From: Physcomitrium patens
Taxonomy: Eukaryota > Streptophyta > Bryopsida > Funariales > Funariaceae
Length of the DNA: 64,000 nt
Direction: 5' to 3'
NCBI RefSeq assembly: GCF_000002425.4
Contig: NC_037262.1
Coordinates: 10,639,243-10,703,242 of the forward strand
The notes beneath the pieces were generated by a model. It was not told the DNA's origin and did no database searches. It saw only the letters and a program-made list of their open reading frames with translations. How positions within the stretch are numbered: the first letter of the stretch is position 1; each line of letters opens with the position of its first letter. Made by a program: the position numbers and the translations under genes. Below are positions 1-64,000 of this stretch, piece after piece.

Positions 1-1938
1 CGTGTTGACTTTTCCAAGGCATTTTTTATGGAAACAGACACATTGGATTTTGCCTTGGGTGCAGTTTTATCACAAATGGGAACAGATGACAAACTTCATC
101 TGATAGCTTTTCATTCAAGAAAATTCTCAGTAGCCGAGATCAATTATGAGATCCACGATAAGGAACTGCTTGCAATCGTGGATTCCTTTCAAGAATGGCG
201 TCATTATTTAGAAGGCGCTTCTAGTCCAGTCACTGTGTATACAGATCACAAGAACCTCGAATATTTCATGTCAACACGTGCGTTGAATCGTCGTCAAGCT
301 CGTTGGAGTATGTCTTTGTCAAGATTCGAATTCATTATCACTTATCGGCCAGGAAAACAACAAGGTTTATCCGATGCCCTATCTAGACGTTCTTATTTTG
401 CACCAAAAGAAGGAGTTGCAGCTTTTGAGCAACAAAGAACGGTCCTCTTGAAACCAGAGCAATTTCATCTCCGAGCAATGAAATCAACATTGACTGTTGA
501 TTCAACTTTTCTCAAGCAAATCCAGTCCAGTATGTCCTCAGACCCTCTTGTTCATGATATCGAGAATAATTCTTCCAAGTCTCATGATCCTTCTAAGTTC
601 AAGTTCAAGAATAATCTATTATATTTTGAAGGACGCCTATATGTTCCAGAAGGAGAAGCACGTTTACGTGTTCTTCAAGCACATCATGACTTTCCAGCAG
701 CAGGGCGCTTTGGATATAATAAGACTTTGGAACTCATATTAAGAGATTTTTGGTGGCCACAAATGTGGAAGTCAGTCAAAGACTTTGTACAATCATGTGA
801 TATTTGTTCAAGATCAAAAATTCCTCGTCATCGACCTTACGGACTTCTTCAGCCATTACCTATACCAGAACAACCATGGTCTTCTGTTTCTATGGATTTC
901 ATCATAGATCTTCCAAGCTCAAGATCTTATGATTCTATATTTGTGATAGTAGATCGTTTCACCAAGATGGCACATTTTGTGCCATGTACAAAATCTATCA
1001 CAGGTGAAGAAACAGCTAAGCTTTTCATTGATAATATCTATCGCTATCGTGGATTACCTAAAGATATCATATCGGATAGGGGAACTCAATTTGTGTCAAG
1101 ATTTTGGAGGACCCTTTTCAAGATTTTAAAAGTGGACATAAAGCTATCTTCGGCTTTCCATCCTCAAACTGATGGACAAACAGAGCGCGTAAACCAAGTC
1201 TTGGAGCAGTATTTAACGTGTACCATCAACTACCAACAAGATGATTGGACAACTCTTCTGCCATTGGCAGAGTTTGCTTATAATAATACGGTACATTCCT
1301 CCACGCAACAAACACCTTTCTTTGCCAATTATGGCTATCATCCACGACTTGATACTTTTGATTTTTCAAAAGTTGATAATCCTGCAGCAGAAGATATGGC
1401 AAATCGGATGTCAGAGTTACATGCCATAATGAAGGCGCAATTGAAGGAAGCTCAAGAACGACAAAAGATAAATGCAGATGTATATCGTAAGGAGCAACCA
1501 CAAGTCAACGTGGGTGATAAGGTATGGCTACTTTGTCGTAATATCAAGACCACTCGTCCTTGCGACAAGTTGGACTATCGAAGGCTGGGACCATTTTCTA
1601 TTTTTGCACAAATCAATCCAATTGTATATCGTTTACCTCTACCGAAGACAATAAAAATCCATCCAGTATTCCACGTGTCTCTTCTTGAACCATACAAGAC
1701 AGTGGACATATCAAAAAGACGACAAGCTCCACCTCCTCCTATAGAAGTGGACAATAATGAAGAGTTTGAAGTAGAAGAAGTCTTAGATTCAAGGCGGCGT
1801 CGAAATAAAATAGAATATCTTGTCCATTGGCACGGATATGATATTAGAGAACGCACATGGGAGCTAATGAAGAATCTTGCAAATGCAGCAAAGGCGGTGG
1901 AGGCTTTTCATCGACGACATCCATCAAAATCAAGATGA
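1..1938 (+). CDS. pol polyprotein, 3' part (RNase H, integrase, chromodomain) of chromovirus A1
   Basis: Open from the window edge to the stop, 645 codons without a premature stop. It encodes the end of a Ty3/gypsy pol. RNase H is at about residues 1-125, with METD, IHDKELLAIV and YTDHKNLEYF. The integrase zinc region is near residues 220-270 with a CDIC pair. The integrase core carries the three acidic residues in SMDF, ISDRGTQF and TDGQTERVNQ. A GPF/Y-type module follows, and a chromodomain is at about 585-640 (FEVEEVLDSRRRRNK, YLVHWHGYD, RTWE). Integrase would insert the cDNA and the chromodomain would target chromatin (family knowledge). One oddity: the second histidine of the HHCC finger is Arg (AAGRFG), where A2 has His (AAGHFG). 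The amino part of pol and gag lie outside the window. The best-preserved pol here. Confidence 0.95.
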   Translation, partial: RVDFSKAFFMETDTLDFALGAVLSQMGTDDKLHLIAFHSRKFSVAEINYEIHDKELLAIVDSFQEWRHYLEGASSPVTVYTDHKNLEYFMSTRALNRRQARWSMSLSRFEFIITYRPGKQQGLSDALSRRSYFAPKEGVAAFEQQRTVLLKPEQFHLRAMKSTLTVDSTFLKQIQSSMSSDPLVHDIENNSSKSHDPSKFKFKNNLLYFEGRLYVPEGEARLRVLQAHHDFPAAGRFGYNKTLELILRDFWWPQMWKSVKDFVQSCDICSRSKIPRHRPYGLLQPLPIPEQPWSSVSMDFIIDLPSSRSYDSIFVIVDRFTKMAHFVPCTKSITGEETAKLFIDNIYRYRGLPKDIISDRGTQFVSRFWRTLFKILKVDIKLSSAFHPQTDGQTERVNQVLEQYLTCTINYQQDDWTTLLPLAEFAYNNTVHSSTQQTPFFANYGYHPRLDTFDFSKVDNPAAEDMANRMSELHAIMKAQLKEAQERQKINADVYRKEQPQVNVGDKVWLLCRNIKTTRPCDKLDYRRLGPFSIFAQINPIVYRLPLPKTIKIHPVFHVSLLEPYKTVDISKRRQAPPPPIEVDNNEEFEVEEVLDSRRRRNKIEYLVHWHGYDIRERTWELMKNLANAAKAVEAFHRRHPSKSR

Positions 1939-2032
1939 AAACCTTCTTTATAAAAAAAACAACATCTAGGCAAGATAACATTCTACTTTCAATTCTTGTT
2001 CGTAGCTTCATTGTAGTAGTGGCGCTCAGGAG

Positions 2033-2455
2033 ATGGAGAACCAACAACCAACGGATTTAACTCAAGAGCCTTCATTTGCTGACCTGTCGGACGAGACATT
2101 ACGATTGTCACAACCTTCAAGACGACGCAATCGAGATGAAGATCTTCAAGAACGATATTTTCTTCTTTGAATAGATGGTGAGATACAACGCGTTTGGTAT
2201 CACGATTTGGGAAGGGACTCCCGATGTTTGGTGATTTTGCTAGAGGTAGGAACAACTCCTGATGGTGTTCCAAATATTCTATTCGAAGGAAGTTACGAAG
2301 GCCTCAACAATGATCAAATAACTGGGTGGTCTTCCTGCCCTAGTATGGGACACTACCGATGGTTGAGAGGCCCTATCAATCATCTTCGAAGAGAACAGAG
2401 ATCAGAGTATGTGGCGAATATAATTCGTCGCATCATAGATTTCCTCAACATATGA
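2033..2455 (+). pseudogene. ORF3 of chromovirus A1, unknown small protein (one TGA)
   Basis: A 141-codon frame begins 95 nt after the pol stop, with its own ATG (MENQQPTDLTQEPSF). It has one in-frame TGA at 2168-2170, where A2 reads CGA (Arg). The first half is polar and charged (DETLRLSQPSRRRNRDED). The second half looks folded: CLVILLEVG, LFEGSYEGL, ITGWSS, MGHYRWLRGP, then a helical end (REQRSEYVANIIRRI). The same frame, exactly 423 bp long, occurs after pol in A2 and A3, and a shorter homologue in A4. I recognise no family. It could be an accessory or regulatory protein of the retrotransposon. Confidence 0.75.
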
Positions 2456-2482
2456 TGACCGCTCCTCATGGAACTCGTCCCT

Positions 2483-2496
2483 AAAAGGGGGGGTAA
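2483..2496 (+). other. Polypurine tract of A1
   Basis: A run of four A and seven G followed by TAA lies directly before the LTR's TG. By family knowledge this primes plus-strand DNA synthesis. A2, A3 and A4 have equivalent tracts at the same place. Confidence 0.85.
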
Positions 2497-3057
2497 TGTC
2501 ATGGCCATAATCATGTAAGCTAATAATTACATATAGAAATAGGTAGAAGTAAATAAAAGTAGGTAAAAGTAAGTTAATTTTATAATATTTAATATAGAAG
2601 CTTCTTAGAAATTTTTTAGACGCTGCTTTGACTTCATAGGTGTCTTTAATTGACTTTTTGGATTATAAACGTGATCAACAAGTTGGCCATGTGCCACACA
2701 TATTGTTAGCTTGAAGATCAAGCTAACCATGTGGCCCACACGTAGAAAAACTTGCCTTGTAAGTCAAGGCATGTGCCCTATAAAGTCAACACATATTGGA
2801 GGTCCTATAGAACGTCACCACGTAGCCCCTAGTTAGAGAGTATATATAGAGACAAGAGTGAAGGCTTCTTCACTCTTGTCAACTCCTTTCTTGCTTCTAG
2901 TCTAGTTTCAAGGGTCTCTAGTTTTCTTGTCTTTTGGCAATAGCCATTCCAGTTCGTCTTTTAATATATATACTTATTTATATATATTTTGTTACTTCTC
3001 TTTGAGTGAAGGCTCACTTGTCTGAATTGTTTTTTCATCGAGTTCTTGTCCTTGACA
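2497..3057 (+). repeat. 3' LTR of chromovirus A1 (561 bp)
   Basis: Begins TGTCATGG and ends CCTTGACA. It has the same length as the two LTRs of A3 and is similar to the 530-bp LTRs of A2. A TATATATA box is at 2841-2848, and the expected RNA start, ACTCTTGTCAA, is at 2872-2882, 31 nt after the TATA start. A perfect 13-bp inverted repeat with a 4-nt spacer (2851-2863 and 2868-2880) overlaps that start. The 5' LTR is outside the window, so the target duplication cannot be checked. Confidence 0.9.
2841..2882 (+). promoter_or_regulatory. LTR promoter: TATA box and predicted RNA start (A1)
   Basis: TATATATA is followed 31 nt later by the 11-mer that pairs with the primer-binding site in A2 and A3. 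The spacing fits a plant RNA polymerase II TATA-to-start distance. The start is predicted, not mapped. Confidence 0.7.
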
Positions 3058-3077
3058 ACAAGTTCAGAGGGGGTGGA
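3058..3077 (+). other. End of a B element's internal region with its polypurine tract
   Basis: Twenty bases separate the A1 LTR from the B LTR. They end in an AGAGGGGGTGGA purine run immediately before TGTCGTG. The C element has a matching run before its LTR at 11082-11100 (minus strand). This indicates that A1 inserted into a B element just before its 3' LTR. Confidence 0.6.
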
Positions 3078-5575
3078 TGTCGTGTTGTAATACGAGTATA
3101 CTGTGAAAATATAAAGAAAGGAGACTTTTATTAATGTTCAGTTACCTCGAATATTGGGAGCAACAACCAACTCCAGTGCAAATACTGAGAGGCCAGGTTC
3201 AGTCACCCCGTTACAGTCAGCCGGGGCATACTGAAATGCTCCATTCGATTCCAATAACGGGAGTCAGCAGGAACAGAAAGGACAAATTTAATGACGGGTG
3301 AACCTAGTTCGAAGGGCCAATTGGATCCAATTTCAAGACATCCAATCCAGGTCTTACTACGAGCTTCTTAGCCAATCTGACGCGAAGGACCAATTTGACC
3401 CAATTACAGGAACATCCAGGTCTTACTATGGGCCTCTTAGCCAATATGAGACCTGAATTGGTCGGGCGACTCAATGTGTTCCCGATTGCAGGGTTTCAAT
3501 TTTACTTTAGGCTGTTCTATTCTTTGTGCCGTTGTCGTGTTGTAACACGAGTATACAGTGAAAATAAAAAGAAAGGAGAATTTTATTAATATTCAGTTAC
3601 CTCGAATATTAGGAGCATCGACCAACTCCAGTACAAATACTGAGTGGTCAGGTTCAGTCACTCTGTTACAGTCAGCCGGGGCATACTGAAATGCTCCATT
3701 CGATTCCAATAACGGAAGTCAGCAGGAATAGAAGGACCAATTCACACGACGGGTTCGAGGAGCCAATTGGATCCAATTTCGATAATCCAATCCGGGTCCT
3801 CTTATCCAATATGAGACTTGAATTGGCCGGTCAACCCAATGCAGTCTAATTATGGGAAATCCAGGTCTTACTACGGGTCTTAGCCAATCTGACACGAGGA
3901 CCAATTTGACCCAATTACGGAAACATCCAGGTTACTACGGGCATCTTTCCCAATATAGGACCTGAATTGGTCGGACGACTCAATGTGGTCCCGATTACGG
4001 GGTTCGATTCTGTTTCAGGCTGTCCTGTTCTCTGTGCCGTTTCAGGGAACGTTGTTTTCGGTAAATGGATTTCTTAAAGATAAAAACGGAGGAGAAAGCT
4101 TGACGGCGAGAGCCAATTTCGGATCCAAGCTTGAGGTGGGAGCCAATTTCGGATCTAAGACGGAAGATTGAAGAAATTCAGAGGATAAGGTTAGGGGGGA
4201 ATCGGGGGGAGCAAGTTTTCAAGCTTTTGCAAGGTTATCAGTTCGGTTTTTCATTGGAGGTTTTTGGAAGATCAAGGGAATTAGAGAGAGGAGCTTCATG
4301 CTTCGGGTCGGGGAAGGAAAGACATAGAATTTGGATTTTTCTTCTTCGTAGAGTTTTGGGACGACTGAGGCAATCGCTGCTGAAGTCAGTGTTGTAATGG
4401 TGAATCGAGATTTTTAAATGAAGTAGGTTTGAATACTCTTGACTGTTTTGTAAAATCAAGTTACGTCTGTGATTGAAGGATTAAAGGGGTGTCTATAGGA
4501 TTGAGTATGCGGAGTGAATGAAATTTATTGGGTTAATCTAACAGGACAGTCAGTGGATACAAGATCGTAAGTACAAAGGGGTATTGAAGATTAACAGTTT
4601 GGGTTGTTCGGGGTTCTCTGTAACGTCTAGAGACCTACCGGCTGGGGCAAAAAAAGGACTTCGACAAGCAGTCGAAGGGCATCAGTAAAGATTTATGGTG
4701 TATTCTTGCAGTCGTTTATATTCCAGTAGTAAAAACTGATAGACTGCTTGGCTATCGGCGGATCTCCATACTACCTTCTACAGCCAGACGCCCGGCACGT
4801 TCTCGAGCAGGAAAGCACGTAATACGACACCGTTTCGGGAACATTCTTTCGGTAAAAAGTTCTCTTAAAGGTAAAAACGGAGGAGAAAGCTCTGACGGGG
4901 AGCCAATTCTAGATCCAAGTTAGTAGATTGAAGAAATTCAGAGGCTAGGGTTTAAGAGAGGGGAGAATTAGGGTTAAAAGGGAGGGTAGGTTAAGAAATG
5001 GAGGGGAGAGAGAATAAGTTTTTGAGAAGGATCAGAGGAAGAGCTTCATGCTTCGGGGAGGGGAAAAAAGATAGAGAATTGGATTTTTTTTCTTCATAGG
5101 ATTTTGGGAAGACTGAGGCAAACGTTGCTGAAGTCAGTGTTGTAATGGTGAATTGGAATTTTTAATGAAGTGGGTGTGATTACACTTGACTGTTTTGTGA
5201 AATCGAAGTTACGTCTGTGATTGAAGAATTAAAAGGGTGTCTATAGAATTGACTATGCGGAATGAATGAAATTTATTGGATTAATCTAACGAGACAGTCA
5301 GTACATACAAGATCGTGAGTATAAAGCGGTATCAAAGATTAACAGTTTGGGTTGTTCGGGGTTCTCTGTAATGTCTAGAGACCTAGCGGCTGGGGCAAAA
5401 AGGATTCGGCGAGCAGTCGAAGGACATCCATATAGATTTACAGTATATTCTTACAGTTGCTTATATTCCAACAGTCAAAAACCGATAAACTGCTTGAATA
5501 TTAGCGAATCTCCATACTACCTTCTACAGCCAGACGCCCAGCACGTTCTCGTGCAGGAAAGCACGTAATACGACA
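3078..5575 (+). repeat. B-family LTR (probable 3' LTR), split by a nested B solo LTR
   Basis: The left part is 3078-3532 and the right part 4834-5575. The outer ends are TGTCGTGTTGTAATACGAG and GCACGTAATACGACA. Joining the parts across the inserted copy restores a continuous LTR of about 1.2 kb. A polypurine tract directly precedes 3078, so this is probably a 3' LTR and not a solo one. It contains a decayed gag zinc-knuckle segment (about 3200-3290) and tandem copies of a 70-100 bp unit. Confidence 0.75.
3533..4829 (+). repeat. B-family solo LTR nested in the B LTR (1297 bp)
   Basis: Begins TGTCGTGTTGTAACACG and ends CGTAATACGACA. CCGT occurs on both sides (3529-3532 and 4830-4833), a 4-bp target duplication. 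The sequence after 4834 repeats the interior of this copy from about 4037 on, which confirms that one LTR sits in another of the same family. Frames here, including 4131-4397, look like chance ORFs. Confidence 0.85.
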
Positions 5576-5579
5576 ATGC

Positions 5580-6824
5580 TGTCGTGTTGTGGTTCGGTTA
5601 TTATATGAAAATAATATAATTACCTTGAGAAGAGGTTGTTTAAATAGATTACTATAGAATTTGTATAACTTTAATTTCCTTTTGATAGTGGCTTTTAAGT
5701 TTGGTTTTTATTGATAGTAACTTCTAAATATTTAGAGTCACTTTTGTTAGACATTGGTGACCTTTGAAAACTTATTTTGATTCTTTTATTTGGTGCTTAG
5801 AGCATGAATTATGTAAATGTTATAAAAAAAAGGATTGAAGAAGGGTTTTAGTAGCAAAGGGAGTAATTAGGGCACCAATATAGATGAATGGAGATAGATA
5901 ATGAAAATCTCCATTTCTATTAGTCAAAAATCATGACCAATGGGCTTTGAGGAGGCTATCCGGGGCCATATTAGGAATTAGGGTTAGTTATTTGGAGCCA
6001 TTTGAGCTTTGAAGACTAGATTCAACAAGTTTAGGTTTTTGGCTATGGTTTTGGTATAAGTTTTATATGGTTTGGAGTTTATATGAAGGAAATATAGGCA
6101 CTCAAAGTTAAGGTGTTGATTTGGGAGCTATTGTCACTCTTTTTGGCATAATGCACGCATATAGAAGGAAATTGAGGATCGGCAACTGCGACTAGAGAGA
6201 AAACTTTTGCGGCTATACTTTTTGTATATTGCTTACTAGATTGCAAGTTGAAATAAAGGAGTTATTGGATTTTGAAGTCAGTGCATGCAATCTAAGGGTA
6301 GCAAATGACTTGATTTACTAGTGATTGTGTCTTGAGCTATATCTTAAGCAATTTGACAAGGTTTTGGCTCAAAATTTCAGAAAATGTGTAATTTTATGTT
6401 AATAAAATTTATACATAAATTTGATGATATATGAATATTGGATTCTTGAGATATTAAGAAATAGTACTCGGGTACTTGTAAATTAGGATTTAGAGTGTTT
6501 GCTAGGATTACTTAGATGCCAAAAGATCGGAAGTTAATTTGTAGTTGATTTTTATTGTGATGAAATTTAAGGATGGATTCTACTTATCTTATAAATTTGA
6601 GACAAACTAAATAGTTAGATCAAGAGATATGAATTTCTAAAGTTTGTGACAAGAAAATCCTTTGCAAAAAAAATATGTTTTGAAGGGATTTTGTTATATT
6701 TTGAGTTTTATGCAAAATAAATGAATTTTGGGAGCTAAGACAAGATTCATATAAAGGTTTAAGCTACACTCTCTATAACTAGATATCCAATGTATTCCCA
6801 AATAGCAAATCATGCCATACGAAA
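5580..6824 (+). repeat. C-family solo LTR with ATGC target duplication (1245 bp)
   Basis: Begins TGTCGTGTTGTGGTTCGG and ends near CATGCCATACGAAA. It is flanked by ATGC at 5576-5579 and 6825-6828. Its reverse complement matches 9750-11081 and 37156-38486 along the whole length. No coding content was seen. Confidence 0.85.
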
Positions 6825-9749
6825 ATGCCTTATTTTTATACATGAAGTGAGTTATTACCAACTTGTATTGTATTAGAAACTTCATCATATTCTGCATCAG
6901 ACTTACTCTTATCGTCAAATGTTGCCTCTAAACTTTGAATTTGAGATTCTCCATGATATTAAATTAGGTACATTTGTAATACAACCTTGTCTTTTTCTTT
7001 TCCAGTAGTCAACATTTTATAGCTCCTATCATTCCTAGCTTTGGCTTTGATATAGCTACAATCAAATCAATAAGATTGGATAGGATAATGTGCAACTCTG
7101 TAATCAAAAAATAATATAATCAATCTTGTATATGATTTCAACGATTACAATATCAATACTGTATAAGATATCCATTGGTTTCACCCACCTATGATTTACC
7201 ATTCTCAATATCAATGTCATGGATAATAATTGTTTTAAGTTTAAGTCTTCCATTGTATCGGTATTCATTAGATTCACGCTACAGCCACCATCAACTTGAA
7301 CTCCAAAAATAAGAACACCATCGATAGATACATCAATAGTTGGTGCTCTCTGATCGAGATTTAAACTAACTTCACGAATTTCTCTATTACAGGACCTACG
7401 TCTTATTAATGAAGAATTCAATGTAGAATGATATTTTGAAGCTACCGCCAAAAGTTGCTTCATTGTAATATAGGGCTGAATTACATCCAAAACTTTCAAA
7501 ATATCATATAATTCCACATTGGTAGTGATTTCCAAGGCCTTCTTCTTTTTCATAGGTTTTAACTTAACTCCTTGAGATAATATAGTTTTTTTTACAAAAT
7601 TCAAATGTGGAATAGCTGAATGAACTTTTTTGAAATGTCTGTCTATAAGAAGATCTTTTAATATATAAGACAACTCTTTGAACTTCTTAGATGATAGTAT
7701 TGGTTTGGATTGAATCAATACCTCGGTACTAAGAACATCATTGGATTGTATAGAGGGACCAGATCCCATTGTTGGTAATGTTTTTAATACATGTATTGAA
7801 TTTGGAGTTTTCATAATTTATATAAAGTGATTCTTTACAATTGATGCATTCAATTGTTGAATTGAGTCTTTTCTTTTTTGCTGATTCTAAATAAGTAGTG
7901 CATTAACCACCTCAACCCGATGTATTAGTGATTCTTGTTGAATACATTCTTTATCATTTGATTGCTGGCTCAATTGCATTTGCTAATCCTGATTATTGAA
8001 ATTAAATGGAGTATTGTAGTGATAGTATGTGTATCTAGACTGCTTACAATTTCTACATACTAGAGTATATTTATCACTAGCTCTTGGATTAAAACATTGA
8101 CTAGCATAATGTCTTATTAACCTATAACAATGACATCAAAGTGGTCTTCTTCCAACTCCATCACGAATATTGGCTGTTTCTACTTGTATATATTAGTTGG
8201 GCCTATTTCAAGTTGGATGGATAAATGATCCCGGTTGTCCAGTTGGTACTATAGAATCTGAAATTGGTTTTTGAATGGGTGGATATTGAAAATATTCTTG
8301 CTGATTTTGCTCAATACATTGAAAATTGGATCCACATTCTTGGTTATATATAAAACTCTGTAGATTAGAAAAATTCCTATTTTTTTTATTCAAACAATTT
8401 CTACTCTAATCAAACCTATTTCATATCTGGACTTAATTAATATCCCACAAAGTCAGTTGAATCATGGTTTGGTTATCAAATTATTGTTACTTTTGTAAAT
8501 TCCAACAATTGGTGGTGGTATACTTACCCCTATAAAATGTAAATTACACAATCATTTGGAGAGGTGAAGAACATTCCATTACCATATGGCTTTGTTTTTT
8601 ACAATTATTATATCAAATATTGGGACATATATTAGTCGATTTATGTGTTTTTTCTTTAACTTTCACCAAATTAATAGACAATTTGTCCATCTTCTTTGTC
8701 AAAGTTAACATCAAAGTCTCATTAAGATTCTTTGATATTATTTCATTAGGTAACTCTTTTGTAGGTATTGATTTTTGATATAGGATGTATGGCAAATACG
8801 AAACTGCGCTATGGATGATAAAGCCTGCAATGGGACAATATTAACTATTTTCTATGGATTAACACTTAGATTTGTATCATAATCAATCATTCTTGAATAA
8901 TTGCCCACTGCTTCATTCCAAGCCAGCATTTGATAATCTCTCTAAGATAGAATCATCGTGGCTCTTATCATTAGGAATTAGTCATAATGATATTCTTTCC
9001 ATACTTTAGCTCGATCAAGTGAAGAAGCAACAATGGCCAATTGAGCCTCTTTTACAAACATCTTCAATTCTTATGGATATAGTCTATTTACCAATATAGA
9101 CAAAGTAAACAATTTTGGCATTTGATTATTTGGCCATTTATGAAGGATATCTATAATTCGTCCACAATATGATTGCACCGCTTTTCTTGGTAGTATTCTA
9201 ATATTTTTAAATCTTTCCCTGAGACGTTCTTCAAATCCAATTGGTCAAAAATGGATTGAAAACGTACTTTTTAATACCTTCCAATTAAAAAAATAGCCCT
9301 CAAGCTGGCAATTTTGCCATTCAAATGATATATCTTTCAAAGTCCTTTGTAATTCTACTATTAATAGCTATATATGTAGTCAAGAACTAAGACAAATGTT
9401 GATCAAGATTTGTACTTGAAAAACCTCTAAAAGTAGATAATGGAGCTATACTAGTTATGCAATTGCCCTCCACACTTATTTGAACCTCAATTGGAATTGT
9501 CACGCCTCTTATCACCATTGAAGATGACAATGATCTCCTTAATTGCTTATTAAAATAAATACTATCTTTTCCAATTATCTTTTCTGGACTTTTAGGCCTA
9601 TTCAATTTAGTATTATTATTTGCAAATAATTTTATTAGTTGAATTGGAGGTAAAAATGATGAATTTTAAAATACTCTAAATTGGCCCTTATTGGCAAGTA
9701 ATTTATGTCATTCTATTGAATCAATCTCACTAAAATTGATTGTACCTAT
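6825..9749 (-). pseudogene. Element F: gag-protease remnant of a Ty3/gypsy element
   Basis: Read on the minus strand from 9749. A gag piece is at 9605-9387 (starts MNRPKSPEK). A zinc-knuckle stretch is near 8150-8040 (RHYASQC, then VCRNCKQSRY), with stops. A protease region is at 7814-7104, where DQRAPTIDVSIDGV precedes a degenerate active site VDGGCSVNLM. The zinc-knuckle segment is homologous to the one inside the B LTR at 38971-40870. The reading frame is broken many times. On the right it abuts the C LTR and on the left the solo LTR at 5580-6824. No polymerase part was recognised. Confidence 0.7.
7104..7814 (-). pseudogene. Gag C-terminal/protease fragment of element F
   Basis: An open frame of 236 codons. 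The part from about residue 140, with REVSLNLDQRAPTIDVSIDG and GGCSVNLMNTDTMEDLNL, matches the retropepsin region of gypsy elements that carry a D-G-G version of the active site. The amino half is a lysine-rich linker (KLKPMKKKKALEI). It lacks the rest of pol, so it cannot be functional alone. Confidence 0.65.
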
Positions 9750-11081
9750 TGTGGTATGGCATGATTTTCTATCTAAGAATACACAAGGTATCTAACTGTA
9801 GAGAGTTTAGTTTAAACCTTTATATGAATCTTATCTTAGCTTCCAAAACTCCTTTGATTTGCATAAAACTCAAAATATAACAAAATTCCTTCAAAACCTA
9901 TTTTTTCCACAAAGGATTTTCTCTTTCTGAACTTTAGAAATTCATAACTCTTGATTTAATCGTTCAATTTGTCTCAAATTTATAGAATAGGTAGAATTCA
10001 CCTTTAAGTTTTATCACAACAAAAATCAATTGTAAATTCATTCCCAATCTTTTGGCATCTAAGAAATCCTAATAGATGCTCTAAACCCTAATATACAAGC
10101 ACCCGAGCACTATTTTCTTAATATCTCAAGAACCCAATTCTCAAATGTCATCAAACTTATGTATAAAGTTTACTTACATGAAATTATACATTTTTTGAAA
10201 TTTTGAGCCAAAACCTTGTCAAATTGTTGAAGACATAGCTCAAGAGACAACCACTTTTAAATCGGGTCACTTACTACCCTTTGATTGCATGCGCTAACTT
10301 CAAAATCCAATAAATCCTTTACTTCAACTTGGAATCTAGTAAGAAATATACAAAAAGTCTAGCTGCAAAACTATTCTCTCCAATCGCAGTCATCGATCCT
10401 CAATTTCCTTTTATACACGTGTGTTATGCCAAAAAGAGTGACAATAGCTTCCAAATCAACACCTTAACTTTGAGTGCCTATATCTCCTTCATATAAACTC
10501 CAAATCATATAAGATTTGTACCAAAACCATAGCCAAAAACCTAAACTTATTGAGTTTAGCCTTCAAAGCTCAAATGGCCCCGAATAACTAATCCTAATTC
10601 CTAATATGGCCACAGGCAGCCTCTTCAAAGTCCATTGGTCATGATTTTTAACCAATAGGAATGGAGATTTTCATCATCCATCGCCATTCATCGATATTGG
10701 TGCCATAATTACTTCCTTTGCAACCAAAATCCTTCTTCAATCCTTTTTCTTATAAGATTTACATAATTTATGCTCTAAACTCTAAATAAAAGAACCAAAA
10801 GAAGTTTTCAAAGGTCACCAATGTCTAACAAAGGTGATTCTAAATATTTAGAAGTTACTATCAATGAAAACCAATCTTAAAAGCGACTATCAAAAGTAAA
10901 TTAAAGTTATACAAATTCTAAAGTAATCTATTTAAATAACCTCTTTTCAAGATAATAATCAAATTATATTCTTCAACCACCTAAAATCTACTAACATGGC
11001 TCTCACCATGTTACTTAGTAAATTATATATTAAATACATAATTACATTATTTTCATATAATAGCCGAACCACAATACAACA
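9750..11081 (-). repeat. 3' LTR of element C (1332 bp)
   Basis: On the minus strand it starts TGTTGTATTGTGGTTCGG and ends GCCATACCACA. It is about the same length as 37156-38486 and similar throughout. A purine-rich tract (TTTAGAGGGAGTAGA on the minus strand) adjoins it at 11082-11100, which marks it as a 3' LTR. Confidence 0.8.
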
Positions 11082-11129
11082 TCTACTCCCTCTAAACCTG
11101 TGCATCCTCCAGTATGCACCAAGAAGAAC

Positions 11130-11964
11130 TAAAGTTGTTGTCGGCATCATATTACTTCCTCAATAATGTCTTCTTCAAAATCTAATTTTTCTTCTTCATA
11201 CCTAGATAGATCAAACTCTTCTTCAACATCTTCAAGGACTAGTTCTTGATCCCATTATTTCAAAAAAATTATACGTTTTCTACAATTGGAATTTTGAATC
11301 TCATTCCATCTAATTTCTTCAACGTATATGTAGTATTATCCAAAACATATACAACCACATAAGATCCAAATCAATGCTAAGAGAACTTTTTAAGAGCACT
11401 ATATTGGTTATTCAAGCTATTGTCATATACCAAAATTCAATCATCTTCTTGAATATCTTTTGGCCTCAACTTGTGTCGCTTATCAAATCTATCTTTATTC
11501 TTTAAGCGCAACTCCCTCAGCCTTATAATTACTTTTTTCACATCTTTAGGTCTTCTCTTTAGTTAACGAATTTGAAGTATAAGAAATTCTTCTTTAGATA
11601 TATTGTCTTGCCAAGGCAAGATACTCCAAGTAAGTATTTGCTCTTCAATTGACATAATAGGCTTCTGTCCTTGCACTAACTCTGCCGACATATTTCTTGT
11701 CATTGAACTGTGAGTAATACGATTAGTCCAAAGAGCAAATGGTAATAACCTTGGTCATTCTCTTGCTCTTCCTTTGCAAGCTTTAATAATAGCTCTTACA
11801 ATAGGAAGATGACCTTGCTCACTCTTAGCATTGCCTTCCAGATTATAAGATGTAGTAAGTGCTAGCTTGACTCCACATCTCTCAAAGAACTGTCTAACTT
11901 CATGTGCATCCAATTCTCCATGATTAGTAGTAACTTTTCCAATACATCCAATTCTATAAATCAC
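11130..11964 (-). pseudogene. Integrase region of element C
   Basis: The clearest part is 11964-11755: TTNHGELDAHEVRQFF, then CGVKLALTTSYNLEGNAKSEQGH, which corresponds to the second acidic residue and the catalytic Glu region of a gypsy integrase. Downstream frames include a C-terminal segment readable as TYTLKKLDGMRFKI and end close to the 3' LTR. The typical DRG is NHG here, so the catalytic Asp appears lost. Confidence 0.7.
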
Positions 11965-12609
11965 ATCTTGCAGTATAAATCTACAAACTCTTTTAGTAGA
12001 TTTTGTTCATAGAGCTCTTTTTTCTATTTAGTTAGATAAATCTTCTCGTGCCAATGCCAAGTATCACATTTGTCATATCTTCATAGGCATAGTAATTAGG
12101 TCCATAATCCATTTATAATGTATTGTAAGTGGATACGTAGGATGCAATCTATTTCTATGTCAAATCTCTGAGTATATTTGACATGATTCTACAAACTTCA
12201 CCATATTTCTATACATGTTATGCCACCAATATTTTTCTTTGAGCTTGTTAAAGGTGGCATTAATGCCTCTATGTCGAGCCCTTAAATTATCATGGAATTC
12301 ACGGATTAATTGTTCATGCATCTCTTTCTTGTAAACTACTCTCTATAGCATTCTATTATCTTGTTTGCATCGCTTCCATAGGTAACCACCTTATAAGAGG
12401 TAGTTGTAAGCCTTCCATCTAATTTGTTTGAAATGAATATCACTCCATCCTGATTGTCTTGATAATGTGCTTAAATAGCATCTAATATCAATCCATTCTT
12501 CTTCATATAATTCTTCTGTAAATAGACTTGGATATTCATCCTTTCTTTGTTATATCCTAGAATAGAAGATAAAACCTATATCTTCAGTATCTTCAATTAA
12601 ATCTTCTTC

Positions 12610-13083
12610 TTATTCATATCTAGCTAAAGATAGCATATCTATTACAAGATTATCCTTGCCTACTATATGCCTAAATTCAAGATTCAAAGATTTAATATAT
12701 GCGATCCATCTTAGCATAGAAATATTAGAGGTGTTACAATTAGTAACCATTCCCAATAGTGGCAAACAAACTGTTTCTACTATCATTGGTGCGTTAATTA
12801 AATGATCTCTTTGATTTTTCATAGCTGTAACTATTTTCCATAGCTCCCGTTTTACCTGTGGATAGTTTTTTTGTCGTTTACTTAATACTTTAGCTCCAAA
12901 TCTAATAGCAAACCTGTTACCTTCTTCATTGTTTTGTCCTAAAGCCCAACCAATAGCTATTGGACTAGTATCAACTGTAAGTATCACCGATTTTCCATCC
13001 TTATAACTTATCCTTCGGAATACAGGTGGAAAAGATAATAATTGCTTTAGCTTCTGAATTGTTTTTGTGTGCTTCTTCTCCAA
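12610..13083 (-). pseudogene. RNase H domain of element C
   Basis: A 157-codon open stretch: ILTVDTSPIAIGWALGQ, then FGAKVLSKRQKNYPQVKREL and a tail LEFRHIVGKDNLVIDMLSLA. These are the hallmarks of gypsy RNase H and the tether to integrase. It continues the reverse transcriptase at 13222-13533. Confidence 0.75.
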
Positions 13084-13221
13084 TTTAAATCTCTTTTCTT
13101 TTCATAGTAAACTATAAAGAGGATCAGCTACATGTGCATGATGAGGAATCCATACAAAATAAAATATGTAAGCTCCTAAAATCCTTTGCACCTCTGTTTA
13201 TGAGCTACAAATATCCTTCAT

Positions 13222-13538
13222 TCATTGTATGGCATCCACCTTATTAAGATCAAGTTTGCGACCAAACCATCCACACAAATGATCCACAATAATAACTTCT
13301 CGAACTCCAAAGCTAGATTTAGGTCCTAATAGTGTCAAGTGAACCTCTTCAAGTCGAGATAAAATTTTATCATAGTCTAAAATATGATTAAATACAAATT
13401 TACAGCACCCCTTCTCATCCATTGTTTCATTTTTCTCTTCTTCCATACACCCTTTTATTAGAATATTATCCAAGAGGGGCATAGTCTTTTTTAGAATGAA
13501 ATCACAAAGAATCTTATTCATGCCATTCATCATGTGAG
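13222..13538 (-). pseudogene. Reverse transcriptase, C-terminal part, of element C
   Basis: Reads HMMNGMNKILCDFI then MPLLDNILIKGC, then SRLEEVHLTLLGPKSSFG. The usual F/YLDD box is LLDN, so one catalytic Asp is lost. The frame is cut at 13538 by the insertion of A2; the preceding residues (ATNLVA) resume at 19868-19889. Confidence 0.7.
13534..13538. repeat. Target duplication GTGAG of A2, left copy
   Basis: GTGAG here and at 19868-19872 flank A2 exactly, a 5-bp duplication as expected of Ty3/gypsy integration. Confidence 0.95.
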
Positions 13539-14068
13539 TGTCACGGACATACATATAATTACCTATATGAATAGATAAAAGTATGTAAAAGTAGATAAAA
13601 GTAGGTTAATTGTGTAATATCTTCTAGAGAAGCTTCTTAGAAGCTTCATAGACGTTGCTTTGACTTTATAGGAGTCTATAGTTGACTTTTAGGCTAGAAA
13701 CTTGGTCAACAAGTTAGCCATGTGCCACACATGTTGGAAGCTTAAAGAACAAGCTAACTACGTGGTCCATCCATAGAAAACTTGCCTTATAAGCAAAGGC
13801 ATGTGGCCTAGAAAGTCAACATATATTGGAGGTCTTATAGAACATCGCCATGTGGCTTCTAGTTAGATAGTATATATAGAGGCAAGAGTGAAGCCCTCTT
13901 CACTCTTGTCAACTCCTTTCTTGCTTCTAGTCCAGGTTCAAGAGTCTTTAGTTTCTTGTCTTGTGGCAATAGCCATTCCAGTTTCCTTTTAATATACCTA
14001 CTTGTTTATATTATATCGAGAAAGCCTTTTGGAGTATATTTTTCCTCATCGAGTCTTTGTCCTTGACA
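13539..14068 (+). repeat. 5' LTR of A2 (530 bp)
   Basis: Starts TGTCACGGACATACATA and ends TTTGTCCTTGACA. TATATATA is at 13871-13878. The predicted RNA start, ACTCTTGTCAA, is at 13902-13912. R-U5 would therefore be 13902-14068. An 11-bp perfect inverted repeat, 13883-13893 with 13898-13908, spans the start. Confidence 0.95.
13871..13912 (+). promoter_or_regulatory. LTR promoter of A2: TATA box and predicted start
   Basis: TATATATA at 13871 and the A of the predicted start at 13902 are 31 nt apart. The first 11 nt of that RNA would be complementary to 14071-14081. The start is inferred from this pairing. Confidence 0.7.
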
Positions 14069-14070
14069 GA

Positions 14071-14081
14071 TTGACAAGAGT
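14071..14081 (+). other. Predicted self-priming primer-binding site of A2
   Basis: TTGACAAGAGT, 2 nt after the LTR end, is the exact reverse complement of the predicted RNA 5' end at 13902-13912. The arrangement is like that of yeast Tf1, where the folded-back mRNA end primes minus-strand synthesis (family knowledge). A4 has a different but equally complementary 11-mer at the same 2-nt offset. Confidence 0.8.
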
Positions 14082-14158
14082 ACACTTACAATATCAGAGC
14101 TTTGTTTTTTCTTGAGTAAGAGTGGATTACCCCTTTCTCTTGACAAGACATAAGCGTA

Positions 14159-14187
14159 TTAGAAGTTTGCGGATTACCCACTTCTAA
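14159..14187 (+). other. Leader stem-loop with GCGGATTACC loop (A2)
   Basis: Arms TTAGAAG (14159-14165) and CTTCTAA (14181-14187) enclose a 15-nt loop containing TTGCGGATTACCC. A4 keeps the loop but has arms TTTAGAGG/CCTCTAAA, so the stem covaries. It lies in the 5' leader ahead of gag and could be a packaging or dimerisation signal. Confidence 0.6.
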
Positions 14188-14280
14188 ACTGATATTGTTC
14201 TTAGTATCTTCTTTGTTATCAAGTCTTTCTTTTCTTTTGTCTTGAGCAATATCAAACAAATTTTTCTTCTTAGTGTCATT

Positions 14281-15285
14281 ATGGCAGAGCTTGTTGAAAT
14301 GAAGAGCGCAATGGCACAAATGCAAGAGCAAATGAGGGAGTTAATGCTTGCGATGCATCAACTCAATTCACCAACACAGGAAAGAACAAGAATAGCAGAA
14401 AGTGGAGATATAGAGATGATCGGAGCTGCTTGAACATCTACAACAAATCACGTTCCTTCTCCAATTGTACAACACCCTATAAACACTAGAGAACCAAGAA
14501 TTGCCTTACCTGAGAAATTTGATGGTACGAGATCAAAGTTTCGAGGGTTCATCAATCAAGTACAATTGGCAATTGAACTTCAACCGCAAAGCTATCCAAC
14601 TCCAGGATCACAAGTCAGGTTTATTGGCACTCTACTTTCTGGTTCTGCATTATCGTGGTTTTCGTCTTTTCTTAAACAACGAAATCCAATATTGGACAAT
14701 TTGGAAGCTTTTTTGGCGGAGTTTCGATCTATGTATGGTGAACACGATGCAACTCGTGTTGCAACAAATAAGATCCGAATTCTGCGACAAGGAAATCGCT
14801 CAGTAACAGTATATGCTTCACAATTTTGACAACTTGCAATTGACATCAAGTGGGATGATGCTGCACTCATCAGTCAATTTCTTTATGGATTGCAATACAA
14901 AGTAAAGAAATTGATGCTCAACTTACCTGATCCTCAAACTTTGAGTCAAGCAATCGATTTTGCGGTAAAATGTGATAATCGACTTTTCGAATTTCGATCC
15001 GAGAATCATTCACGGAAACTTCAACGTTATTACTCAATGACAACATCAACATCTTTGCCAAACGTACATTCGGAAGTAGAAGACATGCAAATTGACGCGG
15101 TACGTTTTAAACCTCTAACTGAGCAAGAAAAGATTCGTCGTCGTCAAGAAGGATTATGTTTACATTGCGGAGAACCTAAGCACACTGCTCAACATTGTCC
15201 AAAGAAACGACGCAACTATAAAATAAGGGGTGCGACGGTCAAAGAAGACAACATGTCGGAAAACGGATTCGTCCAGCTACAATAG
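14281..15285 (+). pseudogene. gag of A2 (capsid and nucleocapsid), two premature stops
   Basis: One continuous frame of 335 codons from ATG (MAELVEMKSAMAQMQEQ). It is interrupted by TGA at 14431-14433 and 14827-14829. The second replaces the CGA/Arg or CAA/Gln found at that place in related copies. Capsid region: LPEKFDGTRSKFRGFINQV, LLSGSALSWFSSFL, FRSMYGEHDATRVA. Acidic SEVEDMQIDAVRFKPL follows, then one CCHC knuckle (CLHCGEPKHTAQHC) near residue 300. It forms the virus-like particle and binds RNA (family knowledge). The stop lies inside the overlap with pol. Confidence 0.9.
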
Positions 15286-18200
15286 GGACCGTGCACCTGG
15301 AACCTTGTACAATTCCTAATGAAGGTCCTATCCTCTCCTCAAAACCCTCTCCTTGTTTTATAATAGACTTATATTTAGGACCTAAGAATTACAAAGCCTC
15401 TGCTTTATTAGATTCGGGAGCCTCAGCATGTTTTTTAGATGAACAATTTGTTAAAAGTCGTAAAATACCCTATGTACAGAAACCTAAACCAGTACATGTA
15501 GAAGTCATAGATGGTCGTCCCTTGTCTTCTGGAGATGTCACTCATGAAACTCATCCTATAAAAGTAACAATAGACGGTCATGATAGCTACATAGCTTTTA
15601 ACATAATTAAATCCCCGTCCAATCCAGTTATTTTAGGTTTATCCTGGCTAGAAAAATATAACCCTCGAATAGATTGGAATTCGCGTAAACTTGACTTTTC
15701 CAAAAGCGTTATTAATAGTTCTACGAACCAAGTAAAAAATTATAAGTCTAGTACAGTAAAACCCGTACTGATAGGTGCAAAAGCATTTATACATGCAGCA
15801 AAAGAAGGATCAACTTTTGCTATTTATGCTGCACCTATTTCTGAAAACATAAAGACTTCAAGTGGCATTCCAAGTCAATATCAGGAGTATCAAGACGTTT
15901 TTGAGAAAAAGAATGCAGATATTCTTCCTGAGCATCGTCCATATGATTGTTCAATCGACCTCAAGGAAGGAACTCAGCCACCATTTGGACCAATTTACAG
16001 TTTATCGCAAGATGAGATGGCTGAACTCAAGACATATATTGACGAGAATTTAGCGAAGAATTTCATACGCCATTCAAAATCTCCAGCAGGAGCTCCAATT
16101 CTATTCGTAAAGAAAAAAGATGGATCTTTACGAATGTGTGTTGATTATCGAGGACTCAACAAGATCACAATCAAGAACAGGTATCCATTACCTTTGATAT
16201 CAGGACTCCTTGACTAGTTGAATCAAGCTAAGATCTATACAAAAATGGATCTAAGAGGAGCATATAATCTAGTACGGATCAAAGAAGGAGATGAATGGAA
16301 GACTGCGTTTCGAACCAGGTATGGACATTTCGAATATAATGTCATGCCCTTTGGACTCACGAATGCACCAGCTGCTTTTCAACATCTCATGAATGATGTA
16401 TTTCGTGAATTCTTAGACAATTTTGTCATCTGCTATCTAGACGATATCCTGATCTATTCCAAGAACGTCGAAAAACATGAAATACATGTTCGTCAAGTAT
16501 TACAAAAACTTAGAGATGCAGGATTGTACGCCAAGATGGAAAAGTGTGTATTTCACACTACTCAAGTTGACTTTTTAGGATACATCATTTCAAATGATGG
16601 TCTCATGATGGATTCTAAGAAAGTCCAAACAATCGTGGATTAGAAGATTCCAAGGACAGTAAGAGATGTTCAATGTTTCTTGGGATTTGCCAATTACTAT
16701 CGGATCTTCATCAAAGATTTCTCACGAGTTGCAGCTCCACTTACACGCTTGACTAGTAAAGATAAATTTCAATGGAATCAAGAAGCGGAAGCAGCATTTG
16801 AAGCCTTGAAGACATCGTTTGTATCTGCACCAGTCTTATATCGTGTTGACTTTTCCAAGGCATTTTTTATGGAAACAGATGCATCAAATTTTGCCTTGGG
16901 TGCAGTTTTATCACAAATGGGAATAGATGACAAACTCCATCTGATAGCTTTTCATTCAAGAAAATTCTCAGCAGCCGAGATCAATTATGAGATCCACGAT
17001 AAAGAACTTCTTGCGATCGTGGATTCCTTTCAAGAATGGTGTCATTATCTAGAAGGTGCTTCTAGTCCAGTCACTGTGTATACAGATCACAAGAACCTCG
17101 AGTATTTCATGTCAGTACGCGTGTTGAATCGTCGTCAAGCTCGTTGGAGTATGTCTTTGTCAAGATTCGAGTTCATTATCACTTATCGGCCAGGAAAATA
17201 ACAAGGTTTATCCGATGCCCTATCTAGACGTTCTTATTTTGTACCAAAAGAAAGAGATGCAGCTTTTGAGCAACAAAAAACGGTCCTCTTGAAACCAGAG
17301 CAATTTCATCTCCGAGCAATGAAATCAACATTGACTGTTGATTCAACTTTTCTCAAGCAAATCCAGTCCAGTATGTCCTCAGACCCTCTTGTTTATGATA
17401 TCGAGAATAATTCTTCCAAGTCTCATGATCCTTCTAAGTTCAAGTTCAAGAATAATCTATTATATTTTGAAAGACGCCTATATGTTCCAGAAAGAGAAGC
17501 ACGTTTACGTGTTCTTCAAGCACGTCATGACTTTCCAGCAGCAGGGCACTTTGGATATAATAAGACTTTGGAACTCATATCAAGAGATTTTTGGTGGCCA
17601 CAAATGTGGAAGTCAGTCAAAGACTTTGTACAATCATGTGATATTTGTTCAAGATCAAAAATTCCTCGTCATCGACCTTACGGACTTCTTCAGCCATTAC
17701 CTATACCAGAACAACCATGGTCTTCTGTTTCTATGGATTTCATCACAGATCTTCCAAGCTCAAGATCTTATGATTCTATATTTGTGATAGTAGATCGTTT
17801 CACCAAGATGGCACATTTTGTGCCATGTACAAAATCTATCACAGGTGAAGAAACAGCTAAGCTTTTCATTGATAATATTTATCGCTATCATGGATTACCT
17901 AAAGATATCATATCGGATAGGGGAACTCAATTTGTGTCAAGATTTTGGAGGACCCTTTTCAAGATTTTAAAAGTGGACATAAAACTATCTTCGGCTTTTC
18001 ATCCTCAAACTGATGGACAAACAGAGCGCGTAAACCAAGTCTTGGAGCAATATTTAAGGTGTACTATCAACTACCAACAAGATGATTGGACAACCCTTCT
18101 GCCATTGGCAGAGTTTGCTTATAATAATACGGTACATTCTTCCACGCAACAAACACCTTTCTTTGCCAATTATGGCTATCATCCACGACTTGATACTTTT

Positions 18201-18779
18201 GATTTTTCAAAAGTTGATAATCCTGCAGCAGAAGATATGGCAAATCGGATGTCAGAGTTACATGCAATAATGAAGACACAATTGAAGGAAGCTCAAGAAC
18301 AACAAAAGATAAACGCAGATCTATATCGTAAGGAGCAATCGCAGATCAACGTGGGTGATAAGGTATGGCTACTTCGTCGCAATATCAAGACTACTCGACC
18401 TTGTGACAAGTTGGACTATCGTAGGCTTGGCCCCTTTTCTGTTTCTGAACAGATCAACCCAGTTGCATATCGGTTACATCTACCAGAGTCAATGAAGATC
18501 CATCCTGTATTCCACGTATCTCTTCTTGAACCATATAAGACAGTGGATATACAAGGAAGAAGACAAATGCCACCGCCTCCTATAAAAGTAGATAATAATG
18601 AAGAATTTGAGGTGGAAGAGATATTAGACTCAAGGCGACGTCGAAATAAGCTGGAATATCTTGTTCATTGGCGCGGATATGATATTAGTGAACGCACATG
18701 GGAGCCATCCAGGAATCTAGCAAATGCATCAACTAAAGTCAAAGTTTTTCATCAACGACATCCATCAAAACCAAGATGA
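15222..18779 (+). pseudogene. pol of A2 in the -1 frame, three premature stops
   Basis: The pol frame is open from 15222 and overlaps gag by 64 nt, so expression needs a -1 shift there or reinitiation. Domains: protease with [13 protein letters not shown] (about 15400); reverse transcriptase from [17 protein letters not shown] (about 16070) through YLDDILIYS (about 16440); RNase H (16850-17200); integrase HHCC finger with HDFPAAGHFGYNKT and CDIC; D,D,E core; chromodomain FEVEEILDSRRRRNK near the end. Stops are TAG at 16215 (Gln codon elsewhere), TAG at 16641 (Trp) and TAA at 17199 (Gln), all explicable by C-to-T or G-to-A changes. No frameshift was seen. Confidence 0.92.
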
Positions 18780-18873
18780 AAATCTCTCTTATAAAAGAGA
18801 CAAGATTGAGGCATGATAACATTCAATTTCCTATCCTTGTTTGTAACTTCTTTGCATTTGTGACGCTAATTAG

Positions 18874-19296
18874 ATGGAGAGCCAACAACCAGCAGATTCA
18901 ACTCAAGAACCTTCGTTTGCTGACCTGCCGGACGAGACATTGCGATTGTCACAACCTTCAAGATGACGCAACCGAGATGAAGACCCTCAAGAACGACATG
19001 TTCTTCCTCGAATAGATGGTGAGATACAACGCATTTGGTATCACGACTTTGGAAGAGATTCTCGATGTTTGGTGATATTATTGGAGATAGAAACGACTCC
19101 TGATGGTATTTCAAATGTATTATTTGAAGGAAGTTATGAAGGCCTCAACAGTGATCAAATAACAGGGTGGTCTTCTCGCCCTGGAATGGGACACTATCGA
19201 TGGCTAAGAGGACCCATCAACTATTTTCGAAGAGAACAAAGATTAGAGTATGTAGCAAATACAATTCGCCGCATATTAGATTTTCTCAATATATAA
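18874..19296 (+). pseudogene. ORF3 of A2, unknown small protein (one TGA)
   Basis: 423 bp, the same length as in A1 and A3, starting 95 nt after pol. It begins MESQQPADSTQEPSFADL and ends RIWYHDFGRDSRC, VLFEGSYEGLNSDQITGW, MGHYRWLRGPINYF, YVANTIRRILDFLNI. One TGA at 18964-18966 replaces the Arg present in A1. The protein is acidic and polar in front and compact behind. No known family is recognised. Confidence 0.75.
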
Positions 19297-19323
19297 TCAC
19301 CGCTCCTCGTGGAACTCGTCCCT

Positions 19324-19334
19324 AGAAGGGGAGA
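19324..19334 (+). other. Polypurine tract of A2
   Basis: AGAAGGGGAGA, then three bases and the LTR. It is the plus-strand primer by position. Confidence 0.8.
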
Positions 19335-19337
19335 TAA

Positions 19338-19867
19338 TGTCACGGACATACATATAATTACCTATATGAATAGATAAAAGTATGTAAAAGTAGATAAAAG
19401 TAGGTTAATTGTGTAATATCTTCTAGAGAAGCTTCTTAGAAGCTTCATAGACGCTGCTTTGACTTTATAGGAGTCTATAGTTGACTTTTAGGCTAGAAAC
19501 TTGGTCAACAAGTTAGCCATGTGCCACACATGTTGGAAGCTTAAAGAACAAGCTAACTACGTGGTCCATCCATAGAAAACTTGCCTTATAAGCAAAGGCA
19601 TGTGGCCTAAAAAGTCAACATATATTGGAGGTCTTATAGAACATCGCCATGTGGCTTCTAGTTAGATAGTATATATAGAGGCAAGAGTGAAGCCCTCTTC
19701 ACTCTTGTCAACTCCTTTCTTGCTTCTAGTCTAGGTTCAAGAGTCTTTAGTTTCTTGTCTTGTGGCAATAGCCATTCCAGTTTCCTTTTAATATACCTAC
19801 TTGTTTATATTATATCGAGATAGCCTTTTGGTGTATATTTTTCCTCATCGAGTCTTTGTCCTTGACA
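19338..19867 (+). repeat. 3' LTR of A2 (530 bp)
   Basis: Same length as the 5' LTR and about 99% identical. It ends CCTTGACA and is followed by the GTGAG duplication at 19868-19872. Confidence 0.95.
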
Positions 19868-19889
19868 GTGAGCTACCAAGTTTGTTGCT

Positions 19890-21158
19890 TGTGAATCCCA
19901 CAAATTGATCTTAATTAGTGGATTAGTTAAAAACATAATTTTAAGTCATTCAATTATACAAATGTTAAGAGTAGAGAGTTTTATTTTTGACTATTTGAGT
20001 ATTTATTATAATTTATAAGTATTTTTAAATTGTAAAAGTATTATTAGAAGAAAAGTTATAAAAATGGAGTCTTAATAAGTCTTAGAGGCAATTATCTTAG
20101 TTAGTTTAGTATTTTTCTTATTGTTAAGTATTAAGAGTTAGTTATTGAAATTAATATCTTTATTGGCTCCTATCTACATGTATTACTCATAAAATCCTAT
20201 CAATGATTAGTTAGTAGTTAGAAGAAGTATAAAAAAGAGCTTCATGTCTTTTTAATTAATTATATAAAAAATAAGATTTTTAGTGGATTAAATTGATTTT
20301 ATTACTATAAAAAATCACCAAGATAAGAAAATACAACCTCATATGGATATTAGTATTATAGAAATATTATAGGATTTTTAAGAATTTATTTAGAATTTAT
20401 TTAGAATTTATTTAGAATTTTTTATGAATTTTTAGAGAAATTTTTAAGACTTTGGTAAAATTGAATTATCACCTTGAGAGCCATTATGAAGAAATGAAGC
20501 AAGATTTGAAGACTATGCAAGGTTTTCTAATTGGGTGTTTTTGAACACCATGGTAGAATCAAAAAAAAAAAAAAAAAAAAAAAAAAGTAGTTTTACTAGT
20601 AGAAAATAGGAGGACCAGCAGCTAGTATAGTCCATGTAAGAAGAGAGGTGCACAATTCCCATATGGGTTGTAGTACTTTGAGTATAGGTAGGAAGATAAG
20701 ACTAAGGCCTCAAGGCCTCTTGAAGGGAAGAATATATACTACTTGTGAGCCTTGGTGAGGCTCGAACTCCTGATTTCTTAAGCAAGTTACCTTTGAGGTA
20801 AAAATTATTCACTTAACTTTTTTATTATTTATATTCTATTTTTAATCTATCATAACTTATTCATAATAACTTAGAATTACATGATTTTTATGTCATTGGA
20901 AAGATAAAAAAATTATCTATATAAAAACATATTTTTTATTTTTTATATTTATTTTTTACTAGGTGAAAATCTAGTGAACGGATTGTGACTTCATTTTGGA
21001 TATTGTGATTACTTGATTTCATCTCTTTTATTTGTATTGTGGTTGTTCCTCCTTGTTCTTTTGCCAATTGCTTACTTCACTTCATACCACTTATTAAAAA
21101 TAACTCTTAATTGAGACCATCTTGTAATTGGGACTGAGGAGTGAAATTTACACTCACA
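19890..21158 (+). repeat. Solo LTR D1 in the reverse transcriptase of element C (1269 bp)
   Basis: Starts TGTGAATCCCACAAATTG and ends TTTACACTCACA. It is flanked by TTGCT (19885-19889) and TTACT (21159-21163), a 5-bp duplication with one change. Removing it joins LPQG to ATNLVAHMMN in element C. It contains a run of about 26 A near 20561-20586. A second, much decayed copy is at about 42729-46833. No protein. Confidence 0.85.
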
Positions 21159-22216
21159 TTACTCCTTGTGGCAATGTACACATCTTAACCAATCCTAAAG
21201 GTGTCCTCATAGTAGTAATATCTTTGCTTCCTTCAGCTAGTTGAAATTGATCATATCTAGAATAGAGATCTTCAATAGAGTAAATAGCTCTACCGGTAAA
21301 TGCCTCAGTAAATTCTCTAACAATTGGTCCAGCTCTAGTATTTCTAATGGTCACTTGATTCATTGGTTTCATATCTTGAATGAATCATAGTGTTTCATTT
21401 TTATTTGGTACTATAAACTAATGACTGGAATATGGTACAAATGATGGCTATAGGATCTTCATTTGCATCTTTTCTTTTAAAAGCTCCATAAGTTTTGATA
21501 GATGCGCTTTAGGCACCAAATTTGGTCTTAAATTCCAAAGAACATGTGAAACTATAAATATAATCATTGGTGCGACAATACTTGGATCAACACATCCAAT
21601 TTCTAAAGGTTCTAAAGCAAAAGCCTTTTCATGCGTACTTAATATATTTCTAAATTTTATTTCTTTAACAAGTAATAGAAAATTTGTAGATCCTACTTTC
21701 AACTCATTGAGTATATTCTTCATAAACTTGTGGCCAATTTGTTTAGGATCCCGTAAGCCCTTCTCCTTCAAAGCTTATTGAACTTGATGATTGGAATTAC
21801 TAGGTAATAGTATAGCTAAAGGTTTTATTTTTCTCTCCACAGTTTTGTACCTAGTTTCAACTTTGACTTTATAATCTTGAAATGCTTGTATAGCTGAGTA
21901 GAGCTCTCTTGAATATACTTGTACCACTTGATCTTCATTTCCTTATTCAACCTCTAAAAGTTCTTCTATAAAATCTTCTAAACCAGTCTCCATATATATA
22001 CCTACTATCTTATCATCTCTATCAAGCAAATTCATTCTTTTTAGGTCTTTTTCTATTCTTTGTATAACTTTTTTCTCCCACTTTGGTAGATTATTAAGTT
22101 GTGTATAGATAGCAAATCCATTCTTAGATAATTCTACAACACCTATATAAAATATATTTTCTTTTTCATTTGAGAGTACCTTCTTTAATGTAGCACTATA
22201 TTCCTACTCTATAGTG
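21159..22216 (-). pseudogene. Reverse transcriptase, N-terminal and middle parts, of element C
   Basis: 21771-21448 reads FLLLVKEIKFRNILSTHEKAFALEP then GCVDPSIVAPMIIF and VLWNLRPNLVPKAHLSKLM, the N-terminal tether and start of the polymerase. 21372-21154 reads GRAIYSIEDLYSRYDQFQLAEGS and RTPLGLVKMCTLPQG, the palm and fingers. Frames are broken between them. It is bounded by D1 on one side and A3 on the other. Confidence 0.75.
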
Positions 22217-22221
22217 GTATC

Positions 22222-22782
22222 TGTCAAGGACAAGAACTCGATGAAAAAATAATTCAAATAAGTAAGCCTTCACTCAAAGAGAGGTAACAAAATATATAAA
22301 AACAAGTATATATATTGAAAGAGAAACTCGAATGACTATTGCCAAAAGACGAGAAAACTAGAGACCCTTGAAACTAGACTAGAAGCAAGAAAAGAGTTGA
22401 CAAGAGTGAAGAAGCCTTCACTCTTGTCTCTATATATACTATCTAACTAGAGGCTATGTGGCGACGTTCTATAGGACCTCCAATATGTGTTGACTTTGTA
22501 GGACACATGCCTTGACTTACAAGGCAAGTTTTTCTACGTATGGACCACATAGTTAGCTTGATCTTCAAGCTAACAATATGTGTGGCACATGGTCAACTTA
22601 TTAACCACGTTTTTAATCCAAAAAGTCAATTAAAGATACCTATGAAGTAAAAGCACCCTCTATGAAGCTTCTGGGAAGCTTTCATATTAAATACTATAGA
22701 ATTAACTTACTTTTACCTATTTTTACTTACTTCTACCTATTTTTATATATAATTACTAGCTTATATGATTATGTCCGTGACA
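22222..22782 (-). repeat. 3' LTR of A3 (561 bp)
   Basis: On the plus strand it starts TGTCAAGGACAAG and ends ATGTCCGTGACA. The predicted RNA start sequence (its complement TTGACAAGAGT on the plus strand) is at 22397-22407. The polypurine tract of A3 adjoins at 22786-22797. Confidence 0.92.
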
Positions 22783-22823
22783 TTACCCCCCCTTCTAGGG
22801 ACGAGTTCCACGAGGAGCGATCA

Positions 22824-23246
22824 TCATATGTTGAGGAAATCTATGATATGACAAATTGTATTCGCCACATACTCTGATCTTTGTTCTCTTCGAAGATGAT
22901 TGATAGGGCCTCTCAACCATTGGTAGTATCCCATACTAGGGCAGAAAGACCACCCAATTATTTGATCATTGTTGAGGCCTTCGTAACTTCCTTCAAATAG
23001 GATATTTGGAACACCATCAGGAGTTGTTCCTACCTCTAGTACAATCACCAAACATCGGGAGTCCCTTCCCAAATCGTGATATCAAACGGGTTGTATCTTG
23101 CCATCTATTCCAGGAAGAACATGTCATTCTTGAAGATCTTTAGCTCGATTACGTCGTCTTGAAGGTTGTGACAATCGTAATATCTCGTCCGACAGATCAG
23201 CAAATAAAGGCTCTTGAGTTGAATCCACTGGTTATTGGTTCTCCAT
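22824..23246 (-). pseudogene. ORF3 of A3, unknown small protein (at least two stops)
   Basis: Again exactly 423 bp between ATG and stop. Reads GRDSRCLVIVLEVGTTPDGV, LFEGSYEGLNNDQIIGW, MGYYQWLRGPINHL, YVANTICHIIDFLNI. In the first half codon 5 is TAA (Gln in A1) and a second stop is TGA (Arg in A1/A2). There is no indel despite the decay. Function unknown. Confidence 0.72.
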
Positions 23247-23340
23247 CTCTTGAGCATCACTACTACAAAGAAGCTACGAACAAGAATTGAAAGTAGAATG
23301 TTATCTTGCCTAGATGTTGTTTCTTTTATAAAAAAGATTT

Positions 23341-26300
23341 TCATCTTAATTTTGATGGATGTCGTCGATGAAAAGCCTCCACCGCCTTTGTTGCATTTAC
23401 AAGATTCTTTATTGGCTCCCATGTGCGTTCACTAATACCATATGCGCACCAATGGATAAGATATTTTAATTTATTTTGGTGCCACCTTGAATCTAAGACT
23501 TCTTCTACTTCAAAATCTTCATTATTGTCCACTTGTATAGGAGGAGGTAGAGCTTGTCGTCTTCTTGGAATGTCCACTGTCTTGTATGGTTCAAGAAGAG
23601 ATACGTAGAATATAGCATGGATTTTCATTGACTCCGGTAGATGTAAACAATATGCAACTGGATTGATTTGTGCAGAAATAGAAAATGGTCCCAGCTTGTC
23701 ACAAGGACGAGTGGTCTTGCTATTATGACAAAGTAGCCATACCTTATCATCTAAGATGAATGATGGTTGTTCCTTTTGATAGACATCTGCATTGACCTTT
23801 TGTTGTTCTTGAGCCTCTTTTAAATGTGCCTTCATTTTTGCATGTAGCTTTGATAAATGAATTGCCAAATCTTTCGCAGCAGGATTATCAACTTTTGAAA
23901 AGTCAAAAGTATCAAATTATGGATGATAACCATAATTAGCAAAGAAAGGTGTTTGTTTTGTAGAAGAATGTACCGTGTTATTGTAAGGAAACTCTGCCAA
24001 TGGTAAAAGAGTTATCCAATCATCTTGTTAGTAGTTAATGATACATTTTAAATATTGCTCCAAAACTTGATTAACACGCTCTGTTTGTCCATCAGTTTGA
24101 GGATGGAATGTCGAAGATAGTTTTATATCCACTTTAAGAATCTTGAAAAGAGTCCGCCAAAATCTTGATACAAATTGAGTTCCCCTATTTGATATAATAT
24201 CCTTGGATAATCCATGATAGCGATAGATATTGTCAAAAAAGAGCTTAGTTGTTTCTTCACCTATGATAGATTTTATACATGGTACAAAATGTGCCATCTT
24301 GGTAAAACGATCTACTATCACGAATATAGAGTTATAAGAACCTGAGATTAGAAGATCCATGATGAAGTCCATAGAAGCAGAAGACCATGGTTGTTCTAGA
24401 ATGGGTAATGGCTGAAGAAGTCCAAAAGATCGATGACGAGGAGTTTTTGATCTTGAACAAACATCACATGATTGTACAAAATCTTTGACTACCTTCCACA
24501 TTTGAAGCCACCAAAAATTCCTAGATATTAGCTCCAAAGTCTTATTATATCCAAAATATCCTAGTACTAGAAAGTCATGACGAGCTTGAAGAATACGTAA
24601 ACGTGCTTCTCCTTCTAGAATATATAGACGTCCTTCGAAATAAAGTAAGTTGTTCTTGAATTCAAATTTAGAATGATCATGACATTTAGAAGAATTATTC
24701 TTAATATCATGAATAAGAAGATCTGAAGACATACTTAACTGGACTTGCTTAAGAAAAGTTAAATCAACAATCAATTTTGATTTTATTGCTCAAAGATGAA
24801 ATTGCTCCGGCTTCAAGAGAACCGTTCTTTGTTGCTCAAAAGCTGCATCTCTTTCTTTTGGTGTAAGATAAGAACGTCTAGACAAGGCATTGGACAAACC
24901 TTGTTATTTTTCTGGCCGATAAGTGATGATGAACTTGAATCTTGATAAAGACATGCTCCAACGAGCTTGGCGACAATTTAATACGCATGTTGACATAAAA
25001 TATTCAAGGTTCTTGTGATCCGTATATATGGTGATTAGACTAGAAGTGCCTTCTAGATAATGATGCCATTCTTGAAAAGAATCTATAATTGCAAGAAGTT
25101 CTTTATCGTGGATCTCATAATTGATTTCTACTACTGAGAATTTTCTTGAATGAAAGGCTACTGGATGAAGTTTGTCATTTTTTCCCATTTGTGATAAAAT
25201 CACACCCAGAATAAAGTCTGATGCATCTATTTCCATAAAGAATGCTTTGGAAAAATCAACACGATACAAGATTCATGCAGAAATAAACGCTATCTTCAAA
25301 GATTCAAAATCAACTTTCACTCCTTGATTCCATTGGAATTTGTCTTTATAAGTCAAACGTATAAGTGGAGCTGCAACTCGAGAAAAGTTTTTGATGAAGA
25401 TCCGATAGTAGTTGGCAAATCCCAAAAAACATTGGACATCTCTTATCATTTTTGGAATCTTCCAATCTATAATAGTTTGAACTTTCTTAGGATCTATTAT
25501 AAGTCCATCATTTGAAATGATGTAACCTAAGAAATTGACTTGAGTAGTGTGGAATACACACTTTTCTATCTTGGCATAGAGTCTTGCATCTCTTAATTTT
25601 TGTAAGACACGACGAACATGAAGTTCATGTTCTTCTAGATTCTTAGAATAGATCAAGATGTCGTCTAAATAACAGACCACAAAATCGTCGAAAAACTCTC
25701 AAAAAACATCATTCATTAGATGTTGAAAAGCTGCTGGTGTATTTGTAAGTCCAAAAGGCATGATGTTGTATTCAAAATATCCATACTTAGTTCGAAATGC
25801 AATCTTTCATTCATCTCCTTCTTTGATGCGTACTAGATTGTATGCTCCCCGAAGATTTATTTTTGTATAGATCTTAGCTTGATTCAACTAATCAAGAAGT
25901 CCAAATATTAAAGGTAGTGGATACCTGTTCTTGATGGTAATCTTGTTGAATCCTCAATAATCAACACACATCCGCAATGATCCATCTTTTTTCTTCACAA
26001 ATAGAATTCGAGCTCCTGTCGGAGATTTAGAATGGCATATGAAATTCTTGGCTAGATTTTCTTCAATATATTTCTTGAGTTCAGTCAACTCATTTTGTGA
26101 TAAACTATAGATTGGTCCGAATGGCGGTTATGCTCCTTCTTGGAGGTCAATTGAGCAATCATAGGGACGATGTTCTAGAAGTGTATCCGCATTCTTTTTT
26201 TCGAATACATCTTAAAATTCTTGATATTGGCTTGATGCCACTTGAATTCTTTCCACTAGTAGAAACAGGTGTGGCATAAATAATATATGGTGATTCTTTC

Positions 26301-26845
26301 ATAGTAGCATGCAAGAAAGCTTTTGTACCTATAAATACGGGTTTAATTGAATTGGACTTATGACTTTCTACTTGATTAACTACACTGTTAGTTATACTTT
26401 TAGAGAAAGTAAGAGTTCGGAAAATCCAATCTATTTGAGGGTTGTATTTTTTTAACCACAATAAACCTAAAATGACTGGATTAGAGGGAGATCTAATGAT
26501 ATTAAATACTACAAAACTATTATGACCATTGATTATTACTTCTATAGGAAGGATTTTGTGAGTAATATCTCCAGAAGATAATTGACGACCATCTATGACT
26601 TCTACATGAACAGGTTTACTTTTCTTTACTAAAGATATGCTATCTCTTTTAGTAAATTCTTCATCTAAAAAACATGCTGAGGCTCCTGAATCTAACAAGA
26701 CAGAGACTTTGTAATGTTTAGGTCCTAAAATAACATATAATATAAAACAAGGAGAGGGCACTAAGGAGAGAATATGACCTTTATTAGATGTTGTGCAAGA
26801 TTCCAGTCGCACGGTCCCTATTGTAGCTGGACAAACTCGTTTTCC
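23341..26845 (-). pseudogene. pol of A3 (protease to chromodomain), broken
   Basis: Read on the minus strand: protease with [16 protein letters not shown] (about 26700); a frameshift near 26230; reverse transcriptase with [11 protein letters not shown] at 25675-25640; RNase H 25269-24904 (MEIDASDFILG, HDKELLAIID, YTDHKNLEYF); integrase 24774-24028 with CDVC, SMDF, TQFVS and TDGQTERVN; chromodomain 23540-23341 (DFEVEEVLDSRWHQNKL). There are several premature stops. It shares very high similarity with pol of A1 and A2. Confidence 0.9.
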
Positions 26846-27173
26846 TGTTAGGGACATAATACTTAGAACCTTCTAGAGACAAGTTTCTAGAACCTTCTAG
26901 AAGTAAGTCTCTGGAACCTTTTAAAAGCTTTCTAGTTAATAGAAGTTATTTAAGAAGCTTCCTAATTGGTGGAAGTTGCTTGAGAAGCTTCCTAAATAAG
27001 AGTATATATTGGAATCGAGGCTGATGAGTTCTTTAGTCTCGACAACACATCTCTTGGAGCTCTAGCTCACCTCTCTGGTGTTGCTCTTGTACTCATTTGA
27101 TTAATCTAGTTCTTGTCAGTTCTTCTTGAATTTCTTGTTAGATTTTGAGTCTTTATTTTTGTGTCCGTGACAG
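26846..27173 (+). repeat. 5' LTR of A4 (328 bp)
   Basis: Starts TGTTAGGGACATAATAC and ends TGTGTCCGTGACA. Two copies of a 30-bp unit are at 26932-26991. TATATATT is at 27003-27010 and the predicted start AGTCTCGACAA at 27035-27045, 32 nt from the TATA start. An imperfect palindrome, 27015-27026 with 27031-27042, overlaps the start. Confidence 0.93.
27003..27045 (+). promoter_or_regulatory. LTR promoter of A4: TATA box and predicted start
   Basis: TATATATT is followed by AGTCTCGACAA 32 nt later. The 11-mer pairs perfectly with 27176-27186 just outside the LTR. Confidence 0.65.
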
Positions 27174-27175
27174 TT

Positions 27176-27186
27176 TGTCGAGACTA
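27176..27186 (+). other. Predicted self-priming primer-binding site of A4
   Basis: TTGTCGAGACT starts 2 nt after the LTR end (27173) and is the reverse complement of 27035-27045. The pairing extends to 14 nt if TAAA at 27186-27189 and TTTA at 27032-27035 are included. The sequence differs from that of A2 but the geometry is the same. Confidence 0.8.
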
Positions 27187-27224
27187 AACTCACCTCTGAT
27201 ATCAGAGCTAGTTTCTTCCTCATT

Positions 27225-27408
27225 AGAGTGTGGATTACCCCTTTACTTGAAGGTGTACTAGCGTTTTAGAGGTTGCGGATTACCCTCCTCTAAACTGATA
27301 CTTCTTTTGTAACAATATTGGAGTCTTATTCTTCTTAGAGAGAGTGGATTACCCCTTTTCTTGAAGCTCTTAAGGCGTTTTAGAGGTTGTGGAGTATCCT
27401 CTTCTAAA
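27225..27408 (+). other. Duplicated leader stem-loop module of A4
   Basis: Two tandem copies of about 80-90 bp. Each has a GGATTACCCCTTT stretch followed by a hairpin. Hairpin 1 has arms TTTAGAGG (27265-27272) and CCTCTAAA (27287-27294) and a 14-nt loop TTGCGGATTACCCT. Hairpin 2 is at 27379-27408 with one G-T pair and a mutated loop. A2 and A3 have one module. Confidence 0.6.
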
Positions 27409-27452
27409 CCAATATTGTCTTCTTGTAGAGTCATTTTTGTCCTTCTTTTAGA

Positions 27453-28477
27453 ATGGCCGGAGGCCAAGACATTAGTATGACAGAAAGTTCGGAGTCGAAG
27501 TTGGATGCTATCATGAATGTCCTCACTACGTTATCACAAAGAACTCTAGAGATTGAAGGAGTTATAGCAAGGCTTCATAATGATGGAGCATCTGGGATGG
27601 CACAATCTAGGTTGCACCAGCCTCAAACTTCTACACTTGGAGAAACAAATTTCCCCAAGTTCGACAAGCACCGCTAGTTCTACAACATAAGGAGCCCCGA
27701 GTTAGCCTTCCGGACAAGTTCGATGGTACGCGTTCCAAATTTCGAGGATTCGTCAATCAAATCAGGTTAATAACATTTTTACAACCTAAACGCTATCCAA
27801 CAGAGGAGTCACGTGTTGGGCTTGTTGGAACCTTACTTACGGGACAAGCTCTATCATGGTTTGCTCCTTTGTTTGGAAAATGATCATCCATACTAAACAA
27901 CTTTGAAACCTTTTTGGAGGCATTAGCGGAAGCATTTGGTAAACACGACAAGGTTCGATGGGCCACAACAAAGATTCAGTCACAACGACAAGGAATGCAC
28001 TCAACATCAATCTATGCATCGGATTTCAGGCAATTAATATGCGACATCAATTGGGACGAAGAAGCGTTGATGAGTCAATTCTATTGGGGTTTAAGAGACA
28101 ATATGAAGGATTTGTTGTTAACTCTTCCTGATCCACGAACGTTCAACGAAGCTATTAGCCAAGCTGTGAAGTATGATAACCGCCTATTCCAACATCGCCA
28201 AGACCAACGCTTAAGACAACATATGATTCGCCATGCCCCAACTATGTCGGCAAGCAGTGTGAATTCACATTCAGAAGTGGAAGACATGCAAATTGACGTA
28301 GTACGTATCAAATTCCTTACTCTAGAAGAAAAAAAGCGACGTATGGAGGAAGGTCTATGTTTGTATTGCGGCGGAGAAGGCCACAAAGTTAGAAATTGCC
28401 CTAAGAAGCAAAAGCAACGCACTGTCAAGACCAGGGGCGCATTTATTCAAGAAAACGAGGATGCCCAGCCACAATAA
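27453..28477 (+). pseudogene. gag of A4, frameshifted
   Basis: Starts MAGGQDISMTESSESKLDA. A frame change lies near 27600-27690, before LPDKFDGTRSKFRGFVNQI. One TGA is at about 27881. The capsid continues with LLTGQALSWFAPLFG and FGKHDKVRWATTKIQSQRQG, then SEVEDMQIDVVRIKFL and the CCHC knuckle CLYCGGEGHKVRNC. It ends in TAA inside the pol overlap. Confidence 0.88.
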
Positions 28478-31400
28478 GAACCGTGCGGCTAGACAGTGGA
28501 ATATTACAAGAACAACCAGGTTCCTTTCTTTCTGCTCAACCTACCCTTTGTTTTATAATCCCTTTGTTTATTGGCCCTCAGAAACTGAGAACCTTAGCAC
28601 TATTAGATTCAGGAGCATCTGCTTGTTTCTTAGACGAAGAATTTGTAAAGCATCATAAGATTCTTTTAGTACAAAAATCCAAACTTGTTCACGTTGAGGT
28701 CATAGTTGGGTGACCATTATTGTCTAATAATGTCACCTATGAATCGAAATCTATAGAACTGACGTTTAAGGGCCATAGTAGTAATATTATTTTCAATAAT
28801 ATTAGAATCCCATCAAATCCTGTTATTCTTGGTCTTTCTTGGTTGAAAAAGTATAATCCATCCATAGATTGGAGATTGCGAAAGATGATATTTTCCACAA
28901 AACCATCCAAGAGCAAGCCTAGTAGAAGACCTCGAATAACGAAATCCTTATTCATTGGAGCAAGAGCATTTGTAAGATTGTCCAAGGAAGGCGCACCATT
29001 TATCATTTATGTGACTCCAACTATCAAGGAGAAGATCTTGACAGCAAGTATACTAGAGCAATACAAAGATTTTGAAGACGTGTTTCAAAAGAAGAATGTT
29101 GACATGCTACCGGAACACCGACCATATGATTGTGCCATAGACTTGCAAGAAGGAGCACAACCACTTTTTGGTCCAATCTACAATCTATCGCAAATAGAAT
29201 TGACAAAGTTGGAGAAATATATTGACGAGAATCTAGCCAAGAACTTCATCTCTCATTCAAAATCGCCAGCTGGGGCACCCATCTTATTTGTAAAGAAGTA
29301 AGATGGATCTTTATGGATGTGCGTGGACTATCGAGGCCTCAACAAGGTAACAAAGAAGAACCGTTATCCATTACCCTTGATTTCTGGTCTCTTAGAACAA
29401 CTTGGACATGCGAGGATCTTTACAAAAATTGATCTAAGGGGAGCTTACAACCTCGTACAAATCAAGGAAGGAGATGAGTGGAAGACAACGTTCCGTATAA
29501 GGTATGACCATTTTGAGTACAATATCATGCCCTTTGGTCTTACTAATGCTCCAGCGGTCTTTCAACATATGATGAATGACATCTTTTGAGAGCACCTTGA
29601 TGATTTTGTTGTCATCTATTTTGATGATATTCTGATATTCTCCAAAAATGAGGAAGAGCATGAGAAGCATGTTTGTCTGGTTTTGGAGAAACTACAAGAG
29701 CAAGGATTGTACGCCAAGTTAGAGAAGTGTTTATTTCATCAAAAACAGATGGAGTTTTTGGGATTTGTTGTGACTACAGAAGACTTAAAGATGGATTGCA
29801 AGAAGGTGGAAGCAATCGTGTCCTGGGAGGTTCCGAAGACAGTTAGAGACATACAATGCTTTCTTGGTTTTGCTAACTTCTATCAGATCTTCATCAAAAA
29901 TTACTCTCAAGTTGCTGCTCCTCTCACTCGGTTGACAGGCAAGGATAAGCTGGAATGGAGACCTCTAGCGGAAAAGGCGTTTCAAGATCTAAAAACAACA
30001 TTTACTATGGCTCCAATCTAAGTACATCCAGACTTTACAAAGGCCTTTTATTTAGAAAGTGATGTTTCGGACTTTGCTTTGGGAGTTGTACTTTCACAAA
30101 TGGGTGAAGACAAGAAGCTCCATCCAATTGCATTCTATTCTCGGAAGTTCTCTGCTGCTAAAATCAATTATGATATCTACTATAAAGAACTTCTTGCTAT
30201 AGTGGATTCTTTCCAAGAATGGCGTCACTTTCTTGAAGGAGCTGCACATCTAGTGACCGTATACACGGATCACAAGAATTTGGAGTATTTCATGTCAGCT
30301 CGAGTTCTAAATCGGCGTCAAACTCGGTGGAATATGTCGCTATCTAGGTTTGATTTTGTTATTACTTATCGACCTGGAAAGCAGCAAGGACTATCCGATG
30401 CCTTATCGAGGAGATCGTATCTTGCACCAAAGGCTAGAGAAGCAGCGTTTGATCAACAATGTATGACGTTGTTGAAGCCAGAGCAATTTCGGCTTTGCGC
30501 TACTATTGTGTCAATTGATGCTGACTTCCTGAATCAGGTACGTGCCGTGACCATTGAAGATTCAGTAGCCATTGATATCAAGCAACAAGCCAATGACGAC
30601 AAGTTCAAAGTGGAAGGAGATCTTTTATACTTTGAGGAGCGATTGTATATTCTAAAAGGACCAGCACAACTCCGAGTTCTTCAATCTCGCCACGATTTTC
30701 CAAGTGCTGGATATTTTGGATTCAACAAGACCTTGGAGCTTATTTCTCGAGATTTTTGGTGGCCTCAAATGTGAAAAGATGTGAAAGATTTTGTCCTCTC
30801 TTGCGACATCTGTTCAAGATCTAAATATCCTCGACATTGTCCTTATGGATTTCTACAACCATTGCCAATTCCACATCGACCATGGTCTTTAGTTTCCATG
30901 GACTTCATCACGGACCTGCCATCATCGAACTCATTTGACAGCATCTTTGTCGTGGTAGATCGGCTTACGAAGTTGATGCACTTTGTCCCTTGCAAGAAGA
31001 CATCGTCTAGTATCGTCACAGCAAGGCTCTTTCTTCATAATGTGTATCGATATCATGGACTACCAAATGATATCATATCAGATCGAGGAACCCAATTCGT
31101 GTCAAAGTTTTGGAGATCTCTCTTTGAGATATTGAAAGTGGATATCAAGCTTTCTTCTGCTTTTCATCCTCAAACTGACGGCCAAACGGAACGGGTGAAC
31201 TAAGTCTTGGAGTAGTACTTACGATACAGCATCAACTACCAGCAAGACGATTAGACTGCATATTTGTCGCTAATCAAGTTTGCATATAACAACAGCCTCC
31301 ATGCATCGACTCAATACATACCATTCTTTTTCAACTATGGATATCATCCAAAGCTTGATTTATTGAGTTCGTCAACAAATAATAATCCAGCAGCTGAAGG

Positions 31401-31955
31401 ATTTGCGAAGCAACTATCAGAGCTTCAAACTACGTTGAAGCTTCAATTACAATCTGCTCAAGAATCCTACAAGGCGTCTGCAGATAGATTTCGGAATCAA
31501 GCACCTACTTTCAAAGTTGGAGATAAAGCTTGGCTTCTTCGACGGAATATCAAAATCAAGCGACCGTGTGATAAGTTGGACTATCAAAGATTGGGACCAT
31601 TTATCATCTAGAAGCAAATCAATCTAGTGGCGTATTGTCTGGAGTACCGGCTTCTATGAAGATACATCCAGTCTTTCATGTTTCTTTGTTGGAACCTTAT
31701 CGAGCGTCATCTTTTCTTGGAAGAGTGCAATGTCCACCACCTAGTATTGAGATCAAGAACCACAAAGAATATGAGGTCGAGAAGGTACTAGATTCACATC
31801 GAAGGTAGAGCAAGTTAGAGTATCATGTTCATTGGTGCGACTACGATATTAATGAACAAACGTGGGAGCCAGCTAAAAATCTTGTCAATGCACCGCAAAA
31901 GGTACAGGAGTTTCATCAACGACATCCTCATAAACCCAAGCTATTTCGACGATAG
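28466..31955 (+). pseudogene. pol of A4 in the -1 frame, multiple stops
   Basis: The frame begins in the gag overlap (PATIRTVRLD). Protease [17 protein letters not shown]; reverse transcriptase [13 protein letters not shown] then [15 protein letters not shown]; catalytic box YFDDILIFSKN near 29617; RNase H HKNLEYFMSARVLNRRQ; integrase CDIC, SMDFITDLPSS and TDGQTERVN; chromodomain [13 protein letters not shown] near 31770. In-frame stops near 28711, 29299, 29587, 30019, 30775, 31204 and 31609, plus a 1-base shift near 31640. Confidence 0.9.
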
Positions 31956-32087
31956 CTTCTTTCTGAAGCTTGCTCATCTAAGAATATAAGAAAGGGGGGA
32001 GAGGACCACCAAAATTCGTAGTTGATGTAGTTATTTTCTCCAAGAAAGAGTAGAATTATTTTAGTAGCCATAGTTTGGTCTTCTTGT

Positions 32088-32441
32088 ATGGATAACCAAG
32101 AGATAGATACTTTGTCAGTCAGATTATCTCAACCAACTAGCTCACGAAGGTGATCCCGAGATGAAGAACTGCCTGCACTACAACGACGACAAAAGATACC
32201 GAGTAACTGATCACTGGTAATTTTATTTGAGTTCGAGCCTGCTTACGATGGTCAGTCAAAAGGCGTGTTTGCAGGACAATTTCACAATGAGGATACGAAA
32301 GTTCATGCTTGGTCAAAAGTCGAAGGCATGGGCCACTACCATTGGCTTCAAGGGTCGATGAACCACTTACCTTGTGAACAATAGTTGGAGTTCATAGCAA
32401 ACGTTATGCGACAGATCTTCATTTTCTTGCATTGGTACTGA
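32088..32441 (+). pseudogene. ORF3 of A4, diverged homologue
   Basis: A 118-codon frame from ATG (MDNQEIDTLSVRLSQP), 132 nt after pol, with stops at three codons. It aligns with ORF3 of A1-A3: RLSQPTSSRR, SRDEEL, SLVILFEFEP, GVFAGQFHNEDTKVHAW, MGHYHWLQGSMNHL, LEFIANVMRQIFIFL. Survival across two families that share little leader or LTR sequence argues for a real protein. Confidence 0.65.
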
Positions 32442-32477
32442 TTCATAACAACATTGCTTCTCAGAGACCTTGAAGCT

Positions 32478-32491
32478 AAAAAAGGGGATGA
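32478..32491 (+). other. Polypurine tract of A4
   Basis: Six A and four G, then ATGA, then the LTR's TG. Confidence 0.8.
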
Positions 32492-32908
32492 TGTTAGGGA
32501 CATAGTCCTTAGAATCTTCTAGAGACAAGTTTCTAGAACCTTCTAGAAGTAAGTCTCTGGAATCTTCTAGAAGCTTTCTAATTAATGGAAGTTGCTTAAG
32601 AAGCTTCATAATTGGTGAAAGTTGCTTGAGAAGCTTTTTAGTTGATAGAAGTTACTTGAGAAGCTTCTTAGTTGGTGGAAGTTGCTTGAGAAGCTTCCTA
32701 GTTGGTGAAAGTTACTTGAGAAGCTTCCTAAATAGGAATATATATTAGAATCAAGGCTGAAGAGTTCTTCAGTCTCGACAACACATCTCTTGGAGCTCTA
32801 GCTCACCTCTCTGGTGTTGTTCTTGTACTCATCTGATTAATCTAGTTCTTGCCAATTCTTCTTGAATTTCTTATTAGATTTCGAGTCTGTATTTTTGTGT
32901 CCATGACA
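32492..32908 (+). repeat. 3' LTR of A4 (417 bp)
   Basis: Starts TGTTAGGGACATAGTCC and ends TGTGTCCATGACA. Five tandem 30-bp units at 32578-32727 explain the 89-bp excess over the 5' LTR. TATATATT is at 32739-32746 and the predicted start at 32771. A 12-bp palindrome with one mismatch and one G-T pair lies at 32751-32762/32767-32778. Confidence 0.93.
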
Positions 32909-32913
32909 TTTCC

Positions 32914-33893
32914 GACATATTGTCTTCTTTCATAGCCATATTCCTCATTTTGTTATTGCATCATTTCTTTGGACAATGTTGAGTAGTGTGCTTTGATTCT
33001 CTACAATATAAACATAATCCTTCTTAACGACGACAAGTCTTTTCTTGCTCAGTAAGAGGTTTGAAACGTACTGCATCAATTTGCATATCCTCTACTTTCG
33101 AATGTATGTGTTGAAGAGGTGTTGGTGTTGCCATTGAATTATAGTAACGTTGAGGTCCACTTGTACGATTCTCAAATCGGAATTCAAAAAGGTGATTGTC
33201 GCACTTCACAGCAAAGTCAATTGCTTGACTCAATGTTTGAGGATCAGATAAGTTGAGCATTAATTTTTTTACTTCATATTGTAATCCATAGAGAAATTGG
33301 CTAATAAGTGCAGCATCATCCCACTTGATATCAGTTGTAAGTTGTTGAAATTGTGAAGCGTATAATGTTACTCATCAATTGCCTTGTCATAAAATATGGA
33401 TCTTATTGGTTGCAACACGAATTGTAACATGTTCTCCATACATGGATCGAAATTCTACCAAAAAAGCCTCTAGATTATCCAATATTGGATCTCGTCGTTC
33501 AAGAAAAGATGAAAACCACAATAATGCTAAACCTGAAAGAAGCGTACCAATGAATCTAACTTGCAATCCTAGAGTTGGATAGCTTTGGGGTTGAAGTTCA
33601 ATCACAAGTTGCACTTGATTGATAAATCCTCAAAACTTAGATTTGGTGCCATCAAACTTCTCGGGTATGGCAATTCTTGGTTCTTTAACATTTCAAGGGC
33701 GTTCCACCATAAGAGAAAGGACATGGTTTGGTGCAGATGTTGAAGCAGCTCCAATCATTTCTATATCTTCACTTCCTGCCAATCTTGTTGCTCCTTGTGG
33801 TGGTAAATTGAGTTGATGCATCACAAGTATTAACTTCTTCAATTTCTCTTGTATTTGTGCCATTGTACTCTTCATTTCAACAAGTTTTGCCAT
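32914..33893 (-). pseudogene. gag of A3, separated from its end by A4
   Basis: From 33893 (MAKLVEMKSTMAQIQEKL) with capsid LLSGLALLWFSSFLERRD, FRSMYGEHVTIRVATNK and LSDPQTLSQAIDFAVKCD; SKVEDMQIDAVRFKPL; knuckle CLYCRESKHTTQHC. Several stops. The frame reaches 32914, is cut by A4, and its last codons lie at 26845-26818 (GlnLeuGln stop). Confidence 0.88.
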
Positions 33894-33987
33894 GATAATA
33901 CTTAGAAGAGAGAAGATGTCTAATATTGCTCAAGACAAATAGAAGAGAGGACTTGAGAACAAAGAAAATACTAAGGATAATATCAGT

Positions 33988-34015
33988 TTAGAAGAGAGTA
34001 ATCCGCAACTTCTAA
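33988..34015 (-). other. Leader stem-loop of A3
   Basis: Arms TTAGAAG and CTTCTAA enclose a 14-nt loop that reads TTGCGGATTACTCT on the minus strand. Same position and loop as in A2 and A4. Confidence 0.6.
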
Positions 34016-34092
34016 TATGCTTATATCTTATCAAGAAAAAGGGGTAATCTACTCTTAATCAAGATTAGACAAAGCTCTGATATTATAGGTGT

Positions 34093-34103
34093 ACTCTTGT
34101 CAA
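34093..34103 (-). other. Predicted self-priming primer-binding site of A3
   Basis: Minus-strand TTGACAAGAGT lies 2 nt after the LTR end, complementary to the predicted RNA start in the LTR (34281-34291). Confidence 0.75.
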
Positions 34104-34105
34104 TC

Positions 34106-34666
34106 GGTCAAGGACAAGAACTCGATGAAAAAATAATTCAGATAAGTGAGCCTTCACTCAAAGTGAGGTAACAAAATATATATAAACAAGTATGTATATT
34201 GAAAGAGAAACTGGAATGGCTATTGCCAAAAGACGAGAAAACTAGAGACCCTTAAAACTAGACTAGAAGCAAGAAAAGAGTTGACAAGAGTGAAGAAGCC
34301 TTCACTCTTGTCTCTATATATACTATCTAACTAGAGGCTATGTGGCGACGTTCTATAGGACCTCCAATATGTGTTGACTTTGTAGGACACATGCCTTGAC
34401 TTACAAGGCAAGTTTTTCTACGTATGGGCCACATAGTTAGCTTGATCTTGAAGCTAACAATATGTGTAGCACATGGCCAACTTGTTGACCATGTTTCTAA
34501 TCGAAAAATTCAATTAAAGACACCTATGAAATAAAAGCACTGTCTATGAAGCTTCTAGGAAGCTTCTATATTAAATACTATAGAATTAACTTACTTTTAC
34601 CTACTTTTACTTACTTCTATCTATTTATATATGTAATTACTAGCGTACATGATTATGTCCGTGAGA
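34106..34666 (-). repeat. 5' LTR of A3 (561 bp)
   Basis: Matches 22222-22782 over its full length. Both outer dinucleotides carry a substitution. The predicted start sequence is at 34281-34291 (minus strand). Confidence 0.9.
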
Positions 34667-34671
34667 ATATC

Positions 34672-37110
34672 CTCCAAAAATCCGTAAACTCTTCACTAAC
34701 CCTTGGTAATAAATTACTTTGTTAATAATCCCGATTGCGCTCATGCTTTGCAGATACTGTTAAAAATTCCACTACTTTTTTTCCATCTTGACTTCTGATA
34801 TGGACACATGCTGATCCATCATCCAAAATCTTGGTCTCCATCCTCATAGCTATGATATATAGTTGATTAAGAATCACTAGATATAAAGTAGTGTCTTGAA
34901 TAAAATAAATAAATAATTAAAAATTGTGGTCACATCTTTAATTTTTACCTTCACATTGGGGCAAGCACCATAAAAATCTCCTCGTATATTATTTGCTGCC
35001 CGAATCACCTAACCATAGTTAATATCAATGGGCCACCTTTTACGTTTATAGACTTCTTTTGACATAATATTAATTTCAGATCCATGGTCAATGAAAGCAA
35101 TTATTAGTTCTACTAAGTCTTCTATTTTTACTAAAGTCTATGTGGTAGTTCTTGCCCAATGTCCCTTGGTATAGTGTCTAGGGCCGTTGTCATCATCCTT
35201 GTATTCATCCAAATCAAATTATCCCTTTTTATTGATATAACATTTTACTAATCAATGTTCCTCTTCTTCAGTCAAGATTGTATCCAAAGTATTAGATACA
35301 GCAGATTCTCCTATTAACTGCTTCTTTTGCTCAATGATGTCGATGATGACTTCATGAAACTCTTTCTTTGCAATGCCTAAAATTTCTCGTAGAATAAATT
35401 CAATTTTGGTATTCAATATTCTATCTTCTAACACTCCTTTCAAATTTGTGGCTGCCTCAATATCTGATTGTAGCTTATAAGTAATATGCTTACTCTTTCT
35501 TTTGTCTTTATCAACTTCCATCCTTTTTTTCCATTTCTCTTTTAGTAGTGGTATTTTTTCAAGGTGCAATTTTGATGGCCTAGCCTTGAATGGTCTATTA
35601 GCCTATGGTATAGGTATTTCTTTATTTTGAATTATTTTTGCATGCCTTCGAGATCTCCTCTTGGTGGTTGGATCTTGAAAATTTTCTTCTATTTCATTTC
35701 TTTTCCTTTTTACCTCCATTAGAGCTTCATGTTGAAATTTTGCCAAATAAACATGTAAAGATATAGTATCTATAGGGTCATCCCATCTTATGGCATTTCT
35801 AATTATTATGGTTATATTAAGTAATTCTTATCTTATTATTTTTTCTTTATTTATACTAATAATAGTATGATCTCATAGATCCCTTGTATTTACATGCTTA
35901 TCAAAAACATCCTTCTTCTTCCTTCCAACCTTGATGCCATAAGTAATAGCCTTTCTTGATGCCATAGCTTGTCGAGATAAATGCTCTTCTAAAACCTTTT
36001 TCATTCCTTCCTTTCTAAAATTAGTTTTGAAAAACTCACTTATATCTCGCAACGCAATTTTTCCATCTTTCCATAAAATTACTCCTTGTCGCAAAATATC
36101 AGCAAAATCTCCACATTCCTTGTGAGGATGCTCAATACTATCACACTAAATACATCTTTCTATATATCATTGTTTTGATACAAGTTTGATCTCAAATAAT
36201 CTTTCTTTCTCCTCTAGCTTTGCCAATTTGATTTATAAGTCTTTCATTCCTTTTACCAACTCATCAATTACATCTTTCTATGGTGCAATTATAGACATAG
36301 GAATTGGAATAGTACTTATTGGTATAGCAAGTTTTCGTAGTTGCCTATGAAGTATTGTAATTGATAGAGGTCTAGTCTCTTGCCTTACTACCACCTTACC
36401 TCTCTGGTACTCTCTTTTAGCAAGTATGTCCACAGCTTTAGAGACTTTCTTCCAATCAATAGTAAGTCCATTGTCCTTTGTATTATCCTCTCATAGTAAT
36501 TCCAACTTCCTTTGTAAATAATTGCTAGGTGATTGAGGAAATAATTCGACCTTATCATTTTCAAGTGTAAGCTTTTCTACTCGAGACAATTGAAGAAATT
36601 ATCTTTCAAATTTTTGAAATAACTCTATTGCAACCAACTCCTTGTTGGATTTATTGATCCATTCTATAAAAGATTTTCTTGTCATCCTTTCTACATCTTC
36701 CAAATAATACTCTTCTTTTAGTTGAAGGATAAAATCCTCCCATTTTTCTCCATGAGTTTAAATAATCTCTCTTATATGCTTACAAAGCTCTAGTACAACT
36801 GCAAGCTTAAATATTAAGATCATATCTTTCTTTGGTACTTTATTGAGCTCCATCTCCCGAGAATAATACATAAAATACTTGGAAATATTTCTTCTATCAA
36901 ATTGATCCAATAAATCAACAATAGATTGTAAGGCTTTAGTAGCCATTGCTTCTTTGCGTTCCACTATTTGTTGTTGTTGTTGTATAAAAAGTGCAAATGC
37001 TTAAAACATTTGAGTTATAGCAGGATTAAGTTGTAATGGAGATACTTGAGTGTAATCCCTACTACCACTTCTTTGCCCCCCTTCCATATTAAAAAGCCAA
37101 AATATTTCTT
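34672..37110 (-). pseudogene. gag-protease region of element C
   Basis: Minus-strand pieces: 36964-36758 (MERKEAMATKALQSIVDLLD, gag); a knuckle-like stretch near 36150-36110 (CDSIEHPHKECGDF, first motif partly lost to a stop); 36094-35873 (RQGVILWKDGKIALRDISEFF, NFRKEGMKKVLEEHL); 35569-35252 (ITYKLQSDIEAATNLKGVLE, FILREILGIAKKEFHE), which precedes the protease in this gypsy lineage. All in broken frames. It ends at the A3 insertion. Confidence 0.72.
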
Positions 37111-37155
37111 CAAAACTCTCTACTCTAGAAATTTTCACGTTGGTTTTACCAGATC

Positions 37156-38486
37156 TGTCGTATAGCATGATTTGCTATCTGAGAATACACTCGATATCTA
37201 ATTAAAGAGATTTTATCTTAAATCTTTATATAAATCTTGTCTTAGCTTCCAAAACTCCTTTAATTTGCATAAAACTCAAAATATAACAAAATTCTTTCAA
37301 AATATATTTTTCCCACGAAAGGTTTTCTCTTTCCAAATTTTAGAAATTCATATCTCTTGATCTAACATTTCAATTTGTCTCAAATTCATAGAATAGGTAG
37401 AATTCACCTTTAAATTTTATTACAACAAAAACCAATTATAAATTCACTCCCGATCTTTTGGCATCTAAACAACCCTAGTACACGCTCTAAACCCTAATTT
37501 ATAAGCACCTGAGCAGTATTTCTTAATATCTCAAGAATCCAATTCTCAAATATCATCAAACTTATGTATAAAGTTTACTTACATGAATATACACTTTTTC
37601 TTAAATTTTGAGCTAAAACCTTGTCAAATTACTCAAGACATAGCTCAAGCCACAACCACTAGTAAATCGGGTCACTTACTACCCTTAGATTGCATGCACT
37701 GACTTCAAAATCCAATAACTCCTTTACTTCAACTTGGAATCCAGCAAGAAATACACAAAAAGTCTAGCTGCAAAACTGCTCTCTCCGATCGCAATCGCTG
37801 ATCTTCAATTTCCTTCCGTACGCATGTGTTATGCCAAAAAGAGTGACAGTAGCTCCCAAATCAACACCTTAACTTTGAGTGCCTATATCTCTTTCATATA
37901 AATTCCAAATCATACAAGATTTGTACCAAAACCATAGCCAAAAACCTAAACTTACTATGTCTAGCCTTCAAAGCTCAAATGGCCCCGAATAACTAACCCT
38001 AATTCCTAATATGGTCTCAGGCAACCTCCTCAAAGCCCATTGGTCATGATTTTTGTCCAATAGGAATAGAGATTTTCATCATCTATCTCCATTCATCTAT
38101 ATTGGTACCATAATTACTCCCTTTGCTACCAAAATCCTTCTTCAATCCTTTTTTTTATAAGATTTCTATAATTTATGCTCTAAACACCAAATAAAAGAAC
38201 TAAAAGAAGTTTTCAAAGGTCACCAATGTCTAATAAAGGTGACTCTAAATATTTAGAAGTTACTATCAACAAAAACCAATCTTAAAAGCTACTATCAAAA
38301 AGAAATTAAAATTATACAAATTCTATAGTAATATTTTTAAACAACCTCTTCTCAAGGTAATAATCAAATTATATTCTTCAACCAATTAAAATCTACTAAC
38401 ATGGCTCTCACCATGTTACTTAATAAATTATATATTAAGTACATAATTGTATTATTTTCATATAGTAGCTAAACTACAACACAACA
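37156..38486 (-). repeat. 5' LTR of element C (1331 bp)
   Basis: On the minus strand it starts TGTTGTGTTGTAGTTTAGC and ends GCTATACGACA. It is homologous to 9750-11081 and, inverted, to 5580-6824. Gag follows within 200 bp. Confidence 0.8.
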
Positions 38487-38970
38487 TTGCTATTGGAAAA
38501 GTATTTAATAAAATACTCAATCTTTCTATGCCTTCTTCACTTTCAGTTAATAAGTTCAAAAAATATGTTGAATTGTTGACAAAAGTTTTTGCAAGTACTC
38601 TTAGTAGTTTTCTTATTGGTATATATGACTAAAATATTAACGGTCTATGAAGTTCTTGGTATGCTCAAATATGCCGACAAGCATACAACCATGGTTTAAT
38701 CTAACTCTATCAATGCTTCTTTTTTACATTATATTCTTGCTCGTCTCGCAATAAATTTCTTGCTTGTACTCTCTATTGTCTTCTTTTCAACTAGCATATT
38801 TTTTTTAATGCAATGTTCTCATTCTTATTGACCATAATCTTTCATCATATAATATTGAAATTACTTTTCATCTCTAATCTAACTACACATTTGGCTTCAC
38901 TTTCGAATCAGCATCAATTAATCTTTCATCAATTTTGTAATATCTTCATGTGACATCCATAACGACACGT
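38487..38970. other. Unassigned AT-rich stretch
   Basis: No gene recognised. The right end (AACGACA before the B LTR) resembles the ends of B/C LTRs, so it may be the tail of another plus-strand LTR, but I found no matching start. Confidence 0.3.
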
Positions 38971-39854
38971 TGTCGTGTTGTAACATGACTATATGATGAA
39001 AAGATAAATAAAAAAGATTTTATTAATATTTAGTCATTTTAGATGTTAAAAACATTGGCCAATTCTAGTGCCAATATTCAAAGGTCAGTTAATGTCACCC
39101 CATTGCAAGCTATACTACCATACATGACATCAGCAATATGGTCCACTAGTGTCATCGAACCAAGTACCCTCTGTACCAATGAGACAATTAAGATTATTTT
39201 CTAACCCTACAAGGAACAAGCCTAGTAGATATATACCAATAGAGACACCCAATATGCCTGATGGGGGTACAAAAAGACCACTTCATTATTTCCATTGTAG
39301 GCAGATTCGTCATTATGCTAGTGAATGTCCCAATCCCACAGCCAGTGATGATTACACGCCAGTGTGTGGAAATTGCAAGCAATCAGGGCATATTTATCAG
39401 CAATATAATGTTCCGTTCAATTTCAATAATTGGGATCAGCAGATTTAATACCAAGAAAAAAATTGAGGAGATAAATCAAGAACCTCAAGATTCTCTAATA
39501 AATCGGATGGAATGTGTCGAAGCTGTTCTTACCAAGAGTCGATAAAAGGGAAAAGGACCAATTCAATATTTGGGTGAGCTTGATGCGAAGGGCCAATTTG
39601 ATCCAATTATGAGGACATCCAATCCAGATCTTGTTATGGGCCTATTATCCAGTATGAGACCTAACTCGATTGGGCAACCTAATGAGGTCCCGATTACGGA
39701 GGCTTTGGTTCCATTTCAAGTTGTTCCGTTCTCTATGCCATTCTAGAGAAATGTCATTTCCGTGAAAAGATCTTCTTGAAAGCAAGAATTCTATGGGAGC
39801 ACGGTATGTTGTTCCAATTTCGAGTCTAGGGCAAAAGAATAAAGGACTTCACGG

Positions 39855-39890
<36 letters not shown>

Positions 39891-40870
39891 AGACGACATG
39901 GGGAGATCGAGATTTTTGGAGTCGGAGAGTTAGTTTCAAGCTCCTTTGAAAGGTGTAAGACTTGGTTTCATAGGATTTGGCAAGACTTTGCAATCGTTGT
40001 TCAAAGTTAGTATTTGTATTGGTAATTTGAGTTTTTTGTAATAAAGTTAGGGCTAATACTCTTGACTGTTTTGTGAAATTAGAGAAACATCTACGGTTGA
40101 AATTTTAGAAGTGTCTAGATGGTTGAGTATGCCAAGCACATGCAAAAACTTGTATTAATCTAATGGTATGGATAGAGGATATTTGATCGTTAGTGTAAAG
40201 AGGTATCAGAAGTTGGCAGATTGAGGTTGTTTAGGATTTCTGTAATATTTGGAGATCTACTAGCTGAAATAAGGTGAATTTTAGCATAGTAAATTGGGGA
40301 CTTAAAGACGGAGTTATAAACAAAGTTTAATGAAAATTAACGGTTGGAGAAGGAGAAATTGCAATTCAAAGTTGGTCATCAACTTTCTAGGGAGCGATCA
40401 AGGGACATCAGTGTGGATTTATGGAATTTTTTTACAATCTGTAAGTTGGATTGGATTGAAACTTCTTGAGCATTTAGAAGACTTACAAAGACACTAGTAG
40501 TAGAAGTTGTACAACAATCGGACGGTGAGATTGAGAATTATAGCTTGCCAAAGCTCATTGTCTAGGGTTAGGGTTTAAAAATTAAAAAATTAAAAATTAA
40601 AAATTAAAATAATAATAATAATAAATAAAATAAAATAAAATAAAACTAAAAAATAACAAAAGAATTTTTGCTTATAATATCTTGAAGTTATAAAAAATAG
40701 TGTTTCTGAGCACTTTGTATTGGGATTAAGCTTTTACATTGAAATCCAAAATATTTTGTATTTAGATGGTTGAAATCCACTAGACTACTTGGATACTTGC
40801 AAAACATTGTTTTATCTTCTACAGCTAGATGTCTAGTGCATTTTCAAGTAAGATAGCATATAATACGACA
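38971..40870 (+). repeat. B-family LTR with ACGT duplication and captured gag segment (1900 bp)
   Basis: Starts TGTCGTGTTGTAACATG, ends TAATACGACA, and is flanked by ACGT at 38967-38970 and 40871-40874. It is longer than the B copies at 3078-5575. It contains a zinc-knuckle frame (39149-39448), an A run near 39860-39887 and simple AAT/AAAT repeats near 40585-40650. No second terminal repeat was seen within it, so I call it a solo LTR, although a short non-autonomous element is possible. Confidence 0.8.
39149..39448 (+). pseudogene. Captured gag zinc-knuckle segment inside the B LTR
   Basis: A 99-codon frame. RPLHYFHCRQIRHYASECP and PVCGNCKQSGHIYQQYN are two CCHC knuckles in which one Cys each has become Tyr. 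The following NVPFNFNNWDQQ matches the gag of element F (NTPFNFNNQD). The same segment, more decayed, is present in the B LTRs at 3078-5575. It is part of the LTR, so it would be transcribed with it, but a functional product is doubtful. Confidence 0.7.
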
Positions 40871-41761
40871 ACGTTTGGTAGTTAATTCCTAATACTCAAT
40901 ACTATTGTCAATTCCTTGGTAGTGGTGCCAAAATGTAATTGTCATTTGATTTACTCTAGACTAATTTAATCAGAATAAACTTGTATAGGAGATTTGAATA
41001 TACGGAAAGACTATCTGCATGAGTTTTCACATTAGGATCATCCAATTAACTGTCTTTTGATCAACTAAAACAATCAAGCAAGCTACAATGCCTCCTATAT
41101 TCTATCAAATAAAATATTGTAATCTATGATTCTATATTATACATTCACTGTTTCTTCTCTACTCCTAACTTATGATAATAATAGGTAATACTATACTAAC
41201 TTAAAAGACTATATAAAATATTCCTTACTCAATCACTAGAATTCTCTAAAATTAACTGTCATTCCTAGTAATTTGCTTCATACAATTCCAAACTCCACAA
41301 TCTTCTTCTTAGCACACTCTCAACTCTCAAAAATCAATGCATTATAATTCTTTCACTTATATCCATACTTCACAAATATCTTCTATTATCAACTTTCCAA
41401 TCTTTTACTTATAATTCAACACACAATAAATTTAATTTCTCATTTGACATCATCTAAATCAAATCTTTCTTTCATTCTAGAATTTCACTTTACATTATTC
41501 AAATTTTATTCATTACTCTTATTTTACAAAGAAAACAAAGAAGTAGCACAAAGCTTACCTTGGCTCATGACTATCACAGTTTAGTCTCATCTACTTCTTC
41601 TTCAAACTACTTATACTTTCTTCGAAATTCCAACCACTACACAACCAATGATAACTACCTTTTTTGACTACATCATCCCTCTTGTCTTCTAAACTATCCA
41701 TTCATCAGTTTATTACGTTCTCTTAACCTTACATACTATGTATTGTAAAACAAAAAATATC
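40871..41761. other. Unassigned AT-rich stretch
   Basis: No ORF or repeat of note was recognised. A GTGGTGCCAAAATG stretch at about 40922 resembles leader sequences of plant retroelements but is not diagnostic. Confidence 0.3.
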
Positions 41762-41876
41762 CTATCTATTCTACATATACTTACTATTTATATTATCTAG
41801 ATAGGTAGAATTAGATAAAAATACATTAATTTCATAATACCTTCAAGAGAAGCTTTTTAGATGTTGTTTTGACTTA

Positions 41877-41993
41877 ACATATATTTGTAGTTAATTGATA
41901 GATTAGGAACCTGGTCAACAAACCTTATCCACAAGCTACCAACAAGGATTCTTGATTAGGTTCCTAATCTATCAATTAACTACAAATATATGT
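41877..41993. repeat. Perfect 36-bp inverted repeat in the A5 LTR
   Basis: Arms 41877-41912 and 41958-41993 are exact reverse complements, separated by 45 nt. The spacer also holds GCTACCAACA, complementary to the sequence just after the right arm. Other A LTRs lack it, so it is a local inverted duplication. Confidence 0.9.
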
Positions 41994-42728
41994 GTTGGTA
42001 GCTTACGAAATAAGCTAATTATGTGGCAACCATATAAAAAACTTACCTTGCAAGTCAAGATACGTGTTATATAAAGTCAACATGTTTTTACAAGTCCTAT
42101 AGAACATTGATATATAAATCTTAAGTAGATAGTATATATAGAAAAAAGAGTGAGGTCTTCTTCAGTCTTATCAACTCCTTTCTTACTTTTAGTCTAGATT
42201 CAAGAGTCTTTAATTTTCTTCTCTTTTAGTAATAGTCAATTCAATTTTCTTTTAATATATATATTATTTTATTTCTTTTTTTTACTTTTCTTTTTATAAG
42301 GATTTCTTAAATTTATGCATCTTTTTTTAGTTCATATCTTCGATACTCAAAATATTAAATAAAGAAAATATTTTATACAAACTAATGAAAGTTATTATAA
42401 GAAATATAGTTTATAAATATTGTTTCCGATATTAATATATCATATTATTTTTATAGTGGTTTAAAGACAAATCTATAGATTACTTATATCTTTATTATAT
42501 TAAAATTAAAGTTCAAATCAAAGTTGGCAAGTATTATTAATTTTTTTTTTTAAGTCATGGTCATCTCCTATGTGGACAATAGAACTTAATTAAGTTGTTA
42601 TGGATTTAAATCTATATAATTTCTATTTTGAATCTCAATAAAATTATAGGTGCTATTAATATTAAACTATTAACAAAGCAAGGAGTTGCTACATGTAGAA
42701 ATATGTTGAGTCAAATACAAATAATTGT

Positions 42729-44045
42729 TCTTTTTGTTATTTTAGATCAAAGTCTTAATATTTTCTTAATTAGTGGAATTATTAAAAATATAAGTTTTAA
42801 TTATTTAAATATAAATAAATCCTAATTAATTTAGTATTTTTACTCATTGTTTAATATTAAGGATTATTTATTGAGATCAATATCTATATTGGCCTTCTAG
42901 CTACATATATTATATATTAAAAGAAAACTATAAATATTATTTAATATTTTAAAGGAGCATGAGAAAGAACCTCATAATTTTTAATTTTTTTATATTAAAA
43001 ATATGATTTTTATTTGATTTAAATTGATTTTATTACTATAAAAAATCACAAAGATTAGAAAATATGGCTTTAATTTAATATTAGTATTATAAAAATATTA
43101 AAAATATTAGAATTTATTTAAATTTTATTTTTAATTATTTAGGGATTTTTAGGAAAAAATTTAAGGTTTTGATAAATTTGAATAATTACCACCTTACAAG
43201 TTATTATAAAGAAATGGAGCAATATTTTAAGGCTATACAAATATTCTAGACTAATTGGATACTTTTAAATACCATGATGAAGTTAAAAATATAAAAATAT
43301 TAGTTTTACTAATAAAAAATAAGAAGACTAGCAGTTAGTCTAGTCCTTATAAGAAAAGAAGTAAATAAGTCTTATTTGGATTGTAGCACCTTAAATGTAG
43401 GTAAGAAGATAAGATTAAGGCCTTGTGATCTTTTAAGGAGACCAATATATACTACATATGAGCCTTGGTGTAAGTCACACAATTGACTTACTAGTATGTT
43501 TTAATACAAAAAGGCTTTTATGGTACTTTAAGTCACTAGTTTAGGAAGTTAATATAGGAATCTTAAGACAAATAGCAAAAAATAGGATGTCAATGCGAGA
43601 AAGGATCCTTTGCATGGTTTCTTTGAAGAAGGATTTTAAAATAAACAATTTTTCTTTAATTTAGCTAATATAGATTTACAATTTTTTTATAATAGATTTC
43701 TTTCCATCAAAAGTTAATTGGATTATAAGCTAAATATAAACCTGATTTGGGCAATTCAAAAGAATAAAGAAAGAAAAAAATAGAAGAAAGAAATTAGAAG
43801 AAAAAAGGAAAAAGTAGAGAGAAGGTAAGAGACTAACAGGGAGAGAGTAGGGAGGAAAAAGTAAGAATAGAAGAAAAGCAGAGAAAGGAAGAAAAATCAG
43901 AAAAGAAAAGAGAAAAGAGAGAAGAAAAAGAAAGAAGATGATCCCTTACCTTCCGGATTTTTTGAAGGTGAAGGCTGATCCCAGCTTTTGGGAAAAGGTT
44001 GCCGGGGTCCGACGAAGCGCGCCCCAGACCTCATTTTTTTCTTTT

Positions 44046-44078
<33 letters not shown>

Positions 44079-46833
44079 TTTTGTGTACTAGGTTGGAGCT
44101 CCAAGTTTAGTGGAAGCCGTGCAGGTGTGGTTTTCCACTAGTTTCTGTCCATAGTAATTGCGGCGGTTCTAGGCTGGAGCTCTTCTTTTTTTTTTTCTTT
44201 TTGTTCCATTTCGAGAAGTTCAAGCGTAGCCAGGGAGTGTCGCCGGCTGAAGTGTGGATTTTTGACGTGTTCCCCTTTCAAGACGTGTTGGTAGTCCAGC
44301 GCTGGACTCGTCGTTGTTTTTGCATGCTTTAGTTCCATCGGTGGCGGTAAAGCGGCGTGAGGGGATCTTCTTCTGTTCGGTTGCTGCAGTGGTGCTACGG
44401 TGTATAGTACATTGGACTTGAGCGTAAGTTGTCGAGGACGATTGTGTTTATTTTTGTTTTGGGCAGTGTGAAGCTTGAGCGGCAGTTGGTGTCGGTGACA
44501 ACGTTGACTGTGGGATCTTGCATGTGGAAGCCACTACCATCGTCAACAACTCTTGTTCTTTTTTTGGTTTTTTTTGGGCGTTGCGGACGCTCCGAATGTG
44601 AGAGGCATTTTTTCCGTTCTATTGTGCATGGGTTGGCGCTGCAGTGCAGCAAACAAGTCGCGTGATCATCTTTTCACAGCGATGCAGCAAACTAGTGTCT
44701 TCCCTGTGAGATTCCGGAAGCTGTGCTTGGAGGGGTTGCTTCCGATGGGCAGCGTTGACATGTGCGTGGATCGGACTCCTCCGGCAGTGTTTTTCTTTTC
44801 TCTCGTATTTGGCGGCGGTGTTGCAAAGGGCCAGTCAATTACAGTGCGACGATGACTCGCGAAGTAGTGCTCGTGTTGGTTTAGTGGTCATATGGAGCAA
44901 TGCTGAGCGACTGGATTACCGGTTGTGTTTCCTGATCTGGGGTGGCGCTATTGACTCATTCGTATCGCACATTGGTGGAAGAGTTACCTTTTGTATTGTT
45001 GGAGCGGTGCGGATGGTAGCTGCCTTGTTGCGGTCTGTAGATTTGACTCCATCGACAATGTGGGCCTTTGCAATTTCTGTCTAGATTGTCAATTCAACTG
45101 CAGCGGCGTGGAACTTGGGAGCGCTGCGAGGGGTTGTGGAAGAAGCGGATGGAATTACGAGTTATTTTGAATTATATATTAGTACCTCCTGCGACGAAAT
45201 ACTCGGATCAGTGCAACATTTAGTAGAGTTGTGTCATCGCTGCCTTCATCACCATTAGCTTGTTGTTGCCTTTCAGCTAGGAAGTTGGGAATATACCCTC
45301 ATTGGTGCTACTATCATCCAAATCAAGTAATCAAAAAACAACCAATGGGTTTTGTTGATGTATCGCTTGATCCTCGTCTTGTAACGTAGTCGTGTTGGAT
45401 CATGCAATTGGGTTTTGTAGTAACCGGTGATATTAGAGACCTTTGAAGAGTCGCAGCTCTGCAAATTGTGCTAGAGCATGGGCAAGAAGCATTGGGAGCT
45501 AATGGAGAAGAGTGGTTGTTGGAACAGTCAGAATCGAGACAGGAGCTTCATCAGCGACTCTTCGAACGCTGAAGGAACCCAACAATGCCGGAAGGGATGC
45601 GGCGGTGAAGATCCTGGCTACTGTAAGGAAGGAGACATCGGTGATGATCAAGATTCCAATGGAGCAATCGTCTAGCAGAAGTGGAGGATTTTCCTTGTTT
45701 TCAACAACCATCATCTTCCAATGAGATTTTTTCTCAGATTGTATTGGTTATATAACAATCATTTTTATAAATTGAATAATTTTGGTATTGTTAAACAACT
45801 TTGAACTGGTTGAGAATCTTTGTTGGATGAGCAAAAGATGATTGGATAAGTTAGGTCAATGTGGATGAGATATTAAATTGGATGAATTAGGGTTTGGATT
45901 GGATGATTAATTATAGATGAAGATTGATTGGAAGTGGATGAATTCTCATTCATGGATGAAAATTCATTTGCAGATGAGAATCTGCTAATAAATGAAAATT
46001 TAGTATTGGATAATAATTAATATCATATTATAAATAAAGAAATAAATAAAATTTATTTTAAAAATAAAAATAAAAGTAATATGTAAACCTCTCTTTCAAG
46101 TAAATGGTAACTGAATTGTTACAATGGCTTGTAGTCTTGATGGGATTGTTTCAGTGTGAATTTGAATAGTTGGAGAAGTCAATCTTTCTTAACAAGAAAT
46201 AGGAAGAATTTTCAATTAATCATTTCATAAGTTAAGTAGTAGTGTGAATTAAAATAGATCATCTACTATAATAATTTGTTTTAGCTCACACTTAGAATGT
46301 TATATGACTTCTTTGACACCTAATCAAATGCAAATAGGAACTTATTACAACTTTTAAATAATTAAAAATCATTGTGAATTATGATAAAATTCCAACTAGT
46401 AGGGGTTTATTTTGGTTCGCATTTGGTGAGGCTCAAATCTTTGATCTATAAGCATGTTATCTTTGAAATAAATTATTTTCATTTAACTTTTTATTTATTT
46501 ACTTGCTATCTTTAAAACTTCATAATTTACTCATAGTAACTTGAATTTATTTGATTCTTACATCATTAAAAAAATAAGAAAATTAATTTTCTAAAAATAT
46601 ATTTTTTACTTTTTATTTTTATTTTTTCTAAGTAAAAACTCAATGAAAAAACTATGACTAAGTTTTGGGATGTATAATTTCTTGATTTCATTCATTGCAC
46701 TTGTTTTGTGTTTGTTCTTCTTTTGCTCTTATTATTTGCTTCCTTCACTTCACACCACCAATTACAAGAAATTCTTATTTCAAACAATCTTATAATTTGA
46801 ATCAAAGAATAAAATTTAGTTGCATACTTAACA
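42729..46833 (+). repeat. Decayed LTR D2, split by insertion E
   Basis: 42750-43468 and 46427-46833 align with successive parts of D1 (TTAATTAGTGG..., CTACATATGAGCCTTGG, GGTGAGGCTC..., then the TTGATTTCAT...TTCACACCAC end). The left boundary is approximate. It lies within A5. Confidence 0.65.
43469..46421 (+). mobile_element. Insertion E: 2953-bp TG...CA unit with a GC-rich core
   Basis: Starts TGTAAGTCACACAATTG and ends TTTTGGTTCGCA, flanked by CTTGG (43464-43468) and TTTGG (46422-46426). It interrupts D2 between GAGCC and GAGGCTC. The left part is a purine-rich AGAAGAAAA tract (43756-43940). From about 43960 to 45700 base composition turns markedly GC-rich, with a T run at 44051-44077. Short ORFs there match nothing I know. 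It could be a very long solo LTR or a non-autonomous element. Confidence 0.6.
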
Positions 46834-47290
46834 GATGTTCTCTTAAATTAAACTTTTATACTAGAATTTATACATTGAATTGCATTTTTTCCTATTAACA
46901 CTATATTTTCTTTTATTAAGAATTCTCTAAACTACTCTTTACCTCATACTTGTGATTTTAGCACTATAATTACAATTTTTGTTCTAAAACTATTAGTGAG
47001 TTGATTTGATGACTTATACATTTTTACTTTGGCCATATTCCAAAATATAAAAGAATTAAGTACAACAAGGATAATAAGAATCTAAAAAATACATAATTAT
47101 TCTAAAATTTTATATTATAATTTCTACAAGAAGTCAAATCTTTATAACTAATCTATTCTTTTTTATTTATTTAGGATTTTTTATACAAATTAACTCTAAA
47201 TTTTATTATTTGGCATTACAAGTATATTTTTTATCCTAAATTTATAAACAAGTTAATTTAGTGACTTACAAGTATTTACAACCACATTTG
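46834..47290. other. AT-rich decayed sequence, probably A5 interior
   Basis: No reading frame. Two loosely similar stretches (about 46960-47030 and 47215-47290, each with a GTGACTTA or GATGACTTA core) suggest a duplication. Confidence 0.3.
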
Positions 47291-47657
47291 AAGAAAGTAA
47301 TTTAAAAAAAAGATAGAGAAAAAATTCCTATATTTACAATAAGAATCACAATCAATTATCATATATATATTGTTGAATTCCAAAACTATGGTACAAAGTG
47401 GATTGGAATAAAAAATATCCTTATCAATTAATTTCAATATGAGTTAAAAGATAATATCAAATATCAAAAATAGTCTCATTGAAATAATTTATTGCTCAAG
47501 CCATTATGTCTAATGATTAACTTTTTGAAAGATGCCAAGAATAAAGATTTGATAGATGAAGAAAAAACCAAGTCATAACAACAATTTCTAAATTTCTAAA
47601 AACTTATTTATCAAAGCCAAAACCTATGTAAATTGACATACTACACTTTAAATCTCT

Positions 47658-47698
<41 letters not shown>

Positions 47699-50600
47699 TA
47701 ATGTTGTTAAAAAGGATTGTGCTTATATTTTGAAGAGTCTAAATATATTACTCAACATTGTTCAAAATGAGGAGCATAACTGCCAAAGAGAACAATATAT
47801 TGGAAGATAAATTTGTCTACCTATAATATAGATTATGCAGCTAGAATCTTATGCAACATCTAGTAAATGTCTTATTTTCTTTCCAAAACTCTAATCTTAT
47901 TTTACAATAGATATTTATTTAGGATTAAAAAAATTACAAAGTTTATTCTTTCTAAGATTTAAGTACCTTAATTTTTTTTATAGATGAAAAATTTGTTAAA
48001 AAATATGAAATATTCTTAATAAAGAAAACTAAGCTTGTAAATAAAGAAGTCATAGATAATCATATTTTACCTTTAAAAGATGTAATCCTTAAAACTATTC
48101 TTATAGATGAAGCAAAAAATTATCATAATAGCTTATTAACATTTAATATTATTAGATCCTCTTCTAATCAATCATTCAAGGTTTATCGTAGCTAAAAAAA
48201 TATAACTCTTAAATAAATTAGATTTCTTATAATCTTAATTTTTTTTAATCATATAATCTAAACTTCTATTAATCAAGTAGAAAATCAAAAGTCTAGTATA
48301 TCCAAATCCTTATTGATAAGTATAAGAGCTTTTATGCATACAATTAAAGAAGAGTCACCTTTTGTTATTTATACCACATATATTTTTAATCAAAAAAAAT
48401 TTAAATGGCATTCCAATCTAATATAAAGGTTATCAAAATATTCTTGAAAAAAAGAATGGAGATATTCTTCTAAAAAATTATTTTTATAATTGCATAATTG
48501 ATCTTTAAGAAGAATTTCAACTATCATTTATACTAATCTATTATTTATCACAAAATGAGTTAGCTATACTTAAAGAATATATTAATAAAAATTTGGCCAA
48601 AAACTTCATATATCATTCTAAATATCTGATAAAAGCTTCTATCTTGTTTGGAAAAAAAAAACAAAAAAAAACAAAACAAAACAAAAAAAAATAAAAAAAA
48701 ACAAAACAAAAAATAAATCATTATAGACATATGTAGATTATTGAAAATGCAACAAGACAATCATTAAATATAGGTTCTTTCTACCTTTGATATTGAGATT
48801 ACTTAATCATTTGAACTAAATAAAGATTTATACTAAAATATATCGACAAAGAATAAAAATTTAGATATGTATTAAAAAATAAAATAAATAGAAGACTCCA
48901 TTTTAAATTAAGTATGGATATTTTGAATGTAATGTCATGTCTTTTGGATTTATATTGTACTAACTACTTTTCAACAACTAATAAATAATATTTTTTCAGA
49001 ATATTTAGATGATTGTAACATCTTTTATCTAGACGACATTATGATCTATTCTAAGAACACAAAAGAGCATAGACTTTATATTTGCTATGTATTACAAAAA
49101 CTTAGAGATACAAAAATATATGCCAAAATGAAAAAGTATATGTTTTTACAAAACTCAAACTTATAAAGACAAACTTAAGTAGATTAAAGAAATTGAAACA
49201 ACATTTGAAGCTTTAAAGACAACTTTTATTATAGTCTCAATTTTATATTTTGTCAATTTTTTTGTCGTATTATTTAATCTTAGATATAATATTATCACAA
49301 ATAGAAGTAATTGATAAATTTTACTTAGTAGAATTTTATTTAAGAAATTTTTTAATACTTGAAATCAATTACAAGATAGGTAATAAAAAAAAGTTTTTAT
49401 AATTGTGGATATATTTCAAAAATAGTTCCAAAATTTAGAAGATACTTTTATTTTGGTCATTATTTATATAAATCATATAATAATTTTAAATATTTTATTT
49501 TAATATATATTTTGAATATTTACGAAGTGAGTTGGAGAATATTTTTATTAAGATTTATATTCAATATTATTAATTATTTAGAAAAATAATAAAATTTATC
49601 AAATTTCTTTCTTAGACATTCTTATTTTATACCAAAAAATAAAGATCTAGCTTTTGATCAACAAAAACTAAACTTTTAAAGTTAGAATTTTTTAATTTTT
49701 GAACTTGAAATCAATATTGATTATTGATTTAATATTTTTGATTAAATTCAATCAAATATATCTTAAAAAAAATTTATTCATAATATTGAGAATAATTCAT
49801 CTAAATTTCATAGTACTTCTAAGTTTGAATTTAAAAATAATATTTTTTAATTTAAGGGATGTTTATATGTCTTAAGAATTGAAACATGACTACATACGCT
49901 TCAAGCTTATCAAGATTTATTAGCTGCATAACATTTTGGATACAACAAGACCTTGAAACTAATATCAAGAGATTTTAAGTGGCTTCAAATATAAAAGATA
50001 ATTAAAGACTTTTTATAAATATGTGATACTTTTTTAAAATTAAAAATTTCTTATAATCATACTTATAGACTTCTTCAACCACTAGTTGTATCAAAACAAC
50101 TATGGTCTTTTGTTTTTATGAATTTTATCATATATAGAATTTTTACCAAAATGATATATTTTATACCATATATAAAAACTATTGTAGTTAAAGAAATAGC
50201 TAAACTTTTTCTTGACAATATTTATTATTATCATAGGTTTTTAAAAAATGTTATATTAATTAGAAGAACTTAATTTATATCAAGGTTTTAAAGAATTATT
50301 AATAAGATATTAAGGATGGATATAAAAGTATCTTTGGCTTTTTATTTTTAAAGTGGTAGACCAACATTATAAATGAATTAAGTTTTTGAGCAATATTTGA
50401 GATGTACTATCAACTACCATAAAGTTTATTGGATAATTCTTTTGCCATTAGAAAGATTTTTTTATGATGACACAATATATTCTTTTACTTAATAAACATA
50501 TTTTTATAATAATTATTGTTATTATTCATAATTTAATACTTTTGACTTCTTAAAAGTTATTAATCTTATAATAGAATATTTATAAAAAAAACTACTTGCA

Positions 50601-51090
50601 ACAATGAAGGTACAATTAAAAAAAGCTCAAGAACAAAAAAATATTAATGTGATTTTTAATTGTAAAAACAACCTCAATTCTTTATTATCAATAAGGTATA
50701 CCTACTTTGTTGTAATATCAATACTAGTCGCCCTTGTGACAAGTTGAATTATCATAGATTAAGATTATTTTTTTATTTATAAACAAAACAATCTAATTGT
50801 ATAATAATTATACCTATCTAAGTCTATAAAGATTCATCTTGTATTTGATGTATTTTTTTTTGAGCCATATAAGATAATATAAATATTAGAAAAAAGCATA
50901 ATATCACTTCTTTTTTTAAAAATAAACAAAAATCAAAAATTTGAAGTAGTAAAAGCCAAGAATTCAAAGTAGCATTAAAATATTTTAAAATATCTTGTAC
51001 ACTGGCATGGATATGATATTAATAAATGCATATGGGGGCTAATCAAGAATCTTGCAAATATAGCAAAGAAAGTTGATATTTTTTATTGAT
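47290..51090 (+). pseudogene. gag-pol remnant of A5
   Basis: Homologous to A2 segment by segment. The gag end at 47629 matches the A2 sequence at 15087 and is followed by a 36-A insertion at 47661. A protease region is at about 47920-48200. Reverse transcriptase start reads ELAILKEYINKNLAKNF (48557) and then an A-rich insertion (48652-48716). YLDD-like box near 49030. Integrase 49850-50400. Chromodomain LVHWHGYDINK near 50998. Stops and indels throughout. Confidence 0.7.
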
Positions 51091-51119
51091 AAAATTCATC
51101 AAAATTAAGATAAAGAATT

Positions 51120-51575
51120 AAGCAATTGTTTATATTTTGAACATATTGAAAATTTGACTTTATACATGTCTATGAATAATGAACACATTAAAAACTTAGC
51201 CAAAAAATTGACCACATGTTGTCATGTTAATCACTTATGGTATAATCTCATCATATGGTGCACATATAGAAAACTTTCATTGCAAGTAAGATATGTATTT
51301 TACAAATTGGAAACATGTTGAAAGTCCTATAGAATATTGTCATATATCTTGTAGTTAAATAATATATATAGAAGCATAAAAGAAACTTTCTTCACTCTTG
51401 TTAATGTCTTTCTTGTTTTTTTTTTTTTTTGTTTCAAGATCCTTTAATCTTATTATTTTTTAACAATAGTTATTCTATTTTTAATATTATACTATATTTG
51501 AATGAATATCTATTATTTTTTACTAATAAAAGAATATTTAGATATTTTAATTATTTATAATTCATATCCTTAACA
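51120..51575 (+). repeat. Decayed 3' LTR of A5
   Basis: Alignable features in order: GACTTTATACATGTC, TTGACCACATG, AATATATATAGAAGCA, CTTCACTCTTGTTAATG, ending TCATATCCTTAACA. It lacks the first part of the LTR. Confidence 0.65.
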
Positions 51576-51736
51576 ATACTAATTATACAAACTCACCTTG
51601 GAAAGATTAGTACAACAAAGAAAATATTAATAGTTTATACAAATGATTATACGATTATTTATTAATATTCCAAAAAATTAAATTAAATTATAAGAAAAAA
51701 ATATCATACTAAATTTTGGAGCTAAATATCTAAATA

Positions 51737-51751
51737 TATATTGAAGATGTT

Positions 51752-51794
<43 letters not shown>

Positions 51795-52018
51795 GAATAG
51801 CTAGAAGTAATATCCACATATATGTAAACACACACATACAAGAAGTAAATTTATTGATAGAGTTATATCTCTTGTATAAAGAGAAGGGGAGAAGATAAAT
51901 AGTTTCTTTCCACTACATTCTAAACATTGAAGCTATAATAAATATTGTACCTACAATAAATATTGTAAACTACAATAAATAGTATGGAGAGCACCAACTA
52001 CATTTAATGCTCTCAATA
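51737..52018 (-). repeat. 3' LTR of G
   Basis: Contains a (GA)n microsatellite at about 51754-51790 and the shared AATAAATAGTATGGAGAGCA stretch. Confidence 0.8.
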
Positions 52019-52500
52019 CTCTTCCTTGCTTGTCATAATATTTACATACATAGAATTATGATCTATACTTTTTTGTAATCTTGTAAGATTAACAACTACT
52101 ACTTCATTAAAACCTTATCTAAGAAAATCTTATTATATTTAAGGACAAACCATAGATGAAGGAAAAAGAGTAAAATATTATCTCAAGAGTTCATTAACTT
52201 TTTTACTCAAGAAAAGCAAGTTGTTGTATGCCAATGCTATAAGTAAGTTGGCAGTGGTTGTACAAAAAAGAAGCTTTTGTGAAGAGATTAGTAAGATTAT
52301 TTGCAGATTCAATTTTCTTAATCTTAAGTACTTAATGAGTAACAAAGTCATAGGTATAACTAAAATACTTTGCATCAATATGATTTGTCTTATTCCCTTT
52401 AATAAAAACTAATTTGCATCTGAGTAACATAAGCACTATTATCTTTATACAAGATAGTTGGAGAATTATTATATAAAAGTCTACAAGTTGTTTGAATGAG

Positions 52501-53733
52501 TTAATCAATTGATTGCAACCAAATATATTCCGAAGATGCTTCATGTAAGGTAATAATTTCTACATGGTTGGATGAAATTATAATTATAGTTTGTTTCACT
52601 GATTTCCATGATATTGTAGCTCCATGTCTTAAGAATATATAGCTTCTTTGAAATTTAGCTATTGCAATATCAGATTTATATCCTACATCAAAATATCTAA
52701 CCCATTTTGAATCTGTAAATCGTATGTAATATAATCCCAAATCTTCAATGCTTTTTAAATAATGTAGTAAATATTTGATTTCATTCTAACATTGTAGTAT
52801 TGGACATGCATTGTGTCTTATAAGAATACTAATTGTAAATGCAATATTTGATCTTATAGATGTAACTAAATATAAAATTACTCTAATTGTTATAAGATAT
52901 GGATATTGTTCTCCTAATATTTCTTCTTCATCCTCACACAAATGATATAGATCATAACTATCACAACTATACCCAACTATTGGTATTGACAATAGATAAG
53001 CATCAATCATATTGAATCTTTGTACAATTTATTTAATATACATTAGTTGGTAGATAAAAATACTACCATCTAAGAGATGCATTATTTGAAGACCAATGCA
53101 AAAAGTTATTTTTCTTAGCATTTTCATCTCAAACTCATAGATAAGTAGGTTAGTAGCTATAAAAAATGTAGATTTAGTATCCACTAGATTAAGATCATTA
53201 ATATATGTAGCGATGATTAAAAAACCAAATTTATCTCGTTTGATAAATAAAAAAAGAATTAATGGATTACTTAAAAACTTATTTATAATTAAATAATCTT
53301 AGAGAAATTGATACTATATGTGTCTAGATTATTTTAGATCATATAAGGTCTTATGTAATTTAATACCATGATATCATTCTAGAGCAGGTGCATTTGGAGT
53401 TCCTATTTCCAAACTAGATCGAACTTTCATATAAATATTTGTATGAAGTAAACCATATAAATCCGCAATTACCACATCCATGAGATGCATCTCAAAGAAA
53501 GCATGAATTGCCATTCTAATAATATATTGGAATGTAATTGAATCTATGACTGAAGAATATGTGGATTCATAATCAATGCTAAACTGTTGAGTAAATTCTT
53601 GAGCAACAAAAAGAACTTTATAGAAAATTATTTGATCCTTAGCATCTTGCTTGCATACTAATACCATCTTATATCCTATATGGTGAGAAGTAAGATTTTT
53701 TACAATTGAACCAAAGACTTTCTTCTTACGCAA
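52501..53733 (-). pseudogene. Copia reverse transcriptase and RNase H
   Basis: 53733-53374: KKVFGSIVKNLTSHHIGYKM and VAQEFTQQFSIDYESTYSSV, the start of copia reverse transcriptase. 53010-52786: PYLITIRVILYLVTSIRSNI. 52740-52501: GATISWKSVKQTIIIISSNH then EIITLHEASSEYIWLQSI, the RNase H region. The catalytic double-Asp box is not intact in any frame I could read. Confidence 0.8.
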
Positions 53734-54630
53734 AGAAGCAAACTCTTCTTCAATGACAGTTTTCCATTTTAATCAATCAGAGCGATGCATTGCTTCATGA
53801 ATGGTTTGAGGTTCATGATCCTATTTTTTGTAAGAAAGAGCTTTTCTCATCATAAATATAAATAATTTATCTATTATAATAGATGGTCTATCCCAAAGGT
53901 TATTTGTAGCTTAATATAGAATAGATAATTTTGTACTCAACTTGATTTTATTCTTCCTAATTTCAAGATTTTTTATTGCATGAGGTGAAGGTATAATGTG
54001 CATGGACATATTATCATTAATTAATGGTTCTGTAGGTTTAATAAGAATTTCTATAGAAATAATACCAAAATCACCACATATTATAGCTTTCTTCTTTTGT
54101 GGTTGCTTATCTAGTCCGGAAGTCTTTTTAATTGCTAATGTTTTAATCTAAGGTATATTTATTAGTGGTATTGCAATCTGAGTAGGTTCATTCTCAGCTT
54201 CATGAATTGAAACACTTGTAATCCAAGGCGCATCATTAAAATTATCAAGTATTTTATTTGTGATTTTTTTTTAGATACAAAATCTTAACAACTTCACCTT
54301 TAGCTAAAAATATTCTAGAATCAAGATTCATTGTAAATATTTTTTATGCTTCAAATATAAATATTATATTTCTTTGTTGATTAAATACTCCTCCTTGAAG
54401 AGATGGAAATATGTTCTCTTCAAAATGGCAATTTTAAAAATATACACGTAATAATGTGCTAATTGATGGATCAATTATATAAAGAATACTTAATAAATCA
54501 AAACCAACATATTTACTTTTTGTTAATAAGCTCCAATAATACACTATTGAGGTTCTTATATTGGAATCCAAATATAGCAACCAAACACTTATAGATGAGA
54601 TACATTTTGAACACAACTTGAAATAAGCTC

Positions 54631-55444
54631 TTATAGTATAATAATTTCAAGAGAGAAAGGAGAGAAGCATATTAATGTTAAAGTATGTAAAACTACATGA
54701 TCCCACATAGATGCAAGTAAATTTACATGAAGAAGGAGTAGCTGGATAATAAATTTTATATGCTTTATAAATGACTCTATAAGTCCACTTTGAATATATT
54801 CATATGGAACACAATATGTCAACTCAATTCCTATTGTAGAACAATAGTCTTCTAAAGACTTTGATGCAAATTCTTTTATATTGTCCATGCATAATGTTTT
54901 GATAGGATAATCAAGAAAATGTACTTGAAAACAAATAAGCATAGATATAAAATTAACAAATACCATGTTTTAAGATAATAATAATAAAACATGTAATTAT
55001 TTGCCTGACATGACATAATTCCATAGAATCTCTATTTGCAGGTCTTAAATTATGTCCAATTATATATGAAACTATTTTTTAAAATAATGTAGATCCTAAA
55101 TGTCTCAATCATCTATATCAAAGAAAAACGCAAGTCTCTGTGATAAATGATACAAAATTAAATATAATAGGAGGCTAGACTGCAATCTGATATAAACTAT
55201 TTGTTGCAGCTAAGGCTTTTTTTACAACTTTATGAATTTGTTCAAGAATCAAAACCTCTTTCTTATTTAGAATTGCAGTTGAGAGGTCATAACCATTTAC
55301 ATGCATATCTCGGTAGTTGATCAGACTCCAAAGTACTGAAGATGCAAATATTATATGTTTACATTTTATGATAGAGCTTGCAGGTAATTTTACCATGTTT
55401 GTTCTTTTTTGAAAACAAAACACATTTATTCCAGCCATAATCAT
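54631..55444 (-). pseudogene. Copia integrase remnant
   Basis: 54966-54631: PIKTLCMDNIKEFASKSLED, GIELTYCVPYEYIQSGLIES, matching the copia integrase core around the second Asp and Glu, with frame breaks. 55444-55175 (LWSLINYRDMHVNGYDL) is the GAG-pre-integrase region. The true catalytic residues are altered. Confidence 0.75.
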
Positions 55445-55689
55445 TAAATTTTTAGTTTTTTTGGTTGAAGATTTTTCAATAAAAAACCATCTATTCTGTA
55501 GGATAGTATGTGTTATTGCAAAATCAATGAGAGCATCATTTGATTCATTATTAGAGGTTTTTTCATTTGTATAAGCCTCTAAATCATCAACACCAATTGA
55601 ATCTATCGATGCATCTATAATATGAACTTCATAAGCTTTGACTCAAAATTTTTTATTTTTTTGGAACATTTTAACAAATTATTTTGAAG

Positions 55690-56645
55690 TATAACATGTA
55701 TGTCCCAAACGTCCAATCATTCCACATTTATGGCAAAAATTCATCTTTGATTTTTATTTTCTACTGCAATTAATTATAAAATATTTATTCTTTTTATATG
55801 GGCAAAAATGGTCACGACTATGATTGACCTGGTGCTTATGAGCATTTTTTCCATATTTGTATAATTATTTTTTAGATTTTGGAATATTAAATGCATAAGA
55901 TTTTAGAACCATGGTTCCAATAGGATGAGCTTTTGCATTACATAAGAATAGCTTGTTTTATTTCTCCACAAGAAGTAGATAGGACATAAGATCAAGATGA
56001 CTCTAAAATTTCATATTCTTATATTATTGTGCAAGCACAATAGATGTATAAGGAAATATAGAGAGAAATTTTTCAATCATTTCTTCTTCAGAGATGCTTT
56101 GTCTACATAACTATAGTTGTAAGATAATATGATACATTTCACTATTGAAAGTATTTAAATTTTAAAAATCCAAAACACATAAATGTATCTAATCATAATG
56201 TATACGTGGAAGGAAAATTGTCTTTTGATGATCAAACCTAGATATAAGATTCTTCCAAAGCTTAGTTGGATCTTCCATTTCCAAATATTGATGTTGCAAT
56301 ACACATACAAGATATTGAAAAACAAAAAGAAGTACTTTTCAATAGATAGTAATAATAATTGAAGTACTTACAAAAAGAGATTCTTCAAACAAAATTATAT
56401 TTGATAGTTGTTCTACAAATAAATTTTACTTTTGAAATTTTTGGCCATAATACATAATTATTTCTATGAGCAGCCAATGGTGGAAATAAAAGAGCTTGAA
56501 AATGTTGGAATGCAATGGTGATAGTTGAAAACATAGTAGAGGTAGTTGAGGATGTTAAAGTATTATTTATAAATAAATCTATGAACAAAAATATAAGTTC
56601 AAGTAAAATAGGTTGAATAAAATGCACCTTAAAATGTGAAGCCAA
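55690..56645 (-). pseudogene. Copia gag remnant
   Basis: The start at 56645 contains FPPLAAHRNNYVLWPKISKV, the conserved N-terminal gag W motif region. A knuckle CHKCGMIGRLGH lies near 55740-55700. Frames are broken in between. Confidence 0.7.
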
Positions 56646-57038
56646 ATAAAATGATGAAGGTGAAATTTGAAATCAAAAATGTTAAAAAAAATTAGGATTT
56701 TTTTTTTTTTTTTTTTCACAAAAATAAGGATCTACAATGGATTGCAGTACAGTCTATCAGTTTGGCAGTAAGGTGCATTAGTTGGCAGTAGTTGGTGGTA
56801 AAGTACGTCAGTTGACGGCAATTGATGGTAGTCTGGCAATAGTCAGTGGCAAGGTGCAGTAATATAGGAGCACAATAGTAGCAATAACATAAGATAATAA
56901 CAACAATGGCAACATAGGATAATAGCAATATAATAAAAATAGGATATGAAGAAAAAAAATTGAAAAAAAAACAAAGGATAAAGTGCATATAAGTTTTTTT
57001 GAACCAAGTCTAGAGTATAAAAAAAATCGTGTTGATAA

Positions 57039-57279
57039 TGTATTGAGGATGTTTTAGAGAGAGAAAGACAAGAATAACTAGAAGTAATATGGACACATAT
57101 GTAAACACACACACACACAAGAAGTGAGTTTATTGATAGAGTTATATTTCTTAAAGAAAGAAAAGAGGAGAAATTAAACAGTTTCTCTCTACTACATTCC
57201 AAACATTGTAACTACAGTAAATATTGTAGACTACAATAAATAGCATGGAGAGCATCAGCTACATTTAATGCTCTCAATA
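57039..57279 (-). repeat. 5' LTR of G
   Basis: Minus strand ends CATCCTCAATACA. It is followed by TTATCAACACGA, a primer-site-like sequence of the type seen in some plant copia elements (from memory of the family). Confidence 0.75.
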
Positions 57280-57675
57280 ATATAAAAGCTTACCATTATA
57301 GATCCAACAAAAGCAAAATCCTGTAAGATTTTAATTTAAGGAAATAGTGAAAAAATTATAAAACTAAAACTCAAAGCCATTAAGAAGGACAATAAGCAAT
57401 CACATTGCCTAATTAAAAAGGAAACAATACAAATGATAAAAAATTATATAATTAGATTTATATTACCAAAAATTTGATGAGTATTTTGATCCATTGATAT
57501 ATCTCAATCTCTTCAATCTTCATCACATACTAGAACTTTCTTCATCAAAAAATCCCAAGGCCATCATATATTAAGCTACTCCAAAATATTTGTCTACATT
57601 GCATCTTCAAAAAAAAAACAAAACAAAACAAAACAAACAAAAAACATAGAAAATCAAAATAATACATAGATGCAA

Positions 57676-57712
<37 letters not shown>

Positions 57713-58101
57713 CAAGACGTATGAAGAAACCAATTCTAAGATGAGAAAACAATACAATTTCAAAATGAAATGATTCAATACAAAAATCCATGATCACTAT
57801 CTATTAATTTATTTATATAGCTATCTATCTATCTATGCACATCCAAAGCCACAAGTACTTTCCAATAATGCCAGAGTTATCAAATTGTTATCTTGAGGAC
57901 CTTTGTAGCCTTTACCGGGGTTTGCTTCAAGCTCTTGTATCATAGACTTCAACAAAATTCCACATCATGCAAATATATATACATACATACATACATACAT
58001 AGCAGGAATTTGTAGAAGTATTGCCGTTCTTAGCATCTGGTACCATGTTGGAACCCGACACAACCCACCATCGGACCAACTAAACACGCGATGCATCGTT
58101 C
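57280..58101. other. AT-rich intergenic spacer with microsatellites
   Basis: Holds an A run near 57680-57710, (CTAT)n near 57820-57835 and (CATA)n near 57980-58000. A possible minus-strand AATAAA is at 57808-57813, about 290 nt after the kinase stop. No gene. Confidence 0.5.
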
Positions 58102-60620
58102 TCAGCAGGAGGGATGGAAGAAAGTGAGATAATAGCTATGGGAATTAGCTGACGGAGCGCTGTGTAGGATCTTGCTGCCCAGCACCATCCTGTCAGCATA
58201 GGCAGAGTCTGCTGTGCCAATATCACCAAGTATCACCGTGTCATCCTGCCATATGTGGGTAATCACAGCAGAGTCTGACGAGCCATACCTGAAGTAAACA
58301 TACACATACCCCATCTGATTTGATTCGCGCATGTTGAAGAACCCAGCAGCTCGATGATATTCGCTTGAATTCTTGTCTCTCTTCACACCCCAATAGTGCC
58401 TGCGGTCTTCATCTTCCTCGCTCGTAGAATTCGTCTGACCAAGATATCCTCCCGTCACGATATTCAAGTTCAGTTTCCTGAGCTGGTCTTGGTACTTGGA
58501 GCTCACGAAGACACCACAAAGACAACCGTGCGCGTAGACGTCCAGTTGGTTTGCCCAGATACTACCTTGCACGAAAGGTATCTGGATTGGATTCAGGTAT
58601 TTGTACTCATCCATATCTGTTGTAATTCCTTTGGAGTACTTCCTCTTAATCTCGACTTTCCTTGAGCTGTCGGTGTACAGCGTGAAGCTCGTCCCCACTA
58701 AAACGTACGTCTGGGAACAAAGACAATCTGAATGGTTAATCGAAAACATTTTTACAATCGGAGGGGCAAAGTGGTGAACAGGCGCAGCTGCCGTCTGAGG
58801 ACGAGAATTCTTAACAGTAGCACTTGAAAAACGATTCTTAGCAGTAGTCCCAAAGAGCGGACATGTGTACTCACTCCGAAATCACAATCCAAATGTTATA
58901 TAATTCATATAGTACGTAGGAATTACCACCCTTGCCAACAATCCACGAGGCACAGATCTGATGAACACACCTCTCCAACCCCACGACTTGGCTTTGAAGC
59001 AATTTGCAACGAAGGATCGCCAAGCTTTTGCACATGTTTGAAAGCAGACTCGGCAAGAGTTGCATTCAAACTCACGGCTTTCGCAACAGTGAGCATTCTG
59101 CATATATTCTGAAAGTTTGGTCTCTGTTGAGGATCCAGGTTCCAGCAGCTTTCAATGCAGAAACGCAGGCAATCAGGCAGGTTATCCGGCAAATCAGGCC
59201 TTAATCCATCTTTGATTTTCTCGTGAAGATCTTTTCTTTCAAGTACACGGTGAAAAGGAGTACGACCAGTGAGAATTTCTGAACATGTCATTGCAAAACT
59301 CCAAACGTCAGCCCTGGGAGGATAATTTGCCGTCGTGGTGCCATTCTCAGCTGGGAGGAAAACCTCAGGTGCCGCATACACCGTTGTGCCCAGCTTCCGA
59401 GTTTGAGCACCTAAGGTTTCAGTGTGCTGGTATACTTTCGATATCCCAAAATCTACCAACTTCACATGCAAAGAGTTTCCTTGAGTTTCCACTAGTATAT
59501 TAGCGGGTTTGAGGTCTCTGTGGGTGATCTTACTCTTGGTGATCCTCTTACCGTGAAGGTATCGCATTGCTTTTGCGATCTGAAGCATTATGTCGATCGC
59601 CACAGGCAGTGCAAAGGGTGGACTGCCTGGATTCTTCTGCTTATTCTCCCAGATTTCAAGAGTGAGGTTCGTACGCATAAGTTCCATTAGTATGTAGGAA
59701 TACTTCTCATCCTCCAGAAAACAATTCTTCATTTTGTCAATAGCTATACGGTCGGTAACGATCTGCTCCCAGGACCAAAAGTACTGCACGATATGTGGAT
59801 GATAGCAAAATTTCAGAAACTTCCCCTCCAAAGCATTAGGTTCAAGAATTATTTTCACTGCTTGCTTGGGAATGTTCAGGTGCTCCAACCCCTTGGTTTT
59901 ATATACGTAGCCATATGCACCTTCACCCACGCTCTCAACCAATTGGACCTTCTTTCCGAAGTACTCGTCTAAACATTTGACGTCACCATCAGGAATAGAG
60001 TTACCTTGTAACTCTTTGAGACGGCACTGCAAGTAGGTTACCAGCAGGTGATGCTCCGACCCCTTGTCATGCTTCGAAACCTCTTTCTCAAGCTTGGACA
60101 GCAGATGTGCCTTATCTTTATTAGCTGCCTTTTGCAAATCTTCCAAGTCGTCCGACAACTTGTCATAAAGTGATTTCTGCTGTGTTTCTGCCTTGGCCAC
60201 GTTGCTATCTTCGTCAGTATCTACTGTACTATCCAAGTGGCTAGTAGTTGATAATTTCAACATGCGTGTGCACCATGCAAGCTCAAGTTCAATATCCAGC
60301 ACATGCTCTTTGATATCTAGAAGGGCTACTGCTGCACAAAGCCACGATTTTCTGTTGCTGCACCTGCATTGCTTAAGCAAATCAGTTGCTCGTTTCATCA
60401 CTGCCTTCAATTCTTGGTAGATCTTCTTTTGAATTCCAGTCATTTTCAAAGGATCATACTGATCATGTATGTGGGTTTGCGTCTTAGCAAGCTTCTTTTC
60501 TAAGCGCATGCAAAGTTCTACATTAATTTGAAACTTGCGTCTCTGTAATGAAGGACCAAATCCAAGGTAGAGAGACAGAAGTATCACCGCTACCAGAAGC
60601 ACGAATACAATAGAATTCAT
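58102..60620 (-). CDS. Membrane-anchored protein kinase with unknown C-terminal domain (two exons)
   Basis: The only host gene recognised. I start at Met 60620 because a strong hydrophobic segment follows (MNSIVFVLLVAVILLSLYLG). The frame is open 48 codons further, to 60764. Exon 1 is 60620-58971 and a predicted GT-AG intron is 58970-58795. Both junctions are phase 0. Exon 2 is 58794-58102, giving about 780 residues. In residues of the longer frame: helical region about 80-260; Gly-loop GEGAYGYV 280-287; Lys in QAVKII 304; HRDLKPANIL 415-424; DFG 438-440; APE 465-467; RADVWSF 484-490. All catalytic motifs are present, so it is probably an active Ser/Thr kinase. The last 230 residues are beta-rich and unrecognised. 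The helical front with a kinase behind recalls plant MLKL-like proteins, but this is tentative. Confidence 0.85.
58795..58970 (-). other. Predicted intron of the kinase gene
   Basis: Donor GAG|GTGTGT at 58971/58970, acceptor CCTCAG|ACG at 58795/58794, 176 bp, AT-rich inside, phase 0 on both sides. An alternative acceptor lies further in (TTCCCAG before ACGTACG), so the boundary needs RNA data. Confidence 0.55.
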
Positions 60621-60764
60621 CGTACTACCCACGTACTTTGAGATGAAGATATTTACCAAACAGTTACAGAGTTCTGTGCTACAAGCTGGAAAAATTCTGA
60701 ACAATTTTGTTACCCAATAGACTTTAGATCCTGGATTCTCAAAGGTTGCCAACCACATGTACAC

Positions 60765-62584
60765 GGAATAAGGAACCTTTAACTTCTAAGCTGGTCTGAA
60801 TTACAGATTCCCAATAAATCAAGTAAATAGATGAAAGAAACTAATGCTCAAATGAAGAGTATTGACTATTAAATCCTTTAGATATGTTACACCTCAACAT
60901 CCGAGATGTCCGCGACCGCCTGATGAATCCACCTACTTGGGATCTCGTGAAATTATAGGTCACAGCATCTTGCATCGTTCATGAGAACCTGACCAGAAAA
61001 CAGAAACCGATTATCACCGGTAGATACAAGCCTCCACAAGGACCCTGAAGCCACCGGAACCTGTTCCACAAGCCAATCCTCAAAGAGAAACCGCGAGCAT
61101 CAATCTCTGGCCACGACCAAAACAAGTTGCAACAAGAGCATGCGGCAGAAAACGGGTAGTCTTACAATCACGAAGTACTGTAGTGTGGATTACTGTATCT
61201 CGTGTAGGTGGGTGCCATTCTGCCACCTAGCTCAACCTCTACGCAAAATGCAATGCAGAAGGAGGAAAGCGGTCAACATTCACACATTCCAGAGTATTCC
61301 GAGAGCACTCAGTGCAGCTTCACAGATCGTCTGGCATAGCTTCCAGGGTTTACTGAGCACGTTGAAATGAGCCAAATGGTGCAGCTTGACTCCATCAAGT
61401 TGCCAATGCCTCTGTACAGACAATTGGGGCGGTACCAATTCGACAATGCGTTGAGCATTGTGCACTGTCCCTATACCGATAAGGTGGACATTCTTAATTG
61501 TCACTTGTCCGAATGCTTGCTCTTTCCTTCTATTGCCATGTGGATGGTGATGTGGGTTTTTCCTTGGATTGTGTGTTCCTTGCCCAACACCCCCATCCCC
61601 CACCCACTCCATATTTCTCGCTTTTCAACAGTTTATCCTGTAATATAGTGGGTCCAACGAGGCTTAATTTGACAGTGATAACACGTTGTTCAATTCCACC
61701 AGCATGTTCTCCTTCCCTACACCCCTATTGAGTAGTTTTGTTTTAAAAAATAATATAATTATTACAATTATTTCGACACAAGAGGGGTAAAGTAAAGGCA
61801 TAGTCCATATTTGGAATTCAAACTGTCAACGTTTTATTTTTGTTTCACTTCTCTTTTAGGTCCCACTTGCCATTCAATGTCTACCATTGAATGCCGCATA
61901 GTTGCATTGGACCCATCTGTGCCATATGATGATTCCACTTAACAGTAGCCAAAGTTGATTGGTTTTCTCGAACCTCTGAGGTATTATGTGGCAAATATGC
62001 CATGTTTTCAAGTAGGATTAAGATTTTGAATGACATTTCTTCAAGCTCTTTGATCCATATTTGCTTGGATATTCATACTTGCACAATTGTCACATCATCC
62101 TATAATTGGGGGCCTATTGTGTACATGTGCTATCATTTCTCTTTCTTATGTTGGATTAACACACACACAACTATCTCAAGCCATAAATATTATTTAGACA
62201 CTATGAGTTTTTCTACAATCTTAAGGTCCCATAACCACATGTAGAAAGCCAATTCATATTCTCAAAAACAATAAAAATATTGTCTCTTTCTTACTTACTA
62301 AACATACAAGATAATATTGGTCTACACTCTTATTTTTTTGGCTTCACCATATGTTAGCTACAACAGATTTGTGCCATACCAACCATATAAGGCCAACTTC
62401 TTTGCATTCTCTTTATTTGTTTTTAATATTTTTCCACATGAACTTATATTAGTTTGATAAAATCTCAACTTATTTTTCATCCACCACAACAAGAACCTTG
62501 TATTTGTTTCAAATTAATTGTGTGCCTAACTCACACGAGAAGCTCAAGAACAAAATATTATTAGGCCAACAAAAAGAACCAAGT
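60765..62584. other. Upstream region of the kinase gene and spacer
   Basis: 60765-61650 is clearly less AT-rich than its surroundings and probably holds promoter and 5' UTR. Short ORFs on both strands overlap each other and match nothing. 61700-62584 is AT-rich spacer without a recognised feature. Confidence 0.4.
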
Positions 62585-63663
62585 ATTACAAACATGCATA
62601 TTTATTCAAATAATTACCTATATGATTAGGTAGAAGTAAATAAGAATAGATTAGTTTTCTAATATCTTTCAAAAAAGCTTCTTAGAAGCTTCATAGATGT
62701 GGCTTTGACTTTACGCATGTTTATAGTTGATTGATAGGTTAAAAACTTAGTCAACAAGTTAGCCACGTGTCACAAATATTGGCAACTTATAGAATAAACT
62801 AACTATGTGGTGCACATATAAAAAACTTGCTCTGCAAGTTAAGATATATGTCTTGCAAAGTTAGTACATATTGGAGGTCTTTCTTATAGAATATTGCTAT
62901 ATAGCTCCCAATTAGGTAGTATATATGGAAGCAAGAGTGAAGCCTTCTTTATTCTTGCCAATATTTTTTTTTTAAAAAATTAGTTTTAAGAATTTATATT
63001 CTTTTTAACTTTGATAATACTAATTGTAGTTTTAATATTATATTATTTTTAGAGTAAATATTTATTCTTCTTGAATTATATAAGAGAGTTTTTAAGTTCT
63101 TTTTATTTTGATTTATGTCTTTCTCAATTAGATAAGTATCCTAAAGTATTTTTTTTTTTGTTTTATTTTAGAAGTGAATGGATTATTGTGCTTTTATTTT
63201 TGTATTTTGAAGGTTTGAAACTATCTACCTTTAAAAAAATAATTTAGTTTTTTAACATTGATTTTTTTCTTAAAAAAAATAGATCAACCTTCTTTGTAGA
63301 AATTTTCATTTCATATTAAAGGTTGTAGATTACCTTCTTCTAATTTGACTTACAGATTTATTAATTTATTTGAAATAGAAGGAAAAACCATGAATTCTAT
63401 AATTAATAGAAGAAAGAATAGATTTACAACTATTGTAGATTGTCATGAGCTTATCAATACTATTAGAATGAAAATTTCTTGCATCACTAATGCCAATTTC
63501 AAAATTGCTATTCCTACATATATAGAAGAAGTTTGAAGTCTATGTCAAGAAGTTGTGCACTTGAAGAAAACAAGTAAATGAGCCTTATAACTAAATTTAA
63601 GGAACATAATTGTCAAAGAAAATAATATATTAAAAAAATATATATTTCTAGCTACAATAGGAA
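62585..63663 (+). mobile_element. Decayed A-type element: LTR, leader and gag end
   Basis: An LTR at about 62585-63130 aligns with the A LTRs (AATTACCTATATGATTAGG, AAGCTTCTTAGAAGCTTCAT, GTCAACAAGTTAGCCACGTG, GCAAGAGTGAAGCC). A leader follows with a GGTTGTAGATTACC loop relic near 63316. At 63600-63660 the sequence matches the A2 gag end (last bases CTAGCTACAATAG). The middle (63345-63536) did not match A2. Confidence 0.6.
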
Positions 63664-64000
63664 TTTTTGTATTTTGGTTTGGCTACTATGTAAAAATAAC
63701 GTACATATATTTAATATATAATTTACTACACATTGTATTGAGAGCCATATTATTAGATTTTAGTTGATTACAAAATGTGGTTAGATTATTACTTTGAAGT
63801 AGTTAGTCTAAAAAGGCTAATATTAAAGTTGATTTTATATTGATAATAGTTTTTATATATTTAGAGCCACTTTTATTAAACATTGGTGATTTTTTGTTTT
63901 TTTTATTTGATGTTTTGAACACATATTATATAAAAATTATTAGAAAAAATATTAGAGAAGGATTTTGGCATCAAAAGGAGTAGTTAAGCCATCCATATGG
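63664..64000 (+). repeat. C-family LTR, 5' part, running off the window
   Basis: TTTTGTATTTTGGTTTGGC, then TAATATATAATTTACTA and GAGAGCCATATTA, match the start of the C LTRs in order to the window end. Truncated by the edge. Confidence 0.7.

Follow-up and report, generated by a model that had tools for sequence, protein, structure and literature searches.

Predicted Tf1-Like Self-Priming in Moss Chromoviruses and a Second Complementary Partner of the Primer at the U3 End

Introduction

The 64-kb stretch of Physcomitrium patens DNA analysed here (hereafter, the window) contains a group of LTR elements, termed A1-A4, and raises the question of how these elements prime reverse transcription. An earlier note on this DNA proposed a mechanism like that of Tf1, in which, according to the accessible portion of the source, the first 11 bases of the RNA act as the primer following a cut between nucleotides 11 and 12 (PMC7175516). 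The same note knew of no well-described plant case. As a claim of novelty this does not hold: Neumann et al. (2019), in the part of the paper that could be consulted, describe most elements of the Tcn1 clade, found in mosses and club-mosses only, as lacking a tRNA primer-binding site (PBS) and, in contrast to the other plant chromoviruses, predict that they self-prime; the same prediction is made for the plant Ty1/copia lineage TAR (PMC6317226). Thus, the idea was already in print as a prediction. Their approach was a blastn search for a complement of at least 10 bp starting no more than 5 bp from the LTR (PMC6317226, as accessible). A Selaginella Tcn1 element with neither type of priming was described by Novikova (2010; PMC2864245, seen in part).

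In the literature as far as it was accessible, plant self-priming has so far rested on sequence prediction. A genetically tractable moss in which an abundant chromodomain family is expressed would be well suited to proving it. RLG1 is such a family, according to the available part of its description (PMC7466625), and A1-A3 might, at a guess, belong to it. Self-priming itself being already predicted for the clade, the part of the present analysis without a counterpart in the literature searched is a complementary arm in U3, which joins the start of R and the PBS in a three-way complementarity.

The Elements and Their Affiliation

The argument draws on the following LTRs and coding region.

A2 5' LTR, 13539..14068, plus strand: 530 bp, starting TGTCACGG and ending TTGACA, preceded by the TSD GTGAG at 13534-13538
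A2 3' LTR, 19338..19867, plus strand: R word at 19701-19711, U3 arm at 19680-19692, followed by the TSD GTGAG at 19868-19872
A2 integrase with SH3_Tf2-1 and chromodomain, 17202..18776, plus strand: assigned from Pfam, homologues and a tree
A3 5' LTR, 34106..34666, minus strand: LTR end mutated, GACC instead of GACA
A4 5' LTR, 26846..27172, plus strand: preceded by the TSD TTTCC at 26841-26845, nested in A3
A4 3' LTR, 32492..32908, plus strand: R word at 32771-32781, U3 arm at 32750-32762, followed by the TSD TTTCC

The two LTRs of A2 share 99.06% identity over 530 bp, and GTGAG flanks the element on both sides. A4 is inserted in A3 (22222-34666, minus strand) with a clean TTTCC duplication, and stops occur in the integrases of both. 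One LTR of A4 is about 90 bp longer than the other: either part of U3 is tandemly duplicated in the 3' LTR, or the 5' LTR has lost one copy of it. Elsewhere in the window, decayed chromovirus remnants occupy 41900-51540 and 62584-63120, where the DNA is very AT-rich (20% GC at 48-52 kb) and where, by eye, many LTR differences resemble C-to-T decay. A moss kinase gene lies at 58923-60785 on the minus strand; it is 100% identical to P. patens proteins and has relatives in Ceratodon and Sphagnum.

The A elements are best explained as chromoviruses of the Tf1/Sushi-Tcn1 type. Their host, P. patens, lies within the moss or club-moss range of the Tcn1 clade. Among the best 120 of 7946 homologues of the A2 integrase, those that carry an organism name come from Anolis or the fungus Parasitella and are 45-47% identical. 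The chromodomain of A2 carries an aromatic cage of F469, W490 and Y493, with F in place of Y at the first position, the positions being assigned after what we take to be their counterparts in HP1. The assignment also follows the cage described in the accessible part of PMC3350952.

A scan of GTDB contigs for further relatives returned 24 contigs with a related integrase (L001-L024); scans of viral contigs and phages found no relative. The assemblies concerned are filed as bacteria or archaea (for example, an 'uncultured Trichormus' bin) and hold eukaryotic LTR-element stretches, probably as contamination. A midpoint-rooted integrase tree of 366 columns and 37 rows, in which L023 covers just 21% of the columns, unites A1-A4 with L001-L004, L023 and six unnamed proteins in a set of 15 rows (98/96). 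A wider set of 23 rows (95/80) adds Anolis, Parasitella, L005, L006 and L007-L009 and contains no contig with a tRNA motif, a separation that counts in favour of self-priming; L016 falls outside it on a long branch. As the rows of the tree do not include a named element of Tcn1, Tekay, Reina, CRM or Galadriel, assignment to the Tcn1 clade rests on the host, the chromodomain and the published distribution.

Pairing of the R Start With a Site Past the LTR

The sequences at issue in A2, A3 and A4 are as follows.

A2 TATA box TATATATA, 13871..13878, plus strand: in the 5' LTR, the R word beginning 31 nt from the start of the box
A2 presumed self-primer ACTCTTGTCAA, 13902..13912, plus strand: predicted first 11 nt of the transcript
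A2 putative PBS TTGACAAGAGT, 14071..14081, plus strand: 2 bases (GA) past the LTR
A3 presumed self-primer, 34281..34291, minus strand: same word as in A2; a U3 arm at 34300-34312 pairs with 34283-34295
A3 putative PBS, 34093..34103, minus strand: same word as the A2 PBS
A4 presumed self-primer AGTCTCGACAA, 27035..27045, plus strand: TATA offset 32
A4 putative PBS TTGTCGAGACT, 27175..27185, plus strand: complementarity to the 5' LTR extends to 27188

The exact complementarity of the two 11-mers of A2, with its TATA offset of 31 and its 2-nt gap, was found as the earlier note had described it, and A3 indeed shares both words, read on the minus strand at 34291-34281 and 34103-34093. For A4, the claim of other words with an exact 11-nt match, a 2-nt gap and an offset of 32 was upheld, while the PBS had to be moved from 27176-27186 to 27175-27185, and the pairing with the element's own 5' LTR is 14 nt long (27032-27045 with 27175-27188). 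The pairing common to both A4 LTRs is 11 nt because the 3' LTR reads CAG where the 5' LTR reads TAG. Over both strands of the window, ACTCTTGTCAA has seven exact occurrences (five R starts of LTRs and two PBS complements) and AGTCTCGACAA has three (two R starts and one PBS complement), so that every exact copy of either word is part of these LTR elements. The PBS site of a further window copy, S62, is decayed and unreadable.

Predicted RNA folds contain the duplex. Pair probabilities are 0.89-1.0 for 10 of the 11 pairs in A2 (0.38 for the last), 0.75-0.85 for 10 of 11 in A3 (0.34 for the last) and 0.89-1.0 for 10 of 11 in A4 (0.62 for the last). When the contigs L003, L004 and L023 are included, single-strand folds give at least 0.84 for the inner pairs and 0.34-0.98 for the end pairs. 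The A2 leader as a whole is more stable than its shuffles (z -4.2, 0 of 200), and that of A4 is no better than many (z -1.4, 19 of 200). In all six elements the R word also has a TATA offset of 31-32, and its presumed start falls on a C-A or T-A step. With the LTR ends fixed by the TSDs (GTGAG for A2, TTTCC for A4), the end of the cDNA comes within 2 bases of the PBS.

The 11-mers stand at the right places beyond chance. When the 60 nt that follow the TATA were base-shuffled, an exact PBS complement appeared at +20 to +50 in 8 of 400,000 trials for A2 and 2 of 400,000 for A4, and in 3, 3 and 1 per 200,000 for L003, L004 and L023. A looser test scored the longest complementary match that any part of the LTR makes with the 40 nt following it; dinucleotide shuffles equalled or exceeded the observed value in 6, 43 and 0 of 1000 cases for A2, A3 and A4, with A3 under-scored because its limits were 3 nt off. 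A blind scan of both strands was also made for CA, two bases and a word of at least 10 nt with an upstream complement, pairing into the gap being left out. Across the 24 contigs it gave 11 sense and 10 antisense hits, that is, background level; an end of the form TGACA followed by GA or GT was, however, present at 4 of the sense hits and at none of the antisense ones. In the window it gave 10 hits on the plus strand, including two from the present elements, and 5 on the minus strand, which do not include A3 with its mutated LTR end.

Compensatory Change in Relatives Outside the Window

LTR ends were located, and the pairing hence judged, in part of the 24 contigs. Four of these probable contaminants (L003, L004, L023 and L005) keep an exact 11-nt pairing with a 2-base gap. 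Three of them, L003, L004 and L023, group with the window elements and repeat the whole design: a TATA, 32 nt, an 11-mer, a TGACA end, GA or GT, and the exact complement. L003 and L004 use the words AAGGCGAACAA/TTGTTCGCCTT, and L023 uses the A4 word. The word AAGGCGAACAA differs from that of A2 at 7 of the 11 positions and from that of A4 at 6, the A2 and A4 words differing at 3. Nevertheless, R and PBS match at 11 of 11 positions within each of the six elements, as against 4-8 of 11 across words; positions R2-R8 vary across the three words, each time with the matching change in the PBS. The earlier argument from changed sequence with kept pairing can therefore now be made from outside the window as well. 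As three words underlie the six rows, the compensation amounts to three cases, not six.

The remaining contigs are less uniform. The more distant L005 pairs at 11 of 11 positions (TTACTTGGTAA), but lacks a TATA at the expected position, and its pair probability does not exceed 0.19. In L001, of the same clade and close to L003, only 7 of the 11 positions pair, by eye, with the element's 5' LTR; it is old or a mosaic, given that the 66 bp common to its two LTR pieces are 76% identical. Two contigs were left out of the support: L006, with a 13-nt word and no clear LTR end, and L016, whose words at 101 and 135 were placed by eye and which has a long tree branch. The latter is still labelled 'self' in the tree, and the blind-scan filter dropped it because its pairing runs one base into the gap.

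The covariation bears on the possibility that the primer at the 11-nt site is a half-tRNA or some other small RNA of the host. Half-tRNA priming is reported for some plant Ty1/copia lineages in the accessible part of PMC6317226, but a primer supplied by the host would not follow the element's own R start through its three words, and we regard this explanation as extremely improbable.

A tRNA-iMet Motif and the Structure of the Leader

One alternative is that tRNA-iMet primes at TATCAGAGC, about 20 bases past the LTR, and that the 11-mers are incidental. Downstream of the 5' LTR in each of A2, A3 and A4, this sequence matches 9 nt of TGGTATCAGAGC, which we take to be the plant tRNA-iMet PBS motif. 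Moreover, TGGTATCAGAGC occurs with at most one mismatch in 6 of the 24 contigs (L010, L011, L015, L018, L019 and L020, with L010/L011 and L018/L019 being near-copies), at positions unplaced relative to the LTR ends. Priming by tRNA-Met is also the commonest type in plants, as stated in the available part of PMC6317226. Against this, no TGG occurs in the first 30 nt past the LTR of A2, A3 or A4, where a tRNA-type PBS adjoining the LTR would need its TGG end, and a cDNA primed at TATCAGAGC would extend some 20 bases past the TSD-fixed LTR ends of A2 and A4. Furthermore, TATCAGAGC is absent from the next 150 nt in L003, L004, L023 and L005, all of which retain the pairing of the 11-mers. On these grounds TATCAGAGC was rejected as a real PBS, and priming by tRNA-iMet appears very unlikely.

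The motif overlaps a structural feature of the leader.

A2 leader stem, 5' strand ACAATATCAG, 14088..14097, plus strand: pairs with 14189-14198 and overlaps the tRNA-iMet-like TATCAGAGC at 14092-14100

In A2 the stem comprises 10 bp, ACAATATCAG/CTGATATTGT; its counterpart is ATAATATCAG/CTGATATTAT in A3, a compensatory change relative to A2, and TATCAG/CTGATA in A4. In all three elements TATCAG thus belongs to the 5' strand of the stem, which may explain the conservation of TATCAGAGC and also speaks against the tRNA-iMet reading.

Past the PBS (14088-14198; 27200-27300), the leader forms a closed domain, in which this long-range TATCAG/CTGATA stem surrounds hairpins at a repeated motif, GGATTACCC. 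The stem letters differ among A2, A3 and A4, and the domain is possibly a packaging or dimer signal. The A4 leader has the GGATTACCC hairpin domain twice, at 27232-27300 and 27346-27409, and a similar motif is present in L023. Searches of the 64-kb window with Rfam, at gathering thresholds, and with ARAGORN were negative.

Proposed Course of Priming

Self-priming is supported by the exact pairing, its position, the compensatory change across three words and the lack of a TGG at the site. Judged from these sequences, Tf1-like priming from the RNA's own first 11 nt is very probably the best explanation of the design. For the start site, cleavage, priming and trimming, we infer the following course. 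Transcription would start at the A about 31-32 nt after the TATA, yielding an RNA whose first 11 nt are complementary to the site 2 bases past the 5' LTR and which could fold back upon it. RNase H would then free the 11-nt end, the 3'-OH of which would prime minus-strand cDNA, and the two extra bases would presumably be trimmed by integrase.

A Third Complementary Partner at the U3 End

Besides the PBS, the R 11-mer has a second partner, absent from the earlier note. The bases just upstream of the R start, in a U3 arm that begins about 10 nt after the TATA start, are complementary to R, which produces a palindrome across the U3/R border.

A2 U3 arm, 13881..13893, plus strand: pairs with 13898-13910, the palindrome across the U3/R border being centred 6.5 nt upstream of the R start
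A4 U3 arm, 27014..27026, plus strand: imperfect; pairs with 27031-27043, one inner pair and the outermost pair failing
A1 3' LTR, U3 arm and R word, 2851..2882, plus strand: R word at 2872-2882; the A1 PBS is absent from the window

The palindrome is present in A2, A3, A4, L003, L004 and L023; in all six its centre lies 5.5 or 6.5 nt upstream of the R start, and it covers nucleotides 1-9 (1-8 in A4). With wobble pairs allowed, the arm matches R1-9 at 8-9 of 9 positions within elements and at 2-7 across words. The U3/R hairpin was assessed in seven LTR copies of the window, namely the 3' LTR of A1 and the LTR pairs of A2, A3 and A4; its predicted energies are -12.9 to -21.3 kcal/mol, reached by 0 of 500 base-shuffles in six copies and by 1 of 500 in the A4 5' LTR. 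The values for L003, L004 and L023 are -18.6, -18.6 and -22.5 (0 of 500 shuffles each). Among decayed window copies, assessed by energy without a shuffle comparison, S62 (-14.1) and S42 (-9.8) retain part of the hairpin and S51 (-1.2) hardly any. L005 has no U3 arm (hairpin -0.7, 153 of 500 shuffles as good), and L006 has no U3/R hairpin at its word (288 of 500 as good). As a sequence observation resting on three words, the three-way complementarity of U3 arm, R start and PBS is solid. No U3/R palindrome was found in the open-access literature searched, whose coverage of early Tf1 work is incomplete, and the main text of Neumann et al. (2019; PMC6317226) makes no mention of a palindrome, hairpin or inverted repeat.

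The palindrome could instead be a DNA promoter element whose arm the PBS resembles by descent, with no self-priming at all. The U3 arm and the PBS do have most letters in common, both being complements of R. Yet the pairing persists through changes at seven positions, which is hardly compatible with a factor that reads the sequence, and L005 keeps the R:PBS pairing without an arm. In A4, moreover, PBS and R match at 11 of 11 positions, compared with 8 of 9, including wobble, for the arm, so that R:PBS looks like the stricter constraint. We therefore give this promoter explanation a minimal chance and retain self-priming.

Under self-priming, a transcript that starts at the R word would lack the U3 arm at its 5' end and carry it in its 3' LTR. 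The arm, complementary to nucleotides 1-9 (1-8 in A4), might thus act as a built-in lock that folds over the spare 3' copy of the primer, leaving only a correctly started 5' end to reach the PBS and to prime; U3 arm, R start and PBS would then evolve as a three-way complementary set. We advance this lock tentatively. There is about an even chance that self-priming is right and that the arm has another role, such as DNA-level positioning of the start site, or is a trace of the copying of the border during reverse transcription. The palindrome includes U3 bases -4 to -1, outside the predicted 5' transcript end, and L005 self-pairs without an arm, both of which suit another role. On the other hand, the arm ends at nucleotide 9 in five of the six elements (nucleotide 8 in A4), its centre lies at one of the two distances given above in all six, and in five of six the hairpin exceeds the R:PBS duplex in stability.

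Predicted folding agrees in part with the lock. Leaders folded without a 3' piece form R:PBS in A2, A3, A4, L003, L004 and L023. Joint folds of the 5' leader and a 3' piece taken from the same LTR were scored as means over R2-R10. With the arm present, the 3' copy takes the PBS with a probability of at most 0.03 in all six folds; with the arm cut off, it does so with 0.84-0.99 in five of six, A2 staying at 0 and so showing no effect of the arm. With the arm present, the 5' R:PBS pairing is 0.97-0.99 in four elements, 0.25 in A4 and 0.02 in L023. The best folds of A4 and L023 do contain the hairpin, but in them the 5' end is paired to the distal end of the 3' piece; these two folds without the expected 5' pairing, like the behaviour of A2, favour another role for the arm. 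If true, the lock would explain why the 3' primer copy does not compete for the PBS in an RNA with identical ends. The combination of U3 arm, R and PBS also offers a three-way signature for finding such elements.

Comparison With Known Systems

Tf1/Tf2 of Schizosaccharomyces pombe, Tj1 and Tosmo/Tcry are, as far as the accessible parts of the sources describe them, like the moss elements in having an RNA 5' end complementary to the PBS, LTRs that end in CA, and a chromodomain (PMC7175516, PMC4600332, PMC10085805). For Tf1, a 'pretzel' with two further duplexes beside the PBS has also been described (PMC10085805, seen in part). Such side duplexes are inconsistent in the elements compared here. 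For the 5'-flank duplex, the number of matching shuffles out of 300 was 3 for A2, 7 for L003 and 4 for L004, and 89 for A3, 285 for A4, 287 for L023 and 136 for L005; for the 3'-flank duplex, at least 21 of 300 shuffles match in all seven elements. The accessible descriptions of Tf1, with which the comparison was made by description rather than by LTR sequence, mention no U3 arm.

The TAR lineage is Ty1/copia and lacks a chromodomain. Self-priming is likewise predicted in plants for this lineage (Houba, Osr-1), in the available part of PMC6317226. Finally, the Tcn1 clade of mosses and club-mosses, as portrayed in the accessible parts of Novikova (2010) and Neumann et al. (2019), and the elements described here have the same host group and type of chromodomain; in both, a tRNA PBS is lacking and priming is predicted to be by the element's own RNA.
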